DNA of 64,000 nucleotides from an uncultured Schlesneria sp. Lineage in GTDB: Bacteria > Planctomycetota > Planctomycetia > Planctomycetales > Planctomycetaceae. The number at the start of each line of letters is the position of its first letter. Within the stretch, counting starts at the first letter, position 1. The position numbers and the translations under genes are program-made. Under the pieces are notes generated by a model that saw nothing but the letters and a program-made list of their open reading frames with translations, did not search any database and was not told the origin of the DNA. Positions 1 to 64,000 of this stretch are shown here, in pieces. The stretch is from the NCBI GenBank assembly GCA_903904835.1, contig CAIVEI010000145.1, positions 1 through 64,000 on the forward strand, written 5' to 3'.

Positions 1-176
1 CCATGCTGTTTCATGGTTGCCCAAGCAGAGTTGCCTAAGTTCCGCCAGTGTTGCCCATCATGGTTGCCCAAACATTTTGAGGCTCGAATTCTGAAAAAGC
101 TCTGGAAATCGCCAGTGTTGCCTAAGAACTCCCATAGTTGCCCATGCTGTTTCATGGTTGCCCAACCAGAGTTGCC
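1..176. repeat. Short direct repeats built on a GTTGCCCA core
   Basis: Positions 1-35 and 142-176 are the same 35-bp sequence with one mismatch (G25 versus C166). Between them the word GTTGCC recurs with CCA or TAA after it, and CCAGTGTTGCC appears at 46-56 and 111-121. A 69-codon frame runs through the block, but its product only repeats the DNA repeat (CCFMVAQ twice) and resembles no family I know. I read it as a non-coding, decaying repeat block that may continue left of the window. Confidence 0.6.
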
Positions 177-678
177 AATCAGGGGCTCTGGGGCTGCGCT
201 CATTATAGCCGATAAGTTGTGATCAGGCTGCGGCAAGCCCAGCGGAGATCGGAAGGGCATGCAAGTCGGCAGATTTCGTGCACTTGTGGTTATTTTGTCG
301 ATGAGTGACGACACCGAGATTGCACGGGGATGGTTGGATGTTCTATACCGAAACTCCCTCGCAAGAATGGGATACACCGCGTCTCAGAAGACTCCAGCGA
401 GGTTTCACCTCAGATCAAAGTAGCCATCTCGCTCCGCCGAGACGATCGCCGAATTGCAGCAGACCTCGACTGGCGCTTGAAAGCGCCAATGGATCACAAG
501 GTAATAGGCAATTCGGCTTTCTTCTCGGAGGAAAGGCTGTCAGTTTTTGTAGTATGGGCTTTAGGCCGCACAAGATGTTGTGTCGCACGGGCTGATGCCC
601 ATGCTACGGGTTATGGCGCACCATTCTCTACTTACAAAAACTGACTGCCTCGGAACGAGAAGGCTACTTTGGCAGAAA
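177..678. other. Stretch without a supportable gene
   Basis: Overlapping short frames lie on the plus strand (for example 301-423, 305-595 and 330-644). None shows a recognisable domain, they overlap in different phases, and none has a clear ribosome binding site. The frame opening at ATG 301 gives a plausible 40-residue peptide beginning MSDDTEIARGWLDVLY, which could be the end of a decayed gene. I leave the stretch unassigned. Confidence 0.4.
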
Positions 679-713
679 TCCCGAAACTTGACTCAATGAG
701 TCAAGTTTCGGGA
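679..713. repeat. Perfect 17-bp inverted repeat with a 1-nt centre
   Basis: Arm TCCCGAAACTTGACTCA (679-695) is followed by a single A (696) and its exact reverse complement (697-713). The centre contains TGACTCA/TGAGTCA. It lies 90 bp beyond the 3' end of the first clpP gene. There is no T-tract and the loop is one base, so it is a poor intrinsic terminator. A dimeric protein operator, a DNA cruciform or the relic of a mobile element end fit better. Confidence 0.75.
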
Positions 714-802
714 CTTAAGAAGTCAGTTGAAGTGGCACACAACCCGAGGTTAAAGTTTCTAGAACGTCATTGCAACCAATATCGTTCCTGGTTGGCTAAC
801 CT

Positions 803-1420
803 TCAAGACGCTGTCGCTGCCGCGGCGGCCGGGTTTGGAAGATGTTCCAGGACGCTGTCGATCAAGCCATAGGATTTGGCTTCTTCGGCCGACATGAAGT
901 TGTCCCGGTCCGTGTCCTCTTCAATCTTATCCAGAGTCTGGCCGGTATGTTTCAGCATCAGCTCGTTCATGCGCTTTTTGGTGCGGATGACTTCCTTGGC
1001 GTGGATTTCCAATTCGGTGGCTGTTCCCTGCATCCCGGCCAGGGGTTGATGGATCATGATCCGGCTGTTCGGCAGCGCGAACCGCTTTCCCTTTGTCCCT
1101 GCCGTCAGAAGCATCGCCCCCATGCTGGCACATTGACCAAGGCAATAAGTCGCCACGTCGCAACTGATGAACTGCATCGTGTCGTAGATCGCCATCCCTG
1201 CGGTAATCGATCCGCCGGGGCTGTTGATATACATATGGATGTCGGCTTTGCTGTCTTCGAATTGAAGATACAGCAATTGAGCCACAATGCTGTTGGAGAC
1301 GTCATCGTTGATGGCGCTTCCCAACAGGATGATTCGGTCGCGAAGCAGACGACTGTAAATGTCCATCGCCCGCTCTTCGCGGCCATTTTTTTCGATGACG
1401 TAAGGAACCAATGAAGTCAT
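803..1420 (-). CDS. clpP: ATP-dependent Clp protease proteolytic subunit (first copy)
   Basis: Serine protease subunit that forms the double-heptamer degradation chamber with a Clp ATPase in the cytoplasm. The 205-residue length matches ClpP. The catalytic triad is visible as Ser99 (QCASMGAM), His124 (IMIHQP) and Asp173 (DTDRDNF). The NSPGG oxyanion-hole loop sits at 66-70. A second clpP lies 80 bp upstream on the same strand, so the two are probably co-transcribed; no clpX or tig is adjacent. The C-terminus ends in an Ala-rich tail (PAAAAATAS). Multiple ClpP paralogs are common in planctomycetes and can form mixed rings; mixing here is inference. Confidence 0.95.
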
Positions 1421-1500
1421 ATCAGTGAACTCGCAGTCCGAAGGAAACTATTGGAAACGGGAATCGCAAAATCGCGTCGTGATTGTGAGTTAAAACCGAC

Positions 1501-2127
1501 TCACGTCGTCGCGGCAGCTTTCAATTTAGGATTCACGAGAATCTCGTCGACAAGCCCGTACTCTTTCGCCTGTCCGGCATTCAAATAGCGATCACGACCC
1601 GTGTCTTTGGCGATCCTTTCAACTGGCTGTCCCGTATGTTGTGACAGAATCCCGTTCAATACTTCGCGTGTTTCCAGGATTTCTTTCGCCTGGATTTCGA
1701 TGTCTGAAACCTGACCGCCCACTTCGCCGTACGGCTGGTGGATCATCATTTTGGCATGCGGAAGGATAAATCGCTTTCCCTTGGTGCCGCCAGCGACCAG
1801 GATAGCTCCACCACTTGCCGCCAGCCCGACGCAATACGTCGCAACGCTGCACTGCAGGAACTGCATCGTGTCGTAGATCGCCATCGTGGCCGAAACCGAG
1901 CCACCCGGCGAATTAATATAAAAGTGAACATCCTGGTGCTTGTTCTCTGATTGCAGGAACAGCAACTTCATGACGATCAGGTTTGCGCTGGCGTCATGGA
2001 TGGGACCGTCAAGAAAGACGATCCGATTTTCGAGCAACAGATCACCAATCCCCATTTGACGCTGACGCGAATAATCGCGAGACGCATTCAATTGCGGAGA
2101 CACGGAACCACGGAACGAGTCGAGCAT
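1501..2127 (-). CDS. clpP: ATP-dependent Clp protease proteolytic subunit (second copy)
   Basis: Second ClpP peptidase, 208 residues, with triad Ser105 (LAASGGAI), His130 (MMIHQP) and Asp179 (DTGRDRY) all intact, so both copies should be active. The N-terminal 25 residues (SVSPQLNASRDYSRQRQMG) differ fully from the first copy. This region forms the axial gate and processing segment in ClpP. It is the first gene of the probable clpP-clpP transcript; the next gene upstream diverges. The copies are far from identical, which suggests an old duplication with specialisation rather than recent amplification. Confidence 0.95.
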   Translation of the reverse strand: MLDSFRGSVSPQLNASRDYSRQRQMGIGDLLLENRIVFLDGPIHDASANLIVMKLLFLQSENKHQDVHFYINSPGGSVSATMAIYDTMQFLQCSVATYCVGLAASGGAILVAGGTKGKRFILPHAKMMIHQPYGEVGGQVSDIEIQAKEILETREVLNGILSQHTGQPVERIAKDTGRDRYLNAGQAKEYGLVDEILVNPKLKAAATT

Positions 2128-2496
2128 GCATCATCCTTCGTCATTTTTCGACGGAAAAAGGGAAAAAAGTCCAAGAGTTTCCCGTCACGTTGCACTCTTC
2201 GAAGGGAAGAGTAGGCACATGCCCTGTCTCAGGCAAGCCTCGGGACCGCGAATTTCGTCACGTCACGGTGATGTTCCGTACAACAACGCTACTGTTCGCA
2301 ATTGAGCTGGCTGATCCATCAGGATTTGAAACACTCATCTTCCTCGGCAACATTTACCCGCAATTGGACTTCCTATTGTGTCAAGGGATATACTTGCAGA
2401 CTCTGTGCAATGGAATTTGCGCAGTCAATTAACCCAATTGGATCGCGTCAGACCGCGATCTTGTTCGTCTCACCGCTTGTTTCATGAGTCCTGGTT
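2128..2496. other. Divergent intergenic region
   Basis: The 369 bp separate the clpP pair (minus) from the cytochrome gene (plus) and must hold both promoters. Short frames here overlap each other and show no family. I could not identify -35/-10 boxes with confidence. Confidence 0.4.
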
Positions 2497-5175
2497 ATGA
2501 AGGTCCTCGTCACTTGTTCTGGCTGTGGCATGGCCTTTAAAGTTGATGGACAGTACGTGGGCAGGCGGGGTAAGTGTCCGAATCCGGATTGCCGCCAAAC
2601 CTATGTTGTCCCCGAACCGAATTTGGACTTACCCAAATCGCCAGTGACATCTCGAAAAGCAGAAACAGGTCAGTCAAAGAGCCTGGGTTGGGGAGAATCG
2701 CTGGTTCATAAGAAACCCAAGTCGAAGAAAAGCTCAACTTCCTGGTTGTCTCGAGTTGACAGGCCGTCATTCCTGATGGGACTCGGTGTCTCGGCGATGA
2801 TCGCAATGATGGCTGCAGCGTTATGGCCTTTGATTGGTGCGAAAAATTCCACTGTCGCCGCTCAGAACCCGCTCGCTGGCCAGAATAATCTTGCCGGTCA
2901 AAATCCCGGCGCGGTTGATCAATCGTCGTCAGCCGGTTTTTCATTAAATGTCACACCTCTCACCTCGAAATATTGCATCAGTTGTCATGGAGCCGACAAG
3001 CCGGAAGCGGGTTTGTCGTTGACGAAGTATGTCGATGAAAAAGCGATGTTGAAAGATCGGCGAATCTGGGAACGTGCCTTTGAGATGATCAAGGCTGGCG
3101 AAATGCCGCCGCACGATAACCCGCAACCAACGGCTGATGAAAAATCAAAAATCCTCGAGTATTTACATGATAAGTTGCACAAGATTGATTGTTCCAAGAT
3201 CTCTGATCCTGGCAGGGTAACAATTCGTCGGTTAAATCGAGCCGAGTACAACAACACCATTCGTGACTTGATGCAGGTCACGTTCCGGCCTGCGGACGAT
3301 TTTCCGTCGGATGACGTGGGTTATGGTTTCGATAACATTGGCGACGTCCTCTCGCTCCCGCCATTGCTGATGGAAAAGTACCTGAATGCTGCGGAAAAGA
3401 TTGCGAGCGAAGCGATTTTATCGGTTGATATCGGGAATCCACCAACACGCGAATTCGATCGCGACAGCGTGCATCGCAGTTCGGTCGCTCATTCGCATGG
3501 CGAGGATGCAACGATTCTCGTTTCAACCGGCGATCTTTATGTGGAGCATCAATTTCCACAATCGGGTGATTACATCCTGCGAGTCACCGCTGCGGAAACA
3601 CCAGCGGGAAACGAATCTTCGCAAATGGAATTTCGGCTCGATGGCAAGCCGGTCGCCAAGTATCAGGTCAATCAGACCGAATCCTCGTACGGTACATTTG
3701 AATTGCCGATTCATCTCGACCGCGGTCTGCACAAGTTCGCGGTCGCGTTTTTGAATGACTTTTACGATCCGAAGGCGAAAGATAAGGACCGCCGCGACCG
3801 CAATCTGATTGTTCGTGATGTTCAGATCATCGGGCCGACATCGGTTGATCGCTCGGAATACCCACCATTCCATCGTTCGTTTATGAAGGTCATTCCGGGT
3901 GACGGGAAATCGTTTGCCGATGCGGCTCAGGAAAACCTTCGTCCATTCATCAGGCGAACGTTTCGCCGACCGGTTTCCAACAGCGAACTGGCAAAGTTTG
4001 TCGGTTTGGCGGAGCGGATCGCCTCAGAAGGGGAATCTTTCTCCACCGCGATGCAAGTTGCCGTCACAGGATTGCTCGTCTCGCCCCATTTTTTGTTTCG
4101 CATCGAAACCGACAAGAATCCTGACGATGCCAACGACAAGCATCCGCTGAACGACTACGAACTGGCGACCAGGTTATCTTACTTTCTGTGGAGTAGCCTT
4201 CCTGATGACGAACTGATGTCACATGCCGAGAAAAATGACCTGCACACCGATGCGGTCATTGATTTACAGGTCCGCCGAATGCTGGCTGATCCGAAGTCGC
4301 ATGCTTTGGTCGAAAACTTTGCCGATCAGTGGCTCCAATTACGAATTTTGAACGAGATCACGCCTGACCCCAAGCGATTTCCCGAATTTAATCCGGAATT
4401 GCGCGAGGACATGAAGCGCGAGACTAACCGGTTCTTTGAATATGTGATGCGTGAAGATCGTTCGATTCTCGAATTTCTTGACGGTGCCTACACATTCGTA
4501 AACGAACGTCTGGCAAAGCATTACGGTTTTGAGGAGATTAACGGAACGGAATTCCAGCAGATCAGTTTGGCGGGAAAAAACCGTGCCGGACTGCTGACCC
4601 AGGGTAGCATTCTCACGTTAACATCTAATCCAGACAGGACTTCGCCGGTGAAACGAGGCAAATGGGTGATGGAAGTGCTACTGAATCAGCCACCGCCGGC
4701 ACCGCCGCCAAATGTCCCGGAATTGGCCGAAACGGCAAAAGCCCAGCCGAATATGACTCTCAGGCAGCAAATGGAACTGCATCGCGAGAACCCCTCGTGT
4801 GCGTCCTGCCATCGAACAATGGACCAGTTGGGCTTTGGAATTGAGAATTTCGATGCGATTGGTCGCTGGCGGGATCGGGATGGAAACCACGAACTGGACA
4901 CTCGGGGAGAATTGCCAGGCGGAAAATCATTTCGAGGGCCCGTCGAACTGGCGATGGTGTTACGAAACAAACAATGCGAATTCGGGGAATGTCTGGCGGA
5001 AAAAATGCTGACTTATGCATTAGGTCGTGGTCTAGAGTTTTATGATCGGTGTGCGACCGCTAAGATATTGTCATCTCTCAAGGATCGCGATTTCAAATTT
5101 TCAGTGCTGATTACCGAAATCATCAAAAGTGAACCGTTTCGAATGCGGCGTGGAGAACCCAGCCCTGCGGGTTAG
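2497..5175 (+). CDS. Planctomycete DUF1592-type cytochrome with N-terminal zinc finger
   Basis: Membrane-anchored protein of 892 residues. Domains in order: a zinc-ribbon (MJ0042-type) with Cys7, Cys10, Cys27 and Cys32; a transmembrane helix at about 91-113; a haem-binding CxxCH (160-164, PSCyt-type); DUF1587 (about 240-305); a carbohydrate-binding-like insert (about 330-455); DUF1595 (about 475-545); DUF1592 (about 555-685); DUF1588 (about 700-800) containing a second CxxCH (768-772); and DUF1585 to the end. In planctomycetes this family is routinely encoded with a DUF1552 protein, and one lies downstream at 6559. Exact redox function is unknown. If the helix is a normal anchor, the zinc finger is cytoplasmic and the haem part periplasmic, an odd pairing. 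The ATG start gives the finger intact. Confidence 0.93.
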   Translation: MKVLVTCSGCGMAFKVDGQYVGRRGKCPNPDCRQTYVVPEPNLDLPKSPVTSRKAETGQSKSLGWGESLVHKKPKSKKSSTSWLSRVDRPSFLMGLGVSAMIAMMAAALWPLIGAKNSTVAAQNPLAGQNNLAGQNPGAVDQSSSAGFSLNVTPLTSKYCISCHGADKPEAGLSLTKYVDEKAMLKDRRIWERAFEMIKAGEMPPHDNPQPTADEKSKILEYLHDKLHKIDCSKISDPGRVTIRRLNRAEYNNTIRDLMQVTFRPADDFPSDDVGYGFDNIGDVLSLPPLLMEKYLNAAEKIASEAILSVDIGNPPTREFDRDSVHRSSVAHSHGEDATILVSTGDLYVEHQFPQSGDYILRVTAAETPAGNESSQMEFRLDGKPVAKYQVNQTESSYGTFELPIHLDRGLHKFAVAFLNDFYDPKAKDKDRRDRNLIVRDVQIIGPTSVDRSEYPPFHRSFMKVIPGDGKSFADAAQENLRPFIRRTFRRPVSNSELAKFVGLAERIASEGESFSTAMQVAVTGLLVSPHFLFRIETDKNPDDANDKHPLNDYELATRLSYFLWSSLPDDELMSHAEKNDLHTDAVIDLQVRRMLADPKSHALVENFADQWLQLRILNEITPDPKRFPEFNPELREDMKRETNRFFEYVMREDRSILEFLDGAYTFVNERLAKHYGFEEINGTEFQQISLAGKNRAGLLTQGSILTLTSNPDRTSPVKRGKWVMEVLLNQPPPAPPPNVPELAETAKAQPNMTLRQQMELHRENPSCASCHRTMDQLGFGIENFDAIGRWRDRDGNHELDTRGELPGGKSFRGPVELAMVLRNKQCEFGECLAEKMLTYALGRGLEFYDRCATAKILSSLKDRDFKFSVLITEIIKSEPFRMRRGEPSPAG

Positions 5176-5499
5176 AGAGTAGAATTGAGAAAGTTGAAAG
5201 TAGACGGAATGAACGGATGTTGTATGAGGTTTGTTTAAGCTCGTACTCCCGTCTAATGGGGTCGTTTGAAATTTGGGTAAACTCGTCGTTTTGATTTGAT
5301 GATTCAAACGCGAGATACTAAAGCCTGAATTCAACGGCAGATTGATTTTTTCGAAGAGAGTCGGCTCACCCGACGTGATTGAGACGCAGACGTGACTTTG
5401 TTCCAGGTCCGACTGTAACGGGTTCGAGTGACAAAATTGCGGTTCCGAGGGGACCGCGCCAACGAGCAGTGATTTGGCTGCCTAGACGAAGGATTTGAA
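5176..5499. other. Intergenic region without a recognised element
   Basis: The 324 bp lie between two plus-strand genes. I see no strong hairpin with a T-tract and no plausible ORF. It probably holds the promoter of the HTH gene that follows. Confidence 0.35.
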
Positions 5500-6405
5500 G
5501 TGACAGATATCAGCGACGATCTGAAAGATGATCAACACACTCACGAAGAAGCTCACCAGCATCATACCTCTACGCACGATGACATTGACAATCTTGAGGA
5601 TGAGGATGGTGAGGGTGCCATTAATGGCGATTTGACTCCGAACGATATTTTCGGGCTTGATCCCTTGGACGTTCTGACGCTGGAAGAATTGGCCGAGTAT
5701 TTGAAGGTCTCGCCAGCAGCCGCTCACCGCGTCATCAAAGAACTGAAACTTCCCGGCCGAAATATCGGTGGCGAATGGAGATTTCTGCGAGACGCGGTCG
5801 CGAACTGGTTGCGAGGTCAGGAAGCTCCTGCTCAGCAACAGCAAAAAGCGCGTGAGGATTATTCCAAGGCCAAACCACCAGCCCCGGCGGAAGAACCGGC
5901 TGAACGATTTGCTCGCCCTCCACAGCGACCTCCTTATCAAGCCGATCAAGGGGGCGGTGGTGGCGAATACCGACCTCGCCAGCGATTTCCTGAGGGAGGA
6001 CAGCAGTATGGCAATCAAGGTGGTGGCCAGTACGGCAATCGGGGCGGACAATACGGTGGGGGCCAATACGGCGGTGGCGAGCAAGGTGGCGGAAACTACG
6101 GGGGGGCAGCGGGTGGCTACAGTCCTCCCCCTCGACGTCCATTCCGTGCGGCTGAAGGTGGCGGACAAGGTCAGTTCGGCGGCGCAGCCGAAGGTGGCGG
6201 CTACCGTGGCGGGAACACAGGCGGTGCCCGTTTTGGAGGCGGTGGATATTCAGCAGGTGGCGGTGGTGGATATGCCGGCGGTGGACAACGTTTCGGAGAC
6301 GGGTCGAAACGCAAGAACAAGCGCCAGGTATTCGATAACGAACGCGGAAAACGACTTGATCGTCGTCGCGAAGGCGAAGGTGCAGAAGGTGATGTCGACG
6401 AATGA
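5500..6405 (+). CDS. Excisionase/MerR-like HTH protein with Gly-rich low-complexity tail
   Basis: The 301-residue product has three parts. Residues 1-50 are acidic and His-rich. Residues 58-106 form a helix-turn-helix of the excisionase (HTH_17) type (LTLEELAEYLKVS, then GGEWRFLRDAVANWL). Residues 150-268 are a low-complexity region of Gly with Tyr, Gln, Arg and Asn in repeats such as GGGQYG and GGQYGG. The end is strongly basic (270-291). The start is GTG 5500, supported by the GAAGGA ribosome site a few bases before it; no ATG fits. The HTH predicts DNA binding; the tail resembles RGG/prion-like domains that drive self-association. It sits between the DUF1592 and DUF1552 genes. Its target is unknown; a nucleoid or RNA-binding role is also possible. 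Confidence 0.88.
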   Translation: MTDISDDLKDDQHTHEEAHQHHTSTHDDIDNLEDEDGEGAINGDLTPNDIFGLDPLDVLTLEELAEYLKVSPAAAHRVIKELKLPGRNIGGEWRFLRDAVANWLRGQEAPAQQQQKAREDYSKAKPPAPAEEPAERFARPPQRPPYQADQGGGGGEYRPRQRFPEGGQQYGNQGGGQYGNRGGQYGGGQYGGGEQGGGNYGGAAGGYSPPPRRPFRAAEGGGQGQFGGAAEGGGYRGGNTGGARFGGGGYSAGGGGGYAGGGQRFGDGSKRKNKRQVFDNERGKRLDRRREGEGAEGDVDE

Positions 6406-6436
6406 TTCGTCGAAAACCACGGGCAGACATCGTCAG

Positions 6437-6470
6437 ACAGACGTTTCCAGTAAGACCTGGAAACGTCTGT
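6437..6470 (+). terminator. Hairpin downstream of the HTH gene
   Basis: A perfect 14-bp stem (6437-6450 with 6457-6470) closes a 6-nt loop TAAGAC, 32 bp after the stop codon. The run after it is mixed rather than T-rich, so it may be a weak intrinsic terminator or an mRNA 3'-end stabiliser. Confidence 0.6.
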
Positions 6471-6558
6471 TGCTGCGGTCTTGGTAGCTGATAGACTGAT
6501 CCTGTTACAGCGATAAAACCTGTGGTCTTTTTCCAAATGGTTCGCAGTAGGGACGTTC

Positions 6559-7911
6559 ATGACACGCAATCAACCAAAACTTCCGCGACGTACTTTTCTC
6601 AAAGGTGTCGGTGCGACGCTCGGGTTGCCCGTTTTGAACGCGATGCTTCCGTCCAATGGATGGGCGGCAGGTGCAACAGGTGCACCAAATCGGATGGCGT
6701 TTGTCTTTGTGCCGAACGGCGTGATTGTTCCTGACTGGACGCCAAAAGGTGAAGGTGCAGATTGGCAACTCTCGCCAACGCTGGAGCCGCTTGCCAGTGT
6801 GAAAGACCACCTGTGTGTGATGACCGGTCTGGCACAGGATAATGCGGAAGCCAAAGGGGACGGCCCTGGAGATCATGCACGATCTGCGGCGGCATTCCTG
6901 ACCGGTGCTCATCCCGTCAAAACCGACGGGGTCGACATTAAGGCGGGAATCTCGGTTGATCAGGTCGCCGCCGAGAAGATCGGTTCACTGACCAGGCTTC
7001 CTTCGCTGGAAATCGGAACCGAGGGTGGTCGTAACGCCGGACAATGTGATTCCGGTTACAGTTGTGCCTACTCCAATAACATTTCCTGGAAGACTCCTTC
7101 GACACCCATGTCGAAAGAGATTAACCCGAAGCTCGTTTTCGAACGGCTGTTCGGTTCGTCGGGCGATCAAGACTCGGCCAAGGCTCGTGCAAGGCGCGAC
7201 TTTTTCCGGACCAGTATTCTCGACTCCGTCAGCGACGATGCTTCCAAACTATCCAAAACACTCGGAGCGACCGATCGTCGAAAGTTGGACGAATACTTTT
7301 CCAGCGTTCGTGAAATTGAACAACGAATCGCTCGTTCACAAGCGGATAAGACCAGTCAAAAAGTTCCTCAAATTGAGATGCCGCAACGAATTCCTCGTGA
7401 GCTTGATGATCATATCCGTCTGATGTTTGATCTTCTGGCGATCGCATTCGAAACCGACACCACGCGCGTTGCCACATTCATGCTGGCGAATGAAGGGAGC
7501 AATCGCAGCTATCCGATGGTCGGTGTCAACGACGGTCATCACCACTTGTCACATCATCAAAATAAAGAGGATTTTATCGCTCCTTTGAAGAAGATCGACA
7601 AATACTTGATCACCCATTTCGCCAATTTCCTCGAGAGACTCAAGGGGACAAAGGAAGGTGATGGTAACCTGCTCGATCATTCGATGATCGTTTATGGTTC
7701 GGCCATTTCGGATGGAAACCACCATAATCACAACGATTTACCAATCCTGTTGGCTGGAGGCGGATCGGGAACGATCACGACGAATCGGCATCTTGTTTAT
7801 CCCAAGAATACCCCTTTGAATAATCTGTTTCTTTCGATGCTTGATCGGATGGATGTCCGTATCGATCGACTCGGTGACAGCACCGGACGGCTGGACCGCG
7901 TCAGCGTTTAA
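6559..7911 (+). CDS. DUF1552 family Tat-exported protein
   Basis: Planctomycete DUF1552 protein of 450 residues. A twin-arginine signal is visible at the N-terminus (RRTFLKGVGATLGLPVLNAM, Arg10-Arg11), so it is probably exported folded. The body has the usual features: FVPNGVIVPDWTPKGEG near 50-66, AAFLTGAHPVKT near 110-121, DDHIRLMFDLLAIAFETDTTRVATFM near 280-305 and GNLLDHSMIVYGSAISDGNHHNH near 360-382. The His-rich stretches may bind metal. Its partner family DUF1592 is two genes upstream. Biochemical function is unknown. Start ATG 6559 places the Tat motif correctly. Confidence 0.92.
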   Translation: MTRNQPKLPRRTFLKGVGATLGLPVLNAMLPSNGWAAGATGAPNRMAFVFVPNGVIVPDWTPKGEGADWQLSPTLEPLASVKDHLCVMTGLAQDNAEAKGDGPGDHARSAAAFLTGAHPVKTDGVDIKAGISVDQVAAEKIGSLTRLPSLEIGTEGGRNAGQCDSGYSCAYSNNISWKTPSTPMSKEINPKLVFERLFGSSGDQDSAKARARRDFFRTSILDSVSDDASKLSKTLGATDRRKLDEYFSSVREIEQRIARSQADKTSQKVPQIEMPQRIPRELDDHIRLMFDLLAIAFETDTTRVATFMLANEGSNRSYPMVGVNDGHHHLSHHQNKEDFIAPLKKIDKYLITHFANFLERLKGTKEGDGNLLDHSMIVYGSAISDGNHHNHNDLPILLAGGGSGTITTNRHLVYPKNTPLNNLFLSMLDRMDVRIDRLGDSTGRLDRVSV

Positions 7912-7925
7912 TGCACCAGGACGTA

Positions 7926-7998
7926 GTAGTGGCTTCCAGCCACTTTGAGAGATGGTCACTTTGAGAAATGATGCGCGGAGGCTCGAAGCCTCCACTAC
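7926..7998. repeat. REP-like element with nested hairpins
   Basis: GTAGTGG (7926-7932) pairs with CCACTAC (7992-7998). Inside lie a TGGCTTCCAGCCA hairpin and a 7-bp stem GGAGGCT/AGCCTCC (7977-7983 with 7987-7993). A near-duplicate TCACTTTGAGA/CCACTTTGAGA word lies in the middle. It fills the gap between the DUF1552 gene and the amidase gene. Position and symmetry suggest a dispersed extragenic palindrome. Confidence 0.6.
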
Positions 7999-8031
7999 CC
8001 GAAATTCGTCTTGCTTGTTGGTAATCGCCTG

Positions 8032-8946
8032 ATGCATCATCAATTCATTCCTACGTCGTATCATCGCAATCTTGGTCCCTATGAGCCTGTGTTGCGAATT
8101 CGAAGTGGTGATTCGATTTCGACAACGACTGTTGATGCTGCGGGTTGTGATCAGACCGGCGTGACAGTCACGCCGCGAGGGAATCCCCAGACGGGGCCGT
8201 TCTTCGTCGAAGAGGCCGAGCCAGGCGATATGCTGGTCGTCAAGATCGATCAGATTCGTCCCAACCGGCCGACTGGATGGGCAAGATCGGTCGTGGCTCC
8301 CATCGTTGTCGACCCTTCGTTTGTCAAGCAGTTGCCTGACGCGCCGCTTGCGGAATGGGCGATTAACGCCAATGAAGGGACGGCGACACTGATCGCTCCA
8401 TCTTGTCAATTAGGACACCTGACAATTCCTATCGAGCCTATGCTTGGATGTTTCGGAGTCGCCCCATTTCGCCAGCAGGCGATTTCGACCGCAACGTCGG
8501 GCGAGTATGGCGGCAATATGGATTATCGCGGGTTTGTCGCCGGAGCAACCGTTTACTTTCCTGTCTTCGAACCGGGGGCGCTGTTCTTTCTTGGGGATGG
8601 TCATGCCACTCAGGGAGACGGCGAAATCGCGGGGACCGGCATCGAAATTTCGATGGATGTCACAGTGACCTTGAGTGTTATCAAGGCGAAGTCCATCACG
8701 TGGCCGCGAGGGGAAAATGCGGATTTCATCTTCACCGTCGGCAACGCGCGCCCTTTGGATCAATGTCTGCAACACGCCACGACTGAAATGCTTCGGTGGC
8801 TCGAACAGGATTATGGTCTCGATTCACTGAGTGCGAGTCTGTTGCTCAGTCAGTGCGTACGTTACGACCTGGGGAACATGTTCGATCCCGCGTACACGAT
8901 GGTCTGCAAGCTGCCAAAACGGTTTCTAACTGCAAAACGACATTGA
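8032..8946 (+). CDS. Acetamidase/formamidase family protein
   Basis: FmdA/AmdA-family hydrolase, which releases ammonia from short-chain amides. The 304-residue product carries family blocks: GDSISTTTVDAAGCDQTG near 28-45, NPQTGPFFVEEAEPGDML near 54-71, MLGCFGVAP near 140-148 and FFLGDGHATQGDGEIAGTGIE near 185-205. The Asp/His/Glu residues of the last block match the metal site of the family. I place the start at ATG 8032 (MHHQF); a TTG at 8011 would add seven residues inside the repeat element. A signal peptide is absent, so it should be cytoplasmic. True substrate (formamide, acetamide or another amide) cannot be told from sequence. Confidence 0.9.
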   Translation: MHHQFIPTSYHRNLGPYEPVLRIRSGDSISTTTVDAAGCDQTGVTVTPRGNPQTGPFFVEEAEPGDMLVVKIDQIRPNRPTGWARSVVAPIVVDPSFVKQLPDAPLAEWAINANEGTATLIAPSCQLGHLTIPIEPMLGCFGVAPFRQQAISTATSGEYGGNMDYRGFVAGATVYFPVFEPGALFFLGDGHATQGDGEIAGTGIEISMDVTVTLSVIKAKSITWPRGENADFIFTVGNARPLDQCLQHATTEMLRWLEQDYGLDSLSASLLLSQCVRYDLGNMFDPAYTMVCKLPKRFLTAKRH

Positions 8947-9190
8947 TCGTTTGCGACTCCCTACATTGGGAGCAGGCGAAAAAGTTTCGCTTGTCGGTAC
9001 TTCTTACGAGATCGGTTCCTTAGCCGCGAAACTGAGATCGCGGGAGAGAACGGCGGATTACGCCTGTTACCACTGGCCCGGCAATGACGATCTTAAACGT
9101 AGATCGAAATCGCCCGGAGTTAGAGGAAGTCTGGGCGAATTATTCACTCTCTGGAGGCAACGGATTGCGCCTGACAAGGATTCTTGAACC

Positions 9191-9520
9191 ATGCAAGGTG
9201 TCAACCGTCTGTTTGCCACTCGAACGATTTCACTCGTTGCACTCTCTGCAGCGGTCCTGATTTCGGGTTGCGTGACGTCCGCAAAAGTCCGCAAATCGGC
9301 ATCATGTCCAAGCTGCCAGGGAGACCCGTATCCCACGTTGAAACCGACTCCTGCGCCCGCTTATGACGACTATCAATCGCCGAACAGGGGTGGAATTGCA
9401 CCTGAACCACTACCACCAAGTCCACCGGTTGAAACAACAAGACGGCTTCCCGGTTTGAATAACCGACCGGTTTCGCCGTATCAGTCCGCTGACCGAGATT
9501 CGAAAAACATGTTCGACTGA
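9191..9520 (+). CDS. Small lipoprotein, function unknown
   Basis: A 109-residue protein with an N-terminal hydrophobic signal ending in a lipobox (VLISGC, Cys27), so it should be lipid-anchored. The mature part has a CPSCQGDPYPTLKPTPAP motif and is rich in Pro, Ser and Thr, with no recognised domain. It looks like one of the short, extended cell-envelope lipoproteins common in planctomycetes. It is followed by a strong hairpin at 9602. Confidence 0.75.
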   Translation: MQGVNRLFATRTISLVALSAAVLISGCVTSAKVRKSASCPSCQGDPYPTLKPTPAPAYDDYQSPNRGGIAPEPLPPSPPVETTRRLPGLNNRPVSPYQSADRDSKNMFD

Positions 9521-9601
9521 TTGTAGCGAACTGAACCGCATTGAAAGCCGGGGCACTTCACAGCGATTGACAACATTTGCTTATTATCGATGCTCCGGCA
9601 C

Positions 9602-9629
9602 AGGCCGGGCGGTAAATGCCGCCCGGTCT
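9602..9629. terminator. Bidirectional terminator between converging genes
   Basis: The stem AGGCCGGGCGG (9602-9612) pairs with CCGCCCGGTCT (9619-9629) with one G-T wobble around a 6-nt loop. It is GC-rich and lies between the converging lipoprotein (plus) and zinc-ribbon (minus) genes. CTTTCGTT follows on the plus side. Confidence 0.7.
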
Positions 9630-9653
9630 GCTTTCGTTAGCAACATCCAGAGC

Positions 9654-9947
9654 CTAACGCTTGACGATTTGATATTCGCATTCAGGGCACACCGTTGAAC
9701 CGAATGGAATACGCTTCCCGCAGCTCGGGCAATTCGCAATCTTAGGATCTGCCGCGAGTTCTTTTTCGAATTTATCCTGCTCAATCGCCTCATTTGTTCT
9801 TGGCAGGAATAAGGCAACCAACAACCACAACCAGCCAAAAAACAATCCGAGGATAACTCCAAGTCTTGGAGAATATCCTTTTTTTGCAGCAATTTTTCCG
9901 CCCAGAAATCCGAAGGCAATCCAAATCAAAATATTCAGCGCGAGCAT
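9654..9947 (-). CDS. Small membrane protein with C-terminal zinc ribbon
   Basis: A 97-residue protein with two hydrophobic helices (about 3-18 and 30-48) and a C-terminal zinc ribbon: CPSC at 73-76 and CPEC at 88-91, with GKRIPFGSTV between. The start MLALNILIWIAFG fits a membrane-inserted N-terminus. Small two-helix proteins with a treble-clef ribbon are widespread and uncharacterised. I see no partner genes. Confidence 0.8.
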   Translation of the reverse strand: MLALNILIWIAFGFLGGKIAAKKGYSPRLGVILGLFFGWLWLLVALFLPRTNEAIEQDKFEKELAADPKIANCPSCGKRIPFGSTVCPECEYQIVKR

Positions 9948-10488
9948 GGTTTATGTTTCCGTAGTTTTTGGGGACAGTGTCACGCTGCGTCTGATTCAGG
10001 TCACTTTGAGCTTCGTTGATTCTGATCGCGGAAAATCGGAATTTCAAGGTTCATCGACGTCAAAACAACCTGCTTGATTTTTCCGTCGACGACATCGCTA
10101 ACGATATCAACACTGTTTCACGATTGCTGCCCCTTCTTCTATTGATGAATCAGAGGATCTGCCGTCATTAACGCATCACAGTCCCTTCGTCATTAACGGC
10201 AGTTCGGCAAAGCCAACAGTTTTGTCATCTGTTCCATACTCGCGAAGTTTGGTCGTGCTTGATAAGTTTCACATTCGCCAAGTCTTTCTCGTGCATTGTC
10301 AATATTTAACGTTCGGGTCGAGTGTCGCTGCATCGCAGTCTTCGGAGGCGCCGTGTCTGCTCTTTTTTCGAGGCAATCGAAGAGCACCAGGTGACCGAAG
10401 GCGGTCATCCAGTGGCACCCGAAAATTGAGATTCGACAACGCACCAGGTGTTAAAGTCGGCCATACTTCCACTTGCGAGTTACGATTC
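9948..10488. other. Divergent intergenic region
   Basis: The 541 bp separate the zinc-ribbon gene (minus) from a sulfatase (plus). The sulfatase frame stays open upstream to 10222, but the extra 89 codons have no signal peptide or domain. CGTCATTAACG occurs twice about 30 bp apart (10164-10195). No other gene is supportable. Confidence 0.4.
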
Positions 10489-11814
10489 ATGCTTACTCGA
10501 TCACACTATGTTTGCTGCTGTTTGACGCTGTTCGTCGTGGCACGATTGTCCGATCTTTCAGCGGCAGATCCAAAGCCTGCGCAGCCAAACATCGTATTCA
10601 TTCTCGCCGACGACTATGGGACTGGCGAAGTTGGTTGTTACGGTGCCGACAACTACAAGACGCCCCACATCGATGCTCTGGCCACTGGTGGCATGCGATT
10701 TACGCACGCCTACACCGCGCCTCTCTGCGGGCCTTCACGTGCATTGATACTGACGGGTCGCTACCCCTTTCGCACAGGAGCGACAAACCAGGACGCCACG
10801 GGCCGGATGTCGCCTGACCGCGAAACGATGATGCCCAAAATTCTGAAGCAGGCGGGATATGTCACGTCTTGCGTCGGCAAGTGGGGTCAGCTTCCACTGG
10901 GTCCCGCCGAATTCGGCTTCGATGATTATCTGAAGTTCAAAGGGAGCGGAGCGTATTGGAATACCCAACCTAAAGCCGAATCGTACGAGGTGAATGGGAA
11001 ATCGGTAAAGCTTCGCGACTATGAATATCTTCCCGACGTGATGCACGATCATGTGACCAGGTTTATCACTGCCAATCGAGAAAAACCGTTTTACCTTTAT
11101 TATTCTCTGTCACACGTGCACGCCGAAATTTTGCCCACGCCCGACAGTGTTCCCGGAAGCAAAGATCTTTACGCCGACAATGTTACCTACATGGATAAGC
11201 TTGTTGGTAAGCTGATTGGATTACTCGATCAATTGAAGTTGCGAGACAATACGCTGATTGTCTTCTTCGGAGATAATGGGTCTGCAACGGGTCGAGCGAA
11301 ACGGGCCACGATTGGTGGTCAGGCGCTGTCAGGATCAAAAGGTTCCATGCAAGAGGGAGGGTCTCTTGTTCCTTTAATCGTCAACTGGCCGGGCAAGACC
11401 CCTGCCGGGGTGGTCTCTCATGATCTGATTGATGCGACGGACTTCGTCCCCACGTTCGCCATGCTGGCGGGGGCACAACTCCCCGAGAAAACCGTCATTG
11501 ACGGCCAAAGTTTTCACTCGCAAATCAAAGGTGAGAAAGGGACGCCACGTGATTGGATGTTTAACCAACTCGCCGGCATGTGGTATGTACGCGAGGCGAA
11601 CTGGAAGCTGAATCAGGCGGGCGAGCTGTTTGATATGTCTGATGCCCCATTCACCGAAAAACCGGTCCCGCTCGAAACGAACGATCCTGCCGCCAAAGCG
11701 GCGCGCAGTCGGCTTCAGGCCGCGCTTGCAAAGCTCGACCCGGGTAGCGGAATTGTCGACGATGGTAACGGTACAGGCCGACACGCCAATCGCAAAAAGG
11801 ACAAGGTCAAGTAA
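10489..11814 (+). CDS. Secreted sulfatase
   Basis: Formylglycine-dependent sulfatase, 441 residues from ATG 10489, hydrolysing sulfate esters outside the cytoplasm. A signal peptide (about 1-26, ending DLSAA) precedes the catalytic domain. Metal ligands Asp41-Asp42 sit in FILADDYG, and the formylglycine motif is C80-G-P-S-R. A conserved FFGDNGS block near 260-266 carries further metal ligands. The frame is open upstream, but only this start gives a correctly placed signal sequence. The next gene is another sulfatase 60 bp downstream, suggesting a shared transcript. The substrate is probably a sulfated polysaccharide, but specificity cannot be read here. Confidence 0.93.
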   Translation: MLTRSHYVCCCLTLFVVARLSDLSAADPKPAQPNIVFILADDYGTGEVGCYGADNYKTPHIDALATGGMRFTHAYTAPLCGPSRALILTGRYPFRTGATNQDATGRMSPDRETMMPKILKQAGYVTSCVGKWGQLPLGPAEFGFDDYLKFKGSGAYWNTQPKAESYEVNGKSVKLRDYEYLPDVMHDHVTRFITANREKPFYLYYSLSHVHAEILPTPDSVPGSKDLYADNVTYMDKLVGKLIGLLDQLKLRDNTLIVFFGDNGSATGRAKRATIGGQALSGSKGSMQEGGSLVPLIVNWPGKTPAGVVSHDLIDATDFVPTFAMLAGAQLPEKTVIDGQSFHSQIKGEKGTPRDWMFNQLAGMWYVREANWKLNQAGELFDMSDAPFTEKPVPLETNDPAAKAARSRLQAALAKLDPGSGIVDDGNGTGRHANRKKDKVK

Positions 11815-11874
11815 GTCACTCGACCGTGATCACATTTACACAATCACATTCATTCTCCATTCGGGCCTGCGAAC

Positions 11875-13380
11875 ATGAATAAGTTTTATCTGATTGCAAT
11901 GTTTTTCATGGGATTGGCCGAGGTCGGCACGATTCAGGCTGCCGATGGCAAGTCTAAGCCGAACGTATTGTTTATCGCAGTCGATGACTTGCGTCCTGAA
12001 ATGGGCTGTTACGGCAACAAGGTTATCAAGACTCCGAATCTTGACCGGCTGGCTCAACGCGGGATCGTTTTCAACCGGGCCTATTGTCAACAGGCCGTTT
12101 GCAGCCCGTCTCGAAGTTCGCTGTTAACGGGGAAACGCCCTGACGCGACACAAGTTTGGGACCTGCAGACGCATTTCCGCGTGGCGCTCCCAAATACGAT
12201 CACACTGCCGCAGCACTTCAAAGCTAACGGTTATCATACGGCGGCCTTGAGTAAGATTTATCATCCTGGTTTTGAAGACGGCGCTTCGTGGAGTGAACCG
12301 CATTGGTATCCCAACGGCCGGACAGTTGACACTGATCCCTCCGATCCGACCAAACGAATCACTCAGTCATACGGCAAGGGTGTTAAAAAGAACGCCAATG
12401 CAAAAGCCAACGGGGATGAAGAACGATCCACGCAGAAGGGTGAAAAGCCTGCCAAAACCGTTCCCGCGTTTGAAGTCAGCACAAAAAGTGATGATGAACT
12501 ATCCGATGGCTTCACCTGCCAGGAAGCCGTTAAGCGACTTCATAATCTCAAGTCCGGTAGTGAACCGTTTTTTCTTGCGGTCGGTTTCTTGAAACCGCAC
12601 CTTCCGTTCGTTGCCCCCAAGAAATACTGGGATCTTTATGATCCAGCAACCATTCCAAAACCTGCGATCGATCATCTGCCTGAAGGAGCACCCACATACG
12701 CGGGTCACGTCAACGGCGAGATTCATGGGTATCTTGGCGTGCCAGAGGCTGACCCGATTCCTGCCGATTTTTCACAGACGCTGCGCCATGGATACTACGC
12801 CTGCATCAGCTACACCGACGCCCAGGTTGGCCGCTTGCTCGACGCACTGGATCAGGAAGGCCTCGCCCAGAACACGATTATCGTTCTCTGGGGCGACCAC
12901 GGCTGGCAACTTGGCGACCATGGCCTTTGGCACAAGCACACGAACTTCGAACTGGCCACACGGGCGCCCTTGTTAATCAGTGTCCCTGGTTTGAATACAG
13001 CCGGAAAGACCTGTAACGCACCCGTGGAATTCGTCGACGTCTATCCAACCCTTGCCGACGTCTGCGGCCTCGCGATTCCCGGCGACCTCCACGGCAGCAG
13101 CCTGAAGCCCTTGCTTGAAAATCCCGCTACGATCCCGACGAAAAAAGTCGCGATCAGCCAATATCCCCGACCTGCCGGACAAACCAAGCAGGGTGCCTTG
13201 ATGGGCTACAGTGTTCGTGACGACCGCTGGCGACTGACCGTCTGGCGAAACCGCAAGACCGGCGAAGTTGCAGCAACGGAACTTTACGACGAACAAGATG
13301 ATCCCTCCGAAACCATTAATCTCGCGACGAAATCCGAACACAAGCCGGTCATCGACCGCCTCTCGGCCTATTTGCCGTAA
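11875..13380 (+). CDS. Iduronate-2-sulfatase-like sulfatase
   Basis: Second sulfatase of the pair, 501 residues with a signal peptide (about 1-23). It has FIAVDDLRPEMGCYG with metal Asp37-Asp38 and the modification site C76-S-P-S-R. VWDLQTHFR and the LWGDHGWQLGDHGLWHKHTNFE block (about 340-361) are typical of iduronate-2-sulfatase-like enzymes. A lysine/alanine-rich insert (about 165-205) separates the two halves of the domain. It lies 60 bp after the previous sulfatase. Planctomycetes use large sets of such enzymes on sulfated polysaccharides; the real substrate is unknown. Confidence 0.92.
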   Translation: MNKFYLIAMFFMGLAEVGTIQAADGKSKPNVLFIAVDDLRPEMGCYGNKVIKTPNLDRLAQRGIVFNRAYCQQAVCSPSRSSLLTGKRPDATQVWDLQTHFRVALPNTITLPQHFKANGYHTAALSKIYHPGFEDGASWSEPHWYPNGRTVDTDPSDPTKRITQSYGKGVKKNANAKANGDEERSTQKGEKPAKTVPAFEVSTKSDDELSDGFTCQEAVKRLHNLKSGSEPFFLAVGFLKPHLPFVAPKKYWDLYDPATIPKPAIDHLPEGAPTYAGHVNGEIHGYLGVPEADPIPADFSQTLRHGYYACISYTDAQVGRLLDALDQEGLAQNTIIVLWGDHGWQLGDHGLWHKHTNFELATRAPLLISVPGLNTAGKTCNAPVEFVDVYPTLADVCGLAIPGDLHGSSLKPLLENPATIPTKKVAISQYPRPAGQTKQGALMGYSVRDDRWRLTVWRNRKTGEVAATELYDEQDDPSETINLATKSEHKPVIDRLSAYLP

Positions 13381-13397
13381 ATTGTTTGGAATGAATC

Positions 13398-13601
13398 ATG
13401 GACGCCTTTTTCCACGGATGGCGACGAAAGACGGGGTGCGTCACATTGGTGGCCGCATTGATCGTTCGTTTCTTCCGGATATGCAGAAAGAAACGAGGAT
13501 TTGCCAATCTAAAGCGGCCATTAGTCGCATCGGCTGACCATTTTGAAGCCCCCTTTGCGATCTCGATGAGTGTCGAACCTTATGAAAAAAAACGTGTCTG
13601 A
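13398..13601 (+). pseudogene. Truncated paralog of the FFxGWRRKxG membrane protein
   Basis: The first 18 residues (MDAFFHGWRRKTGCVTLV) closely match the start of the intact protein encoded at 43498-43965 (MREFFKGWRRKTGLVTLV). After that the product turns basic and loses all resemblance, ending after 67 codons. The second helix and conserved middle of the family are missing. I read it as a gene start joined to unrelated sequence, starting 17 bp after the sulfatase stop codon. Confidence 0.6.
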
Positions 13602-13717
13602 TAGTTATCGCCAGTCGATGTCGCGTTCTGTCTTCCGGGCTTAAAAACCAGGAAAACTGACTGGAAAGGTTTCGTCTTGTTCAATAAGATTCGGACTGTT
13701 CCGACCATGGCAACCCC

Positions 13718-13804
13718 GGAGAGGTGGCAGAGTGGCCGATTGCACCGGTCTTGAAAACCGGCATGTCCGTAAGGGCATCGTGAGTTCAAATCTCACCCTC
13801 TCCG
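13718..13804 (+). tRNA. tRNA-Ser (anticodon UGA)
   Basis: Acceptor GGAGAGG (13718-13724) pairs with CCTCTCC (13797-13803), with G73 as discriminator. The anticodon stem CCGGT/ACCGG holds loop CTTGAAA, giving TGA. A long variable arm (TGTCCGTAAGGGCA) identifies serine, and the T arm is GTGAG-TTCAAAT-CTCAC. CCA is not encoded. It marks the edge of a disrupted region to its right. Confidence 0.96.
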
Positions 13805-13808
13805 CTTC

Positions 13809-13842
13809 AAACCCTGAAGAAACTTCGGTTTCTTGTGGGTTT
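13809..13842 (+). terminator. Intrinsic terminator of tRNA-Ser
   Basis: AAACCC-TG-AAGAAAC, tetraloop TTCG, GTTTCTT-GT-GGGTTT forms a two-part stem starting 5 bp after the tRNA. It is followed by TTTCTTCTTTCT on the plus strand. Confidence 0.85.
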
Positions 13843-13972
13843 TCTTCTTTCTAGTCACCGTCGGCATCCGATGCGTCAAATAAAAAACCGTACGGGATTG
13901 GATTACGAACGTTTGAAACGAACGTCGTTTTGTTTCGAGCTTCGGGGATGGGGCCTATGAATCCTGTCTACT

Positions 13973-14386
13973 TCAAGAATCCTGCGGCTGCAGTAGAAGA
14001 TCAAGAACGCAGCATATTTTCGGATTTCGATGTTGATCGAGACAGTGCTTCAGGATATCCGCGTCTGTGCAACCGGCACTTTTCAGTATGTCGCCTAGAA
14101 TTGGCAGTCGAGCGAAATCCCGCGATTTGCAAATTTCAGCGGCGAGTTCAACCACGGCACCGTTTTCCCAGGCAAGCCAGGCCGAGTTAATTTTTGCAGT
14201 GCCAGTCACGAAGACCTCGCACTTCGCGACTCGTACGACGTCATCCAGTTGTAGAGAGCATTTCCCTTTTGTTCGCTCACCGTTGAGAAAGGTCCCGTAC
14301 AGACTTTCTAAGTCAACTATCCACGCTCCCTCGTGATCGTGGCTAAATTGACAGTGCCAGCGGTTAATGTGGTGGTCGGGTTCCAA
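13973..14386 (-). CDS. FHA-domain protein with uncertain start, possibly decayed
   Basis: The frame encodes the second half of a forkhead-associated domain: INRWHCQFSH (the SRxH-like phosphothreonine loop) then DLESLYGTFLNGERTKG, where NGT is replaced by YGT. It is followed by a roughly 50-residue module (WLAWENGAVVELAAEI, RLPILGDILKSAGCTDADI, then a Cys-Cys-VLDLLL end) that I recall as recurrent in planctomycete proteins. The 5' part of the FHA fold lies in the same frame upstream to 14578, where a TAA blocks it, but no ATG or GTG exists there. The coordinates use TTG 14386, which cuts the domain. Either the start is lost by frameshift or an unusual start is used. FHA partners Ser/Thr kinases; one is encoded at 16483. 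Confidence 0.6.
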   Translation of the reverse strand: MEPDHHINRWHCQFSHDHEGAWIVDLESLYGTFLNGERTKGKCSLQLDDVVRVAKCEVFVTGTAKINSAWLAWENGAVVELAAEICKSRDFARLPILGDILKSAGCTDADILKHCLDQHRNPKICCVLDLLLQPQDS

Positions 14387-14578
14387 CGGTAAATAGCACT
14401 TTTCATCAAGGTAGATTCCTGTCGCCTGATGAAGCTCGGCGCGGCTGACGGCTTCGACAGGACTCTCTGTAGCGGCAGAGATGCGGTTCCCGTTTCTTAT
14501 GGTTTGCCGATGACGATCATATCTCGACTCCGGTTCGAACCATGCAAGAATGCTTGGGAATGAGTGAGGTTTGATGCA

Positions 14579-14992
14579 TTAGTGAATCAGGGTTTCCCTG
14601 ATGTCAGTCCTGATGCGGAGTGCGAGAATGACCAGTCGACACTCGTTTCTCAAGATCGGTGTTAAACAGTTGGGCTGTTTCACTGCTGACTATTGTATTG
14701 GACAAACTAATCGTCAATCGCCACAAGAAGGGCGCGGTTCGGCGAGGGAATCCTATGTAACAAAGATACATGGCAAATCAGGATCGGAAATGCTTGGCTC
14801 CATCGCAACCTCTCGACGGTTAGCAACGCCTTTCGCTTAGTCGTGTCAAAAAATGAGACTCAATTCAAGATTTCATTCGCACAACATCACGAAATTCAGG
14901 AACAGAGCTGAATAACTTTGCCCATGGAATACTCGCATATATGGGTGAGTCCATAAAGAAAATAATCTCGTTTGGAGAATAAGTAGAAGAAT
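14579..14992. other. Stretch without a supportable gene
   Basis: The roughly 410 bp lie between the FHA frame and the HEPN-like gene. A 79-codon plus-strand frame (14601-14840) has no recognisable domain and a poor ribosome site. I see no strong structure. Confidence 0.35.
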
Positions 14993-15848
14993 ATGCCAGT
15001 TGTACTTTGGGCAGGTTTGAGGCAACTTGAGGCAGTCCGTTTTTCAACGTTCCTCGCTATTTCGCAGGGATCGGCGAGTGGCGTGATGAATTCCGCCGAC
15101 CTTGCACAATTCGAAGAATGGGTTCGCCTGGAGGATCTCAATGGCGAATGGACGAAGTGGAATTTGCGGTCATTAGATCCGCCAGAATCGACGGACAATT
15201 TGAAATTGCCGGCTAAGAACGCGCTGCGTTTCAGCTTTTTGTGGAACATTGTCAACACGTTTTGTCATCCTGATGTTTCACGCATTATTGACGAGGGCTC
15301 TCGAACGACAGCCAGAATTGCCCCGGATGAGGATTTTGGAGTCGGCCGTTCAAACGCAGGTTGGTTAGGCCGGTGGGAAAACTTTATTACGACGTCGGCG
15401 ATGATTCGCTTCCTCGGGGCACTCGAACAATTCGAGATTGATGCACTGAAAAGCTTGCTATTCTATCGTCCGCATGGATGGTGCAACCCCACCATGCGAG
15501 ATTGCAGACCAAACTGTGGAAGAGCTGATCATTCGAGAAAAGCCGGAAAGGCGCGGAGGTGTTGATTATTACGCAAAGCCGCCGCTGTGGACTTTCATTC
15601 GACCGAATGCGGAGGACGTTCAAACACGCCGACAAATTTTTTCCAGCGTGTATGAGATCAATTTGGAAAATCCCAATCAATACGGTTGGACGCTTGATGA
15701 ATTGTGGGAGCAGCGAAAAGCTATTGCTCATGGGAGTCACGAGGTGGAAATCACCATCGGCGCCCTGCTCAAGATCCACAAATACGTGATCAAATCGATG
15801 CTAAGCCTGGCTGACCAAATTCGTGAGAGATACCGTTTAGAACTGTAA
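14993..15848 (+). pseudogene. HEPN-like protein gene interrupted by a frameshift
   Basis: Two overlapping frames make one protein of about 285 residues. Frame A (ATG 14993) reads sensibly to about LKSLLFYRP near 15471, then becomes basic nonsense. Frame B, shifted by +1, continues from about 15477 (DGATPPCEIADQTVEELII) to 15848 and ends with WEQRKAIAHGS, an R-x4-H signature of HEPN ribonuclease-like domains (RiboL-PSP-HEPN type). A 6-bp hairpin (15478-15483 with 15490-15495) lies exactly at the break. A single-base insertion, a sequencing error or programmed frameshifting could explain it. HEPN proteins often act as toxin or defence RNases, but no antitoxin partner is adjacent. Confidence 0.6.
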
Positions 15849-15930
15849 ATATCGACGGCGTTCTCATTTCAAGAAGCTCAAGCCGCACTCTTCAACATTT
15901 ACATTCTGATCCAGCAAACAACCCAGCGAG

Positions 15931-16060
15931 AGTTTTCCCGGCTTTTTCGGTCTGAATCTTCTCAGCGGGAAAACAACCGAAAAACCCGCATGATTCCCGT
16001 TAAAATAACACTCAGCAGGATGCAGGACATGGCAGGGAAATAAAACTGAAAGTTTTCCCG
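15931..16060. repeat. Interleaved inverted repeats built on AGTTTTCCCG
   Basis: GTTTTCCCG (15932-15940) pairs with CGGGAAAAC (15966-15974), and TTTTTCGGT (15943-15951) pairs with ACCGAAAAA (15976-15984). The order is A-B-A'-B', so the two 9-bp pairings interlock like a pseudoknot or are mutually exclusive. A second copy of AGTTTTCCCG lies at 16051-16060, just before the 18-bp tandem repeat. No gene covers it convincingly. Confidence 0.55.
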
Positions 16061-16083
16061 TTGAATCGCGATGTCACCGGGCA

Positions 16084-16155
16084 TTTTACCAAGCCATGGT
16101 GTTTTACCAAGCCATGGTATTTTACCAAGCCATGGTATTTTACCAAGCCATGGTA
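16084..16155. repeat. Four tandem copies of an 18-bp unit
   Basis: The unit TTTTACCAAGCCATGGTA is repeated four times without spacers (16084-16101, 16102-16119, 16120-16137, 16138-16155); only the first ends in G. Each copy contains ACCAAGCCATGGT with a CCATGG palindrome. The length is a multiple of three, so both strands read as hexapeptide repeats (FTKPWY on plus, PWLGKI on minus) inside short frames of 63 and 86 codons. Either a small repeat-bearing peptide or a non-coding minisatellite is possible; I favour non-coding. Confidence 0.85.
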
Positions 16156-16482
16156 CGGCGGGGCGAACAATCCACAAAAGCCCTATTGCATAATCAGGCT
16201 GCCGATAACAACAAGATTCCAATCAGGATGGTTCAACATTCACCAATTTTAACGTATTTAAGTTGACCTCGATAGGGTACTCGAATCAACAGGCAATTTT
16301 GGGTTTTAACGAAAAAAAGTCTCTTTTCACGCAATTACCGAAGAGTCGCTGCCAAGTTTACTTGCAGGGGCAAAGTTGGCACCCGTAGAATTGTCGGGGG
16401 CGAAAGTGGACAGATCCTTGACTCGTGCCTAAAAATCATTTGGTTGTTTCAGCCACAAAAGAATCGATCCCGATTGGAAGAA

Positions 16483-18360
16483 ATGAATTCCGAAACGAGT
16501 GCTCAATCATCGAATAGCGATTTGTCGGGAGAAAGTCTCAATCCCGCAAACGCAGGTTCGTCGACTGGAGTTTCAATCGATACAAAAACAATTGTCGGTA
16601 CCGAAGCGATTACTTCCAGTGACATGGAGGTGTCCGTGAGTCCGATTGGTGGAACGATTGGCAAATATGAAATCCGGTCCCAGTTGGGTGCCGGAGGGAT
16701 GGGGGCAGTCTACCTCGCTTTCGATACGCTGATCGAGCGTGAAGTCGCGATCAAAGTCTTATCTCAGGAAGTCGCCAATTCAACCGTGGCATTGCAACGC
16801 TTTCTTCAGGAAGCGAGGTCAATCGGTAGACTGAACAATCCTAATGTCGTCTCGATTTACGAGATCGATCGTTGGAACGGGCAATATTACCTCGTCATGG
16901 AATTACTTTCCGGCGGAAGTCTGGCGGAACTGGTGGATAAACGAGGGCCATTGCCTTGGCAAGAAGCCTGCCAGTTGATTGCTCAGGCCGCTTCGGGGCT
17001 GGCGGCGGCGCATTCTGCAGGTATGGTGCATCGCGACATCAAGCCCGAAAACCTGATGTTGACGAAGGAAGGGCTGGTAAAAGTCGTCGATTTCGGGTTA
17101 TCCAAGCTTGTCGACGCAGCTAACGACACACGGACGGCCGTGACCAAACAAGGACAAATCCTTGGTACGCCGCAATACATGAGTCCCGAGCAGTTTGAAT
17201 CGACGGAAGTTGACTCCAGGACGGATATTTACAGCCTGGGAGCGTCGCTTTATCGGCTGTTGACGGCCAGATTTCCTTTTCACGACTGTGCTTCAATCGT
17301 GCAGACGATGATGGCACATTTAAACAAGCCTTCGCCAAAGGCAACCGATATTGATTCACGGATTCCTGATGAATGTGATCGCATCATTTCTCGCGCAATG
17401 TCCAAGCGACCTGCTGAACGTTATCAACAAGCATCGGAAATGGCTGCCGATTTAACGGCTTTGATTCAAAATCAGAACATGGTCGTACGTGATGCCCGGG
17501 AACCGGAAGCAACCCTGAACGTATTAGTCGCAGACACCCCGAATTTTGCCTCGCTGACGATTGCCGATGAAGTGAAGCCGTTGAGGTCCGTTGCGATCAT
17601 CGAGCCATCCAAGATGCTGGCTACGATGATGCGTGATGCCGTTGTGCGAGTGGGAGCGTCACGGATCGATGTGCTATCCTCCAAGGAAGAAGCTTTGACG
17701 GTCATCGGTCGACGAGTTCCCGATTTATTGATTACGGCAATGCAGCTTTCCGATGGTCGTGGTATCGACTTGATCTCGGAACTATGCCAGGAGTCGTCAC
17801 TGAGCCGTACTTGTGTGGTGCTGAATTCGAGCGATTCCACGGTGGAAGACCTGATCGGCGCCGGATCGGCGGCGAGTCAGATTCTTGCACCTAAGAAAGT
17901 GCGTCCTGACGACGTCCTTCGGGTCGTCCATGCTGCCGGCCCCTGTGAAATCGCCCAAGGTTTCATCGCCAATTCACTTGATCCGTTGAATTTACGGCTT
18001 GTGATCATGACGAATTTCGATAAGACGCCGGACCAACTTGCCGATCTGATCCGACAAGTTGGTCTCCTGGACGTTTCTGTAATTGGGCTTTCCGACGCGG
18101 CCTTGATCCCGACCGACGATGTTCCAACAGTCGTGCTAAGACTGAAACAGATACCATTGAAAGGTTCGACCGTCGAGATACAGGACGTAAAAACATCGAT
18201 ACTTCTCCATGCGGGTCGACATTTGTTTGCAGACGTTGCAGTCGATTCGAAGGCGATGTATTTGTCCACAGTGTTCCGTCAGAGTGTTACGGCCTCCGTT
18301 CATCGAATTTTCGATGCAAAACGGCTGACATGCCTGTTACAGGCGTGCCGAGCGTCATAA
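16483..18360 (+). CDS. Ser/Thr protein kinase fused to a pseudo-receiver domain
   Basis: Hanks-type kinase of 625 residues, starting at ATG 16483 behind GGAAG; a TTG at 16444 is less likely. Kinase domain about 62-330: glycine loop GAGGMGAVY, Lys91, HRDIKPEN with Asp185, DFG 203-205, and GTPQYMSPEQ. Residues about 368-485 have a response-regulator receiver fold (SVAIIEPSKML, PDLLITAMQLSDGRGIDL, ILAPKKV), but the phosphoacceptor position is Ala419 and the acidic pocket is reduced to one Glu. A further unrecognised 130-residue segment ends the protein. There is no transmembrane helix, unlike most planctomycete kinases. It is first in the chemotaxis operon, 125 bp before cheW, suggesting it feeds a signal into or out of the Che pathway. 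Confidence 0.92.
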   Translation: MNSETSAQSSNSDLSGESLNPANAGSSTGVSIDTKTIVGTEAITSSDMEVSVSPIGGTIGKYEIRSQLGAGGMGAVYLAFDTLIEREVAIKVLSQEVANSTVALQRFLQEARSIGRLNNPNVVSIYEIDRWNGQYYLVMELLSGGSLAELVDKRGPLPWQEACQLIAQAASGLAAAHSAGMVHRDIKPENLMLTKEGLVKVVDFGLSKLVDAANDTRTAVTKQGQILGTPQYMSPEQFESTEVDSRTDIYSLGASLYRLLTARFPFHDCASIVQTMMAHLNKPSPKATDIDSRIPDECDRIISRAMSKRPAERYQQASEMAADLTALIQNQNMVVRDAREPEATLNVLVADTPNFASLTIADEVKPLRSVAIIEPSKMLATMMRDAVVRVGASRIDVLSSKEEALTVIGRRVPDLLITAMQLSDGRGIDLISELCQESSLSRTCVVLNSSDSTVEDLIGAGSAASQILAPKKVRPDDVLRVVHAAGPCEIAQGFIANSLDPLNLRLVIMTNFDKTPDQLADLIRQVGLLDVSVIGLSDAALIPTDDVPTVVLRLKQIPLKGSTVEIQDVKTSILLHAGRHLFADVAVDSKAMYLSTVFRQSVTASVHRIFDAKRLTCLLQACRAS

Positions 18361-18485
18361 ACGGCCCTGTAAAAATCACAATATCCCGAAAAGTCGCGTT
18401 TGTCTGGATCAAGATTGACGTAGGTTTGTGGGGACCACCAGAATTATCACGGGGGGAAATTTGTGTATTTGATCAGGGGCAATCC

Positions 18486-19031
18486 GTGAGCGGAAATATT
18501 TCGACGAGATCCGCCATGTCTGAGTCGATGGCTCAGGCTCGATCTTCGATGCAATTCGTTGGTTTTCGACTGGCCGATCAGATGTATGCCTTTCGAATCG
18601 AAGGGATTCAGGAAATTGTGATCCCGGATCGGGTCACGCAAATGCCTCAGGTCCCTGACTATGTCGAAGGGGTCAGCAATCTGCGTGGAACGATCATTCC
18701 GATCATTAATTTGCGACGTCTATTCGATCTCGAATCAAAACCAAAAGATGACGAGACTCGAACGATCGTCGTGAACGTCGGACCTCGAACGATTGGCTGT
18801 ACGGTCGATGCCGTTACACAGGTGATCAAAATTGCCCCCGAATCAATTCATTCAGCTCCCGACATCGTGAAGGCAGATGGAGCCGCCTACATCGCCGGTT
18901 TCGCTAAGTTAGAAAGCGGCCTGGTGATCCTTCTCGATATTGGCGAGTTATTGGATCCGGCAAAATTAGATCAAGTGCGCGAAGTGGCTCGTCATGGTGT
19001 TGCCGTAAACCCCACGACATCCTCCTCCTGA
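18486..19031 (+). CDS. cheW: CheW chemotaxis coupling protein
   Basis: Scaffold that couples receptors to the CheA kinase. The 181 residues contain the CheW fold: FVGFRLADQMYAFRIEGIQEIV near 20-41, MPQVPDYVEGVSNLRGTIIPIINLRRLF near 49-76, and a C-terminal LVILLDIGELL. The start is GTG 18486, with AGGGG a few bases before; ATG 18516 is an alternative that removes ten residues. The frame is open further upstream, but that part is not CheW-like. It lies between the kinase and the receptor gene. Confidence 0.93.
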   Translation: MSGNISTRSAMSESMAQARSSMQFVGFRLADQMYAFRIEGIQEIVIPDRVTQMPQVPDYVEGVSNLRGTIIPIINLRRLFDLESKPKDDETRTIVVNVGPRTIGCTVDAVTQVIKIAPESIHSAPDIVKADGAAYIAGFAKLESGLVILLDIGELLDPAKLDQVREVARHGVAVNPTTSSS

Positions 19032-19120
19032 TTAACTTGAAACGACATCGTTTTTATATGTTTTCCCAGGAAAAACCGTTTGTTTAGCCTGGATATCGTT
19101 TAAAACTGAGAACAGTCACC

Positions 19121-20887
19121 ATGGCAATTGACAAACCAATCACCAATTCAAATTCCCCCCGACCAAGGCGAACTCGGCGAACAACTGATGCCGCAGATAT
19201 TTCCGCGACGGTTGATTTTCGTCAAATCGTGGAAAACGCGTCGATTCGTGTGATCGTTGCAGATCGGGACTTGACCGTTCTCTACATGAATGCCGCGTCA
19301 AAAGCGACTCTGCTGGAATTAGAACATCTGCTGCCTTGCCCCGTGGACGAAATCGTTGGGCAATCGATCGACATCTTCCACAAGAACCCCGATTTCCAGC
19401 GTCGATTTCTGGCAAACCCCAAGAATCTCCCTCATTCGGCAGAGATTCGTCTGGGTCCCGAGATCATGGATTTGCACGTCACCGCCGTTCGCGATGCAGA
19501 CGGCAACTATGTTGGTCCAATGATCACCTGGAACTTAATCACGGAGAAAAAAGCTCTTGAAGCCCAAACGGCTGACATGATCGCTCAAATGGAAGCGCTC
19601 GGTCGAACGAACCTGGTGATTCAATTCAATGTTGATGGAACGATCATCACTGCCAACGAGAATTTCCTCTCGGCAATGGGCTATACATTGGAAGAGATCA
19701 AAGGGCGGCATCACAGTATCTTTGTCGATGAACAGTATCGTTCGAGCCCTGAATACAGAGAATTCTGGACGAAGCTCAATCGCGGAGAGTACGCCAAAGA
19801 CGAGTTTCCGCGAGTCACAAAAAGTGGACGGGTCGTCTGGATACAGGCGGCCTACAACCCGATCCGCGACTCAAGCGGCAAAGTTACGAAGGTTGTCAAA
19901 TTCGCTACGGATATTACCGCTGCGGTCCACGCCCGCAATGAAAATCTTCGAGTTCAGGCGGAACAACTGGCTGCCGCCAACGAATTACGAGCCAAAGTTG
20001 CGAGGCTGGTACAGGTCGTGACAGCGATTGCAAACGGCGATCTGACCCAAAATGTCGAACAGGGTGGTGATGACGACCTGGGCCAGTTAGCGGCCAGCGT
20101 GAAGCGAATGTCGACCGATTTGCGAGAACTCATCAGCCAGATGATTGAATCGGCGACTCAACAAACTGAAGGGGCACGGGCGATAGCCGAGAGCTCACAG
20201 AATCTCAGTGAAGGGGCTCAATCGCAGGCCGCTTCGGTCGAGGAAATGTCTGCCAGCATCGAAGATCTCGTCAGATCAATTCAGGTCATTTCTGAGAGTT
20301 CGGGTGAGGCAAGGCATCAAGCCGAATCGACTGCCGAGTTAGCGAAATCGGGCGGAAATTCGGTAAGTGAAGCCATTTCTTCGATGCGGCTGATTCAGAA
20401 GTCGAGCGAACAGATCAACGACATCATTCAGGTGATCAGCGAAATCGCCAGTCAGACAAATCTGTTAGCACTCAATGCGGCCATTGAAGCGGCACGCGCA
20501 GGGGAACACGGATTGGGCTTTGCCGTTGTCGCTGATGAAGTTCGAAAACTTGCTGAGCGGTCGAGCCTCGCGGCAAAAGAGATTACTCAGTTGATCAAGG
20601 AATCAACTCGACGCGTCGCGGAAGGTGCAGAACTTTCGGAAAAGGTCGGCAAATCGCTCGGTTCGATTGTCCAGGCGGTGGAACAAACGGCATCTGGAAT
20701 CGCCAGGATTGCCGATTCGACCGAGACACAAGCGGAAAGTGCCAAAGAGGTCCAGCTAGCGATTCGCTCGGTTGGAAAGACAACCGAGTCAAACGCAGCG
20801 GCGTCGGAAGAAATGGCGGCCAGTGCAGAGGAACTGGGTGCTCAAGCCACGACATTGCAGGAACTTGTCGCACGCTTCAAAGTTTAA
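19121..20887 (+). CDS. Soluble methyl-accepting chemotaxis protein with two PAS domains
   Basis: Chemoreceptor of 588 residues lacking any transmembrane helix, so it should sense a cytoplasmic cue. Two PAS domains lie at about 28-140 and 155-270 (the second ends in the PAC-type [10 protein letters not shown]), followed by a HAMP-like segment (about 285-340) and a signalling domain to the end. The hairpin tip [20 protein letters not shown] binds CheW/CheA. Flanking Gln/Glu pairs are candidate methylation sites for CheR and CheB encoded nearby. No CheR-tethering pentapeptide ends the protein ([10 protein letters not shown]). The ligand or cofactor of the PAS domains is unknown. Confidence 0.94.
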
Positions 20888-20914
20888 TAACGGATTCCCT
20901 GGTCGATAAAAGGC

Positions 20915-21751
20915 ATGGTCGCTGTGGATACGTCTCAACTGACACTCAAGGAATTTCAGCAGTTTCAATCCTTTATTTTGAAGCTGTGCGGCATCAGTGT
21001 GCCTGATAACAAAATTACGTTGCTGAGCAATCGAATTCGACGTCGATTGCGAGCGACAAACATCGCGGATTTCGAGGGCTATTTCAAGTTTTTAAAGTCT
21101 CCGGCAGGGAAAGAAGAACTGGAAGGTTTTTTGAGTGCGATTACGACGAATGAAACCTCATTCTTTCGGACAGAAAAACACTTTGACTGGTTGAGAACGG
21201 AATTCGTCGATCAGGTCGTCAATCAGGCAAAGGCGGGTGAACGTCAGCGTTCCCTGCGAATCTGGTCGGCTGCCTGCAGTACGGGGGAAGAACCTTACAC
21301 GATCGCTCTTTGTCTGGCGGAAAATCAGCACAAGCTGGCGGGATGGAAGATTTCGGTCCTGGGTACGGATATCAGCGAACATGCAATTTCCAAAGCTCGG
21401 AGCGGCATTTTCGGTGATGACATCTGCAGTGAGGTCCCTGACAAACTAAGATCACGATTTTTCCTTGAACATGCAGAATCCAAAACATGGGAAGTCAAAC
21501 CGGTACTAAAAGAGATGGTGACGATCAAGCGTCACAACTTAATGGAACGTCATCCTGAGTCAGGTTTTGATTGTATTTTCATTCGAAATGTTTTGATCTA
21601 TTTCAGCAAAGAGTCGAAGCAGCAGGTCATCGAGAATCTTGTTCATGCGATGGCGAAAGGGTCCTATCTCGTCGTCGGTCCGTCTGAGGGGATCTTCGAA
21701 ATGTTGGGGATGCTGACGAAGCGATCCACCTTCCTGTATCAGAAGGAATAA
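20915..21751 (+). CDS. cheR: CheR protein-glutamate methyltransferase
   Basis: SAM-dependent enzyme that methylates receptor glutamates to adapt signalling. The 278 residues match CheR in length. An N-terminal helical part (about 10-70) is followed by NETSFFRTEKHF, the SAM loop IWSAACSTGEEPYTIA (about 111-126), LGTDISEHAISKAR and FDCIFIRNVLIYF (about 215-227). The stop codon is one base before the cheA start, and the SD for cheA lies inside the last codons, so the two are translationally linked. Confidence 0.95.
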   Translation: MVAVDTSQLTLKEFQQFQSFILKLCGISVPDNKITLLSNRIRRRLRATNIADFEGYFKFLKSPAGKEELEGFLSAITTNETSFFRTEKHFDWLRTEFVDQVVNQAKAGERQRSLRIWSAACSTGEEPYTIALCLAENQHKLAGWKISVLGTDISEHAISKARSGIFGDDICSEVPDKLRSRFFLEHAESKTWEVKPVLKEMVTIKRHNLMERHPESGFDCIFIRNVLIYFSKESKQQVIENLVHAMAKGSYLVVGPSEGIFEMLGMLTKRSTFLYQKE

Positions 21752-21752
21752 G

Positions 21753-24179
21753 ATGGGATCAGACACAAACAATCCGAACGAATCAGGGGCGTCCTCGTCT
21801 GACGATTTGTCCGAATACATGCAGGTATTCCTGGATGAATCGGCCGAAGAGCTGGATTCACTGGTCGAGGCAATCCTGCTGCTGGAAGACGATCCTCAAA
21901 ATGCGGAGTCTCTTAACAAAGCGTTCCGGATGCTGCATTCATTGAAAGGTTCCTGCGGGATGATGGGCTTCGAGGTCGTGGGAGATTTTGCTCACACACT
22001 CGAAGATCGATTTGAAAACTATCGATCAGGGAAAGACCTGCTTGATCGTGACACTGCGACCTTGGTGCTCAAGTGTGTGGATTATTTTCGAGCGTTTATC
22101 GATCGCCTGCGGAAAGGAAACGCGAGCGAAGGTGATCCTTCTGAACTGAAGCAACAATTGGAGTCACGATCGGAAAAAACGCTGTTCATTCCCGAGAGTC
22201 TGTTAAGAAGTCCTGTCGTTGAATCGCCGCCAACTCCTTCGATCCCCGTAACGGCTTCAAAGCCAGTCGCGGTCCCGACGCTTTCCGGCGGAATTTTGAT
22301 CAAAATCAAATTCAAACCGGGATTGCAACTCGCAGATCTGAAAGCACGGTTAATCGTTTCACGACTGTCGTCGATTGGCGAAGTTGTTGAGTGTGAACCA
22401 AAGATTGAAGACGTTCGCAGTTTTGATGATTTGCCGTTGTTCTCACTGACATTGCTGACTGACCGCAAGTTAGACGAGATCCGGAAGTTCGCGAACGTCG
22501 ACGGCGTCGAATCCGTTGATTTTGGCGGGCCCAATGTCTCTGGTGAAGCCTCAACGGCAGCACGTGAAGTGCTGGTCGCACCGGTCAAGCACGAGACCAC
22601 CCCTGAAACGGTTCCGGTAAAACCAGAAACAAAAGAGACAAGCCTCGCGTCGGTAACTCTTGAAGAAACATCGGCGATTCCATCGCCCCCTGCCGCGATT
22701 TCGAAGCCAGCCGCAAAGACGACGGCTCAAGCCGTACCCGAGACAACCGAAGTGAAAGCTCCGGTCAATGAAACATTGCGGATCGATATTGAGCGTCTCG
22801 ATCGGCTGATGAATCTGACCGGTGAACTGGTCGTCACTAATGCCAGGTTTGCCCAGATCACTTCCGACATGAGCCCGATTTTTCGGCGGAATTCTGTTTT
22901 TAACAAGTCCAAAGACGTCACCGACCGATTACGTCAGCGATTGGAACTTGTTCGCCAGCACATGAATTCGTCGAAATTTGCCGAAGAGAGTTGGAATTCC
23001 ATTTTCCACGGCTTAGAAGACGAGCTGGAAGGCCTGGACCAGCAAACGGCCATGTTTAACGAAGGGCACCGTCACTTCCTTCAGATTACGGAAGCCGTCG
23101 ATCAACTGACACGCGTCTCAAAGAATCTGCAACGGGGGGTTTTGAACACCCGGATGGTTCCCGTCGGTCCTTTGTTAAACCGATTCAAGCGAGTCATCCG
23201 AGACCTTTCCGTCGAGCGAAGTAAACGCGTTCAGCTTCTGGTGCACGGCGAAAATACAGAGCTTGATCGTCGGATGATTGATTCACTAGGTGACCCGTTA
23301 TTGCATCTTGTCAGGAACTCGATCGATCACGGTCTCGAATCGCCCGAGCAGCGTGTTGCCTGCGGAAAGCCAGAAGTCGGCACGATTTCGATTGAAGCGT
23401 CACATCGAGGTAATAACGTTTTGATTACTGTACGAGATGACGGAGGAGGGATCAGTTCTGAGAAAATTCGGGCACGAGTCGTGTCGCGAGGGATCGCTAC
23501 TGAATCTCAGGTTCGCGAAATGAGCGAGCAGCAGATCGTCGATTATATCTGGCACCCAGGCTTCAGCACTGCAGAACAGGTGACCGACATCTCTGGTCGC
23601 GGCGTTGGAATGGATATCGTTCGCAGCACGATCACGAGCCTCAGCGGGACGATCGATGTCGCTTCAATTCCAGGCCAGGGAACGACTTTTACGATTCGAC
23701 TTCCATTAACCCTTGCCATCATTCGTAGTCTGCTAATCCGCAACCGAAGTGGTTATTTTTCGATTCCGATTGACGACGTGCGGGAAATCGTATCGATCTC
23801 GCCCGACGAGATTCATGCCGTTCATCGTCACCTGACCATTGACGTTCGCGGTGAATTAATTTCGCTGGTGACGATGGAAAATATCTTCGATTGGAACGTT
23901 TCTGCCGAATCCCAGTCAACGGACGGCAATTCGTCGAATCGAAACATCAACGTGGTGCTACTGTATTCTCGGGGCAGAACGCTCGGATTATGCGTCGATT
24001 CACTCGTCGGCCGAGCTGATATCGTGATAAAATCACTCTCCGAGAATTTCGTTGCGATTCGCGGTCTTTCGGGGGCCAGCATCATGGGTGATGGCACCGT
24101 CTGTTTGATGCTCGATTGTGCGTCCCTGATCGAATTGGCATCGGAACGAGCCGTGGCACACGGCGCAGGCAGGCGATAA
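21753..24179 (+). CDS. cheA: CheA chemotaxis histidine kinase
   Basis: Central kinase of 808 residues. Order: HPt domain with phospho-His62 (FRMLHSLKGSCGMMGF); a P2-like alpha/beta segment (about 178-268); a Pro/Ala/Glu-rich linker (about 270-340); dimerisation helices (DRLMNLTGELVVTNARFAQI); HATPase with N-box LVRNSIDHGLESPEQR and glycine boxes DDGGG and GRGVGMD; and a C-terminal CheW-like domain. After activation it phosphorylates CheY and CheB, both in this operon. All catalytic boxes are intact. It overlaps the regulatory unit of cheR and precedes the cheC-like gene by 26 bp. Confidence 0.96.
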   Translation: MGSDTNNPNESGASSSDDLSEYMQVFLDESAEELDSLVEAILLLEDDPQNAESLNKAFRMLHSLKGSCGMMGFEVVGDFAHTLEDRFENYRSGKDLLDRDTATLVLKCVDYFRAFIDRLRKGNASEGDPSELKQQLESRSEKTLFIPESLLRSPVVESPPTPSIPVTASKPVAVPTLSGGILIKIKFKPGLQLADLKARLIVSRLSSIGEVVECEPKIEDVRSFDDLPLFSLTLLTDRKLDEIRKFANVDGVESVDFGGPNVSGEASTAAREVLVAPVKHETTPETVPVKPETKETSLASVTLEETSAIPSPPAAISKPAAKTTAQAVPETTEVKAPVNETLRIDIERLDRLMNLTGELVVTNARFAQITSDMSPIFRRNSVFNKSKDVTDRLRQRLELVRQHMNSSKFAEESWNSIFHGLEDELEGLDQQTAMFNEGHRHFLQITEAVDQLTRVSKNLQRGVLNTRMVPVGPLLNRFKRVIRDLSVERSKRVQLLVHGENTELDRRMIDSLGDPLLHLVRNSIDHGLESPEQRVACGKPEVGTISIEASHRGNNVLITVRDDGGGISSEKIRARVVSRGIATESQVREMSEQQIVDYIWHPGFSTAEQVTDISGRGVGMDIVRSTITSLSGTIDVASIPGQGTTFTIRLPLTLAIIRSLLIRNRSGYFSIPIDDVREIVSISPDEIHAVHRHLTIDVRGELISLVTMENIFDWNVSAESQSTDGNSSNRNINVVLLYSRGRTLGLCVDSLVGRADIVIKSLSENFVAIRGLSGASIMGDGTVCLMLDCASLIELASERAVAHGAGRR

Positions 24180-24205
24180 CTGGCTATACATAAGGGGATC
24201 CGTTT

Positions 24206-24862
24206 TTGAACCACGCTCCGCGATTGACGTCGGATCAACTTGAACGACTGACTCAGGCTTTCCATTCTGGTGCCGCGATGGGTTCTCAGGCTATCCAGGG
24301 GTGGCTGATGGCGCCAGCCGTGATTTCCATTGATTCCGCAGACGAGTGCCCACTCGATATGGCGACCGCTGTTCTCGGCGAGTCTGGCGATGTGGTCGGC
24401 ATGTGTGTAATGCAGATGGAAGGGACGCTGACTGGTCAAATGGTACTTGCATTTGACGATCGAAGCGGTCTCTCGCTGACGGATCTTCTGCTCGGAAATC
24501 CGCCCGGAACAGCGACGGAATGGGGGGAAGTTGAGATCTCTTCAGCTTTGGAATCGATGAATATACTCGGCAGTTCGTATTTGAACGGAATGGCGAGTTT
24601 TCTGTCGAAGGGGAGTCGAGAAACGGTCAGTCTGATTCCGTCGCCACCGGTCTTTTATCGCGATTTTGCGGAGAGTCTGCTGCAGAGTGCGTTTATGGAG
24701 CAGGCTGCCGAGGGAAGTCATGTGTTGTTCGCCCGTGCTCGATTTGAACTACATGGGCGTCCGCTCAACTGGACTTTTCTGCTGATACCCGACCCCGGAT
24801 CGCTGCTGAAGCTTTCGCAAATCCTTTCGAGCCTCGGTTCAAATTGTGAGACCAGCACATGA
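24206..24862 (+). CDS. CheC-like phosphatase
   Basis: The 218-residue product resembles CheC/CheX/FliY phosphatases, which remove phosphate from CheY. One E-x2-N active-site motif is visible: SSALESMNILGSSYLNGM, with Glu and Asn about residues 115-118. The second half (RDFAESLLQSAFMEQA) lacks the equivalent motif, so only one site appears active. The start is TTG 24206 with AAGGGGA upstream; no nearby ATG fits. The stop overlaps the cheD start as ATGA. CheC normally partners CheD, which supports the call. CheC rather than CheX is an inference. Confidence 0.8.
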   Translation: MNHAPRLTSDQLERLTQAFHSGAAMGSQAIQGWLMAPAVISIDSADECPLDMATAVLGESGDVVGMCVMQMEGTLTGQMVLAFDDRSGLSLTDLLLGNPPGTATEWGEVEISSALESMNILGSSYLNGMASFLSKGSRETVSLIPSPPVFYRDFAESLLQSAFMEQAAEGSHVLFARARFELHGRPLNWTFLLIPDPGSLLKLSQILSSLGSNCETST

Positions 24863-25374
24863 ATCAACTCGATCGGAGCGGGCTATTGCTCGCGGGAGAA
24901 CAACGTCGACTTACCGAACGAAAAGTTGGCATGGGGGATATCGAAGTGACCCGAGGGGCGTTCTTGTTGAGGACCTTGCTCGGTTCCTGCATTGGGTTAG
25001 TCATTTACGATTTGCGGAACCAGGTGGGTGGAATGGCGCATATCGTTCTGCCAAATTCCAATGGCCAGGTCGGTACGCCGGGCAAATATGCCGATACGGC
25101 GTTGGCAGAATTGTTGAAACAGATCATTGAACTAGGTGGTCGCGAACGACAGTTGTCGGCTAAGTTAACCGGGGGTGCCAACATGTTTGCGACATCGGGA
25201 CCAATGACGATTGGCGATCAAAACCTCGCTGCGATTGAACTTTTGCTGAAATCGGCTGGCATTCCCGTGATCGGCCGTCATTGCGGAGGACGGTCTGGCC
25301 GTCGCGTGGCGTTTGAAGTCGACACCGGACGTGTCACTGTCGATGTTGTCGGTTCGTCTACCGTTGAAGTTTAA
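24859..25374 (+). CDS. cheD: CheD chemoreceptor glutamine deamidase
   Basis: Deamidates receptor glutamines to glutamate and is regulated by binding CheC. The 171 residues show LGSCIGLVIYD with catalytic Cys44, GGMAHIVLP with His61, and KLTGGANMF, all diagnostic. Start ATG 24859 overlaps the stop of the cheC-like gene by four bases, giving coupled translation and roughly equal amounts of the two partners. It is slightly longer than typical CheD because of a 25-residue N-terminal lead. Confidence 0.95.
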   Translation: MNQLDRSGLLLAGEQRRLTERKVGMGDIEVTRGAFLLRTLLGSCIGLVIYDLRNQVGGMAHIVLPNSNGQVGTPGKYADTALAELLKQIIELGGRERQLSAKLTGGANMFATSGPMTIGDQNLAAIELLLKSAGIPVIGRHCGGRSGRRVAFEVDTGRVTVDVVGSSTVEV

Positions 25375-25396
25375 AATAAGTGCTCGGAGAAGGTCC

Positions 25397-25762
25397 ATGA
25401 ACCGTCTTTTGATTGTTGATGACGCTTTGATCATGCGGATGAAGATTCGGGATATTGCCCGATCTGCAGGGTGGCAGGTGGTCGCGGAAGCGACCAACGG
25501 CGAAGAAGCGGTCCAATTGTTCGAAGAACACCGACCAGACCTCGTGACACTTGACATGGTCATGCCCGGGATGGATGGTCTGTCTGCGCTGAAGGCAATC
25601 CGTAAACTACATCCCGCTGCCAACATCGTCATGGTGAGCGCCGTCAATCAGAAAGAGAAACTCCGCGAGTGTATTGAAAGTGGTGCGCTGGATTTTGTCG
25701 TCAAACCATTCGATCCAGCCAATCTCAAAGCCTTTTTTGAACAGTATCGGCAAAGCACCTGA
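25397..25762 (+). CDS. cheY: CheY-type response regulator
   Basis: Single receiver domain, 121 residues, starting at ATG 25397 after AGAAGG. Acidic pocket Asp8-Asp9, phosphoacceptor Asp53 (LVTLDMVMPGMDG) and Lys103 (FVVKPF) are all present, so it should be phosphorylated by the CheA of this operon. It has no output domain; its target (a flagellar switch or something else) is not encoded here. The frame is open upstream to 25313, but that would overlap cheD and add a non-family lead. Confidence 0.94.
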   Translation: MNRLLIVDDALIMRMKIRDIARSAGWQVVAEATNGEEAVQLFEEHRPDLVTLDMVMPGMDGLSALKAIRKLHPAANIVMVSAVNQKEKLRECIESGALDFVVKPFDPANLKAFFEQYRQST

Positions 25763-25765
25763 TCT

Positions 25766-26833
25766 ATGACCGTCCTCAAAGTTTTAATTGTCGATGATTC
25801 GGCACTGTTTCGAACATTGTTATCCAACATCCTTCGCGGCATACCAAACTGTGAAGTAATTGGGACGGCATCGACTGGCCAAACCGCACTACAGAAAATT
25901 ATCGAGCTTGAGCCTGATCTGGTGACGCTCGACATGGAAATGCCTGAGATGGATGGCATGGAAGTGCTGCAAGAACTGAAACGCCGACGCATCCGTTCCA
26001 AAGTCATCATCGTCAGCCGACACACGTCGGCGGGTGCTCAAATCACGACGGACGCACTTTTACAGGGGGCGTTCGATTTTGTTCTCAAACCGTCAAGCAA
26101 GGATCCGGCAGCCAATAGATCGGAATTGGAGCACGCTCTTTCGGAAAAAATTACGGCCATTCGGGAAAATACGGGACACGATGCTGGAACTACGGTTTCG
26201 CCAGCCCCGACCCAAGCTAAGCCTGAGTCGAATCGTCGACGAACAACAAGATGTGAAGCAGTGGTGATTGGGTGTTCGACCGGTGGTCCTGATGCATTAG
26301 GACAGGTTGTGCCCTACCTTGACCCGGATTTTCCGGTGCCGATCGTTATCGTTCAGCATATGCCGGAAGGATTTACAGGTTCCCTGGCCAAACGCTTGAA
26401 CGAGGCCAGCGAGCTCAATGTTGTCGAAGCATCCGACGGACTTGCTTTGAAAAAGGGGATGGCTGTTGTTGCGCGCGGGGGACGACATCTCAGGCTGGAA
26501 CGCCGGAGTGTCAATCAGGTCGTCGTACAACTGACGGAAGATCCCCATGAGCACAACTGTCGTCCCGCAGTTGATTACACTCTTCGTACCGCAGTCGAAG
26601 CGTATGACGGGCATCTTTTGACGGTTATTCTAACGGGAATGGGACGCGACGGAACTGAAGGGTGCCGTCTGGTGCGTGATAAGGGTGGCGAAGTGGTTGT
26701 GCAGGATGCGGAAGGATGTGTCGTATTTGGCATGCCAAAGTCGGTGATCAACGCCGGCCAGGCAGATTCCATTGTGCCACTGCCTCAAATCGCCGCCACG
26801 ATCAATTCGATTGTTGGTAAGTCAAAACGATGA
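25766..26833 (+). CDS. cheB: CheB protein-glutamate methylesterase
   Basis: Removes receptor methyl groups when phosphorylated by CheA. The 355 residues comprise a receiver (Asp56, Lys108), a basic/Pro linker (about 135-162) and the methylesterase with Ser171 (GCSTGGP), His198 (VQHMP) and Asp295 (GMGRDG). It starts three bases after the cheY stop codon, so the two are coupled. This is the last recognisable chemotaxis gene; the next gene, 107 bp on, encodes an unrelated membrane protein. Confidence 0.96.
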   Translation: MTVLKVLIVDDSALFRTLLSNILRGIPNCEVIGTASTGQTALQKIIELEPDLVTLDMEMPEMDGMEVLQELKRRRIRSKVIIVSRHTSAGAQITTDALLQGAFDFVLKPSSKDPAANRSELEHALSEKITAIRENTGHDAGTTVSPAPTQAKPESNRRRTTRCEAVVIGCSTGGPDALGQVVPYLDPDFPVPIVIVQHMPEGFTGSLAKRLNEASELNVVEASDGLALKKGMAVVARGGRHLRLERRSVNQVVVQLTEDPHEHNCRPAVDYTLRTAVEAYDGHLLTVILTGMGRDGTEGCRLVRDKGGEVVVQDAEGCVVFGMPKSVINAGQADSIVPLPQIAATINSIVGKSKR

Positions 26834-26940
26834 CTACTGCGTTTGGTCAGTAATCAGCGTACGACCTTGGGATGAAGCTGCCGAGCGTTTCAAGCTTGAA
26901 CAACTTCTGTTGAATTCAATTGTTCCGAGCAAATGTCATC

Positions 26941-28053
26941 GTGAACGCGACTCAATCACGCCAACGAATTGCGGGTTACGATCTGGCTCGTGCGATCGCC
27001 ATTTTTGGAATGATTGTCCATCACTTTATCATTGTTTCGGCGCTAGATCAGCAAAGTTCATCGTGGCTCTCGATACTGACATCTCTTGTGGACGGTCGTC
27101 CCGCTGCGATGTTTTTGATCCTGGCAGGCGTCGGAATCACGCTTCGATCATATCGCGCCGTGGAAGCCAGGGATCGCATTCTCATTGAACACGAGTCTGT
27201 GAATGTCTGGAAACGCGGGTGGTTGCTGCTTTTGCTTGGGTTTCTTAATTTACTCGTTTGGCCGGGTGATATTCTTCGTGTCTATGGAGTGTCTTTATTG
27301 CTGGCCTCAAAGCTGATTGACGCTTCAAATCGACGACTTCTTTGCGTTTCCGCTTTCTTTGCAGCGGGGTTTGCCATTTTGCTTTTCTTACTCGATTACG
27401 AGAAAAACTGGGATTGGAAAACGATGACTTATCATCACCTTTGGACGACCGAAGGACTATTTCGGAACCTGTTTTATGACGGATTCCGAGCCGTATTTCC
27501 GTGGAGCGGATTATTGTTTTTTGGAATGTGGCTGGGTCGACACGACTTGAGGAATCGCGCGGCGACTCTGAAGTGCGTGGCGATCGGATTCGCGGTCATG
27601 CTCATCGCGGAAGCCGTGTCAGCGACCAGCGTCGAAAATCTTTTATCAGAACCGAACTTTGACCGTGGACGGCGGGACGAAATCGTTTCGTTGTTTGGAA
27701 CGAAATCAATGCCGCCGCTCCCGCTGTTTCTGGCAGCGGCAGGTGGGCTGTCGGTAGCGGTCATTGGCGCTAGCATTTACATGGGTGAAACCTTTCCGCA
27801 CTCGATTGTCGTCAGGTCGCTCTCTGCGACCGGTCAGATGGCATTGACGTGGTACTTTGCTCATATCTATTTTGGTTTGGGGATGTTGGTAATTTTTCAC
27901 ACAATCGGCAATCGATCAATTGGATTCGCGATCGCAGGCGGATCTGCATTCTTCGTATTTGCAATTTTCGCTTCGTCGTTCTGGCGAAATCGGTATCAAT
28001 ACGGGCCGCTGGAATGGGCTTTTCGCCAACTTTCGAACAATTCGGCGCCCTGA
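26941..28053 (+). CDS. DUF418/DUF1624-type multi-pass membrane protein
   Basis: Integral membrane protein of about 370 residues with nine or ten hydrophobic helices. The first is RIAGYDLARAIAIFGMIVHHF, followed by DGRPAAMFLILAGVGI, a pattern shared by DUF418 and heparan-alpha-glucosaminide acetyltransferase-like (DUF1624) families. The His pair in MIVHHF matches the position linked to acyl transfer in HGSNAT, but activity is not shown for DUF418. I chose GTG 26941; TTG 26920 is an alternative. The C-terminus (FRQLSNNSAP) follows PLEWAFRQ, typical of DUF418. It may be co-transcribed with cheB or have its own promoter. Confidence 0.85.
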   Translation: MNATQSRQRIAGYDLARAIAIFGMIVHHFIIVSALDQQSSSWLSILTSLVDGRPAAMFLILAGVGITLRSYRAVEARDRILIEHESVNVWKRGWLLLLLGFLNLLVWPGDILRVYGVSLLLASKLIDASNRRLLCVSAFFAAGFAILLFLLDYEKNWDWKTMTYHHLWTTEGLFRNLFYDGFRAVFPWSGLLFFGMWLGRHDLRNRAATLKCVAIGFAVMLIAEAVSATSVENLLSEPNFDRGRRDEIVSLFGTKSMPPLPLFLAAAGGLSVAVIGASIYMGETFPHSIVVRSLSATGQMALTWYFAHIYFGLGMLVIFHTIGNRSIGFAIAGGSAFFVFAIFASSFWRNRYQYGPLEWAFRQLSNNSAP

Positions 28054-28418
28054 CGCAGGAAAAGTGTTCCCAGAAACTGGAATCTGACCCTTGGGAAGTG
28101 GTCAGCATGGGGGGATTTTCGCAATAATCACTAAGAACGCTGCAAATCGAACATTTTCCCCTGTAACTGGCGGCAAATCCCTATTACAAAACCTGATTTT
28201 GATATTGGAATTTGAACGAAACGCGAATTTTGAAGGACAAATTGCGTTCTGATCGGCCTGAAGTGGAAAGCGAATAACCTAACGATTCAGATTCGAAATT
28301 CCATTTTCGTCTAGTCAGGATCTCGTTTATCCACTAGACGACGCTAGAAACAAACATTCGCCGGTCTTTAAGCGACGAAACTGATTCAAAGATAACTACG
28401 AGCAAGAGGTGAGATTTA
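28054..28418. other. Intergenic region upstream of the desaturase
   Basis: The 365 bp hold no credible gene. The right half contains CTAGTCAGGATC and CACTAGACGACGCTAG near 28311-28349, a loosely symmetric pair around a possible promoter. I cannot define an operator. Confidence 0.3.
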
Positions 28419-29378
28419 ATGGACGGGGACGCTGGTTCGCAGACTGAGGGCGGGAAAGCAAACCGTGTTGTCGAAAGCAAATGGAAAAACGGGCTGGAAT
28501 GGCCTGCCGTGATTTGGATTGGCACCTTGCATCTGGGTGCTCTGGCGGCGCCGTTTTTCTTTTCTTGGGTCGGTTTTACGGTGTTCGCAGTAATGAGTTG
28601 GGTCACTGGTAGTCTTGGTATTTGTCTCGGCTTTCATCGTCTTTTGACTCATTCCAGCTTTGAGACTTATCGCCCCATTCGATGGATTCTTGCGTTGTTT
28701 GGCACGCTCGCAGGTGAAGGTCCTCCGATCATGTGGGTGTCGGTACATCGTAAACATCATCGTTTCAGCGATCAGGAGAACGACCCGCATGCTCCCCGCG
28801 ACGGCGCCTGGTGGAGTCACATGAACTGGATGTTTCCGAACTACGGGAAACAGCATTGGGCGAGTCTTTACCGCCAGTATGCTCCTGACCTGATGAAGGA
28901 CCGCTCGCTGCGGTTACTGGACAGAAGTTTTTTGTGGCTGCATTTGGGGCTGGGGATCGCCATGTTTTGCTCCGGCTGGCTGATCTGGGATCTCCGGACA
29001 GGGATCTCGCTGGTGGCCTGGGGAATGTTTTTGCGGCTGGTCTACATGCTGCATGTCACGTGGGCGGTGAACTCAGCCTCACACATGTGGGGTTATCGCA
29101 ATTATGAAACCCGGGACGACAGTCGCAATTTGTGGTGGGTTGGTCTTTTGGCATGGGGCGAAGGCTGGCATAACAACCATCACGCGTTCCCACGAGTCGC
29201 GCGTCACGGCCACCGCTGGTGGGAATTGGATATGAGTTACATGACAATTCTGCTGATGAAACGAATGGGACTTGCTTGGAACGTTGTTCCTGTGCCAGTC
29301 GCGATCGACAGTTCAGTCACCGAGCACGAGTTGGTTCTGGACCAAACCCAGTCAGAAACGCAAAGAATTTCTGCCTGA
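28419..29378 (+). CDS. Acyl-CoA/acyl-lipid fatty acid desaturase
   Basis: Membrane di-iron enzyme that inserts a cis double bond, probably at delta-9, into fatty acyl chains. All three histidine boxes are present in 319 residues: HRLLTH (73-78), HRKHH (110-114) and HNNHH (251-255). Four hydrophobic helices (around 30-50, 52-72, 90-108 and 165-205) fit the stearoyl-CoA desaturase fold. FSDQENDPHAPRDGAWWSH after box 2 is highly typical. SD GAGGTGAG precedes ATG 28419. It would adjust membrane fluidity. No electron-donor gene is adjacent. Confidence 0.94.
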   Translation: MDGDAGSQTEGGKANRVVESKWKNGLEWPAVIWIGTLHLGALAAPFFFSWVGFTVFAVMSWVTGSLGICLGFHRLLTHSSFETYRPIRWILALFGTLAGEGPPIMWVSVHRKHHRFSDQENDPHAPRDGAWWSHMNWMFPNYGKQHWASLYRQYAPDLMKDRSLRLLDRSFLWLHLGLGIAMFCSGWLIWDLRTGISLVAWGMFLRLVYMLHVTWAVNSASHMWGYRNYETRDDSRNLWWVGLLAWGEGWHNNHHAFPRVARHGHRWWELDMSYMTILLMKRMGLAWNVVPVPVAIDSSVTEHELVLDQTQSETQRISA

Positions 29379-29678
29379 CGGTCAGCCCTCTGAAAGTGCG
29401 CGACGAAGGCCGCGTTTGGGGGACGACATGTAATGGTTCAGGTCGCTTTAGACGCTAGCAGCGTCGGCCACGTGGCCGATGCCGCCAGCATCGGAACCGA
29501 TCGGATCACACAACGTCCCGAACATTAACGGTGACAGAAATCGATCCGCGACAAGCTGGCTGGAAAAACCCGGTGTCCAATCTCGCCTGGCGATCTTACC
29601 CTTCAATGTGCCTAATCCGCAGATCGGCGAGCGCGTATATTCTGGTTCGAAGCCGAAGAAATTGCAGTCGTGTGGACC
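29379..29678. other. Convergent intergenic region with a perfect palindrome
   Basis: Between the desaturase (plus) and the hydrolase (minus) lies TCGGCCACGTGGCCGA (29464-29479), a 16-bp perfect palindrome inside a longer imperfect hairpin. It could act in termination on both strands. The rest holds only overlapping, unconvincing frames. Confidence 0.5.
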
Positions 29679-30767
29679 TTATCGCGCGTTCGAGGCGGTC
29701 GGCGGCATCAGCGGTTTGGGGAAGCCCTTGAGGGCATCGATCAAGAACTCCGTCGTCGTGGCGTGTTTCGCGTCCGGTGCGCCTGGATAAACCAGCTCGC
29801 ACGGCACGCCGGCCTCCTTGCATTTTTCCTGGAGCTTCACGCCGTAGTTCGCCGTGTGCGTCGGGTCTTTTTGTTCCCGTCCGAGTGCGGGGGCGGACGT
29901 GTAATTCAGATAGATTGCCGGATCGTCAGCGGTGACGTGTTCGATCGGCGAATATTCCTTGATCCACGGCAGCACCTCTTCGCGGTGCTCCGAAAATTCC
30001 GCGAAGCGAGTGTCGCGCGTCTTGATGTCATTGGGGTCCATAAAGCCGAACGCGTGTCCGCCGTAGCGGCTGTTCGGCGTCCATTCCTTAAGCTGCTTTG
30101 GATCGAGTGACGTCTGTGCTCCATCGACCGCTGCACACCAAAGTCTCGTGGATTCGCGCGCGATTGGATCGCTGTTGTTCGGGTCGGCCATGTCCTGGTG
30201 AAATGCGAGCCACAGCGAGGAGCACGCGCCGGCGCTGCCGCCGCTCGCGCCGATGCGTGACTTGTCGATGTTCCACTCCGCTGCCTTGCTGCGTACGAAT
30301 TGCAGTGCGCACGCTGCATCCTCAAGTGGCGCCTTCACTGGCGGCTTAACGCCCGCGAGTTGTGCCTGCCATGCGTAACGGTAGTTGATGGAAACCACCG
30401 AGATCCCTGCATCAAGCATCTTCTGAACCTTGGGGCCGACGCTTCTCTTGTCTCCCGCCACCCAGCCCCCGCCGTGGATGAAGAACAAAAGCGGTGCGGG
30501 CCGGTCAGACTTCGCCTGCCAGAAATCGAGTACCTGCCGCTCATGCGTGCCGTAGGGGACGTTTGCGTGCGTTGGGGCGGGTTGCGGATCGGCGGGTTTC
30601 ACGGGGGCCTTGGGTTTGGTGTCCGACTTCACGGGCACATCGACGGAAACAGCCGGGGTGGCGGAAGGTGCCGCTTTCGGGGCAACAGCGTCGGTTTCCG
30701 CTCGTGTTGAGAGAGCGTTCAGCAGCAACACGAGGGTGGCGACGAAGATTGGTGCGGTTTGAATCAT
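29679..30767 (-). CDS. Secreted alpha/beta hydrolase (BD-FAE/esterase-lipase type)
   Basis: A 362-residue hydrolase with a signal peptide (about 1-23), then a 45-residue Pro/Ala/Lys linker. The catalytic domain has the oxyanion motif HGGG (98-101) and nucleophile Ser178 in GASGGSAG. The C-terminal HATTTEF carries the probable catalytic His. The family includes acetylxylan and feruloyl-type esterases. Bases look more GC-rich and codons more G/C-ending than in the flanking genes, and the linker is unusual, which hints at transfer. The bond it cuts is unknown. Confidence 0.88.
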   Translation of the reverse strand: MIQTAPIFVATLVLLLNALSTRAETDAVAPKAAPSATPAVSVDVPVKSDTKPKAPVKPADPQPAPTHANVPYGTHERQVLDFWQAKSDRPAPLLFFIHGGGWVAGDKRSVGPKVQKMLDAGISVVSINYRYAWQAQLAGVKPPVKAPLEDAACALQFVRSKAAEWNIDKSRIGASGGSAGACSSLWLAFHQDMADPNNSDPIARESTRLWCAAVDGAQTSLDPKQLKEWTPNSRYGGHAFGFMDPNDIKTRDTRFAEFSEHREEVLPWIKEYSPIEHVTADDPAIYLNYTSAPALGREQKDPTHTANYGVKLQEKCKEAGVPCELVYPGAPDAKHATTTEFLIDALKGFPKPLMPPTASNAR

Positions 30768-31105
30768 GAGAGTTTCCTGTTTCAGGAAGAGCGATTTTTT
30801 ACGGGCTTCAGGCGAGAGAAAGGATGATGACTCAGCGATCGGTTCATCTGGGAGATAACGTATGACCTTTTGCTTGTCTTGTTAACACGTCGACAGTCTT
30901 GATTTTGGACGCAGGCTGCGCGTGGCTGGTGGCTGACGACGCATCCTGTTTCCGTCGCTCTGACGAGACGCCGACGTAGCCAATTGTACCTTCAATTTCC
31001 TATATTCGCATTCAAGAAATTCTTCCAAAAACTCGCAGCCCGAACCTTTTGTCCCGATCTTGAATGGGTAGTACCCCAGAGGTCGAAGACCGGAAAAAGG
31101 AAACC
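30768..31105. other. Divergent promoter region between two hydrolases
   Basis: The 338 bp hold the start regions of both hydrolase genes. TTTCCTGTTTCAGG near the minus-strand gene contains a possible ribosome site. I recognise no operator or ORF. Confidence 0.35.
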
Positions 31106-32086
31106 ATGAACAACCGCGCTCCTATCGGCACTCATCAAACCGTTTGCATGTTGCTTTACTGTCTGCTGGCTTTGAACTGCGCAAGCTTAGAGATGCATGC
31201 TCAGGATGCCACGTTCAAGGTCCCTGATGACGTCACCTTTCGCGTTGCTGACATCAACAGCGAAGGGACCCGGATCGCGGCGGAATTGTTTTCGCCGACC
31301 AATTCCGACGGCAAGCTGCCGACGATCATCATGAGCCATGGCTGGGGCGGGACAGCTGAGTCGCTTCGACCGGATGCCATTGTCTTTGCTCGAGCGGGAT
31401 TTCTCGTCGTGACGATCGACTATCGCGGCTGGGGCAAGAGCGACTCGCGTTTGGTCGCCGTCGGTAAGCCTGAAATGAAGGACGACAAACTATTTGCTGA
31501 AGTCAAAGAAGTCCGGGGGGCTGTCGACCCGATCGACCAGACGACCGACATTCTGAATGCGATTCACTGGGTTGCTGGCGAGAAACGGTGCGATCCCGAT
31601 CGGATAGGCATCTGGGGTTCCTCCTTCTCTGGCGGACACGTTGTATACGTGGCTGCTCGTGATCCACGTGTGAAAGCGTTTGTCAGCCAGGTCGGATCGA
31701 TGGACGGTCGCTGGGTGCTCGGCAATCCCCAACTGAAAGCCTACACGATCAGCCAGGGGACTGGCCGCACACGTGGGCAGATCGGGTACCCCAAACCGGG
31801 CGAGAAATTCGGCACTTTGAATGGGGCACCTGTCATCGAGAAATTCATCGGCTACGCTCCGATCGAAGACATCGGCCGCTGCGAACGCTGCGCGAAGTTG
31901 TTCATCATCGCCGAAAACGAAGAGCTGTTCGACAATAAGGATCATGCCATTTTAGCGCATCAACGCGCGACCGGGGTAAAGAAACTCGTCACCGTCGCAG
32001 GGATCAAACACTACGGGATTTACCGGGAAAAACGGGGCGAGGCTCAGCAATTAGCCATCGACTGGTTTCTTGAACATCTGAAGTAG
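31106..32086 (+). CDS. Secreted alpha/beta hydrolase (CocE/S15-like)
   Basis: A 326-residue hydrolase starting at ATG 31106 behind AAAAAGGAAACC; an upstream in-frame ATG at 31064 would bury the signal sequence. After a signal peptide (about 1-32) comes a lipase-like domain: MSHGWGGTAES near 76-86, DYRGWGKSD, then nucleophile Ser173 in WGSSFSGGH. The catalytic His is probably in GIKHYGIY near the end. It resembles X-Pro dipeptidyl-peptidase/cocaine-esterase-like and dienelactone-hydrolase-like proteins. It precedes a sulfatase by 124 bp and may work on the same polymer. Confidence 0.87.
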   Translation: MNNRAPIGTHQTVCMLLYCLLALNCASLEMHAQDATFKVPDDVTFRVADINSEGTRIAAELFSPTNSDGKLPTIIMSHGWGGTAESLRPDAIVFARAGFLVVTIDYRGWGKSDSRLVAVGKPEMKDDKLFAEVKEVRGAVDPIDQTTDILNAIHWVAGEKRCDPDRIGIWGSSFSGGHVVYVAARDPRVKAFVSQVGSMDGRWVLGNPQLKAYTISQGTGRTRGQIGYPKPGEKFGTLNGAPVIEKFIGYAPIEDIGRCERCAKLFIIAENEELFDNKDHAILAHQRATGVKKLVTVAGIKHYGIYREKRGEAQQLAIDWFLEHLK

Positions 32087-32210
32087 CGTTGATGGGGGGA
32101 GTGGGGCGGTTCGAAGCGCACACGATCATGCGAAACTTGCTGTGATCTCCAGGGTTTAAATAGAATAGCCGTCAGATACAAATCTATTGATTATCTCCAA
32201 GGTCAGATCC

Positions 32211-34118
32211 ATGAGCTGTCGTTCACTTTTGGTTGCGATGTTTTTGACTGTTTTGTCTGGGCAATCCTTCGCCACCGACTCGCCGAATGTCGTTTACATC
32301 ATGGCTGATGATCTGGGCTGGGGGGATTTGAGCGTGCATGGCGGCTTGCCGACACCAAGCATCGACAAGCTTTTTACGGAGGGTGTCGAGCTGACGAATT
32401 TCATGGGCTGGTGCGTCTGCTCACCGACCCGCGCGATGCTGCTGACGGGTCGCCATCCGTATCGGGTGGGCACTGGCCCAGAGACCGGCGGTGAGTTGGC
32501 GAAACAAGAAACCACGATCGCCACGGCTTTTAAGTCGCATGGTTATCACACTGGGGTCTTCGGCAAATGGCACAATGGAGCTGATCCTGCAACGCCAGAG
32601 TTCCAGCAAGCTTACGAGGAGGCTTGGAAGGAGCGACCGAACAGAAATTACAAAGGTGGTCTGGGGGTCAATGAGCACGGCTTTGACGAAGCCTGGGTTT
32701 ATTACGGTGGCGGAGCTGACTACTTTAACCGGCGCAATAGCGGTGGACGCGGCCCGATTAGTTGGTGGCACAATCGCGAACATCGCCCGCAAGATGTCGG
32801 CTATACCGAGGACTTGATCACGGAACACGTCGTGGAATTCATTCGCGACAATAAGGATCGTCCGTTCTTCTGCTATGTTCCGTTCCATCTGATCCACGCG
32901 CCGATGCAGGCGAAAGACTCAGACCTGGCTGGCGTGGACGAGAAGGTAACGGATCAGACTCAGCGCGTTTATTCGGCAATGGTGCAATCGATGGACAAGA
33001 ACGTCGCCGCCATCCTGGCCGAACTCGACAAACTGGGCCTGCGTGACGACACCATCGTCGTGTTCACGAGCGACAATGGCGCGACGAAGGACGGTCGAAA
33101 TCTGCCGTTCCGCGGCGGAAAGCATTCTCTTTTTGAAGGGGGCACCCACTTGCCGACAGTTGTTCATTGGCCCAACGGAAAAGTCGTGAATGGTCGTTGG
33201 GACGGCTTGTGCGGAGCGCTCGACATGTTCCCCACGCTGTTGGCGATGACAGGGCTCAAGATGCCCTCGACGCGCCCGCTCGACGGCAAAAACATCTGGC
33301 CCGCACTGCGTGATCGCGGTCCCAGCCCGGTGGAAAGCTACTATTGGTCGTGGCACAACGAGGATGCCATCCGCACTGCCAATTGGCGGCTGCATCGTTT
33401 CGCCGACCGTGTGGAGCTGTACGATATTCGCGAGGACATCGGCGAAACAGTCAATGTCGCTGACAAGCATCCAGACATCGTTTCATCACTGGAAAAGAAG
33501 ATGAACGACTGGGTCATGTCGATGGGGGTGGCGCTCAGTCATCTACCCCCACCGGCGACGGTTGATGCCAAGCCAGAGCCAAAAAAGGAAGTGCTGGAGA
33601 TCTCGGTGACGGTCACTGGCAAGGCGAAACCAAAGGATTCTTTACTGGTTCAATTCGCTCGATACGAAGGGAATGTGTTTGCGACCGACTATATCGAGTA
33701 CGACATTGCCGTAGGGACCGGCAGCCCACTCAAAGGCTTCTATTACACACCGTTCAAGGGCAACTCCAATGACCAACCCCGGAACGAATTCAAACGTGGC
33801 GAAGGTGTCGATCAGTTTGGCCGCGATCAGGCGACAGGCCCGGAACCCAAAGGAGGGGCCGGGGTGTGGGAACATCGGATCATCGGTCTTTCCAGCTATG
33901 GGCCAGGGATTCTGCCGGGGCACGGGATCACGTTCAAAGGAGCCAAGCCGGGTCATTACAAAATCTACATCGACAACCTGAACATTCGCCATGCTGACGG
34001 CACAACGACCCCCTTATGGACGAACGGCAAGGACACCCGAGTCAACAAGATCAAGGAGAACGATCTCTTTGAGGGAATAACAATTCGGACGGTAGACATG
34101 GCCGATGTCGGCAAGTGA
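32211..34118 (+). CDS. Sulfatase with an extra C-terminal domain
   Basis: A 635-residue secreted arylsulfatase-type enzyme from ATG 32211. The signal peptide (about 1-22) precedes MADDLGWGD with metal Asp33-Asp34; the formylglycine site is C70-S-P-T-R. VFTSDNGATKDGRN is another metal-site block. The sulfatase ends near residue 455. About 180 further residues (KEVLEISVTVTGKAKPKDSL through a Gly/Pro-rich part to FEGITIRTVDM) form a probable beta-sandwich of unknown type. Most sulfatases of this class end without it. Substrate binding or cell-surface display is possible. A convergent FGE-fold gene follows. Confidence 0.92.
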   Translation: MSCRSLLVAMFLTVLSGQSFATDSPNVVYIMADDLGWGDLSVHGGLPTPSIDKLFTEGVELTNFMGWCVCSPTRAMLLTGRHPYRVGTGPETGGELAKQETTIATAFKSHGYHTGVFGKWHNGADPATPEFQQAYEEAWKERPNRNYKGGLGVNEHGFDEAWVYYGGGADYFNRRNSGGRGPISWWHNREHRPQDVGYTEDLITEHVVEFIRDNKDRPFFCYVPFHLIHAPMQAKDSDLAGVDEKVTDQTQRVYSAMVQSMDKNVAAILAELDKLGLRDDTIVVFTSDNGATKDGRNLPFRGGKHSLFEGGTHLPTVVHWPNGKVVNGRWDGLCGALDMFPTLLAMTGLKMPSTRPLDGKNIWPALRDRGPSPVESYYWSWHNEDAIRTANWRLHRFADRVELYDIREDIGETVNVADKHPDIVSSLEKKMNDWVMSMGVALSHLPPPATVDAKPEPKKEVLEISVTVTGKAKPKDSLLVQFARYEGNVFATDYIEYDIAVGTGSPLKGFYYTPFKGNSNDQPRNEFKRGEGVDQFGRDQATGPEPKGGAGVWEHRIIGLSSYGPGILPGHGITFKGAKPGHYKIYIDNLNIRHADGTTTPLWTNGKDTRVNKIKENDLFEGITIRTVDMADVGK

Positions 34119-34186
34119 TGTCATCGCCAGTGTGATGCAGAACAATGATCACTTGGGGAGTGATGCACGTGGGCATCGACTATCTG

Positions 34187-34221
34187 GCTACTGGATGTCC
34201 CTGCGGTGGACATCCAGTAGC
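34187..34221. terminator. Convergent hairpin, perfect 14-bp stem
   Basis: GCTACTGGATGTCC (34187-34200) pairs exactly with GGACATCCAGTAGC (34208-34221) around a 7-nt loop. It sits between converging genes, which suits a bidirectional terminator, though T-tracts are weak. Its CTACTGG/CCAGTAG ends resemble the other dispersed hairpins in this window. Confidence 0.65.
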
Positions 34222-34280
34222 TTGGTGGGGAAGCATCACGACATCTTTGTTTTTTTCCTTTCCCTATGAATCGGGGAAAT

Positions 34281-35273
34281 TCATTTTTCCCGGACGACTC
34301 GAAAACTGTTTCCGTAGTCTCGATATGTCGGTGTTTCACTATTACGTCGAGCACATCGCAGATGGAACGAATTATTATAGAAACCGCCTCCGCGGAGGAC
34401 TCGCGTTGTTCCCTTCAGCGGCCCTGTGGGGTCATCGGTGGTTGATCGGCCGTAGTAATTCTCGTCGTACCAGTCCGAGCACCATTCCCAGGCGTTCCCG
34501 TGCATGTCGTACAGGCCAAATTTGTTCGGCAGAAACTTGCCCACGGGTGCCGTCCAGACGAAGCCGTCACTTCCGATGAGATACAGTGACCGCACTTTTT
34601 TTTCTGGTGATTTTGGATAAAGCGCATTCAGTCGACTCGAATCCGCAGAATTCCCAAACCGGAAAAGTTGCTCGGGTTCGTCTCCAAACGAATATCGTTG
34701 TACGCTTCCCGCCCGACAGGCATATTCCCATTCGGCCTCAGTGGGAAGTCGATAGGTCTTTCCTTCTTTTTCGCTTAACCATTCACAGAATGCGACGGCA
34801 TCGTTCCAGGTGACGTAGATGACCGAATGAGTCTGTTCAATCTTCCATGCGATCGGTTCCCATGGGCGAAATCGAGTCGATTCCACCATGTTTCCATCTT
34901 TGTCGAAACCCCAACTTGGATTGCCATCCACTTCCGCTTCAGTCTTGTATTTCGCGTCGTAATAAAATTTGAGGAACTGATTCAAGGTGACTTCATATTG
35001 TCCCATGAAGAACGGTTTCGTAATTCGGACGGTGTGTTGGGGAAGTTCGGCATCAATCCAACTGCGGTCAAAATTGTGATATTTCTTCAACAGCGTTGTC
35101 GTCGTTTCCTCAGCCCCCATCTGGAATTCTCCTGCGGGAATCTCAACCAGTTTCATATTGATACTGTTTGTGATCACCACGGGTTCAGCCGCCCGGACGA
35201 CATGGTCTGCCCCGATTCGGATTGATGAGAGGACAAGAATGAATATGAAATCGAGAACACGATTTCCCCGCAT
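34281..35273 (-). CDS. FGE-sulfatase (SUMF1-fold) protein lacking the catalytic Cys pair
   Basis: A 330-residue protein with a signal-like N-terminus (about 1-28) and the formylglycine-generating-enzyme fold: FQMGAEETTTT, PVTWNDAVAFCEWLSE-like segment (ITYVTWNDAVAFCEWL region), RLPTEAEWEYACRAG and LYDMHGNAWEWCSDWY, and a C-terminal RVLRGGGFYNN. True bacterial FGE has two active-site cysteines after RGGSF (LCH and SYC); here these positions read YNN and FHL, so sulfatase activation is unlikely. The fold is also used for other binding and catalytic roles. It converges on a sulfatase, but the missing cysteines argue that another enzyme matures the sulfatases. Confidence 0.88.
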   Translation of the reverse strand: MRGNRVLDFIFILVLSSIRIGADHVVRAAEPVVITNSINMKLVEIPAGEFQMGAEETTTTLLKKYHNFDRSWIDAELPQHTVRITKPFFMGQYEVTLNQFLKFYYDAKYKTEAEVDGNPSWGFDKDGNMVESTRFRPWEPIAWKIEQTHSVIYVTWNDAVAFCEWLSEKEGKTYRLPTEAEWEYACRAGSVQRYSFGDEPEQLFRFGNSADSSRLNALYPKSPEKKVRSLYLIGSDGFVWTAPVGKFLPNKFGLYDMHGNAWEWCSDWYDENYYGRSTTDDPTGPLKGTTRVLRGGGFYNNSFHLRCARRNSETPTYRDYGNSFRVVREK

Positions 35274-35585
35274 TTTTGTGGCTCCTCAAAAGGACATCAG
35301 AGTTAGATTATTCGATTAGGTTTTCGGTTACGGCGAAGTATCGTTTAAGGGTTGATTGACTTCAATTTGCCACGAGTTGAAATCTCGAACATTCGCGAGA
35401 AACGTAATGCCCAGCATTGGTTCGCGGGGCGTTGCTTTATGCCTCCAAAACGGTCTCACTTCAGTTTGACAGCAAATCCACCCTGCTGTGGTTTGTCATC
35501 GTGAGTGAAATTCTAACGCTCACTGCATACACTGATGCGGTCATGATCGAATTGATGGTTTCCGCGTCCGGATGATCACTATTTT
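35274..35585. other. Divergent intergenic region
   Basis: The 312 bp lie between the FGE-fold gene (minus) and the BatA-type gene (plus). No ORF or strong repeat is seen; both promoters must lie here. Confidence 0.35.
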
Positions 35586-38021
35586 ATGTCGTTGCTGCAT
35601 CCCGCGTTGTTGCTAGGGCTGGGATTTTCTGCCATCCCGATTTTGCTGCATTTATTGCTGCGGTCCAAACCAAAGCGATTAATTTTCCCGGCACTTCGGC
35701 TGATTCAGCAGAGTCGTCGGCAAAATGTCAGGCGGATGCAACTCCGGCATTTGTGGTTGCTTCTGTTGCGAATGCTCGTCTTTGCACTGCTGGCGTTTGG
35801 ATTGACTCGACCTTCGTTGCCCGCGGCAAATTATTCGCTTCTCTGGTACGAATGGTTGGGGATTCTCGGGATCATCGCAGCAGGCTTGGGTAGCTATTTC
35901 GGCGTCATGAAATGGTGGCAGCGACTGAATTGGCCTCGAAACCAGTTGTTGACTCGCCGGACGATGCTTCGCGGCGGTCTCGGTGCTGCCGTGGCGACAC
36001 TGTTGCTGTTGGGTGTCGGTTGGCCCTACGTTCGTCGCGTTAATGCAGAGATGAAAGACCCCGCGCCAAGAGCGGCCGATAACCTTCCTGTAGCGGCGGT
36101 CTTCCTGTTTGATAACAGCCCGAGCATGAATTACCGGCAGGGAAACCAGAGTCGATTACAATCGGCTCAACAGATCGCACGCGATCACCTCAGCCGTTTG
36201 TCTGCGGGTAGCAAAGTTGCAGTCACAAGCTCACATGAAACTACGGCACCACCATTTTCACTCGATCTGCAAGCAGCACGAAGCCGGATTGACGGTTTTG
36301 AAATCAGGGCCGGCGGACTTTCGCTGAACGACCGGTTGCGGACGGTCATCCTGGCACATGAGGAAGATCGTCGACGAGTCACAGCCGAACAAACTTCGAT
36401 TCCTGAAGAAAAACGACAAGATCGATACCTGCGCGAGATTTATCTCTTCTGCGATCTGACGCGTTCGGCATGGCGAGACGAATCTTCAAGCGTTTTGCGG
36501 GACGAATTGGCGCGTCTCAAATTCGTTTCGGTTTACTTAATCGACGTCGGTGAATCGAATCCCACAAACGTTGGTATCTCCAGCGTAAAACTCTCGTCGG
36601 AATCTGTTCCGAATGGTGGAACATTGAAGCTGGATGTCGGATTGACTGCCGTCGGACATTTCAAACCGGAACAGACGGTTGAATTCTTTCTCAGTGGGCG
36701 GGATGGCAAGCTGGTGAAACGAGGTCAACAAACCGTTGCCGTCGACAGCGGTGTTGAGCGACAACTCACGTTTGAGATACCGCAAGTCGAAGGACCGCTT
36801 CTGCAAGGGGAATTTCGGATTGTCGGATCTGACCCGCTGGCGATCGATGATGTCGGGTATTTTACCGTCAGAACACTGCCCCAATTGAAAGTGCTGGTCG
36901 TTGCCGAGAATGCGTCGGTCGCCTTTTACTGGCAGTCGGCCATCGACTACGTATCGTCCGCGAAAATTACAGATTTTCAAACGAAATTTCTGACGTCCAG
37001 TCAGTTGCGTGATACAGATCTCAAGACGTTCGATGTTGTATTTCTCATCAATTTGAATGCTCCTGACGAGACGACCTGGACCCGGTTGCGTGACTATGTT
37101 GAAGCTGGGGGAGGACTGGGTGTGTTTCTTGGAGCTGCGAGTTCCGCACTCAGTGCGAAGCCGGGCCGAGACCAGATTGACCCAGTCGCCTACAACAAGA
37201 AGGCCGCTCAAAGTCTTTTGCCAGGGGAACTGAAGGCATCAGTGGTAAATACAAAACCGCAGTCGATGGATCTGCGGAACTCGCAACATCTGTTGCTTAA
37301 AAGATTAGAGGGTTCTGGGGTTTTAGCGGATTTGGGTGCCGTGGAAGTCCGTGGATTTTGGAAAGTCGAGCCATTCGAATCAGCGGTGACGGTCGCCAAA
37401 TTCGACGGAACACAAGGAAATCCTGCGTTGCTTGAGCGGCGAGTTGGTCGCGGGCGAGTAATGTTGATGACAACTTCTGTCAATAATGACAAATGGAACG
37501 ATCTGGTCGGTACCGGGCTCTCTTTTGTGTTTGCCGATCAGTTGGCCCAATATTTGTCACAACAATCAACGCTGCGAACAAATTATCTTGTGGGTGATGA
37601 GGTGACGTTGCCACTGGACCGAGAGCAAAAGTTGAGAAAAGTGGTCCTTCGCATGCCTGACTTTAAACAGCGGACGCAAGAAATTCCTGCCGAAGCGAAA
37701 AACCTTCGGCTGAAAGATCTTACGACGATCGGCTCATATCAGGTGGATTCGGCCCTAGGGGAGGTGACTTACCATAGCGGCTTCAGCCTGAATCTTCCTG
37801 CAAGCGAGAGTGATTTGCGACGTCTAGAGCCTCGTGAGCTTGATTCGCTACTGGGGGAAGGGAGATATACAGTCAATCGTGATCCTCGCAGTCTTGAGCG
37901 GAACATTTTGACCAATCGATTGGGCCAGGAAATGTACAGTTTTGTTGTCGGACTTCTGGTCATTGTCTTTGCGTTGGAACAGTTTACGGCGGCCTGGTTC
38001 TACCGGACGGACGAAGCGTGA
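35586..38021 (+). CDS. BatA-like membrane protein with von Willebrand A domain
   Basis: An 811-residue membrane protein. The N-terminal BatA (aerotolerance regulator) module has helix 5-25 and the RSKPKRLIFPALRLIQQ motif; further helices lie at about 55-76, 90-107 and 128-147. A vWA-like domain starts near residue 165 with the metal-site pattern DNSPS (VFLFDNSPSMNY). A glutamine-amidotransferase-like segment lies around 430-620, and a final helix (VVGLLVIVFALEQFTAAWF) ends the protein. Such proteins are usually encoded with MoxR ATPases and DUF58 proteins, none of which is here. Function in planctomycetes is unknown; a role in envelope stress or complex assembly is inference. Confidence 0.9.
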   Translation: MSLLHPALLLGLGFSAIPILLHLLLRSKPKRLIFPALRLIQQSRRQNVRRMQLRHLWLLLLRMLVFALLAFGLTRPSLPAANYSLLWYEWLGILGIIAAGLGSYFGVMKWWQRLNWPRNQLLTRRTMLRGGLGAAVATLLLLGVGWPYVRRVNAEMKDPAPRAADNLPVAAVFLFDNSPSMNYRQGNQSRLQSAQQIARDHLSRLSAGSKVAVTSSHETTAPPFSLDLQAARSRIDGFEIRAGGLSLNDRLRTVILAHEEDRRRVTAEQTSIPEEKRQDRYLREIYLFCDLTRSAWRDESSSVLRDELARLKFVSVYLIDVGESNPTNVGISSVKLSSESVPNGGTLKLDVGLTAVGHFKPEQTVEFFLSGRDGKLVKRGQQTVAVDSGVERQLTFEIPQVEGPLLQGEFRIVGSDPLAIDDVGYFTVRTLPQLKVLVVAENASVAFYWQSAIDYVSSAKITDFQTKFLTSSQLRDTDLKTFDVVFLINLNAPDETTWTRLRDYVEAGGGLGVFLGAASSALSAKPGRDQIDPVAYNKKAAQSLLPGELKASVVNTKPQSMDLRNSQHLLLKRLEGSGVLADLGAVEVRGFWKVEPFESAVTVAKFDGTQGNPALLERRVGRGRVMLMTTSVNNDKWNDLVGTGLSFVFADQLAQYLSQQSTLRTNYLVGDEVTLPLDREQKLRKVVLRMPDFKQRTQEIPAEAKNLRLKDLTTIGSYQVDSALGEVTYHSGFSLNLPASESDLRRLEPRELDSLLGEGRYTVNRDPRSLERNILTNRLGQEMYSFVVGLLVIVFALEQFTAAWFYRTDEA

Positions 38022-38153
38022 GTGATCGCAATTCCTGCCGAAGTTGAATGAAGTTCGTCAGGGAGCCGACCAAAACCGTCTCAAACTGCAGAAATCGCTC
38101 TTGCCATCGTTTTTCCCAGATACTATCACCCGCTCCTCCCCATTTTAAAACTC

Positions 38154-38600
38154 ATGTCAGAACTTCGGCAGCCCGTTGAAGCACCGGTCGGAAATGGTGG
38201 CCGAGCAGCTTTGCTCGGAATCGCATTGTTTCTGGTTGTCGGCTTTGGCATCGCCTTATTGCTCGATCCCGATCCCCGAGGGTTTGGGACTCATCAGCAA
38301 TTAGGGCTGCCTCCGTGTACTTTTCGTTTACTGTTTGGCCGTCCGTGTCCCGGTTGCGGGATGACGACTAGCTTTTCATATTTTGTTCGAGGTCAATTTG
38401 TTGAAGCAGCACGCGCAAACCTGGCGGGAACATTGCTTGCTGCTGTCTGTGCCATGTTAATTCCCTGGTGTTTATGGAGTGCTCGGAGTGGTCAATTGTG
38501 GATGGTTTCTGATCCCGTATCGGTGGCAGGTATCTTGTCGATCTGCCTGGCAACCTTGACGGTTCTCATGTGGGTTGCCCGGATGATCGCAGTGATCTAA
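38154..38600 (+). CDS. DUF2752 membrane protein
   Basis: A 148-residue protein with three hydrophobic segments (about 20-38, 90-110 and 120-145). The family signature CTFRLLFGRPCPGCGMTTSF (about 58-77), with its Cys-Pro-Gly-Cys-Gly, is clear and may bind metal or form a disulfide. No function is established. It lies between the BatA-type gene and two lipoproteins, all plus strand, and may share their transcript. Confidence 0.88.
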   Translation: MSELRQPVEAPVGNGGRAALLGIALFLVVGFGIALLLDPDPRGFGTHQQLGLPPCTFRLLFGRPCPGCGMTTSFSYFVRGQFVEAARANLAGTLLAAVCAMLIPWCLWSARSGQLWMVSDPVSVAGILSICLATLTVLMWVARMIAVI

Positions 38601-38707
38601 GTCCTTGCTCTTCAGGCATACGAAAAACTTTTAAGAACGAACTCGGTTTCCACGACACGAAAACGATGAATCTAATTTGAATCCACTCGGCGAAGGATCG
38701 CCTTAAA

Positions 38708-39403
38708 ATGACCAATGATTATTCGATCGACCACTCGCGCCGTGATGCACTCAGGAAACTGATTGCCATTGCGGGTGGCATCACAATGGTATCGACAACA
38801 GGGTGCTCCAAATTTCTTCTGAGCAGCGGCAAGATTCTGTTTGGTGATCCAAAGATCACTTCAGAATTTACGAAATTGACTCAGGTTGACCTCTGCAAGG
38901 GGGACAAGGCTGTTCTTGTTGTCTGTTCGACGCCCGAGTCGGTAGACGCTGATAATTCGACGTTGCGACTGGACTTGATTGATGGCGTCACTCATCGAAT
39001 GAAACTGAATGGCGTGAAGATTATCAATCCGAACCGAGTGGCTGATTGGCTTGAAAGCCAAGATACGTCGGTCCCAGACCTGCAAAAACTGGCAAAGGAC
39101 TTTGACACCGACTATATCGCCTGGATTGAAGTTCAGACATTCAGCTTGCGAGAGCCCAACAGCCACAACCTGCTTCGCGGACAGACCAGTGGATATATCC
39201 GCGTCGCCAAGATCGAAGACTTCAATGGTCAGCGGCGAGCCATGATGGCATACAACCGTGAATTCGCCATGAATTATCCTGAACATCAACCCGTGTCGGA
39301 AACCGGGCGATCGGCCATTGTCTTCCACAAGGAATACCTGGCCCGCCTGTGCGACCTGCTGGCCGAACGATTTTATAACCACCGGCCGGGCAAAAGTTTC
39401 TAA
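38708..39403 (+). CDS. Tat-type lipoprotein, function unknown
   Basis: A 231-residue protein whose N-terminus combines twin arginine (SRRDALRKLIAIAGG) with a lipobox (STTGC), so it is probably an exported lipoprotein. The mature part alternates beta strands and helices (KAVLVVCSTPESV, VADWLES, DTDYIAWIEVQTFSLRE), suggesting an alpha/beta fold, and ends with KEYLARLCDLLAERFYNH. The gene 18 bp downstream encodes a relative with the same layout. No family function is known to me. Confidence 0.78.
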   Translation: MTNDYSIDHSRRDALRKLIAIAGGITMVSTTGCSKFLLSSGKILFGDPKITSEFTKLTQVDLCKGDKAVLVVCSTPESVDADNSTLRLDLIDGVTHRMKLNGVKIINPNRVADWLESQDTSVPDLQKLAKDFDTDYIAWIEVQTFSLREPNSHNLLRGQTSGYIRVAKIEDFNGQRRAMMAYNREFAMNYPEHQPVSETGRSAIVFHKEYLARLCDLLAERFYNHRPGKSF

Positions 39404-39421
39404 TACCCCAAAGGCAATACG

Positions 39422-40081
39422 ATGCGCGCGATCCCGAATCGATTATCGACGTTGTTGGCCATACTGCTGCTTTGCACAACGGCGAGCGGGTGTAATTATC
39501 TTGTGATGTTCGGCTATCTGATTGGTGGTCCTCCTTCCATCGAACCGAAATTCGACGAAGAGACCAAAGAGTCGATGACGGACCCGGACGTGCGCGTTGT
39601 CGTCGTCTGTTTTGCACCCAATGAAATCAAATATAGCTTTGAAAGCATCGATCACGAACTGGCTCAGTACGTCTCGTTCCAGTTGCATGCTCATAAGATC
39701 AAGGTGGTGCCTCCTGATCTGGTCAAGGGTTGGTTGGAAGAAAACAAAGATTGGGACAAGCCAGAGGAAATTGGTGCGTACTTCAAAGTAACACATGTGA
39801 TCTACATCGATCTCAATGAGTTCACTTTGTACGAAGAAGGAAGCCCAAATCTTTATCGAGGGCGGTCAGAAAGTATTGTCAGTGTCTGGAAAATGGATGA
39901 AGACAACCACGCAGAGAAGATCTTCAGCCAGGAAAAGACGTCGAAGTATCCTATGCACCAGGCGGTCAGTTCGGGTGACAAGACTTATACGACGTTCAAA
40001 GGCGAATATCTGACTCGCCTCAGCGATGAAATTGGTCGCTTCTTCTACGAGTATTACATCGCAGACGAGATCGGTAACTGA
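39422..40081 (+). CDS. Lipoprotein paralog of the preceding gene
   Basis: A 219-residue protein with a signal peptide and lipobox (TTASGC, Cys24). It shares layout and motifs with its neighbour: VRVVVVCFAPNE, VKGWLEENKD, THVIYIDLNEFTLYE and EYLTRLSDEIGRFFYEYY match VLVVCSTPE, VADWLESQD, DYIAWIEVQTFSLRE and EYLARLCDLLAERFYNH. Tandem duplication followed by strong divergence is likely. Co-translation is supported by the 18-bp gap. The pair may form a heteromeric envelope complex; this is inference. Confidence 0.8.
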   Translation: MRAIPNRLSTLLAILLLCTTASGCNYLVMFGYLIGGPPSIEPKFDEETKESMTDPDVRVVVVCFAPNEIKYSFESIDHELAQYVSFQLHAHKIKVVPPDLVKGWLEENKDWDKPEEIGAYFKVTHVIYIDLNEFTLYEEGSPNLYRGRSESIVSVWKMDEDNHAEKIFSQEKTSKYPMHQAVSSGDKTYTTFKGEYLTRLSDEIGRFFYEYYIADEIGN

Positions 40082-40137
40082 CAGTTCAACGATCTGTGGT
40101 TTGGTCTTCGTTTGTACCGGTTGTGAAATACAAAAGA

Positions 40138-40172
40138 AAAAGGACGCTTCCGGTGACCGGAAGCGTCCTTTT
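40138..40172. terminator. Strong bidirectional terminator
   Basis: AAAAGGACGCTTCCGG (40138-40153) pairs perfectly with CCGGAAGCGTCCTTTT (40157-40172) around TGA. It has A and T tracts on both sides and lies between the converging lipoprotein pair and rplI. Confidence 0.92.
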
Positions 40173-40205
40173 CAAATTTGATCAAACCCGAAAGGGCTTG
40201 GCGGC

Positions 40206-40709
40206 TTACTTCTTCGCTGCGGGAACGACCCAAACCTTGATTTCGGTTTTGACATCTGTGTGAAGCTGAATCTTCACGGTGTACATCCCCAGTTCCTTTA
40301 TCGGGCCATCCAGTTTGACGTGATCGGCGTCGACCTGATAACCAGCGGCCACGAGAGCCTTGCTGATATCTGGACCCATGATCGAACCGTAGAGGTGACC
40401 CTCTTCGTTCGCATTGGCTTCCAGCGTAACGCTGTATTTCCCGATCGCGTCGGCTCGCTTTTGCAGAGCGATCATTTTCTGCTTCTGGAGCTCGACCAGG
40501 TTTTCCTGGTGACGTTTGACCATTCGCTTATTGACTTCGGTCGCGACCGTGGCCAGCCCGTTAGGCATCAGGTAATTGCGGGCATATCCGGGTTTGACGC
40601 GGACAATATCACCGGTGTTACCCAGGTGTTCGACGTCTGCCGCAAGCAATAACTCGACCTGCCGAGTCATCCGTGGACGTCCAGAAGCTGAATGTGTACT
40701 ACGAGCCAT
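40206..40709 (-). CDS. rplI: 50S ribosomal protein bL9
   Basis: Ribosomal protein L9, 167 residues. The N-terminal domain (VELLLAADVEHLGNTGDIVRV then KPGYARNYLMPNGLA, about 18-54) is canonical, followed by the long connecting helix (EVNKRMVKRHQENLVELQKQK) and the C-terminal RNA-binding domain. A 13-residue lead (MARSTHSASGRPR) precedes the usual start; translation from the second Met (40670) is possible. It is last in the rplY-pth-rpsF-ssb-rplI run. Confidence 0.96.
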   Translation of the reverse strand: MARSTHSASGRPRMTRQVELLLAADVEHLGNTGDIVRVKPGYARNYLMPNGLATVATEVNKRMVKRHQENLVELQKQKMIALQKRADAIGKYSVTLEANANEEGHLYGSIMGPDISKALVAAGYQVDADHVKLDGPIKELGMYTVKIQLHTDVKTEIKVWVVPAAKK

Positions 40710-40751
40710 GATTTAAATTCCGTCGCGATAACTAACTGGTTTCAATTCAAA

Positions 40752-41267
40752 TTAAAACGGGACTTCATCACCTTGCGGACCAGCCGAATGATCATCGAAA
40801 CTCGGAGAATAACCACCTCCAGAGTCGCCATGGTCATGATCTGGTTCGATGGGAGCATTTCTGGAGGGGCCGCCAGCGGATTGAGGTCGTCCAGGAGTAC
40901 CACCGCCGCCACCGCCACCAGGATTGTCTCCCTTACCACCCAACATCGTCATATTTTCGCCGACAACTCGCAACTTGCTTCGTTTTTGACCCGATTCGCG
41001 ATCGTCCCACGTATCAAGTTGAAGTCGGCCTTCGATCAGGACCGACCGCCCTTTCGCCAGGTATTCCCCGGCGATTTCAGCAGTCCTGCCCCACAACGTG
41101 ATATCAACGAAAGTTGTTTCGTCCTTCCATTGATTCGACTGCTTGTCGAGCCATCGGCGGTTCACAGCCAAACCGATTTCAGTCACAGCCGTGCCACCCG
41201 TCGTGTATTTTACCTGCGGGTCACGCGTCAAATTGCCTACGAGAATCACTTTATTGAAACTGGCCAT
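40752..41267 (-). CDS. ssb: Single-stranded DNA-binding protein
   Basis: OB-fold SSB, 171 residues, protecting ssDNA in replication and repair. The fold spans about 1-110 (FNKVILVGNLTRDPQVKYT, FVDITLWGRTAEIAGEYL, VLIEGRLQLDTW). A Gly-rich linker and the acidic tip ending DEVPF (for partner binding) complete the protein. The Gly run (GGGGGGG) is longer than usual. It lies between rpsF and rplI, the usual place for ssb next to ribosomal genes. Confidence 0.97.
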   Translation of the reverse strand: MASFNKVILVGNLTRDPQVKYTTGGTAVTEIGLAVNRRWLDKQSNQWKDETTFVDITLWGRTAEIAGEYLAKGRSVLIEGRLQLDTWDDRESGQKRSKLRVVGENMTMLGGKGDNPGGGGGGGTPGRPQSAGGPSRNAPIEPDHDHGDSGGGYSPSFDDHSAGPQGDEVPF

Positions 41268-41297
41268 TTGTCGTTTTCCCTCGTTTGCCGCGTCTGA

Positions 41298-41717
41298 TTA
41301 TCGCGTTTCTTCAATAACATCTTCGATAGGACGATCGCCACGTGCATCGCGATCCGCCTTCTGTTCTGGACTATGGATGGCCCCATCGTGTTGAGTCAAG
41401 GCATCGACCATTGCGTCGAAGATGACTTTCGGATGACGGAGCACCAACTGTCGCAGCACTGTTTCATTCAATTTGGACAATCGATTCAATTCGGTCATGG
41501 CACCGCCGTCCATCGTAAAGCAGGCAAGGTAATACAACCCCTTGCGTTGACCTTCGATCGGATAGCAGAGCTTTCCTTCTTGCCAGGGGCGTGAGGCAAC
41601 CACCTTGGCACCGACCCGTTCCAGCATCCCAAGCACCGCTTTTTGAGCCCCTTCGGGATCGGCAGCATATCGGTTGCTGTCAACCAGGAACATTCCTTCG
41701 TACATGTACTCGGTCAA
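41298..41717 (-). CDS. rpsF: 30S ribosomal protein bS6
   Basis: Ribosomal protein S6, 139 residues, typical up to about 100 (EYMYEGMFLVDSNR, PWQEGKLCYPIEGQRKGLYYLACF, ALTQHDG), then an acidic/Arg tail. The start is TTG at 41717 behind GGGAGAG; ATG at codon 5 would lose part of the first strand. The usual partner rpsR (S18) is missing between ssb and rplI. Confidence 0.95.
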   Translation of the reverse strand: MTEYMYEGMFLVDSNRYAADPEGAQKAVLGMLERVGAKVVASRPWQEGKLCYPIEGQRKGLYYLACFTMDGGAMTELNRLSKLNETVLRQLVLRHPKVIFDAMVDALTQHDGAIHSPEQKADRDARGDRPIEDVIEETR

Positions 41718-41831
41718 AATTCTCTCCCAAAATCTTCGATGCCATCCGGCGAAAATCGTTCACTGTCGGGTTGAAGCCCGCGTTCGTCCCGTACTGGTTT
41801 TTCAAACAATCTTGTTATTCAAACTCTCGTC

Positions 41832-42434
41832 TTAAATCGGCTTCCCGGCCAGGTTGTCACCAGAATCGCCAGGAGCCAGGTTCACGACATTCATCGCCGC
41901 CGAAATCCCTTCCCGAATCCAGATTTCAACTCCCGTCGCTGCACCTCTGACAGCCACATCGACGTCGGCCAATTCATCTTTTCGAAATTTTGCTAGAACA
42001 AACGTGACCGCATCCATTTTTTCAGGAGGACGACCCACTCCGAACCGTAATCTGGGAATTTGCTCCGTTCCGCAGACCTGCAAAATACTCAATAATCCCT
42101 TCTGACCACCAGCAGAACCTGATGCCCGCAATCGCAATTGACAGAGCTTCAGATTCATATCATCGCAGATCACCAGCACATCGTTCAGTGGAATCTGATA
42201 AAACTTAACGATCTGCTGGACGCTGCGTCCACTTAAATTCATAAACGTCTGCGGTGCCGCGAGCAGCACCTTTTCATCCTCGTAATTGGCCTCAGTCAAA
42301 TTGGCTTCAAACCTGAGCTTTGGCCGATTTGCCTGCCATCGATGGGCCAGCTCTGAAATTACATCAAAGCCGATGTTATGCCGGGTTCCTTCATAGTTTG
42401 ACCCCGGGTTACCCAGCCCGACGACCAGCTTCAT
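41832..42434 (-). CDS. pth: Peptidyl-tRNA hydrolase
   Basis: Releases tRNA from stalled peptidyl-tRNA. The 200 residues hold KLVVGLGNPGSNYEGTRHNIGF with the catalytic His near 19, MNLSGRSVQQIVKFY and a DDMNLKLCQLRLRASGSAGG block with GQKGL after it. It is encoded between rplY and rpsF, a common bacterial arrangement. The Asn and Asp active-site residues appear intact. Confidence 0.96.
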   Translation of the reverse strand: MKLVVGLGNPGSNYEGTRHNIGFDVISELAHRWQANRPKLRFEANLTEANYEDEKVLLAAPQTFMNLSGRSVQQIVKFYQIPLNDVLVICDDMNLKLCQLRLRASGSAGGQKGLLSILQVCGTEQIPRLRFGVGRPPEKMDAVTFVLAKFRKDELADVDVAVRGAATGVEIWIREGISAAMNVVNLAPGDSGDNLAGKPI

Positions 42435-42521
42435 GACGTCATTCCGAACTGTATTAGACTTACGGGAATCAGATTTCCGTCAAACCCTGTCCGAAATGGC
42501 ATTTCATTCACCTGTCCAGGC

Positions 42522-43190
42522 CTATTTCTTCTTTGCATCCTTCTTATCTTCTTTGGCTTCGGCTGCATCGGCGGCTGGTTTCTTGCCAATCATTTCCGGT
42601 TCAATCGGGCCAGCACCGGCAGGAACTTCTTCCTGAGCCTTAGCTGTCACAATGTGGACCACAATCGCATCGGGTGCCGCGTGAGCATGCGAACCTTCGG
42701 GCAGAACCAGATCCGAAACATGGATCGATTTCCCGAGTTCCAAAGATCCAATTCGAACATGAATCGTATCAGGAATTTGATACGCGAGGCAGTCGATGGT
42801 GATTGAGTGCATCACGTGTTCCAGCACTCCACCCATCAGAACGCCAGGAGCCGTCCCCTTGAGTTCCAGCGGAACGATAATGTTCACTCGTTCGTTCGGA
42901 TCGACCCGCAACAGGTCAAAGTGATTGATTCGTCGACCGAAGATATCCCACTGGATTTCGCGAACGACGGCTTTATCGACTTTGCCGTCGAGTTCAACGT
43001 CAACGACTTTTGCGCCCGACATCAAAACGGGTGTTAAAGCGTCGGAATCGATCACGACAGAAATCGGGGGTGCGTTATGCCCGTAAATATTACCGGGAAC
43101 CTGACCGCTCCAACGCAATCGCCGACACGCTGCTGAACCTTTTTCTTTGTCCGTTCGCGTCTTGACGACTAGCTTAGCTTCCTTCGACAT
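42522..43190 (-). CDS. rplY: 50S ribosomal protein bL25, Ctc form
   Basis: Long (CTC-type) L25 of 222 residues that binds 5S rRNA. The N-terminal domain (KTRTDKEKGSAACRRLRWSG, then VPGNIYG) is followed by the beta domain (LELKGTAPGVLMGGVLEHV) and an acidic/Lys-rich tail ending KKDAKKK. It is first in the rplY-pth-rpsF-ssb-rplI run on the minus strand, so its promoter lies right of 43190. Confidence 0.95.
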   Translation of the reverse strand: MSKEAKLVVKTRTDKEKGSAACRRLRWSGQVPGNIYGHNAPPISVVIDSDALTPVLMSGAKVVDVELDGKVDKAVVREIQWDIFGRRINHFDLLRVDPNERVNIIVPLELKGTAPGVLMGGVLEHVMHSITIDCLAYQIPDTIHVRIGSLELGKSIHVSDLVLPEGSHAHAAPDAIVVHIVTAKAQEEVPAGAGPIEPEMIGKKPAADAAEAKEDKKDAKKK

Positions 43191-43497
43191 GAAAACACGT
43201 ACCTTGATGATAAATTCTGACCCGTCGCCGGTTCAAAGTGAGAGCCTTACCCACAAAGAAGGCGAACGCGAGGACCGAGAAGTTTAGCGAAGCACGGACC
43301 AGCCTGCAACGCTATCGTCATCGTCGGCGCATTTTGCGAAAAAAACTGCTTCCGCCTGAAGTGACTTAGGCCTCATTATTTTAACCTCCGAGTGCAACAC
43401 GAGATAGCGATACAATTCGCCGAAATCCTTACTGAAATCCGTTTTCCAAGTCGAATTTCAGCGATCACCTCTTTTTCTCGAAACAAAAAATCCCAAC
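43191..43497. other. Promoter region of the ribosomal gene run
   Basis: The 307 bp between rplY and the next minus-strand gene hold no ORF. It must contain the rplY promoter and the end of the small membrane-protein transcript. I see no clear terminator. Confidence 0.35.
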
Positions 43498-43965
43498 CTA
43501 ATCCGATGTTCGACGGATAACCTGCTTTTTAAGAGGGGTGAGAATTATCCACGCTGAGATCACGGCCAGCGGGATCGTGATCGATGAGTAAAAAATGCCT
43601 AAGTATTTCAATCTGAGCGATTGCCCGTTCGTAGCGAAGGGGCCTTCTCCGAAGCTGAACCCACAAAACTTCCATTCACGCACCAACTTTGTGTCGTCCT
43701 CCGATTGTTCGACCTTATCAAATGACTTGGTCGGGCCCGACTGCCACACGAACCGAATTGCCCTGATCTCATCGGCAGTCATTTCAATTGCGAGCCATAC
43801 GAAAGTGCCGTTGTCAGAATTCAAAATTTGAAGAGCGTTCCCTCGTGCGAACGTGATCTGGTCTACGACCAAACGGCTTCTCAACCAGATGCCCATCACC
43901 ATACAGGCCAACACGAGCGTCACCAGCCCCGTTTTTCTTCTCCACCCTTTGAAAAACTCTCGCAT
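43498..43965 (-). CDS. Small membrane protein of the FFxGWRRKxG family
   Basis: A 155-residue protein starting at the internal ATG 43965 (MREFFKGWRRKTGLVTL). It has an N-terminal helix (about 13-30, TLVLACMVMGIWL) and a C-terminal helix (SSITIPLAVISAWIIL, about 126-142). The GWRRK basic stretch just before the first helix anchors the cytoplasmic side. I recall many relatives in planctomycete genomes, usually of unknown function. The longer start at 44019 adds a non-family lead. A truncated copy lies at 13398. Confidence 0.75.
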   Translation of the reverse strand: MREFFKGWRRKTGLVTLVLACMVMGIWLRSRLVVDQITFARGNALQILNSDNGTFVWLAIEMTADEIRAIRFVWQSGPTKSFDKVEQSEDDTKLVREWKFCGFSFGEGPFATNGQSLRLKYLGIFYSSITIPLAVISAWIILTPLKKQVIRRTSD

Positions 43966-44022
43966 GATCATTGTAATCGAGAATTGACAGAACGAGTTCT
44001 CATGACCGACGCCGTGCATTGT

Positions 44023-45816
44023 TCACATTCCGCCGATAATTTCGAACCTTGCGGTTGACCCAGCAGGGTGAGTAATCGCAGCACGCAGTTCGGGATTCGG
44101 GCGGTTCGAGATTTCGACTCGCAGGATCAGAGCATGTCGTCCCGGTTGGAGCGTCATTTCAAAATCCGGCGTTGACGGGACTGGTTCTGTATCGATCCAC
44201 GCCTGATAATGCTCGGTATTTTCCAGATGAACAGCGACAACACCCGCCTCTTTCACGTCGAATTCACCGCGAAGAATGGCGACCGTTGGTTTGTCCGCCA
44301 GACGCAATTCTTCCAGGGGGAGAACGCCAGACACCCGAGCGTAAATCGACGACCACGCGTCGGGACCAAGGCCCGTCACAAATTGACGCAGATGGTCCAG
44401 ATGTGGCACTTCTGCGATCAGTTCTTTGGCGGGATTCGCCAGCAACTGCCAACGTTGAATCCGCGGAACGGTTTGAACAGCATAATCGCCTGGCTTGCCG
44501 AGTTCCGAGACGAAACGAATCAGGTCAAGCAGTTCGTCGTGTGTTAGAAATTTGGTCAATCCTTGTGGCATCATCGATACGCCTGCTGTTTCTTCTTCGA
44601 TGTCGGCCTTGGGGATGATGACCAGTTTCCCTTGTGCGTCGCGGATTCTGACTTTTGTGTCATCCCGATCGATGACAATGCCACTCAATACTTTCCCGTC
44701 GCTCAGTTCAAACATTCGAGTGACGTACTGTTCCTTGACAGCCAGATTCGGATTGAGGATCGAGTTCGCGACATAATCGACCGGTGAAGTCCCGCCAACA
44801 GCGCTGAGTTCCGGTCCGACTTGACCACCTGCCCGGCTGACGCTGTGGCAGCGCATGCAACTGAGGTCAGCTCGCCGAAAGATTCGCTCGCCGCGAGCAG
44901 GGTCCCCTTTTTCCGATACTTCCTGAACCAGCGCCGCAACCTCTTCTGGTTTGGGCGGATGGGCATCCGCAACAATCCCCGCAGCATGGCTGAGAACAGA
45001 CGATAATTCGGCATCACTGCGGCCCATTCCGTACATTGTCCGTAACAATCGCTTGGCAACATCAATTGAAAGCTTTGACGACTTCAAGCTGGCCGCAAGT
45101 TCTAGAGAACCGTCCTTGCGAGCGAAAAATGATTCAAGCAGCGGAATAAAGTCATCTTGAGGAGTTGCCCCCGTGAGGATATACGCTGATTGGCTTGCCG
45201 CAAGTTTGACGTCGAATCCGACCAGACCCGCTGCCGCCTGAAGTCGAACCCGTGTTGAAGCGGATTTCTGTGCCAATTCAGTGAGTGTCTCGCGGCTGGC
45301 GTCTCCTCCGAACGTCACAAGTCCATTAATTGCAGCACGGCGCAGGTCGTGATCCGATTTCTCATCGAGTGCCAGTTTCCTGAGCGAAGGCGTTGCCTGG
45401 GGGACATGACAAGCGGCCACCAGTTGCACGGCACCCAGACGGACATTCGGGTCAGCCTCGTCGAGTAACTTCGCGAGATCCGTCAAATCTCCGGCCGGTT
45501 TGATCTTTCTGGTTGCCGCTGCGTCGGTCAATCCGGTGATGGCTTTCTGTCGTGTTTCTGCCGTCATTGCAACAGGGTCGATCAGTTTCTCAAGCACAAC
45601 TCGCAAGTCGTGTTCGTTACCTCGTGCACAAATCATTTCGACGACCGCCGGCTGTCGTTCCGGCGGTAACTTGCCACTGCGGTAAAGTTTTAATAATGGC
45701 CCAACCGCCGAAGGGGGTTCCTGGGCGGAAATATGACCAAGCAGACATCCAACAATGAGGACTGCAATTGACGTCGAGCGAGACACCAAATTCATCAATG
45801 AAAACCGGAAAACCAT
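44023..45816 (-). CDS. HEAT-repeat cytochrome c (PVC-type haem-binding protein)
   Basis: A 597-residue secreted protein from ATG 45816 (MVFRFSLMNLVSRS), with a signal peptide to about AQ32. HEAT-like repeats fill about 70-300. The haem site C320-MRC-H324 (LSCMRCHSV) lies in a TIGR02603-type domain with GGQVGPELSAVGG and a DGKVLSGIVIDRDDTKV block. A PVC-type C-terminal carbohydrate-binding-like segment follows. In many planctomycetes this half is fused to the dehydrogenase-like half encoded just upstream at 45964; here two stops lie between them. Together they probably form a periplasmic dehydrogenase-cytochrome complex. Confidence 0.88.
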   Translation of the reverse strand: MVFRFSLMNLVSRSTSIAVLIVGCLLGHISAQEPPSAVGPLLKLYRSGKLPPERQPAVVEMICARGNEHDLRVVLEKLIDPVAMTAETRQKAITGLTDAAATRKIKPAGDLTDLAKLLDEADPNVRLGAVQLVAACHVPQATPSLRKLALDEKSDHDLRRAAINGLVTFGGDASRETLTELAQKSASTRVRLQAAAGLVGFDVKLAASQSAYILTGATPQDDFIPLLESFFARKDGSLELAASLKSSKLSIDVAKRLLRTMYGMGRSDAELSSVLSHAAGIVADAHPPKPEEVAALVQEVSEKGDPARGERIFRRADLSCMRCHSVSRAGGQVGPELSAVGGTSPVDYVANSILNPNLAVKEQYVTRMFELSDGKVLSGIVIDRDDTKVRIRDAQGKLVIIPKADIEEETAGVSMMPQGLTKFLTHDELLDLIRFVSELGKPGDYAVQTVPRIQRWQLLANPAKELIAEVPHLDHLRQFVTGLGPDAWSSIYARVSGVLPLEELRLADKPTVAILRGEFDVKEAGVVAVHLENTEHYQAWIDTEPVPSTPDFEMTLQPGRHALILRVEISNRPNPELRAAITHPAGSTARFEIIGGM

Positions 45817-45963
45817 CGCGCGTACTTTTAAAAACGGAAATGAAAAGCGGATCACAAAAATCTTTAATCGTCCCAATTTTGCGAGTTATTATAAGCAAGA
45901 TGCCACTGGTAGGACCAATGGCACTTGAGAACAGTTGGATTTCGAAATTGTGGCAGTACAAAA

Positions 45964-48747
45964 CTATTTTGCCGCTGCCTGGATACGACGATCAAGAGTC
46001 TTATTCGTTTCAGACAATTCATGCTTGATATACGGGTCTTCCGGATGAATCAGCGCTTCGACGGCAATTTCAGCAGCCTTCTTTGCGTTCGCTCCGTCGA
46101 AGTAACTCAGTGCCCAAATTGCCATCAGGCGAACTCGTGGATGCTCGTCATTCACCTGAACCTGCAGCAGATCCAGCGTTTCCGGAATTCGATCGCGCCA
46201 TGCACAAAGTACTCGTGTTGCTGCGGATCGAGCTCGGAAATCAGGCGAAAGAAGTACCTGCTTCAGCAGGTCCGCGTCGACGACGTTATGATTCTGATGC
46301 AACCACAATCCTTCCAGGCGGTGGTGCTCGTACTCGGCGTCAGACTTGTCGAGCGCGGCGATCCATTTCTTGGTGGCGGGAATCACATTCTTCGTTTCAA
46401 GTCCCGACAAGGCGATTCGAGTCCGATGGCGCACTCGATCTTCAGAAGATTTCAGGTTTTCAAGCAGTTTTTCAACGGGCTCGCCAGCGATCTTCGCTGG
46501 CTTACTCAGTTCGCGCGTCTTATGCGTCACTCGATAGACTCGACCATGTATTCGATCGCGGCTTGGATCGCGCAGATTGTGCTGCATATGGCCGATGATC
46601 GGGTTTTGCCAATCGACGAAATACATCGAACCATCGGGTGCCATTTCAATATCGGCAGGTCGGAAATTTGCGTCGGTAGATGACAGGATTGGATCCTGTT
46701 CAACCGCCCCGAAGCTCGAATCCTTGTCCTCGACTTTGTATCTCAAGATTCCTTGAAAACCGATGACGTTCAGGACAAGCAAGTTCCCCTGATATTCATC
46801 AGGGAAGTGTTTGCTCGACAGCACCTCAGTCGCGGCACAGGGGCGAGTCCGCTGTTTATAAACTTGAGGTGGGGCCGCATGTTTGTTTGGGAAATCAATG
46901 TCGCCCGAAAACAGGATCGCGTGATAAGGCTGAGCTCCCGTGCCGTCCCAGACGATATCCTGTGCCCAGCGGTCGAAGATGTGTCCGTGCGGATTGGCAA
47001 ACCCGAACGAAACATAAACGTCAAACTTTTGAGCACGCGGTTCGTAACGGAAGACCGCACCGTTGGCGACTCGACGAGGAGGACCCCAAGGAGTTTCAAC
47101 CTGCGAATGATGGAACGTCCCTTCCTGGAAATAAACCGCTCCACCTGGTTCGAGTGTAAAGCTGTTGGAAGTGTGATGTGTATCGGCCGTATCGAGTCCA
47201 TGTACGATTCGTTCTTTGACATCGTATTTGTCGTCACCATCAGTATCTTTCAGAAACAGCAAATCGGGACCTTGTGCCAACAGAACTCCGTTGTTCCAGA
47301 ATTCAAACCCGGTGGGGTTGTGGATATCACTCGCAAAAGTCTTACAGACATCTGCTTTTCCGTCCCCGTTCGTGTCTTCAAGAATCAACAGCTTGTCATT
47401 CATCTGCTCCGTTGGTTTCCAGTGTGGATAGGTCGTCCAGCAGGCGACCCACAATCGACCCTTTACGTCGAAGGCCATTTGCACAGGATTGATCAGTTCA
47501 GGAAATTTCTCTTCGGAAGCGAAAAGTCCGACTTGCAGGCCTTCTGCAACGGTCATTTTGGAAATGGCTTCTTCGCCACCCAGGAAGATGTGTTTTCCCC
47601 CTTCGAGCGGGCCGGGCTTATTGGAGATGACCGGAATGAATTCCGGCAGATCCTTATCGTAAGCCTGTGATGTCTTTCCATTCGCAGCATCCCACACAAC
47701 AGAATCTCGATTCTTGGTGAGTACGTCCAGCACGTCGAGTTCTCGTTGAGCGACGGAATAGTTCGACAGACCTTCGCCGTAGCCCCCCGGTCCCTCGGAA
47801 AATTTCAGAAATGCCCTGTCGCCATAGGTCGAAAATCCGTCGGTCACCCGGTAGCGGTTAAACCAGTAAAAATCCTTGTCGAGAACAGCTTTCCGAAGTG
47901 GTTCGAGCGTCTTCCACCATTCACCTTTTTCCCAGGAATGAGGTGATTTGACCAATTGATCCAACGCATAGACGGCGAGCCACCTGTCCCCTTTTTCGTT
48001 GATGTGGATTCCATTAATCGTGATCGGACGAGCCGGCGAACTGGGGAGTTCAGTACCAAATTGGGCGGTTGGGCCAAACAGATCAACAAACGACACATCA
48101 TTCGCCTTCGCCACTTCGGCGATCGCATCGGAATAGAGTTTCAATCGCACATTGGCACTGGCGATCGCCTCTCGTCCTGGCAGGTTCGGATCGGCGAGCA
48201 ATTCCTGAGCGATTGGAGAAAACAACACCAGCTTCGGGGCCGAGCGCCCGTTGTACTTTTGTGCCCTTGTGTGCTCGATGAACTCTTTGACATCGGCTTT
48301 GAATTTTGGCAAACCCGCTGCGCCCGCAAACGATTCGTTGTATCCATAGAACGCGAAGACGATATCGGCTTTAGTATTCGTTAGTTCGAAACGGTTGTCA
48401 CGGACCTTCCCCTCATCGCGTGGGGAAAGCTTTTTAATCTGTGGAACCGGCGAAACACCGGCAAGCCATTCGTCCTGTGAACCGAACGACATCGAGCGAA
48501 GCCGATGACTATTGTTTTTCCATCCATCAATTTCGTCACCGCTGTAACCAAGGTTTCGGACGACCAGATGGTGGTCGGGAAATTGAGCCTGAAGCAAAGT
48601 TTCCAGCCACCCGTAATGCTGCATCCGTTCGGCAAGCGTGTTTCCGATCACGCAGATATGATCTCCTTTGTTGAATTCAATCGACTGGGCGAAAAGTGAC
48701 CCAGTGGCCGACAAACAAAGTACCGCCGCGACAAGTAGACTTCTCAA
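45964..48747 (-). CDS. SGNH hydrolase fused to PVC membrane-bound dehydrogenase-like domain
   Basis: A 927-residue secreted protein. The start is TTG 48747, because the ribosome site CAGGAGAGCGAAG lies right before it and the signal peptide (LRSLLVAAVLCLSATGSLFA) begins there; the frame opens further up at 48831 without support. Domains: a GDSL/SGNH-type hydrolase (about 30-290; GDHICVIGNTLAERM, NLGYSGDE, GIHINEKGDRW), then a TIGR02604-type six-bladed beta-propeller dehydrogenase domain (about 400-780; QMAFDVKGRLWVACW, DTNGDGKAD), then HEAT-like helices to 927. It is co-oriented with the haem-binding partner 147 bp downstream. Substrate is unknown. Confidence 0.88.
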   Translation of the reverse strand: MRSLLVAAVLCLSATGSLFAQSIEFNKGDHICVIGNTLAERMQHYGWLETLLQAQFPDHHLVVRNLGYSGDEIDGWKNNSHRLRSMSFGSQDEWLAGVSPVPQIKKLSPRDEGKVRDNRFELTNTKADIVFAFYGYNESFAGAAGLPKFKADVKEFIEHTRAQKYNGRSAPKLVLFSPIAQELLADPNLPGREAIASANVRLKLYSDAIAEVAKANDVSFVDLFGPTAQFGTELPSSPARPITINGIHINEKGDRWLAVYALDQLVKSPHSWEKGEWWKTLEPLRKAVLDKDFYWFNRYRVTDGFSTYGDRAFLKFSEGPGGYGEGLSNYSVAQRELDVLDVLTKNRDSVVWDAANGKTSQAYDKDLPEFIPVISNKPGPLEGGKHIFLGGEEAISKMTVAEGLQVGLFASEEKFPELINPVQMAFDVKGRLWVACWTTYPHWKPTEQMNDKLLILEDTNGDGKADVCKTFASDIHNPTGFEFWNNGVLLAQGPDLLFLKDTDGDDKYDVKERIVHGLDTADTHHTSNSFTLEPGGAVYFQEGTFHHSQVETPWGPPRRVANGAVFRYEPRAQKFDVYVSFGFANPHGHIFDRWAQDIVWDGTGAQPYHAILFSGDIDFPNKHAAPPQVYKQRTRPCAATEVLSSKHFPDEYQGNLLVLNVIGFQGILRYKVEDKDSSFGAVEQDPILSSTDANFRPADIEMAPDGSMYFVDWQNPIIGHMQHNLRDPSRDRIHGRVYRVTHKTRELSKPAKIAGEPVEKLLENLKSSEDRVRHRTRIALSGLETKNVIPATKKWIAALDKSDAEYEHHRLEGLWLHQNHNVVDADLLKQVLLSPDFRARSAATRVLCAWRDRIPETLDLLQVQVNDEHPRVRLMAIWALSYFDGANAKKAAEIAVEALIHPEDPYIKHELSETNKTLDRRIQAAAK

Positions 48748-49054
48748 CTTCGCTCTCCTGATTACGTTGTCAATCAAATTTGAAGATCGGGCAATATACT
48801 GCTCGCTACACGAAAAAACATCCGAGCCCACACGCGAAATTCGTATTCACGATGGCACTTCGTTCGAAACATCAGTCAGTGGGTCCGACGGTTGCACATT
48901 TGACTAATGTGGCCAGGTCATCGCTCGTTGCCGAATACGAACCAACCGAACGGGAGCTTGACCATAAGCAATACTGTATTGTGCCGAGAAAAAACCGCTT
49001 CTATAAATATGAAGTACCACGAAAAAGCACCAAGAAAAGTTCAGTCGGGGAATC
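48748..49054. other. Divergent intergenic region
   Basis: The 307 bp separate the dehydrogenase gene (minus) from the esterase-sulfatase operon (plus). No ORF is convincing. A run GAAAAGTTCAGTCGGGGAATC precedes the esterase start and holds its ribosome site. Confidence 0.35.
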
Positions 49055-50053
49055 ATGAAACAGGTTGCCGCAATTATCCTCATGACATTTTCTGCAATCG
49101 CCTCAGCCCAGGAGGTGGAGAAGCCGGTAAGGGTTTTCATTCTCGCCGGCCAGTCAAACATGGAGGGAGCGGGCCAGATCAAGTCCGACCCGAAACGTAA
49201 CGGTGGCCAAGGCTCGCTGGAGTTTCTGGTGAAAGATCCCGCTACGGCAAAACACTTCGCACCGCTCGTGGATTCTGCGGGGCAGTGGTGCACGCGCGAC
49301 GACGTGTGGATCTCCTTCCTCGACCGTAAAGGGCCGCTCACGGTCGGCTTTGGCGCCAGAAAGGACGAGACCATCGGTCCCGAACTCGGCTTTGGCTGGG
49401 TGATAGGTGATGCTCTCGACGAACCTGTGCTGCTGATTAAATGTGCCTGGGGCGGCAAGAGCCTCGCGATTGATTTCCGTCCGCCCAGTGCGGGCAAGCC
49501 GCCCTATTCACTCGGCGAGAAGACGGAAGCCGACATTACAGCAGATCCGACGATCTTGGGAAAATACTATCGCGAGATCCTGACGCAAGCGAAGGCCGCG
49601 CTCGCCAATATCAAAGATCTTGTACCTGGCAGCGACGGTCGATATGTACTGGCAGGCTTTGGCTGGCATCAAGGTTGGAACGATCGAATCAGCGACAAAT
49701 TCAACGCCGAATACGAAACGAACATGGTTCACTTCATCAAAGACATCCGAAAAGACCTCGGCGAACCCGCGCTGCCGTTTGTTATCGCCGAAACCGGCAT
49801 GGGTGGGCCTGAAGAAACTCATCCTCGCGCTTTGGCACTCATGAAGGCACAGGCCGCCGTGGCGGAGCACAAAGAGTTCCAAGGAAACGTAGCGTTTGTC
49901 GCCACAAGAGCCTTCTGGCGCCCAAAAGAACTATCCCCCAGCGGGCAGAACTATCACTGGAACTCGAATGCAGAAACTTACTACCTCATTGGTGAGGGGA
50001 TGGGCGAGGCAATGAAACAGCTTCTCAAAGCTCATGCGGGTGTCGCGAAATGA
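49055..50053 (+). CDS. Sialate O-acetylesterase-like (SASA) esterase
   Basis: A 332-residue secreted SGNH-type esterase with a signal peptide (about 1-18, ending ASA). VRVFILAGQSNMEGAG holds nucleophile Ser34, and KCAWGGKSLA plus GFGWHQGWND are conserved blocks of the SASA (DUF303) family, which removes acetyl groups from sugars. The C-terminal catalytic His/Asp motif is expected in QNYHWNSNAETYYLIGEGMG. Its stop overlaps the sulfatase start (ATGA), so the two should act together on an acetylated, sulfated glycan. Confidence 0.9.
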   Translation: MKQVAAIILMTFSAIASAQEVEKPVRVFILAGQSNMEGAGQIKSDPKRNGGQGSLEFLVKDPATAKHFAPLVDSAGQWCTRDDVWISFLDRKGPLTVGFGARKDETIGPELGFGWVIGDALDEPVLLIKCAWGGKSLAIDFRPPSAGKPPYSLGEKTEADITADPTILGKYYREILTQAKAALANIKDLVPGSDGRYVLAGFGWHQGWNDRISDKFNAEYETNMVHFIKDIRKDLGEPALPFVIAETGMGGPEETHPRALALMKAQAAVAEHKEFQGNVAFVATRAFWRPKELSPSGQNYHWNSNAETYYLIGEGMGEAMKQLLKAHAGVAK

Positions 50054-51594
50054 AAATCGAGATCCTGTTCGTCATCCTTGCGTTCGCGTCGAGTGCCTGG
50101 GCCGGGCAGCCTCACATCGTGGTCATCCTTGCGGACGATCTCGGCTATGGTGATCTCGGCTGCTACAACACCGAGTCAAAGGTTCCCACACCACATCTGG
50201 ACCGGCTTTCGCGCGAAGGCATGCGGTTCACAGATGCTCATTCTGCCTCCACTGTGTGCACACCGTCACGCTACAGCCTCATGACGGGGCGCATGTGTTT
50301 TCGCACCGGATATCGCGGCGGCGTTTTCACGGGTGCAGGTGGTCCGAGCTTGATCGAGAAGGACCGCATGACTTTGCCCGGAATGCTGCGTGACCAGGGC
50401 TATGCGACGGGATGTGTCGGCAAGTGGCACGTTGGAATGACGTTTCAGACAAAGGACGACAAGCCCGTGCATCAAGTGAAAGTCGAGGGCAACTCCAGGG
50501 AACTGGATCAAGTGAAGCTCATCGACTTCACCAGGCCGATTACCGATGGCCCAGTGCATCGCGGTTTTGAATACTTTTTTGGTACGGCTTGCTGTCCTGG
50601 CACAGACTGGCTTTATGCCTACATGGAAAATGATCGAGTTCCCATACCGCCCGATCATTTGCTCGATGTCTCTACTTTGCCAAAGCACCCATACGCAAAT
50701 GATTGCCGACGTGGATGGGTCGCTCCCGGATTCAATCACGAAATGCTCGACATGATGTTCCTCGACAAGAGTAAGGCCTGGCTGGAGCAACAGGTGAAGC
50801 GCGACCCAGCGAAGCCATTCTTCCTCTACCACGCGATGCAAGCCCCACATTTACCTTCGTTCGCAGCCCCGCAGTTTAAAGGAAAAAGCAACGCTGGACC
50901 TCACGGTGACTTCATCATGGAACTCGACTTCATCGTCGGGGAACTGATGGCGACGTTGCAGAAACTCGGTGTCGCCGATAACACCCTCGTCTTCTTCAGC
51001 AGCGACAACGGCCCCGAGACAACCAGCGTCGTCCACATGCGTGCCGACTTCAATCACGACCCCGCTCGACCCTGGCGTGGTGTGAAGCGAGACGACTGGG
51101 AAGGGGGTCACCGAGTGCCACTCATCGTGCATTGGCCCGGCCAAATCAGCCCAGGTGTGTCCGATACCACTGTATGTCTCACCGACGTCATGGCTACCTG
51201 CGCCGATGTTACGGGTTTGAAACTGCCCCACAATGCCGCCGAAGACAGCATCAGCTTTCTTCCGGCCCTCACCGGCAAACAAGGCACGACGCCGCAGCGC
51301 GACTACACCCTTCATCAGACCATCAGCCTTGCGATGGCCATCAGACGCGGTGACTGGAAGTATCTCGATCACCGAGGCTCCGGCGGCAACAACTACGCGA
51401 ATGGCGAACTCCTGCCGTTTGCACTCCCCGATACGGCCCCCGAAGCCCCTGGCCAGCTCTATCACCTGAAAACCGATCCTGGCGAGACTATGAATCTCTA
51501 TTTCCAACACCCCGAGAAGGTGAAGGAGCTCAAGATGCTGCTGGATGCCAGTAAAGCCGACGGCCGTACGGTCGCTGCGAAGCCGCTTCCGTGA
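50050..51594 (+). CDS. Secreted arylsulfatase
   Basis: A 514-residue sulfatase with a signal peptide (about 1-19), metal Asp29-Asp30 in ILADDLGYGDLGCYN and the formylglycine site C70-T-P-S-R. FFSSDNGPETTSVVHMR and KRDDWEGGHRVPLIVHWPG are later metal and substrate blocks of the arylsulfatase A-like type. It overlaps the preceding esterase by four bases, so translation is coupled. It is unusual among the window's sulfatases in being tied so tightly to an acetylesterase. Confidence 0.93.
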   Translation: MKIEILFVILAFASSAWAGQPHIVVILADDLGYGDLGCYNTESKVPTPHLDRLSREGMRFTDAHSASTVCTPSRYSLMTGRMCFRTGYRGGVFTGAGGPSLIEKDRMTLPGMLRDQGYATGCVGKWHVGMTFQTKDDKPVHQVKVEGNSRELDQVKLIDFTRPITDGPVHRGFEYFFGTACCPGTDWLYAYMENDRVPIPPDHLLDVSTLPKHPYANDCRRGWVAPGFNHEMLDMMFLDKSKAWLEQQVKRDPAKPFFLYHAMQAPHLPSFAAPQFKGKSNAGPHGDFIMELDFIVGELMATLQKLGVADNTLVFFSSDNGPETTSVVHMRADFNHDPARPWRGVKRDDWEGGHRVPLIVHWPGQISPGVSDTTVCLTDVMATCADVTGLKLPHNAAEDSISFLPALTGKQGTTPQRDYTLHQTISLAMAIRRGDWKYLDHRGSGGNNYANGELLPFALPDTAPEAPGQLYHLKTDPGETMNLYFQHPEKVKELKMLLDASKADGRTVAAKPLP

Positions 51595-51688
51595 AACGCA
51601 CGCTCACTCTCACCTTTGTCTGAAGAAATGGCCAAATTAGCTTGGAGAATACTGTTGCGACTTATGGACAAAATAGCGGTCGAAATCG

Positions 51689-51791
51689 GGGTGCCACGGT
51701 TTTGGAGTCTTCGACAAGGCCGTGTCTTCGTGGATTCGATGTCGTGCCCAAAGAGCACGGCCTTACCGAAGACGGTAAAACCGTGGCACCC
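51689..51791. repeat. 103-bp long imperfect inverted repeat (MITE/REP-like)
   Basis: The outer arms GGGTGCCACGGTTTT (51689-51703) and AAAACCGTGGCACCC (51777-51791) match perfectly. Inner arms GTCTTCGACAAGGCCGTG and CACGGCCTTACCGAAGAC also pair with only two mismatches. The middle is about 30 bp. No ORF spans it. The element is the size of a small non-autonomous mobile repeat and lies between a sulfatase and the double esterase. Confidence 0.75.
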
Positions 51792-51967
51792 TTTCCTCAG
51801 CTTTTTGTTACAAAAGCAGATCGACTCCATCGCCACAAACCTCCCTTCTTCTGGTTGTTTCATCAGGTGACGGTCATCCTCCCCTGTCATTAGTTCAAAC
51901 CGATGAAGCGCCTGAACGCTGATAAAACGATCTCAAAACCAGCGACGAATGATTAACGAGGAACACC

Positions 51968-53626
51968 ATGAATTTGTTTTATCTCAAGGCGATCATGACT
52001 GCGCTGACGTTAATCGCAACGTCCTTCATGGCCGCGCAGTTGGTCATGGCCGAGGAAGTCACGCGAGTGTTCCTCTTTGCCGGTCAGTCCAATATGGTCG
52101 GGTCAGATGCGCTCGCGGATCGCATCGATGACTACCCGAACTTCAAAAGCGCTGGCGAACCGCAGAGCGACGTTCTGTTTTCTTACATCCTTGGAAATGG
52201 CGATGAAGCTTCCAATGGTTGGGTATCACTGAAACCGTTAACGGCATTTGGTCCGGAAGTGACGTTTGCTCGACGAGTCCGGCAGCAGACTCAATTCCCG
52301 ATCGCCATCATCAAATCGGCGGTCGGAGGGGCGACGGTTGCCTTCGATTGGAATCCCGATGCCCCGGAAAAGGGACAGAAGCTTTACCCGCGAACGCTAA
52401 AGCTAATTCGCGATTCGCTTGCCGAGCTGGACAATCGCGGTGTTCGGTATCAACTTGAAGCGGTGATGTGGCATCAGGGTGAGAACGACATGCTCGACCG
52501 CAATCTTTACAAACAATATGCCGAAGGACTGACGAAGCTTGTCGCGCGTCTGCGCGCGGACCTCAAGGCTCCCGACCTGAAGTGGTATATTGGCGAGGTC
52601 AGCGAGAAGGGGATCTGGGGGATGGATCACCGCAGTAATCTTGGCATCTTCCGACAGCAACAAGAACAAGTGTTGAAGGCTGACCCGCTTGTACGCTGGG
52701 TGCCGACTTCGCATCTCGCCTTCGAGGTCATGCGAAGCGGTCAGCCTCATTATCACTTCGGCACACAGGGCCAGCTTCAAATGGGCGAAGCGTTTGCGTC
52801 AGCGTATCTGAGCGATATCGGGAAGCCACTCGCAACGACCGAATGCCAATTCAAAAAGGAATTGCCAATTTCAAAGCCGGTCCGCGTACATCTGTTCGTG
52901 CTGGCTGGCCAGCGAAACATGGAAGGTGAAGATTCGTTCGTCTCGGAAATCACGCAGCAACCTGACTACGAGTCGTTGGTCAAAGTTCAGAATAACGTCT
53001 TGTTCCGTTACTCGCTGGGAGGTGGAGTAAAATTATCATCGGGTTGGGAACCGCTTGGTCCTGTCGATTTTCTCGGCAACTTCGGCCCAGAGCTGAGCTT
53101 TGGAGCTCTATTGCGGAAGTCGATTGACGCCAAAGAAGGAGTGGCCATCATCAAGTTTACACACAGCGGAGCACAGGGGCCGGACTGGTTTCCGAACGAA
53201 TCACCTGAGTCACATCGCAATCTGTATCCAAAACTACTCCTTTTTATCCAAGCGGCTCAGGACGACCTGAATCAGCAGGGCGTGGAGTGCAGCCTGGAAG
53301 GGATATTCTGGCATACCGGTGAGAATGACACTTATTTTGGACCCTACTCGCAGAACATTGCCAAGTGGTTGAAACAGTTAATCGAACGGACGAGGGCTGA
53401 ACTTAAACAGCCCGATCTTCCATGGTTCATCTCCGAGCAGCACAAGAACTCCCCGTGGGGCAATATCGACGCGGTTAACGCCTCTTTGCACGAACTCGCT
53501 CGCACCGATCCATCCATCACGATCATCAAGACGTCTGAGTTACCTCACACGCGACTTCATTTCGGAACCAGGGGAACGCTCATGTTGGGCGAGGTAATGG
53601 CTGATTCTTACTTGAAGAAACGTTAA
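51968..53626 (+). CDS. Double SASA-type esterase with one inactive-looking domain
   Basis: A 552-residue secreted protein holding two SASA domains in tandem after a signal peptide (about 1-29). Domain 1 (about 32-285) has GQSNM with Ser41, and the C-terminal HYHFGTQGQ. Domain 2 (about 300-550) has GQRNM, so the nucleophile Ser is Arg316 (CGA codon), while TGENDTYFG and RLHFGTRGT remain. Domain 1 should be active; domain 2 may bind substrate or have lost function. It lies downstream of the esterase-sulfatase pair and may share its substrate. Confidence 0.9.
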   Translation: MNLFYLKAIMTALTLIATSFMAAQLVMAEEVTRVFLFAGQSNMVGSDALADRIDDYPNFKSAGEPQSDVLFSYILGNGDEASNGWVSLKPLTAFGPEVTFARRVRQQTQFPIAIIKSAVGGATVAFDWNPDAPEKGQKLYPRTLKLIRDSLAELDNRGVRYQLEAVMWHQGENDMLDRNLYKQYAEGLTKLVARLRADLKAPDLKWYIGEVSEKGIWGMDHRSNLGIFRQQQEQVLKADPLVRWVPTSHLAFEVMRSGQPHYHFGTQGQLQMGEAFASAYLSDIGKPLATTECQFKKELPISKPVRVHLFVLAGQRNMEGEDSFVSEITQQPDYESLVKVQNNVLFRYSLGGGVKLSSGWEPLGPVDFLGNFGPELSFGALLRKSIDAKEGVAIIKFTHSGAQGPDWFPNESPESHRNLYPKLLLFIQAAQDDLNQQGVECSLEGIFWHTGENDTYFGPYSQNIAKWLKQLIERTRAELKQPDLPWFISEQHKNSPWGNIDAVNASLHELARTDPSITIIKTSELPHTRLHFGTRGTLMLGEVMADSYLKKR

Positions 53627-54043
53627 AGCGAGTGCGGCCACCCTTATGACAACAGCCTGAATTCAAGAGTCTCTGCACCAGTTCGCTTCTGCCAATGTCG
53701 TTTTGCTGGCCACCGTGTACTTCTTCAGACGTCACACCGTATTCGTTGCGTCTCCACGAAGTATTCCTTCACATTCCACTTCGATGAAGGTAATCTTATG
53801 AACGTTAGAATGATCACTAAGGTCGACAACAATCACTCCCTTGGGATTGTGCATGTGGCGTGTTTTTCAGGACGCAAGCGGTTTATGAGTAAAGAGCGAC
53901 AGTTTCAATTGTTGTTCTGCTGTCCCAATTCGTTTGCAGCCAGATTCGAACCGTTTTTGGAAAAAATTGAAATTCACTAATCTGCCTCACCAACTAACAA
54001 TACAGTCAAATCCAACTTCTCGCACAGGATTCACCACAAGCTC
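53627..54043. other. Intergenic region with one doubtful short frame
   Basis: The 417 bp hold a 60-codon frame (53798-53980, starting MNVRMITKVDNN) preceded by GAAGGTAATCTT. It has no known domain and I do not call it a gene. No hairpin with a T-tract stands out. Confidence 0.35.
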
Positions 54044-54958
54044 ATGAAAATAAGTGTCGCGGCCATCGCATTATTGTTCGCAGTGAATATGGCTCGAGCG
54101 GAAATCGGAACGATTTCGCCCGCAGATGCCAGACTGCTCATCGAGTCGTCGGAGGTCAGCAAAAGGCCGGTCGTCATTGACACACGTGGCGGGTATAAAG
54201 ACTACTTTCGAGGCCACTTACCGACGGCGCATCACCTTAATTTTGATACGTTACGCGGTACGGATCATGGTGTCCCTGTGCAGTATCTTCCTGACGAATT
54301 GACCAAGGCATTGTTGATTCGGGCGGGCGTGGACCGCAACCGAATCCATCTAGTTTACGCGACCGGCGATAAGCTTCCAAACGACGAAATTCTGAGTGCC
54401 AGCATGGTGGCCTACGTGCTGGAAAAATTCGGTGTCAAGGAAATTCGAATCGTCGATGGTGGGCTTCCCGCCTGGCACAAGTCGAAATTTCCAGTGACGC
54501 AGGAATACTTTGGTAATCCATCAGGGACTCTGCCAGAAAACCAAGAAAAGGAAATCGGGATTGCGATCGAAGAGCTACTTGAACGAAAAGGGGGGCCCGG
54601 AGTGATCCTTGTCGACGCAAGACCACGCAACGAGTATCTCGGTGACGATGACGTCTGGCTACGGAAGGGCCACATTCCGGGCGCGATCAGTTTCCATTGG
54701 GCCCGTCTGATGGAACAGGATAACACTCATCAATTTCGCTCGTTCCAGCAAACGAAATCTGACCTGGAGGCCGCAGGGTTGACGCCAAATAAAGAGATTA
54801 TCGTTTACTGCGGTACGTCACGCGAAGGAAGCCTGTTACGTTTTTATCTCAGACATGTCGCTAAATATCCCAAAGTACGTCTCTATGAAGGCTCGTGGAA
54901 AGAATACGTGTCGCTAAAGCAACTTCCGGCAGAGACGAAAGAAAACAAGGCCAATTGA
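54044..54958 (+). CDS. Secreted tandem rhodanese (thiosulfate sulfurtransferase)
   Basis: A 304-residue periplasmic sulfurtransferase with a signal peptide (about 1-19). Two rhodanese domains are visible. The first (about 22-155) has RPVVIDTRGGYKDYFRGHL but its loop reads YATGDKL, without Cys. The second (about 178-295) has VDARPRNEYLG, GHIPGAISF and the active loop with Cys256 (YCGTSREGS). It transfers sulfane sulfur from thiosulfate or a similar donor. The PiT-family permease gene starts 10 bp downstream, so the two are co-transcribed. Confidence 0.9.
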   Translation: MKISVAAIALLFAVNMARAEIGTISPADARLLIESSEVSKRPVVIDTRGGYKDYFRGHLPTAHHLNFDTLRGTDHGVPVQYLPDELTKALLIRAGVDRNRIHLVYATGDKLPNDEILSASMVAYVLEKFGVKEIRIVDGGLPAWHKSKFPVTQEYFGNPSGTLPENQEKEIGIAIEELLERKGGPGVILVDARPRNEYLGDDDVWLRKGHIPGAISFHWARLMEQDNTHQFRSFQQTKSDLEAAGLTPNKEIIVYCGTSREGSLLRFYLRHVAKYPKVRLYEGSWKEYVSLKQLPAETKENKAN

Positions 54959-54968
54959 GGCCTGATGT

Positions 54969-55925
54969 ATGTTAACCACGATCCTCGTTCTCGCTGTCTG
55001 TTTCGTCGCCTTTACCAATGGGGCCAATGCCAATTTCAAGGGGGTGGCATCGCTCTATGGAAGCGAAACCACCACGCTTTGGGGAGCGCTCGGGTGGGGT
55101 ACGGCAACAACCCTTGTTGGCTCGATTGCCTCAGCGTTTCTGGCGGGCGGAATGCTGAAAAAATTCAGTGGTCGTGGAATTGTCCCCGATGCGTTGGTGC
55201 AACAACCCGAGTTCATTGTCGCGGTCGCGGTGGGTGCAGCGCTAACGAGCTTTCTCGCCAACCGGTTTGGCTTCCCAGTCTCCACCACGCACGCTCTTGT
55301 CGGTGCGTTGACGGGCGCAGGACTAGCCGGCAGCGGCACAGATGTTCAATTTGCCGCCTTGGGAAAGAACTTCCTTTTCCCGTTGTTCTTCAGCCCGGCG
55401 ATCGCGGCCGTCTTGGGAGGGGCAGTCTATCTGATACTCAAGTTGTTGCGTCTCGCGCCGGACCATCGCACGCCTCTTCTTGATGTCCTGCATTATTCGA
55501 GTACCGGAGCCGCAAGCTTTGCCCGCGGTCTCAACGACACACCAAAAATGGCTGCGCTGTTGCTTATTGCGCCCGGTGTCGACCTGAAATGGGGGTTTGC
55601 CATGGTTGCTGGCATGATTGCACTTGGCGGGTTGCTCGACGCTCAGCGAGTGGCCGAGACACTTGGCAAAAAAGTCACCGCGATGAACCCCGGTCAGGGT
55701 TTCGCCGCCAGTCTTGTGACCGCTGGACTTGTCACGACCGCAAGCTTGCACAGCCTTCCTGTGAGTACAACGCATGTCAGCGTAGGATCATTACTCGGAA
55801 TGGGAGCGACGACGGGACAAGCGAAATGGCGTAAAGTTACTGAGATATTGCTCGCGTGGGTTAGTACCGTTCCATGCGCTGCACTTCTGGCTGCAATTGT
55901 CTACGCAGCGGTTTCGCGGATTTAA
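54969..55925 (+). CDS. PiT-family inorganic anion permease
   Basis: A 318-residue transporter with about eight to ten hydrophobic helices and the two inverted family repeats: FTNGANANFKGVASLYGS near 15-32 and FARGLNDTPKMAALL near 178-192. PVSTTHALVGALTGAG and PVSTTHVSVGSLLGMG confirm PiT. Most members carry phosphate, but the related CysP carries sulfate, and the neighbouring rhodanese suggests sulfate or thiosulfate here. Phosphate remains the default call; the substrate is inference. Confidence 0.9.
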   Translation: MLTTILVLAVCFVAFTNGANANFKGVASLYGSETTTLWGALGWGTATTLVGSIASAFLAGGMLKKFSGRGIVPDALVQQPEFIVAVAVGAALTSFLANRFGFPVSTTHALVGALTGAGLAGSGTDVQFAALGKNFLFPLFFSPAIAAVLGGAVYLILKLLRLAPDHRTPLLDVLHYSSTGAASFARGLNDTPKMAALLLIAPGVDLKWGFAMVAGMIALGGLLDAQRVAETLGKKVTAMNPGQGFAASLVTAGLVTTASLHSLPVSTTHVSVGSLLGMGATTGQAKWRKVTEILLAWVSTVPCAALLAAIVYAAVSRI

Positions 55926-55971
55926 TCGTTTTAATTCGGAAATTGTTTCGACCAACCGATAACCGCCAGCG

Positions 55972-57015
55972 TCAATAAGCATCGCCCGAGATAAGTTCCG
56001 ATCCTGCAACGGTGCCGAGTGCTCGCCAGATGTTTCCGTCGACGGACGAAGAAATGAACTTTACTGTTCCATCGCCAAACAGCGTATGGACCCCTCCCGT
56101 GTGATAACTGCGGGACGTCACGGCAGCAAATGTCGGCCCGCCAATCCGCTCTCGTTCGCTATTCAGGTCGACATCCGGGTAGGCATTTCCCGGTCCGCCG
56201 GGTGTCTTCTTGTTGGGAGGCCACGCCGTCGTGAATCCAATATGATGTACGGCCAGTTCTGCCCATTGCGAATGTCCGTTCAACAAAAACGTGCAGCCAG
56301 CAGCCTGATACTCCGGTGCAACGGTATCAGGATTGGCGTTGGGCGATGGAATGTTATTCGGATCATTGATGTTGGCCAAAGATCCACAATCGCGGATATA
56401 TGGCTGATAGTTCTTCACTTCTGACATGAACAGCGTCTGGCTGGTCCCATCGGTGAAATCGCTCCAGCGGCGACTGAGGTTTACTCCGAACGCCGATCGG
56501 GTTTGAACGGTGCCGCCTGGGCCGCCCCAGACGTACCAGTCCCCCATGCAGTACCCGTAATTGTTCCCGCCAATCAGGCCAAACGACACGTTCGGCTCTA
56601 GCTGCTGGTTCGGTTCGCCTGGGCAGAGAAATATCTTCGTCAGATTCGCCACCGCTGGTTGGTTCGCGAGATCACCGTAGGACGAGTTGACGTTGATCGC
56701 GTTGTACGTATTCCCTTGTTCGATGTAAGGAAGAATCCGAGCAAGAGGGCCGAGATAACTCGTGTAAAGCGATCCGCCTGGCTGTCGAATAATCACTGCC
56801 GACGGGGGCAAGCAACCCATACTTGATTCATAGTTAAAAAGGGCAAGTCCAAGCTGCTTCAGGTTGTTTTTGCATTGTGCACGTCTTGCGGCCTCGCGCA
56901 CCTGCTGAACCGCCGGAAGCAGTAACGCAATCAAAACGGCAATGATGGCAATTACGACGAGCAACTCAATCAGCGTGAACGCTGTTCGATGGTTTGCGTG
57001 TTTGTGAAATGGCAT
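55972..57015 (-). CDS. DUF1559 protein with pilin-like N-terminus
   Basis: A 347-residue planctomycete protein. The type IV pilin-like N-terminus ([20 protein letters not shown], with Glu at +5) is followed by [23 protein letters not shown] and the DUF1559 domain, ending HTLFGDGTVKFISSSVDG. The propilin peptidase site precedes Phe13. Such proteins probably form surface or pseudopilus-like fibres, but their role is unknown. It is separated by 135 bp from another family member. Confidence 0.92.
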   Translation of the reverse strand: MPFHKHANHRTAFTLIELLVVIAIIAVLIALLLPAVQQVREAARRAQCKNNLKQLGLALFNYESSMGCLPPSAVIIRQPGGSLYTSYLGPLARILPYIEQGNTYNAINVNSSYGDLANQPAVANLTKIFLCPGEPNQQLEPNVSFGLIGGNNYGYCMGDWYVWGGPGGTVQTRSAFGVNLSRRWSDFTDGTSQTLFMSEVKNYQPYIRDCGSLANINDPNNIPSPNANPDTVAPEYQAAGCTFLLNGHSQWAELAVHHIGFTTAWPPNKKTPGGPGNAYPDVDLNSERERIGGPTFAAVTSRSYHTGGVHTLFGDGTVKFISSSVDGNIWRALGTVAGSELISGDAY

Positions 57016-57150
57016 TACTCATCTGCTGGTCGGCGAAAATTTAAGTCGGAATGTCTAAGTAAAGACGCCGTGGTTTTAGTTGTGAAGCGATGGATTGTCA
57101 AATCATCTGCATTTGATGATGGCCGGAGAACAACAAAACTGGTCGAAACG

Positions 57151-57954
57151 TCAGTTCGGATAACTGCCGTCTTCTACAAGAACTTTTTTGTCGGGGTACA
57201 TATCGATGATGCCGTTATCGAAAATCATCGTGGAAACGTGTCCATCGAGATAAAGGTAGTTGGCGGCACCGTTGTGACGTTTGTAGGCGAACCACGGCTG
57301 AAGGAAGTCCGTTCCCAACCAGACGTCGTAATCATCCTGACGTGAATCATTTTCTGATGTGGGCGAAAACGCAGTCGCATCCCGTTCCGAAAAACAGATG
57401 AAATTGGAGAGCCCGATTTCGATCTGGAACCTGGGGAACGTCCACAAGCCATAACGTCGAGTCTTATGGCTGAGCAGCGAATTCATCATATAACTGGTCC
57501 TTTGCTCGATTCCGTCTGGCTGACCGGTGACTGAGTCGATGTACGGAGTCGGAATCGACGTGTCTGAAAGGCATCGATAAATCTTGTTGGTCCCGACATT
57601 GATCCCCTTTTTCGCGACCAACTCATCGGACTCCGCAGCACTTCCCACGAACGGCATGATTTTGTCCGACCAGTAGATTTCGGCAAACGAATCCGCCGCT
57701 CCGCTATTGGCGATCACATCGGCATCAAATGGGTGGTGCAGAAAAAAACGGCCATTGTAGATCTCGTAATACTGATGAACGGCCAAGCCGATCTGCCTCA
57801 AATGCGACTGGCAGTCCATTTTGCGAGCCGCTTCGCGAACCTGCTGGGCTGCGGGAAGAATCAATGCGATTAGAACGGCGATGATCGCGATGACTACGAG
57901 TAGCTCCACAAGTGTGAATCCGCGTCGGTTGCGATGATGTCTGCTCGCGTCCAT
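57151..57954 (-). CDS. Short DUF1559-like pseudopilin protein
   Basis: A 267-residue relative of the neighbouring DUF1559 protein with the same N-terminal segment ([20 protein letters not shown]) and [23 protein letters not shown]. The middle is shorter and lacks several DUF1559 blocks; the C-terminus [21 protein letters not shown] is the family ending. It is the upstream gene of a minus-strand pair with the longer member. Confidence 0.85.
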
Positions 57955-58213
57955 TTTGGAAGCTGGTCCAGATTTTCTGAGTTCAGACGTTTTTTTGTAC
58001 GAAATCGTTAGTGGGTATCTGAATTCGAAGAATGAATCGTTCCAAAAGAGATATTAGCCAAATCGGGTTTGCGTTGCCAACTTTGGCGCTAATCAGTCCG
58101 TCCGCACGTCACCTTGCGCAGCAGTGACGGCTGAAAGATTCTGAATTGTAGAAGGGGATTGTGATCCGGCGCGCCAGTTTTACGTCCATGACGTCGCAGG
58201 TGGTTATCTTCAC

Positions 58214-59275
58214 TCATGTGATGAGCGTGTTTTCTCCCGTCATTCGAGTGTCGTATCCCGAAAGCTCACCGTAGAGTTGCCGATATTCTGAGGATTGAAT
58301 CACTTTCAAAAGTGTCAGAACGCGCGGATCGTCTTCGTTGCAACGCTGGTAACAGAGATCGTATTCTTCCGTGCGGATGGGAATGAATTTTAAGCCCGCT
58401 TCCCTGGCAACGAGTTCCAGGCAAACGCCCGCGTCAGCCCAACCGCAGCGAATGGCGTCGGCAACACCACGATGATCTCGTGCAGTGCGCCGCGGGGCTG
58501 GACGATCGTGAAGCAATTCATCTTGACACCTCCGTGCTCCAGAACCCTCTTCGCGACCAATCCATTTGAGCTGGCTATTCAATAACCCGCGCACGGAACG
58601 AGTTCCAATTTTTGACCCCACGGCGACGCCTGCCTTCCAGGAGGCGGCACGCAGCAGCCGCGCGGGTTGTGATACCAGTTGCCTGACCGACGCTGCATTT
58701 CCTTTGGGATCATTTGTGGCCGCGAAATGGACACCTGCCATGTGAACCAAGCCCTGTTCAAGCAGTTGTAACGCCTGCCAGCTTGATCGCTGCACGACAA
58801 GTATCCGGAAACCTGTGGTACGCTCATACAAACGAGCCAACAACCCGGATGCCGGATCGCAACTTGCGATTACCAACGTCTCATTGGCTCGTCGAAGATG
58901 GCTCGGATTGGATTCGGGGAGACCAAACCCATCGTGTGGAATCTCTCCCAAAGGTGTCACCTCTGCCGGATAAAACAGTAGTTGCCCCTGGACTGTTCCG
59001 CACCAGTAACGAGCCGGCTGGGGCGAACTGGGCCATGCCCATCGAGGTGTCGATTTTAACGGGCTCTCGGTCAGGTTGGTGCTGAAAAGCTCCTCGACCG
59101 AACACTCCATCACGCGCGCTAATGATAACGCCGTCGCGACTGACGGAATCAGCCGCTGTCCTTCGATCGCACTGACGGCAGCACGCGAAATATTCGCCCT
59201 GGCAGCCAGTTCCGCCTGACTCCATTCCCTTGCCCGGCGGCGATTTCGTACTTGATTCTGTTTTTGTTGCGACAT
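58214..59275 (-). CDS. XRE-type regulator with periplasmic-binding-protein-like domain
   Basis: A 353-residue transcription regulator. The N-terminal XRE HTH (about 8-65; RRRAREWSQAELAARANISRA region) binds DNA. The C-terminal half (about 115-340) is a PBP-like effector domain (LVIASCDPASGLLARLYERT, GREEGSGARR, GVADAIRCGWADAGVCLELVARE), related to those of ModE/LysR-type anion sensors. It diverges from a DUF1559 gene across a 258-bp gap and may control it; that target is inference. The ligand could be an oxyanion or small organic molecule. Confidence 0.87.
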   Translation of the reverse strand: MSQQKQNQVRNRRRAREWSQAELAARANISRAAVSAIEGQRLIPSVATALSLARVMECSVEELFSTNLTESPLKSTPRWAWPSSPQPARYWCGTVQGQLLFYPAEVTPLGEIPHDGFGLPESNPSHLRRANETLVIASCDPASGLLARLYERTTGFRILVVQRSSWQALQLLEQGLVHMAGVHFAATNDPKGNAASVRQLVSQPARLLRAASWKAGVAVGSKIGTRSVRGLLNSQLKWIGREEGSGARRCQDELLHDRPAPRRTARDHRGVADAIRCGWADAGVCLELVAREAGLKFIPIRTEEYDLCYQRCNEDDPRVLTLLKVIQSSEYRQLYGELSGYDTRMTGENTLIT

Positions 59276-59533
59276 GACCCGATCCAGAGTTACTATTTTG
59301 TGCCAATGGCAGATACGTGGTTTTTAATATTGCATAATTGCGATTACCCTTTCAAAGGATTGTCGCATTGGATGCAAACGAGACAATAGGCTGTTATGAT
59401 TCTGACAATCAATGGCACGAACATGTCATAAGGCTTTCGAGTCAACGAACAATTTTGAACCGACAATTATGTGGCATGTCACCTTCGTGACTCTCTGTTG
59501 ATCCAAATCTTTTTCCCGACAGGAATTTGTTGA

Positions 59534-60589
59534 ATGCCTCACTCCTGCCCCTTCTCCCGTCGGCGTACCGCGTTCACCCTGATCGAACTGTTGGTCGTCA
59601 TCGCCATCATCGCGGTTTTAATCGCCTTGTTGCTTCCCGCTGTGCAGCAGGCCCGCGAAGCGGCTCGCCGGACTCAATGCAAGAACAACCTGAAACAGAT
59701 CGGCTTGGCCTCGGCAAACTACGAATCCACATACAGTTTGCTCCCCTCGGGAGGAAAGGGGGTCAGCTTCGCTCTGATTAATCTGTACGGCTTTCCAGAT
59801 TCCTTCTTCACCGAGATCTTGCCGTTTCTTGATCAGGCTCCCGTCTACAATCAGTTCAACCTTTCGCTGCATTACACGAATAGTTCAGCATCCACCAATG
59901 CCACGGCGGCAAGGACCAGGATTACCGCGTTCTTGTGTCCCTCCAATCCTGTGACAACAGCCGACCCTCAGGGGTTTGGAACGACGGATTATGATCCAAC
60001 GGAGTACGTTGATATCGATCCCGGTTCGGGACTAAAGAACGGTCTCACCGGGAATACGATTGGCCCCTTCCCGACGGGTGGTGGAACAAGCGTTAACGCC
60101 ACAAAAGAAGGGATGCACGGGTTGTTTCCCCCTCCGATCGCGGCCGTGTCGGACGGGTTGAGTAATACGATTGCCGTCATTGAATGTGCAGGCAAACCAG
60201 CGGGACTTCTCGGTAAGTATGCGTTCACGTTTACGATTGGCAATTGCCCTGGGATCGATCCAGCTCAAATGCCAAGTGGAAAGTACACCGCTCCGAATCG
60301 CTGGGCGGATGGCGACGCAAGCGCCGGCATCAATGGCCAGTTAACCAATGTCGCGGGAGGAAACTTGCAGTACATCAATGGCAATAAGACTCCGCTTGGC
60401 GGTCCTGCAAACTGCCCATGGACCACGCTTAATTGCGGTCCAAATATGGAGCCGTTCAGCTTTCACGTGGGCGGAGTACAGGCTCTGATGGGGGATGGAA
60501 GCGTTCGATTCATCTCGGAAAACCTCAACTGGCTCACGCTTCGAAATCTTGTCGCGCGTGACGATGGCAACCCGGTTGGCGATTTCTAA
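59534..60589 (+). CDS. DUF1559 protein with pilin-like N-terminus
   Basis: A 351-residue DUF1559 member starting [20 protein letters not shown], with the prepilin site before Phe14, [22 protein letters not shown] and the C-terminal [20 protein letters not shown]. The mature body is Gly/Asn/Thr-rich. It is divergent from the XRE-PBP regulator, which suggests regulation by it. An adjacent Cys-rich gene follows on the same strand. Confidence 0.92.
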
Positions 60590-60712
60590 ATCATTGGCTT
60601 GTTCTCGCTGATGGGAAAATCGGTTTCGATACAATCGGACGAGAGAGAATTTCAGGCATCGTGGTTATACTTTCGCATGTGGAGAGCGAATCGATAGCCA
60701 ATCAGACTGTCC

Positions 60713-61342
60713 GTGAGGGACAAGGCAATTTCTGTGCTTTCGTTTTCGTGGCATGCTTGGACTCATCGTTCGCGACGGCAAAACGTATCGATTTTGCTGC
60801 TGGCGGGGTTCGTTATTGCGCTGCTGCCGATCCCGTTAATTTCTTTTTCTCCCAAAGATGGCAAGGATCTTTCGCGACCCTTTCCTTGCCAGTATCGTCC
60901 CTGCGGCTGTATGTCTGCTGCGCAATGCAAAAAGAAGTGTTGCTGCTTTTCTGATCAGCAAAAACTCGTCTGGGCGAAACGAAATGGCGTGGACCCGTCA
61001 GAAGTTGTGGCCTCGATCACGAAACGCGGTGCGGCTTCCAAATCATCTCCTACGGTATGCTGTACGATCAAGAACGGTTCAAAAGCACAAGTTGCACACC
61101 GCCAGCCCAAGGCAAAGTCGACTCCAAAATCACGATTCAAAATTGTGATTGGAGCAGTCGCGGATGACTGTCAGGGCCTTGTAAAGACCGCATTTGGTCA
61201 GGCCGTCTTTTTGATTCCTCCGATGATCTCGTTGAATCCACTGGTTGATTCGATCGTTGAGCGATTCATCAACCGGGCCTCAGTCGTGGTTCAGGCGATT
61301 GTTGAACCACCGGTTCCGCCCCCTCGTGTCGCAGCGGCCTAG
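60713..61342 (+). CDS. Cys-rich membrane-anchored protein, function unknown
   Basis: A 209-residue protein from GTG 60713. One hydrophobic segment (about 26-46, LLLAGFVIALLPIPLISF) is followed by a compact Cys cluster (PCQYRPCGCMSA and CKKKCCCF, about 58-78) with eight cysteines in twenty residues, then QQKLVWAKRNGVDP. A Cys-Cys pair follows at about 115. The C-terminal half is basic and then hydrophobic, ending in Pro-rich PPVPPPRVAAA. The cluster may bind metal or clusters. I recall similar planctomycete proteins near DUF1559 genes but no function. Confidence 0.7.
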   Translation: MRDKAISVLSFSWHAWTHRSRRQNVSILLLAGFVIALLPIPLISFSPKDGKDLSRPFPCQYRPCGCMSAAQCKKKCCCFSDQQKLVWAKRNGVDPSEVVASITKRGAASKSSPTVCCTIKNGSKAQVAHRQPKAKSTPKSRFKIVIGAVADDCQGLVKTAFGQAVFLIPPMISLNPLVDSIVERFINRASVVVQAIVEPPVPPPRVAAA

Positions 61343-61559
61343 ATCTGTCCCAAGTTGTGACGCCATGCGCTACAACCTGAAAGTCCCGACGCTTACACAC
61401 GGATGATTCATTATCACACCGTCGCCAAAGTAATGTCGAGGCGAAACCGTCTGGACTTGGGTACCGGACAGATCTCTCCTGCCGTCAATCGAAACACGCT
61501 TCGTTGCCAACAGAATCTGGCACACGAGTGATTTCAACTTTCGCCGCCACAGGGGTTCG

Positions 61560-61655
61560 TGCGGTCTGATATCGCACGCTCACGATTGGCCATTGATTAG
61601 CTCTCCACAAGTGCGAACCAACCCAACTCGTGAGCGTGCCATTACGGGCCGCACA
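61560..61655. repeat. Imperfect inverted repeat in a 363-bp gap
   Basis: GTGCGG (61560-61565) and GCACGCTCACGA (61574-61585) on the left are matched by TCGTGAGCGTGC (61628-61639) and CCGCAC (61649-61654) on the right. The pairing spans about 95 bp with a bulged centre. It is the main feature of the 61343-61705 gap between the Cys-rich gene and the next DUF1559 gene, which otherwise holds only the promoter. Confidence 0.6.
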
Positions 61656-61705
61656 AGCTAACCGCTTTTCGTTACGAGAATTCCTCTTTTGAATTTCGGG
61701 AGACG

Positions 61706-62848
61706 ATGATGACAAATGTTGTTCGTCCGCGCCGATGTCGCGGGTTTACGCTGATCGAACTTTTAGTCGTAATTGCAATCATTGCCGTATTGATCGCCTT
61801 GCTTCTTCCCGCCGTTCAGCAGGCTCGTGAAGCTGCTCGACGCACGCAATGTAAAAACAATCTCAAACAATTTGGACTGGCATTGCACAACTATGAAGGG
61901 ACCTTTGCTCGACTGCCGATGCAAGATACCCAGGCGACGGTCGGTACGCTAACGACAGACGGGTTTTCAATTCAAGCTCGATTGTTGCCCTACATGGATC
62001 AGGCCAATCTTCAGAACTTAATCGACTTCTCGCAACCAGCCTGGACCGGTTCGGCTTATAACACGCTGCAACCGAACCCGAATTTTCTTGCAATCTTCGC
62101 TCAATCGATTCCATTCTTCCTCTGTCCCTCCGATTCCGCTCCCCCAAAACAGGCAGACTGGAAGGGCAACATTTATGGCGGAATCAATTACATGGTGAGC
62201 GATGGCAGCGGAACCGGAGTGAACACCGATATTCGATTTCCAACCGACGGCATCGCCTGGAACTTCTCGAATTGCCGGCTTGCGGACGTGAGTGACGGAC
62301 TTTCCAATACGGTTTTCATGAGTGAAACAGTTCGGAGCACCGGCCCGGACCAGACTCTTGCTCTCGGAACATTGCCTCTATTTCCCTATCAGATGACCCT
62401 GAATTGCTCTGGCGGGTTTACAAGCCCTCCGGCGACTCAGCTTTTCCAGGGATTCACAGCGGGTGGTACTTCTGTCCCAGGAATCACGTTTACCGGCCCG
62501 AACGGAACTTGCAACAATCCAAATCTGAGCAACGTCGCGGCTTCTTTCAATGGATGGCGCGGTGTCAGTGGTTCTTCATCTGACGGGACGTTGCGCGGGC
62601 GGGGGACCTCATGGGCCTGCTCGGGAGCTGTCAGTACTTTGACGAACGGCTACAACACGCCAAACAGCACCGTACCCGATTGCGTTACCCACTTCAGCGG
62701 CTGGTTCGGTCCACGAAGTTGGCACGTTGGTGGTTCCCACGCGTTAATGGGGGATGGTGCCGTCCGGTTCCTGGCCCAGTCGTTGGATCAAAACATCTGC
62801 CACGCGATTCACAGCCGAAATGGTGGAGAAACGGTCGGCGATTTCTGA
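61706..62848 (+). CDS. DUF1559 protein with pilin-like N-terminus
   Basis: A 380-residue family member. The N-terminus ([20 protein letters not shown], prepilin site before Phe14) and [23 protein letters not shown] are nearly the same as in the gene at 59534, but the bodies differ. The C-terminus GGSHALMGDGAVRFLAQSLDQ is typical. A terminator-like hairpin follows at 62881. Confidence 0.92.
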   Translation: MMTNVVRPRRCRGFTLIELLVVIAIIAVLIALLLPAVQQAREAARRTQCKNNLKQFGLALHNYEGTFARLPMQDTQATVGTLTTDGFSIQARLLPYMDQANLQNLIDFSQPAWTGSAYNTLQPNPNFLAIFAQSIPFFLCPSDSAPPKQADWKGNIYGGINYMVSDGSGTGVNTDIRFPTDGIAWNFSNCRLADVSDGLSNTVFMSETVRSTGPDQTLALGTLPLFPYQMTLNCSGGFTSPPATQLFQGFTAGGTSVPGITFTGPNGTCNNPNLSNVAASFNGWRGVSGSSSDGTLRGRGTSWACSGAVSTLTNGYNTPNSTVPDCVTHFSGWFGPRSWHVGGSHALMGDGAVRFLAQSLDQNICHAIHSRNGGETVGDF

Positions 62849-62880
62849 TCGCGACATGTGATTTGTTGGGGGTTTTGTGC

Positions 62881-62910
62881 CACTGAATGACCGTCTTCGG
62901 TCAATCAGTG
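62881..62910 (+). terminator. Hairpin after the last DUF1559 gene
   Basis: CACTGAATGACCG pairs with CGGTCAATCAGTG around TCTT with one internal mismatch, 32 bp after the stop codon. TCTTTCG follows. It is a plausible intrinsic terminator. Confidence 0.6.
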
Positions 62911-63085
62911 TCTTTCGAACGTGTGCTGACAAGGCGAAGACACTGCGTCGGAGAAGACTCCGATGCAGCGGCACTTCCGATTGTTGCCGCCTCAAAAAAC
63001 CGTCACTGCGTTTCCCTCGCCGGGGGACGCCACCGTAGCACCGTGTGAACCGACTTTATCCAGTTAACTTTTACATGGAATGCCG

Positions 63086-64000
63086 ATGTCGACAACCATA
63101 CCAACCAACGAACCAGCGCTTGATTTGGCAGCCACAGCCAGCGGAAGTCGCTGGTTGCCCGATTATCGAACTGTCTGGCGCTGGCACTTTTATGCGGGCC
63201 TGTTGACGTTGCCATTTGTCATTATCCTTTCGATCAGTGGTGGGATCTATCTCTTTAAACCGCAGATCGAGGCGTGGAATGACCGTGCGTACGATTCGCT
63301 TGATACCGAACGTATCGCACCTGTGTCGGACCAGGTGAAGGCCGCTCTCGACGCGTTTCCTGGTTCGACGCCAAACGGCTATGAGCTGCGTCGAACCGAC
63401 CGTTCTGCAGCGCGTGTTTTGATTCGCAAGGATGACGAAACGTTGCGAGTCTACGTTCATCCGGAAAAACTGACCGTGCTGGGTTCGGTTCAAGAAAACC
63501 AGCGAATCATGAAATCCATCTTCAAACTGCACGGCGAATTGTGGATGGGTGACCGTGGGTCGAACCTTGTTGAACTCGCCAGTTCCTGGACGATCATCAT
63601 GATCGTCACGGGACTCTACTTATGGTGGCCGCGACACCAGAGGCTCTTTGGTGGCGTCTTGTTCCCGCGATTTGGTGGGGGATCGCGCATTTTCTGGCGG
63701 GATCTGCACAGTGTAACCGGCGTCTGGATCTCGGTCTTCGTCCTGTTTCTACTTGTGACGGGGCTACCTTGGGCCAAGTTTTGGGGAAACTACTTAAAAA
63801 CAATCCGCAATATCACAGGCACTGCTGTGGCTCAACAGGACTGGACTACGGGAAGCGAACGGTCGGCGCGAGGTGGTCGACCTGCAGAAAGCGGCCAAGG
63901 AAAAGGCGATGCGCCACGGTCGAATGAACATGGTGATCACGGCGGAGGAGGCCGTGGATCAAGACGCGGCGGCGGAAGCATGCCAAAGGATATGGAAGGT
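63086..64000 (+). CDS. PepSY-associated transmembrane protein (cut by window end)
   Basis: The frame opens at ATG 63086 and runs past the window, giving 305 residues so far. A first helix (FYAGLLTLPFVIILSISGGIY, about 39-59) precedes a PepSY-like periplasmic region (about 70-150), then SSWTIIMIVTGLYLWWP and ITGVW-type helix regions (HSVTGVWISVFVLFLLVTGL). This pattern is that of PepSY_TM proteins such as PiuB, linked to siderophore or iron handling and some reductases. A Gly/Arg/Ser-rich segment begins near residue 255. The C-terminus is not seen. Confidence 0.85.
   Translation, partial: MSTTIPTNEPALDLAATASGSRWLPDYRTVWRWHFYAGLLTLPFVIILSISGGIYLFKPQIEAWNDRAYDSLDTERIAPVSDQVKAALDAFPGSTPNGYELRRTDRSAARVLIRKDDETLRVYVHPEKLTVLGSVQENQRIMKSIFKLHGELWMGDRGSNLVELASSWTIIMIVTGLYLWWPRHQRLFGGVLFPRFGGGSRIFWRDLHSVTGVWISVFVLFLLVTGLPWAKFWGNYLKTIRNITGTAVAQQDWTTGSERSARGGRPAESGQGKGDAPRSNEHGDHGGGGRGSRRGGGSMPKDMEG

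Follow-up and report, generated by a model that had tools for sequence, protein, structure and literature searches.

A Hanks-type kinase fused to a pseudoreceiver at the head of a CheC/CheD-type chemosensory cluster in Planctomycetaceae

Related Systems

Receiver domains have been found joined to, or working beside, enzymes of protein phosphorylation in several organisms. The closest described systems are compared here with a protein encoded in a 64,000-nucleotide stretch of DNA (the window) from an uncultured Schlesneria sp. of the Planctomycetaceae.

Rim15 is a fungal protein kinase with a C-terminal receiver, as in the window protein, and the acceptor position of Saccharomyces cerevisiae Rim15 is Ala (PMC8510515). 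PleD of Caulobacter crescentus (receiver - pseudoreceiver - diguanylate cyclase) has an enzyme output under a pseudoreceiver and a live receiver, which work together to dimerise the output (PMC12632262); the sister branch described below is built in a similar way. FrzS, a motility protein of Myxococcus xanthus, contains an Asp-less pseudoreceiver in which the output face is needed but phosphorylation is not (PMC1974792), and its acceptor site is Ala (PMC4395418). In PA3346 of Pseudomonas aeruginosa (receiver - Ser/Thr phosphatase), an enzyme of Ser/Thr phosphorylation is the output of a response regulator (PMC12189002). Finally, the Cc-5 chemosensory cluster of Corallococcus coralloides includes an ABC1 kinase-like gene, so that a member of the protein kinase superfamily lies within a che cluster, as in the window. 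That kinase is of the ABC1 type, the excerpt mentions no receiver in it, and the gene is missing from similar clusters of other lineages, planctomycetes included (PMC6194562).

The window protein differs from these in several ways. Rim15 has a single receiver; PleD has a different output and domain order from the Hanks kinase proteins treated here, and its live receiver lacks a counterpart in the window protein; PA3346 is a phosphatase, and its receiver is live. To our knowledge, Rim15 has no link to CheA, FrzS has no kinase domain, and PA3346 does not come from a CheA cluster. The genes downstream of the window kinase are those of the CheC/CheD/CheY pathway of the Bacillus and Thermotoga type, in which we know of no Ser/Thr kinase.

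Asp-less receivers make up about 4% of receivers, and pseudoreceivers about 6-13% (PMC12632262). In Asp-less receivers the acceptor is replaced by Ser in 15% and by Ala in 9% (PMC4395418). Among the top matches of a literature search that had subscription papers and bioRxiv outside its scope, no paper was recognised that describes a kinase fused to a receiver within a che cluster, nor is such a fusion mentioned in the excerpts of PMC10782961, PMC1183210, PMC4807772 and PMC12189002. Already known are a kinase with a C-terminal pseudoreceiver (Rim15) and, in Corallococcus, a che cluster that includes an ABC1 kinase-like gene; a kinase-receiver fusion heading che genes is apparently new.

The Kinase-Pseudoreceiver Gene

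The gene and its parts are as follows.

16483 to 18360, forward strand: Hanks-type Ser/Thr kinase - pseudoreceiver - probable degenerate second receiver, 625 residues from the ATG (open reading frame, Pfam, orthologue alignment)
16666 to 17427, forward strand: kinase domain, residues 62-315, with Lys91, Asp185, Asn190 and Asp203 (Pfam PF00069 Pkinase, E 1.5e-51)
17590 to 17919, forward strand: first receiver (REC1), a pseudoreceiver, residues 370-479, with Glu374, Pro375, Ala419, Asn448 and Lys471 (Pfam PF00072 Response_reg)
17737 to 17739, forward strand: codon of Ala419, the phospho-acceptor position (alignment)
17938 to 18357, forward strand: tail, residues 486-625, probable degenerate second receiver (hhalign to the second receiver, REC2, of the sister branch)

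By its domain and catalytic residues the protein is a Hanks-type Ser/Thr kinase, with predicted activity. An initial annotation had stated that every catalytic residue is present. This is borne out by the Pkinase match and by the conservation of Lys91, Asp185, Asn190 and Asp203 (of the DFG motif) in all nine orthologues that cover them, the other two of the 11 being cut by contig ends.

Upstream of the gene, at a distance of about 330 bp, lie 4.1 tandem copies of an 18-bp unit (16083-16155). A 29-base pattern of this repeat (2 mismatches) has no other match in the host genome, and the exact unit is absent from all other loci compared. Farther upstream (2497-13380) are a planctomycete cytochrome c/DUF1592 protein with a DUF1552 neighbour, and then sulfatases at 10222-11814 and 11875-13380.

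The Receiver Regions

REC1 is recognised as a receiver by Pfam (E 1.3e-7; 32.2 bits at a cut-off of 30.2). Judged by its residues, it is a pseudoreceiver, or Asp-less receiver (ALR), since the acceptor Asp is missing. The initial annotation had placed Ala419 where the phosphorylatable Asp should be, and three kinds of evidence agree with this placement. In the orthologue alignment, taking Ala419 as the acceptor position puts the signature Gly at D+8 (Gly427) in 11/11 proteins. In a sequence alignment, Ala419 falls on the acceptor-site Ala of PDB 4l85, an entry titled as a KdpE D52A mutant. Lastly, Ala419 is the last residue of beta3 in one AF2 model and the next residue after beta3 in another. 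These models are of modest confidence (mean pLDDT 65.7 and 68.4), with beta1 to alpha4 modelled but not beta5. Their top structural matches in the PDB are receivers; Foldseek matches to PleD are weak, with poor superposition (rmsd 10.9-13.7 Å). Asp424 was considered as a shifted acceptor and rejected, because Gly427 would not then fall at D+8.

Across the 11 orthologues, window included, the acceptor position is Ala in six and Ser in five, and no conserved Asp is aligned there. The first acid of the pocket is Glu (Glu374) and the second acid position Pro (Pro375) in every one. The Thr position, Asn448 in the window, is Asn in ten and Ser in one; Lys471 is invariant, and the residue three places before it (K-3) is always Leu. 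Of the canonical DD, D, T, K site, REC1 therefore keeps only Glu374 and Lys471. The earlier description of the acidic pocket as nearly gone is fair, although these two residues, the first acid and the Lys, are still there.

The tail is probably a degenerate second domain derived from a receiver. Compared by hhalign, with values calculated without database background, it is closest to the live REC2 of the sister branch (probability 82.8, E 9.4e-6), followed by the sister REC1 (E 0.0013) and the window REC1 (E 0.0016). Pfam gives no match at E up to 1 for 17881-18357, and a low-confidence AF2 model of the tail ends in a three-stranded sheet unlike a receiver. Resting on one profile comparison and this model, the case for a receiver origin is weakened. 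The initial annotation described the kinase and the pseudoreceiver correctly and overlooked this second, probably receiver-derived domain.

The Chemosensory Cluster

The kinase gene is followed by eight genes.

18516 to 19031, forward strand: cheW, likely start at ATG 18516 (PF01584, E 7.6e-38)
19121 to 20887, forward strand: chemoreceptor, PAS-PAS-HAMP-MCP (Pfam)
20915 to 21751, forward strand: cheR (Pfam)
21753 to 24179, forward strand: cheA, with Hpt, P2, dimerisation, HATPase and CheW domains (Pfam)
24206 to 24862, forward strand: cheC-like gene, CheY-P phosphatase family (NCBIfam CheC_Thtogales, E 1.6e-12)
24859 to 25374, forward strand: cheD (Pfam)
25397 to 25762, forward strand: cheY, a canonical receiver, start taken at MNRLLIVDD inside the open reading frame at 25313 (Pfam)
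25766 to 26833, forward strand: cheB (Pfam)

All eight genes of the earlier description, cheW and seven more on the strand of the kinase, can thus be identified. With CheW, MCP, CheR, CheA, CheC, CheD, CheY and CheB together, the cluster is by gene content a CheC/CheD-type chemosensory set, in which the CheC assignment lies below the NCBIfam family cut-off (47.8 bits against 250). Pfam misses the CheC-like protein (24206-24862) even at E 1. Its Ser112, Glu116, Asn119 and Pro145 are invariant in 8/8 alignment rows, and it has the pattern Ser-x3-Glu-x2-Asn, which we take to be the CheC motif. Hydropathy gives no transmembrane segment for the chemoreceptor, the highest mean over 19 residues being 1.0. 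The host genome has one FlhA-family match.

Between the stop of the kinase gene and the likely ATG of cheW there are 155 nt, the widest gap in the gene set. The distance from the kinase stop to the first in-frame Met of the cheW reading frame is 90 to 269 nt in the other eight clusters. An earlier in-frame ATG at 18330 would make cheW overlap the kinase gene by 31 nt, but no matching open frame occurs in the close relatives L052-L054. Scans for promoters (5 sites against a mean of 7.5 in shuffles) and terminators (13 against 13.3) gave no excess and are uninformative. Co-transcription of the kinase gene with cheW is plausible.

Orthologues and Constraint

Relatives were sought with residues 345-625 as the query. 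Among 392 genomes of the phylum there were three long matches, host included, and seven short ones. Among 170 genomes of the family 46 matched; 11 of these matches are long, again with the host, and the remaining 35 genomes have only short, weak matches (E 2.1e-7 or worse).

The initial annotation suggested looking for the same fusion beside cheW in other planctomycetes. In nine of the 11 orthologues, window included, the kinase is followed on its own strand by the che gene set described above, and the gene order agrees as far as cheB or the contig end, so adjacency to che genes is conserved and chance can be rejected as its cause. Some of these nine are cut at contig ends: L052, L054 and L057 lack the start of the kinase gene, and in L053 cheB is incomplete. 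As for the other two, L019 shows no che gene in a stretch of 17 kb, 8.3 kb of it downstream of the kinase, and the L058 contig stops inside the kinase-receiver gene.

Close pairs of orthologues give dN/dS values of 0.03-0.04 for the kinase domain (0.13 in one 57-codon piece), 0.02-0.06 for REC1, 0.09-0.19 for the tail and 0.17-0.33 for the linker, at dS mostly of 0.6-1.5; the more distant L055 is saturated. REC1 is as strongly constrained as the kinase domain, and private decay is rejected by these values.

A Sister System

The host genome contains exactly two CheA matches (PF02895), each headed by a kinase-pseudoreceiver fusion. The second is preceded by a protein of 626 residues with the order kinase - receiver - receiver (L004/L021). 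Among 30 loci examined of the 62 kinase matches listed for the host genome, only the two kinases adjacent to CheA carry a receiver.

Sister proteins were collected as they were met in the examined loci, which gave 18 proteins from 18 genomes and 10 genera and is not a census. Their REC1 has Ser (15), Thr (2) or Ala (1) at the acceptor position. It keeps the first acid as Glu, and the Lys, in 18/18; the second acid is Glu in 6/18 and otherwise Gln, Pro or Asn, and the Thr/Ser position is kept in 14/18. REC2 has the complete DD-D-T-K in 18/18, by sequence a canonical response-regulator site. Its K-3 residue is Ile in 18/18, where typical receivers have an aromatic residue (PMC12632262). All 18 proteins therefore pair one live receiver with one pseudoreceiver, a pairing that the window protein does not have.

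The earlier description treated the missing Asp as a loss in the window protein. This did not hold. Asp is missing from 29/29 first receivers of the two systems, so its absence looks like an old, maintained trait.

CheA adjoins 16 of the 18 sister-type fusions. The L062 kinase has a CheA P1 fragment at the contig end, and for L061 the 5.2 kb downstream contain no che gene. The genome of L061 (G515) carries a sister-type CheA elsewhere, on a different contig (L182), and L061 is its sole such kinase, so that kinase and CheA look separated there; this may be an exception or an assembly fault. In L063 the sister kinase sits after cheR and not at the cluster head. In L020 an upstream CheA-like match proved spurious, the true CheA being downstream of the kinase.

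The two branches differ in their receiver genes. No stand-alone receiver gene occurs in 12 of the 13 sister clusters visible from the kinase to cheR; the thirteenth, L064, has one (its cheR is cut, and it is counted here). A stand-alone receiver gene is present in 9/9 window-type clusters. The CheA proteins differ as well: the sister CheA (L021, 11247-13625) has no Pfam P2 match and two CheW-domain stretches, whereas the window CheA has P2 and one CheW domain.

At E 1e-40, a profile of the sister branch matched only the host genome among the 392 phylum genomes, a weak negative with six candidates scored per genome. A search of the genus with all candidates scored gave 6/15 at E 1e-30.

How Common Is the Layout?

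A search with PF02895 found CheA in 87 of 134 family genomes, with about 146 matches. The neighbourhoods of 94 family CheA genes were examined. Fourteen of them were reached through the kinase first; the others were selected on score, with near-copies from one genus and the weakest matches set aside. In 23/94, a kinase-receiver fusion is encoded on the strand of cheA at a distance of at most 8 kb, and in 3/94 there is a kinase without receiver. No kinase is seen at 37/94 with at least 6 kb on both sides, nor at 31/94 with a contig end within 6 kb. L054 is outside the count of 23, its kinase part being cut off. Once the 14 kinase-reached loci are removed, the fusion is beside CheA in 10/80.

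Outside the family the fusion was found beside CheA in none of 40 loci, chosen among the matches listed for spread of families and length of contig. Of these, 30 have 6 kb on both sides, eight have contig ends and two have a receiver-less kinase. The view that the layout is not a standard one is upheld by this sample.

Kinase-receiver fusions are otherwise rare. They account for 4 of 91 kinase reading frames in 80 loci, and all four are orthologues of the window protein; two more orthologue fragments in those loci, L072 and L075, end ahead of the receiver. Reading frames with a kinase and one receiver number 12 in the examined loci, ten of them orthologues. The others fit neither branch and are outside the 11 and the 18: a 636-residue protein whose acceptor position is Gly, in a 19-kb stretch free of che genes (L067, from G481, 7811-9718), and one of 548 residues on the strand opposite to a che cluster (L202, 14531-16174). 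L070 (G511), a weak match with no kinase, was dropped.

Evolution of the Two Branches

The first receivers of the two branches are alike by hhalign (E 1.6e-27, without database background). The corresponding values are E 5.6e-24 for sister REC1 against sister REC2 and E 6.2e-15 for window REC1 against sister REC2. Shared descent of the receivers is not firm, because the sister REC1 resembles the REC2 of its own protein almost as closely.

In a tree of kinase domains, the nine kinases of the window type are recovered as a single clade (100/100). All 18 sister kinases fall with five other host kinases on a branch (100/97) that excludes the window branch, and 17 of the 18 group together at 97/77, L069 being the one outside. 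With two kinase lineages and similar first receivers, either domain replacement or parallel assembly is called for, and the likeness of the two branches may be partly convergent.

A CheA tree was built by a quick method, with SH-aLRT support only. The nine window-type CheAs form one clade (98), with L218, L227 and L215 as nearest relatives. L218 and L227, which belong to related CheC/CheD clusters, have no kinase in the 5 kb in view ahead of cheW, so that type of pathway does not need the kinase; the L215 contig ends 546 nt upstream of cheA. Past cheB, the related CheC/CheD clusters L214, L215, L218 and L227 have a long receiver protein (473-670 residues).

Fourteen of 16 sister-type CheAs fall within one clade of 17 (98), with L064 and L069 elsewhere. 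The other three members of the clade are cut by contig ends 156-648 nt upstream. For L163 the gap is explained by a sister kinase near the end of another contig of its genome, and for L171 by its genome being that of L062; the third is L182.

Possible Functions

From the observed architecture, conservation, residues and gene order, we infer every step of binding, phosphotransfer and target choice that follows. The reading preferred here, held at about even confidence, is that the window gene encodes a dedicated Ser/Thr kinase of the chemosensory pathway. It would belong to a two-branch set of kinase-REC1-REC2 proteins in che clusters of the Planctomycetaceae, in which the window tail docks the kinase and the sister branch relays a signal from CheA.

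CheA relay. In the sister branch, where the cluster has no cheY, the live receiver encoded beside CheA is most plausibly the partner of CheA, with the Hanks kinase as its output. The receptor array would drive phosphorylation of CheA, which would pass the phosphoryl group to REC2. Phosphorylated REC2 would then, in the manner of PleD, repack against the pseudoreceiver. Dimerisation is what activates Hanks kinases, and the repacking would bring it about and lead to Ser/Thr phosphorylation of targets. The kinase was earlier proposed to enter the Che pathway. The direction of that proposal appears incomplete, as the live REC2 and the lack of cheY in 12/13 sister clusters suggest that signals can also run from CheA to the kinase.

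Docking. In the window branch, REC1 would not be phosphorylatable and REC2 has probably decayed, and the cluster keeps its own CheY, CheC and CheD. With no phosphorylatable receiver, a separate CheY and a conserved tail, a constitutive dock is the likeliest role, as in FrzS. The tail would most likely tether the active kinase to one part of the Che machinery (the P2 domain of CheA, CheY or the array), independently of phosphorylation, and the docked kinase would trim Che signalling by Ser/Thr phosphorylation.

Taken over both branches, the chance being judged neither better nor worse than even, a Hanks kinase would be a dedicated output of CheA. Kinase - pseudoreceiver - live receiver would replace CheY and form a His-Asp to Ser/Thr relay from the array, and the window protein would stem from a second recruitment, independent of phosphorylation, that brought a different kinase lineage into a CheC/CheD pathway.

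Action elsewhere. The kinase might share only regulation or history with the che genes and act elsewhere, its pseudoreceiver binding a partner outside the Che system. The 155-nt gap ahead of cheW, the lack of che neighbours in L019 and L061, and the related clusters L218 and L227 without a kinase are in keeping with this. It is nevertheless rather unlikely, given that CheA adjoins 9/11 window-type and 16/18 sister-type fusions, that two different kinase lineages do so, and that the fusion is otherwise rare (4/91, all orthologues of the window protein).

Parallel output. Phosphorylated CheY, or CheA, might bind the window pseudoreceiver and switch the kinase without an Asp, which would make the kinase an output parallel to CheY. 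Heterodimers of pseudoreceivers and receivers are a discussed mode of action (PMC12632262), and the sister branch has a live REC2 in the place of CheY. Against this, Asn at the Thr position in 10/11 and Leu at K-3 in 11/11 mean that Y-T coupling is gone, and this mode seems a minority prospect, on a par with action elsewhere.

Intramolecular acceptor. An Asp switch could have become a Ser/Thr switch if the fused kinase phosphorylates Ser or Thr at the acceptor position. These residues occupy it in 22/29 first receivers, compared with Ser in 15% of Asp-less receivers (PMC4395418), but the counted sequences are related and not independent. Ala in 7/29, the window included, means that such a switch is not general, and the site sits in the pocket; the proposal is very improbable.

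Decay. Slightly less probable still is a decaying, non-functional domain: REC1 lacks the Asp, the second acid and the Thr, and the tail changes faster, but dN/dS stays low in REC1 and tail (0.02-0.06 and 0.09-0.19, beside 0.03-0.04 in the kinase, or 0.13 in its 57-codon piece), and Glu374, Lys471 and Gly427 are invariant in 11/11.

Significance

How pseudoreceivers are switched has been called a mystery (PMC12632262). The two branches provide a natural pair, one without a live receiver and with a separate CheY, the other with a live REC2 and no CheY, and this makes them a testable case for pseudoreceiver switching. If the preferred reading, a dedicated chemosensory kinase, is true, the best understood bacterial sensory machine would be connected with Ser/Thr phosphorylation of the eukaryotic type, and this in a phylum with many such kinases. 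The gene arrangements suggest that the chemosensory machinery of some planctomycetes talks to, or through, Ser/Thr phosphorylation.
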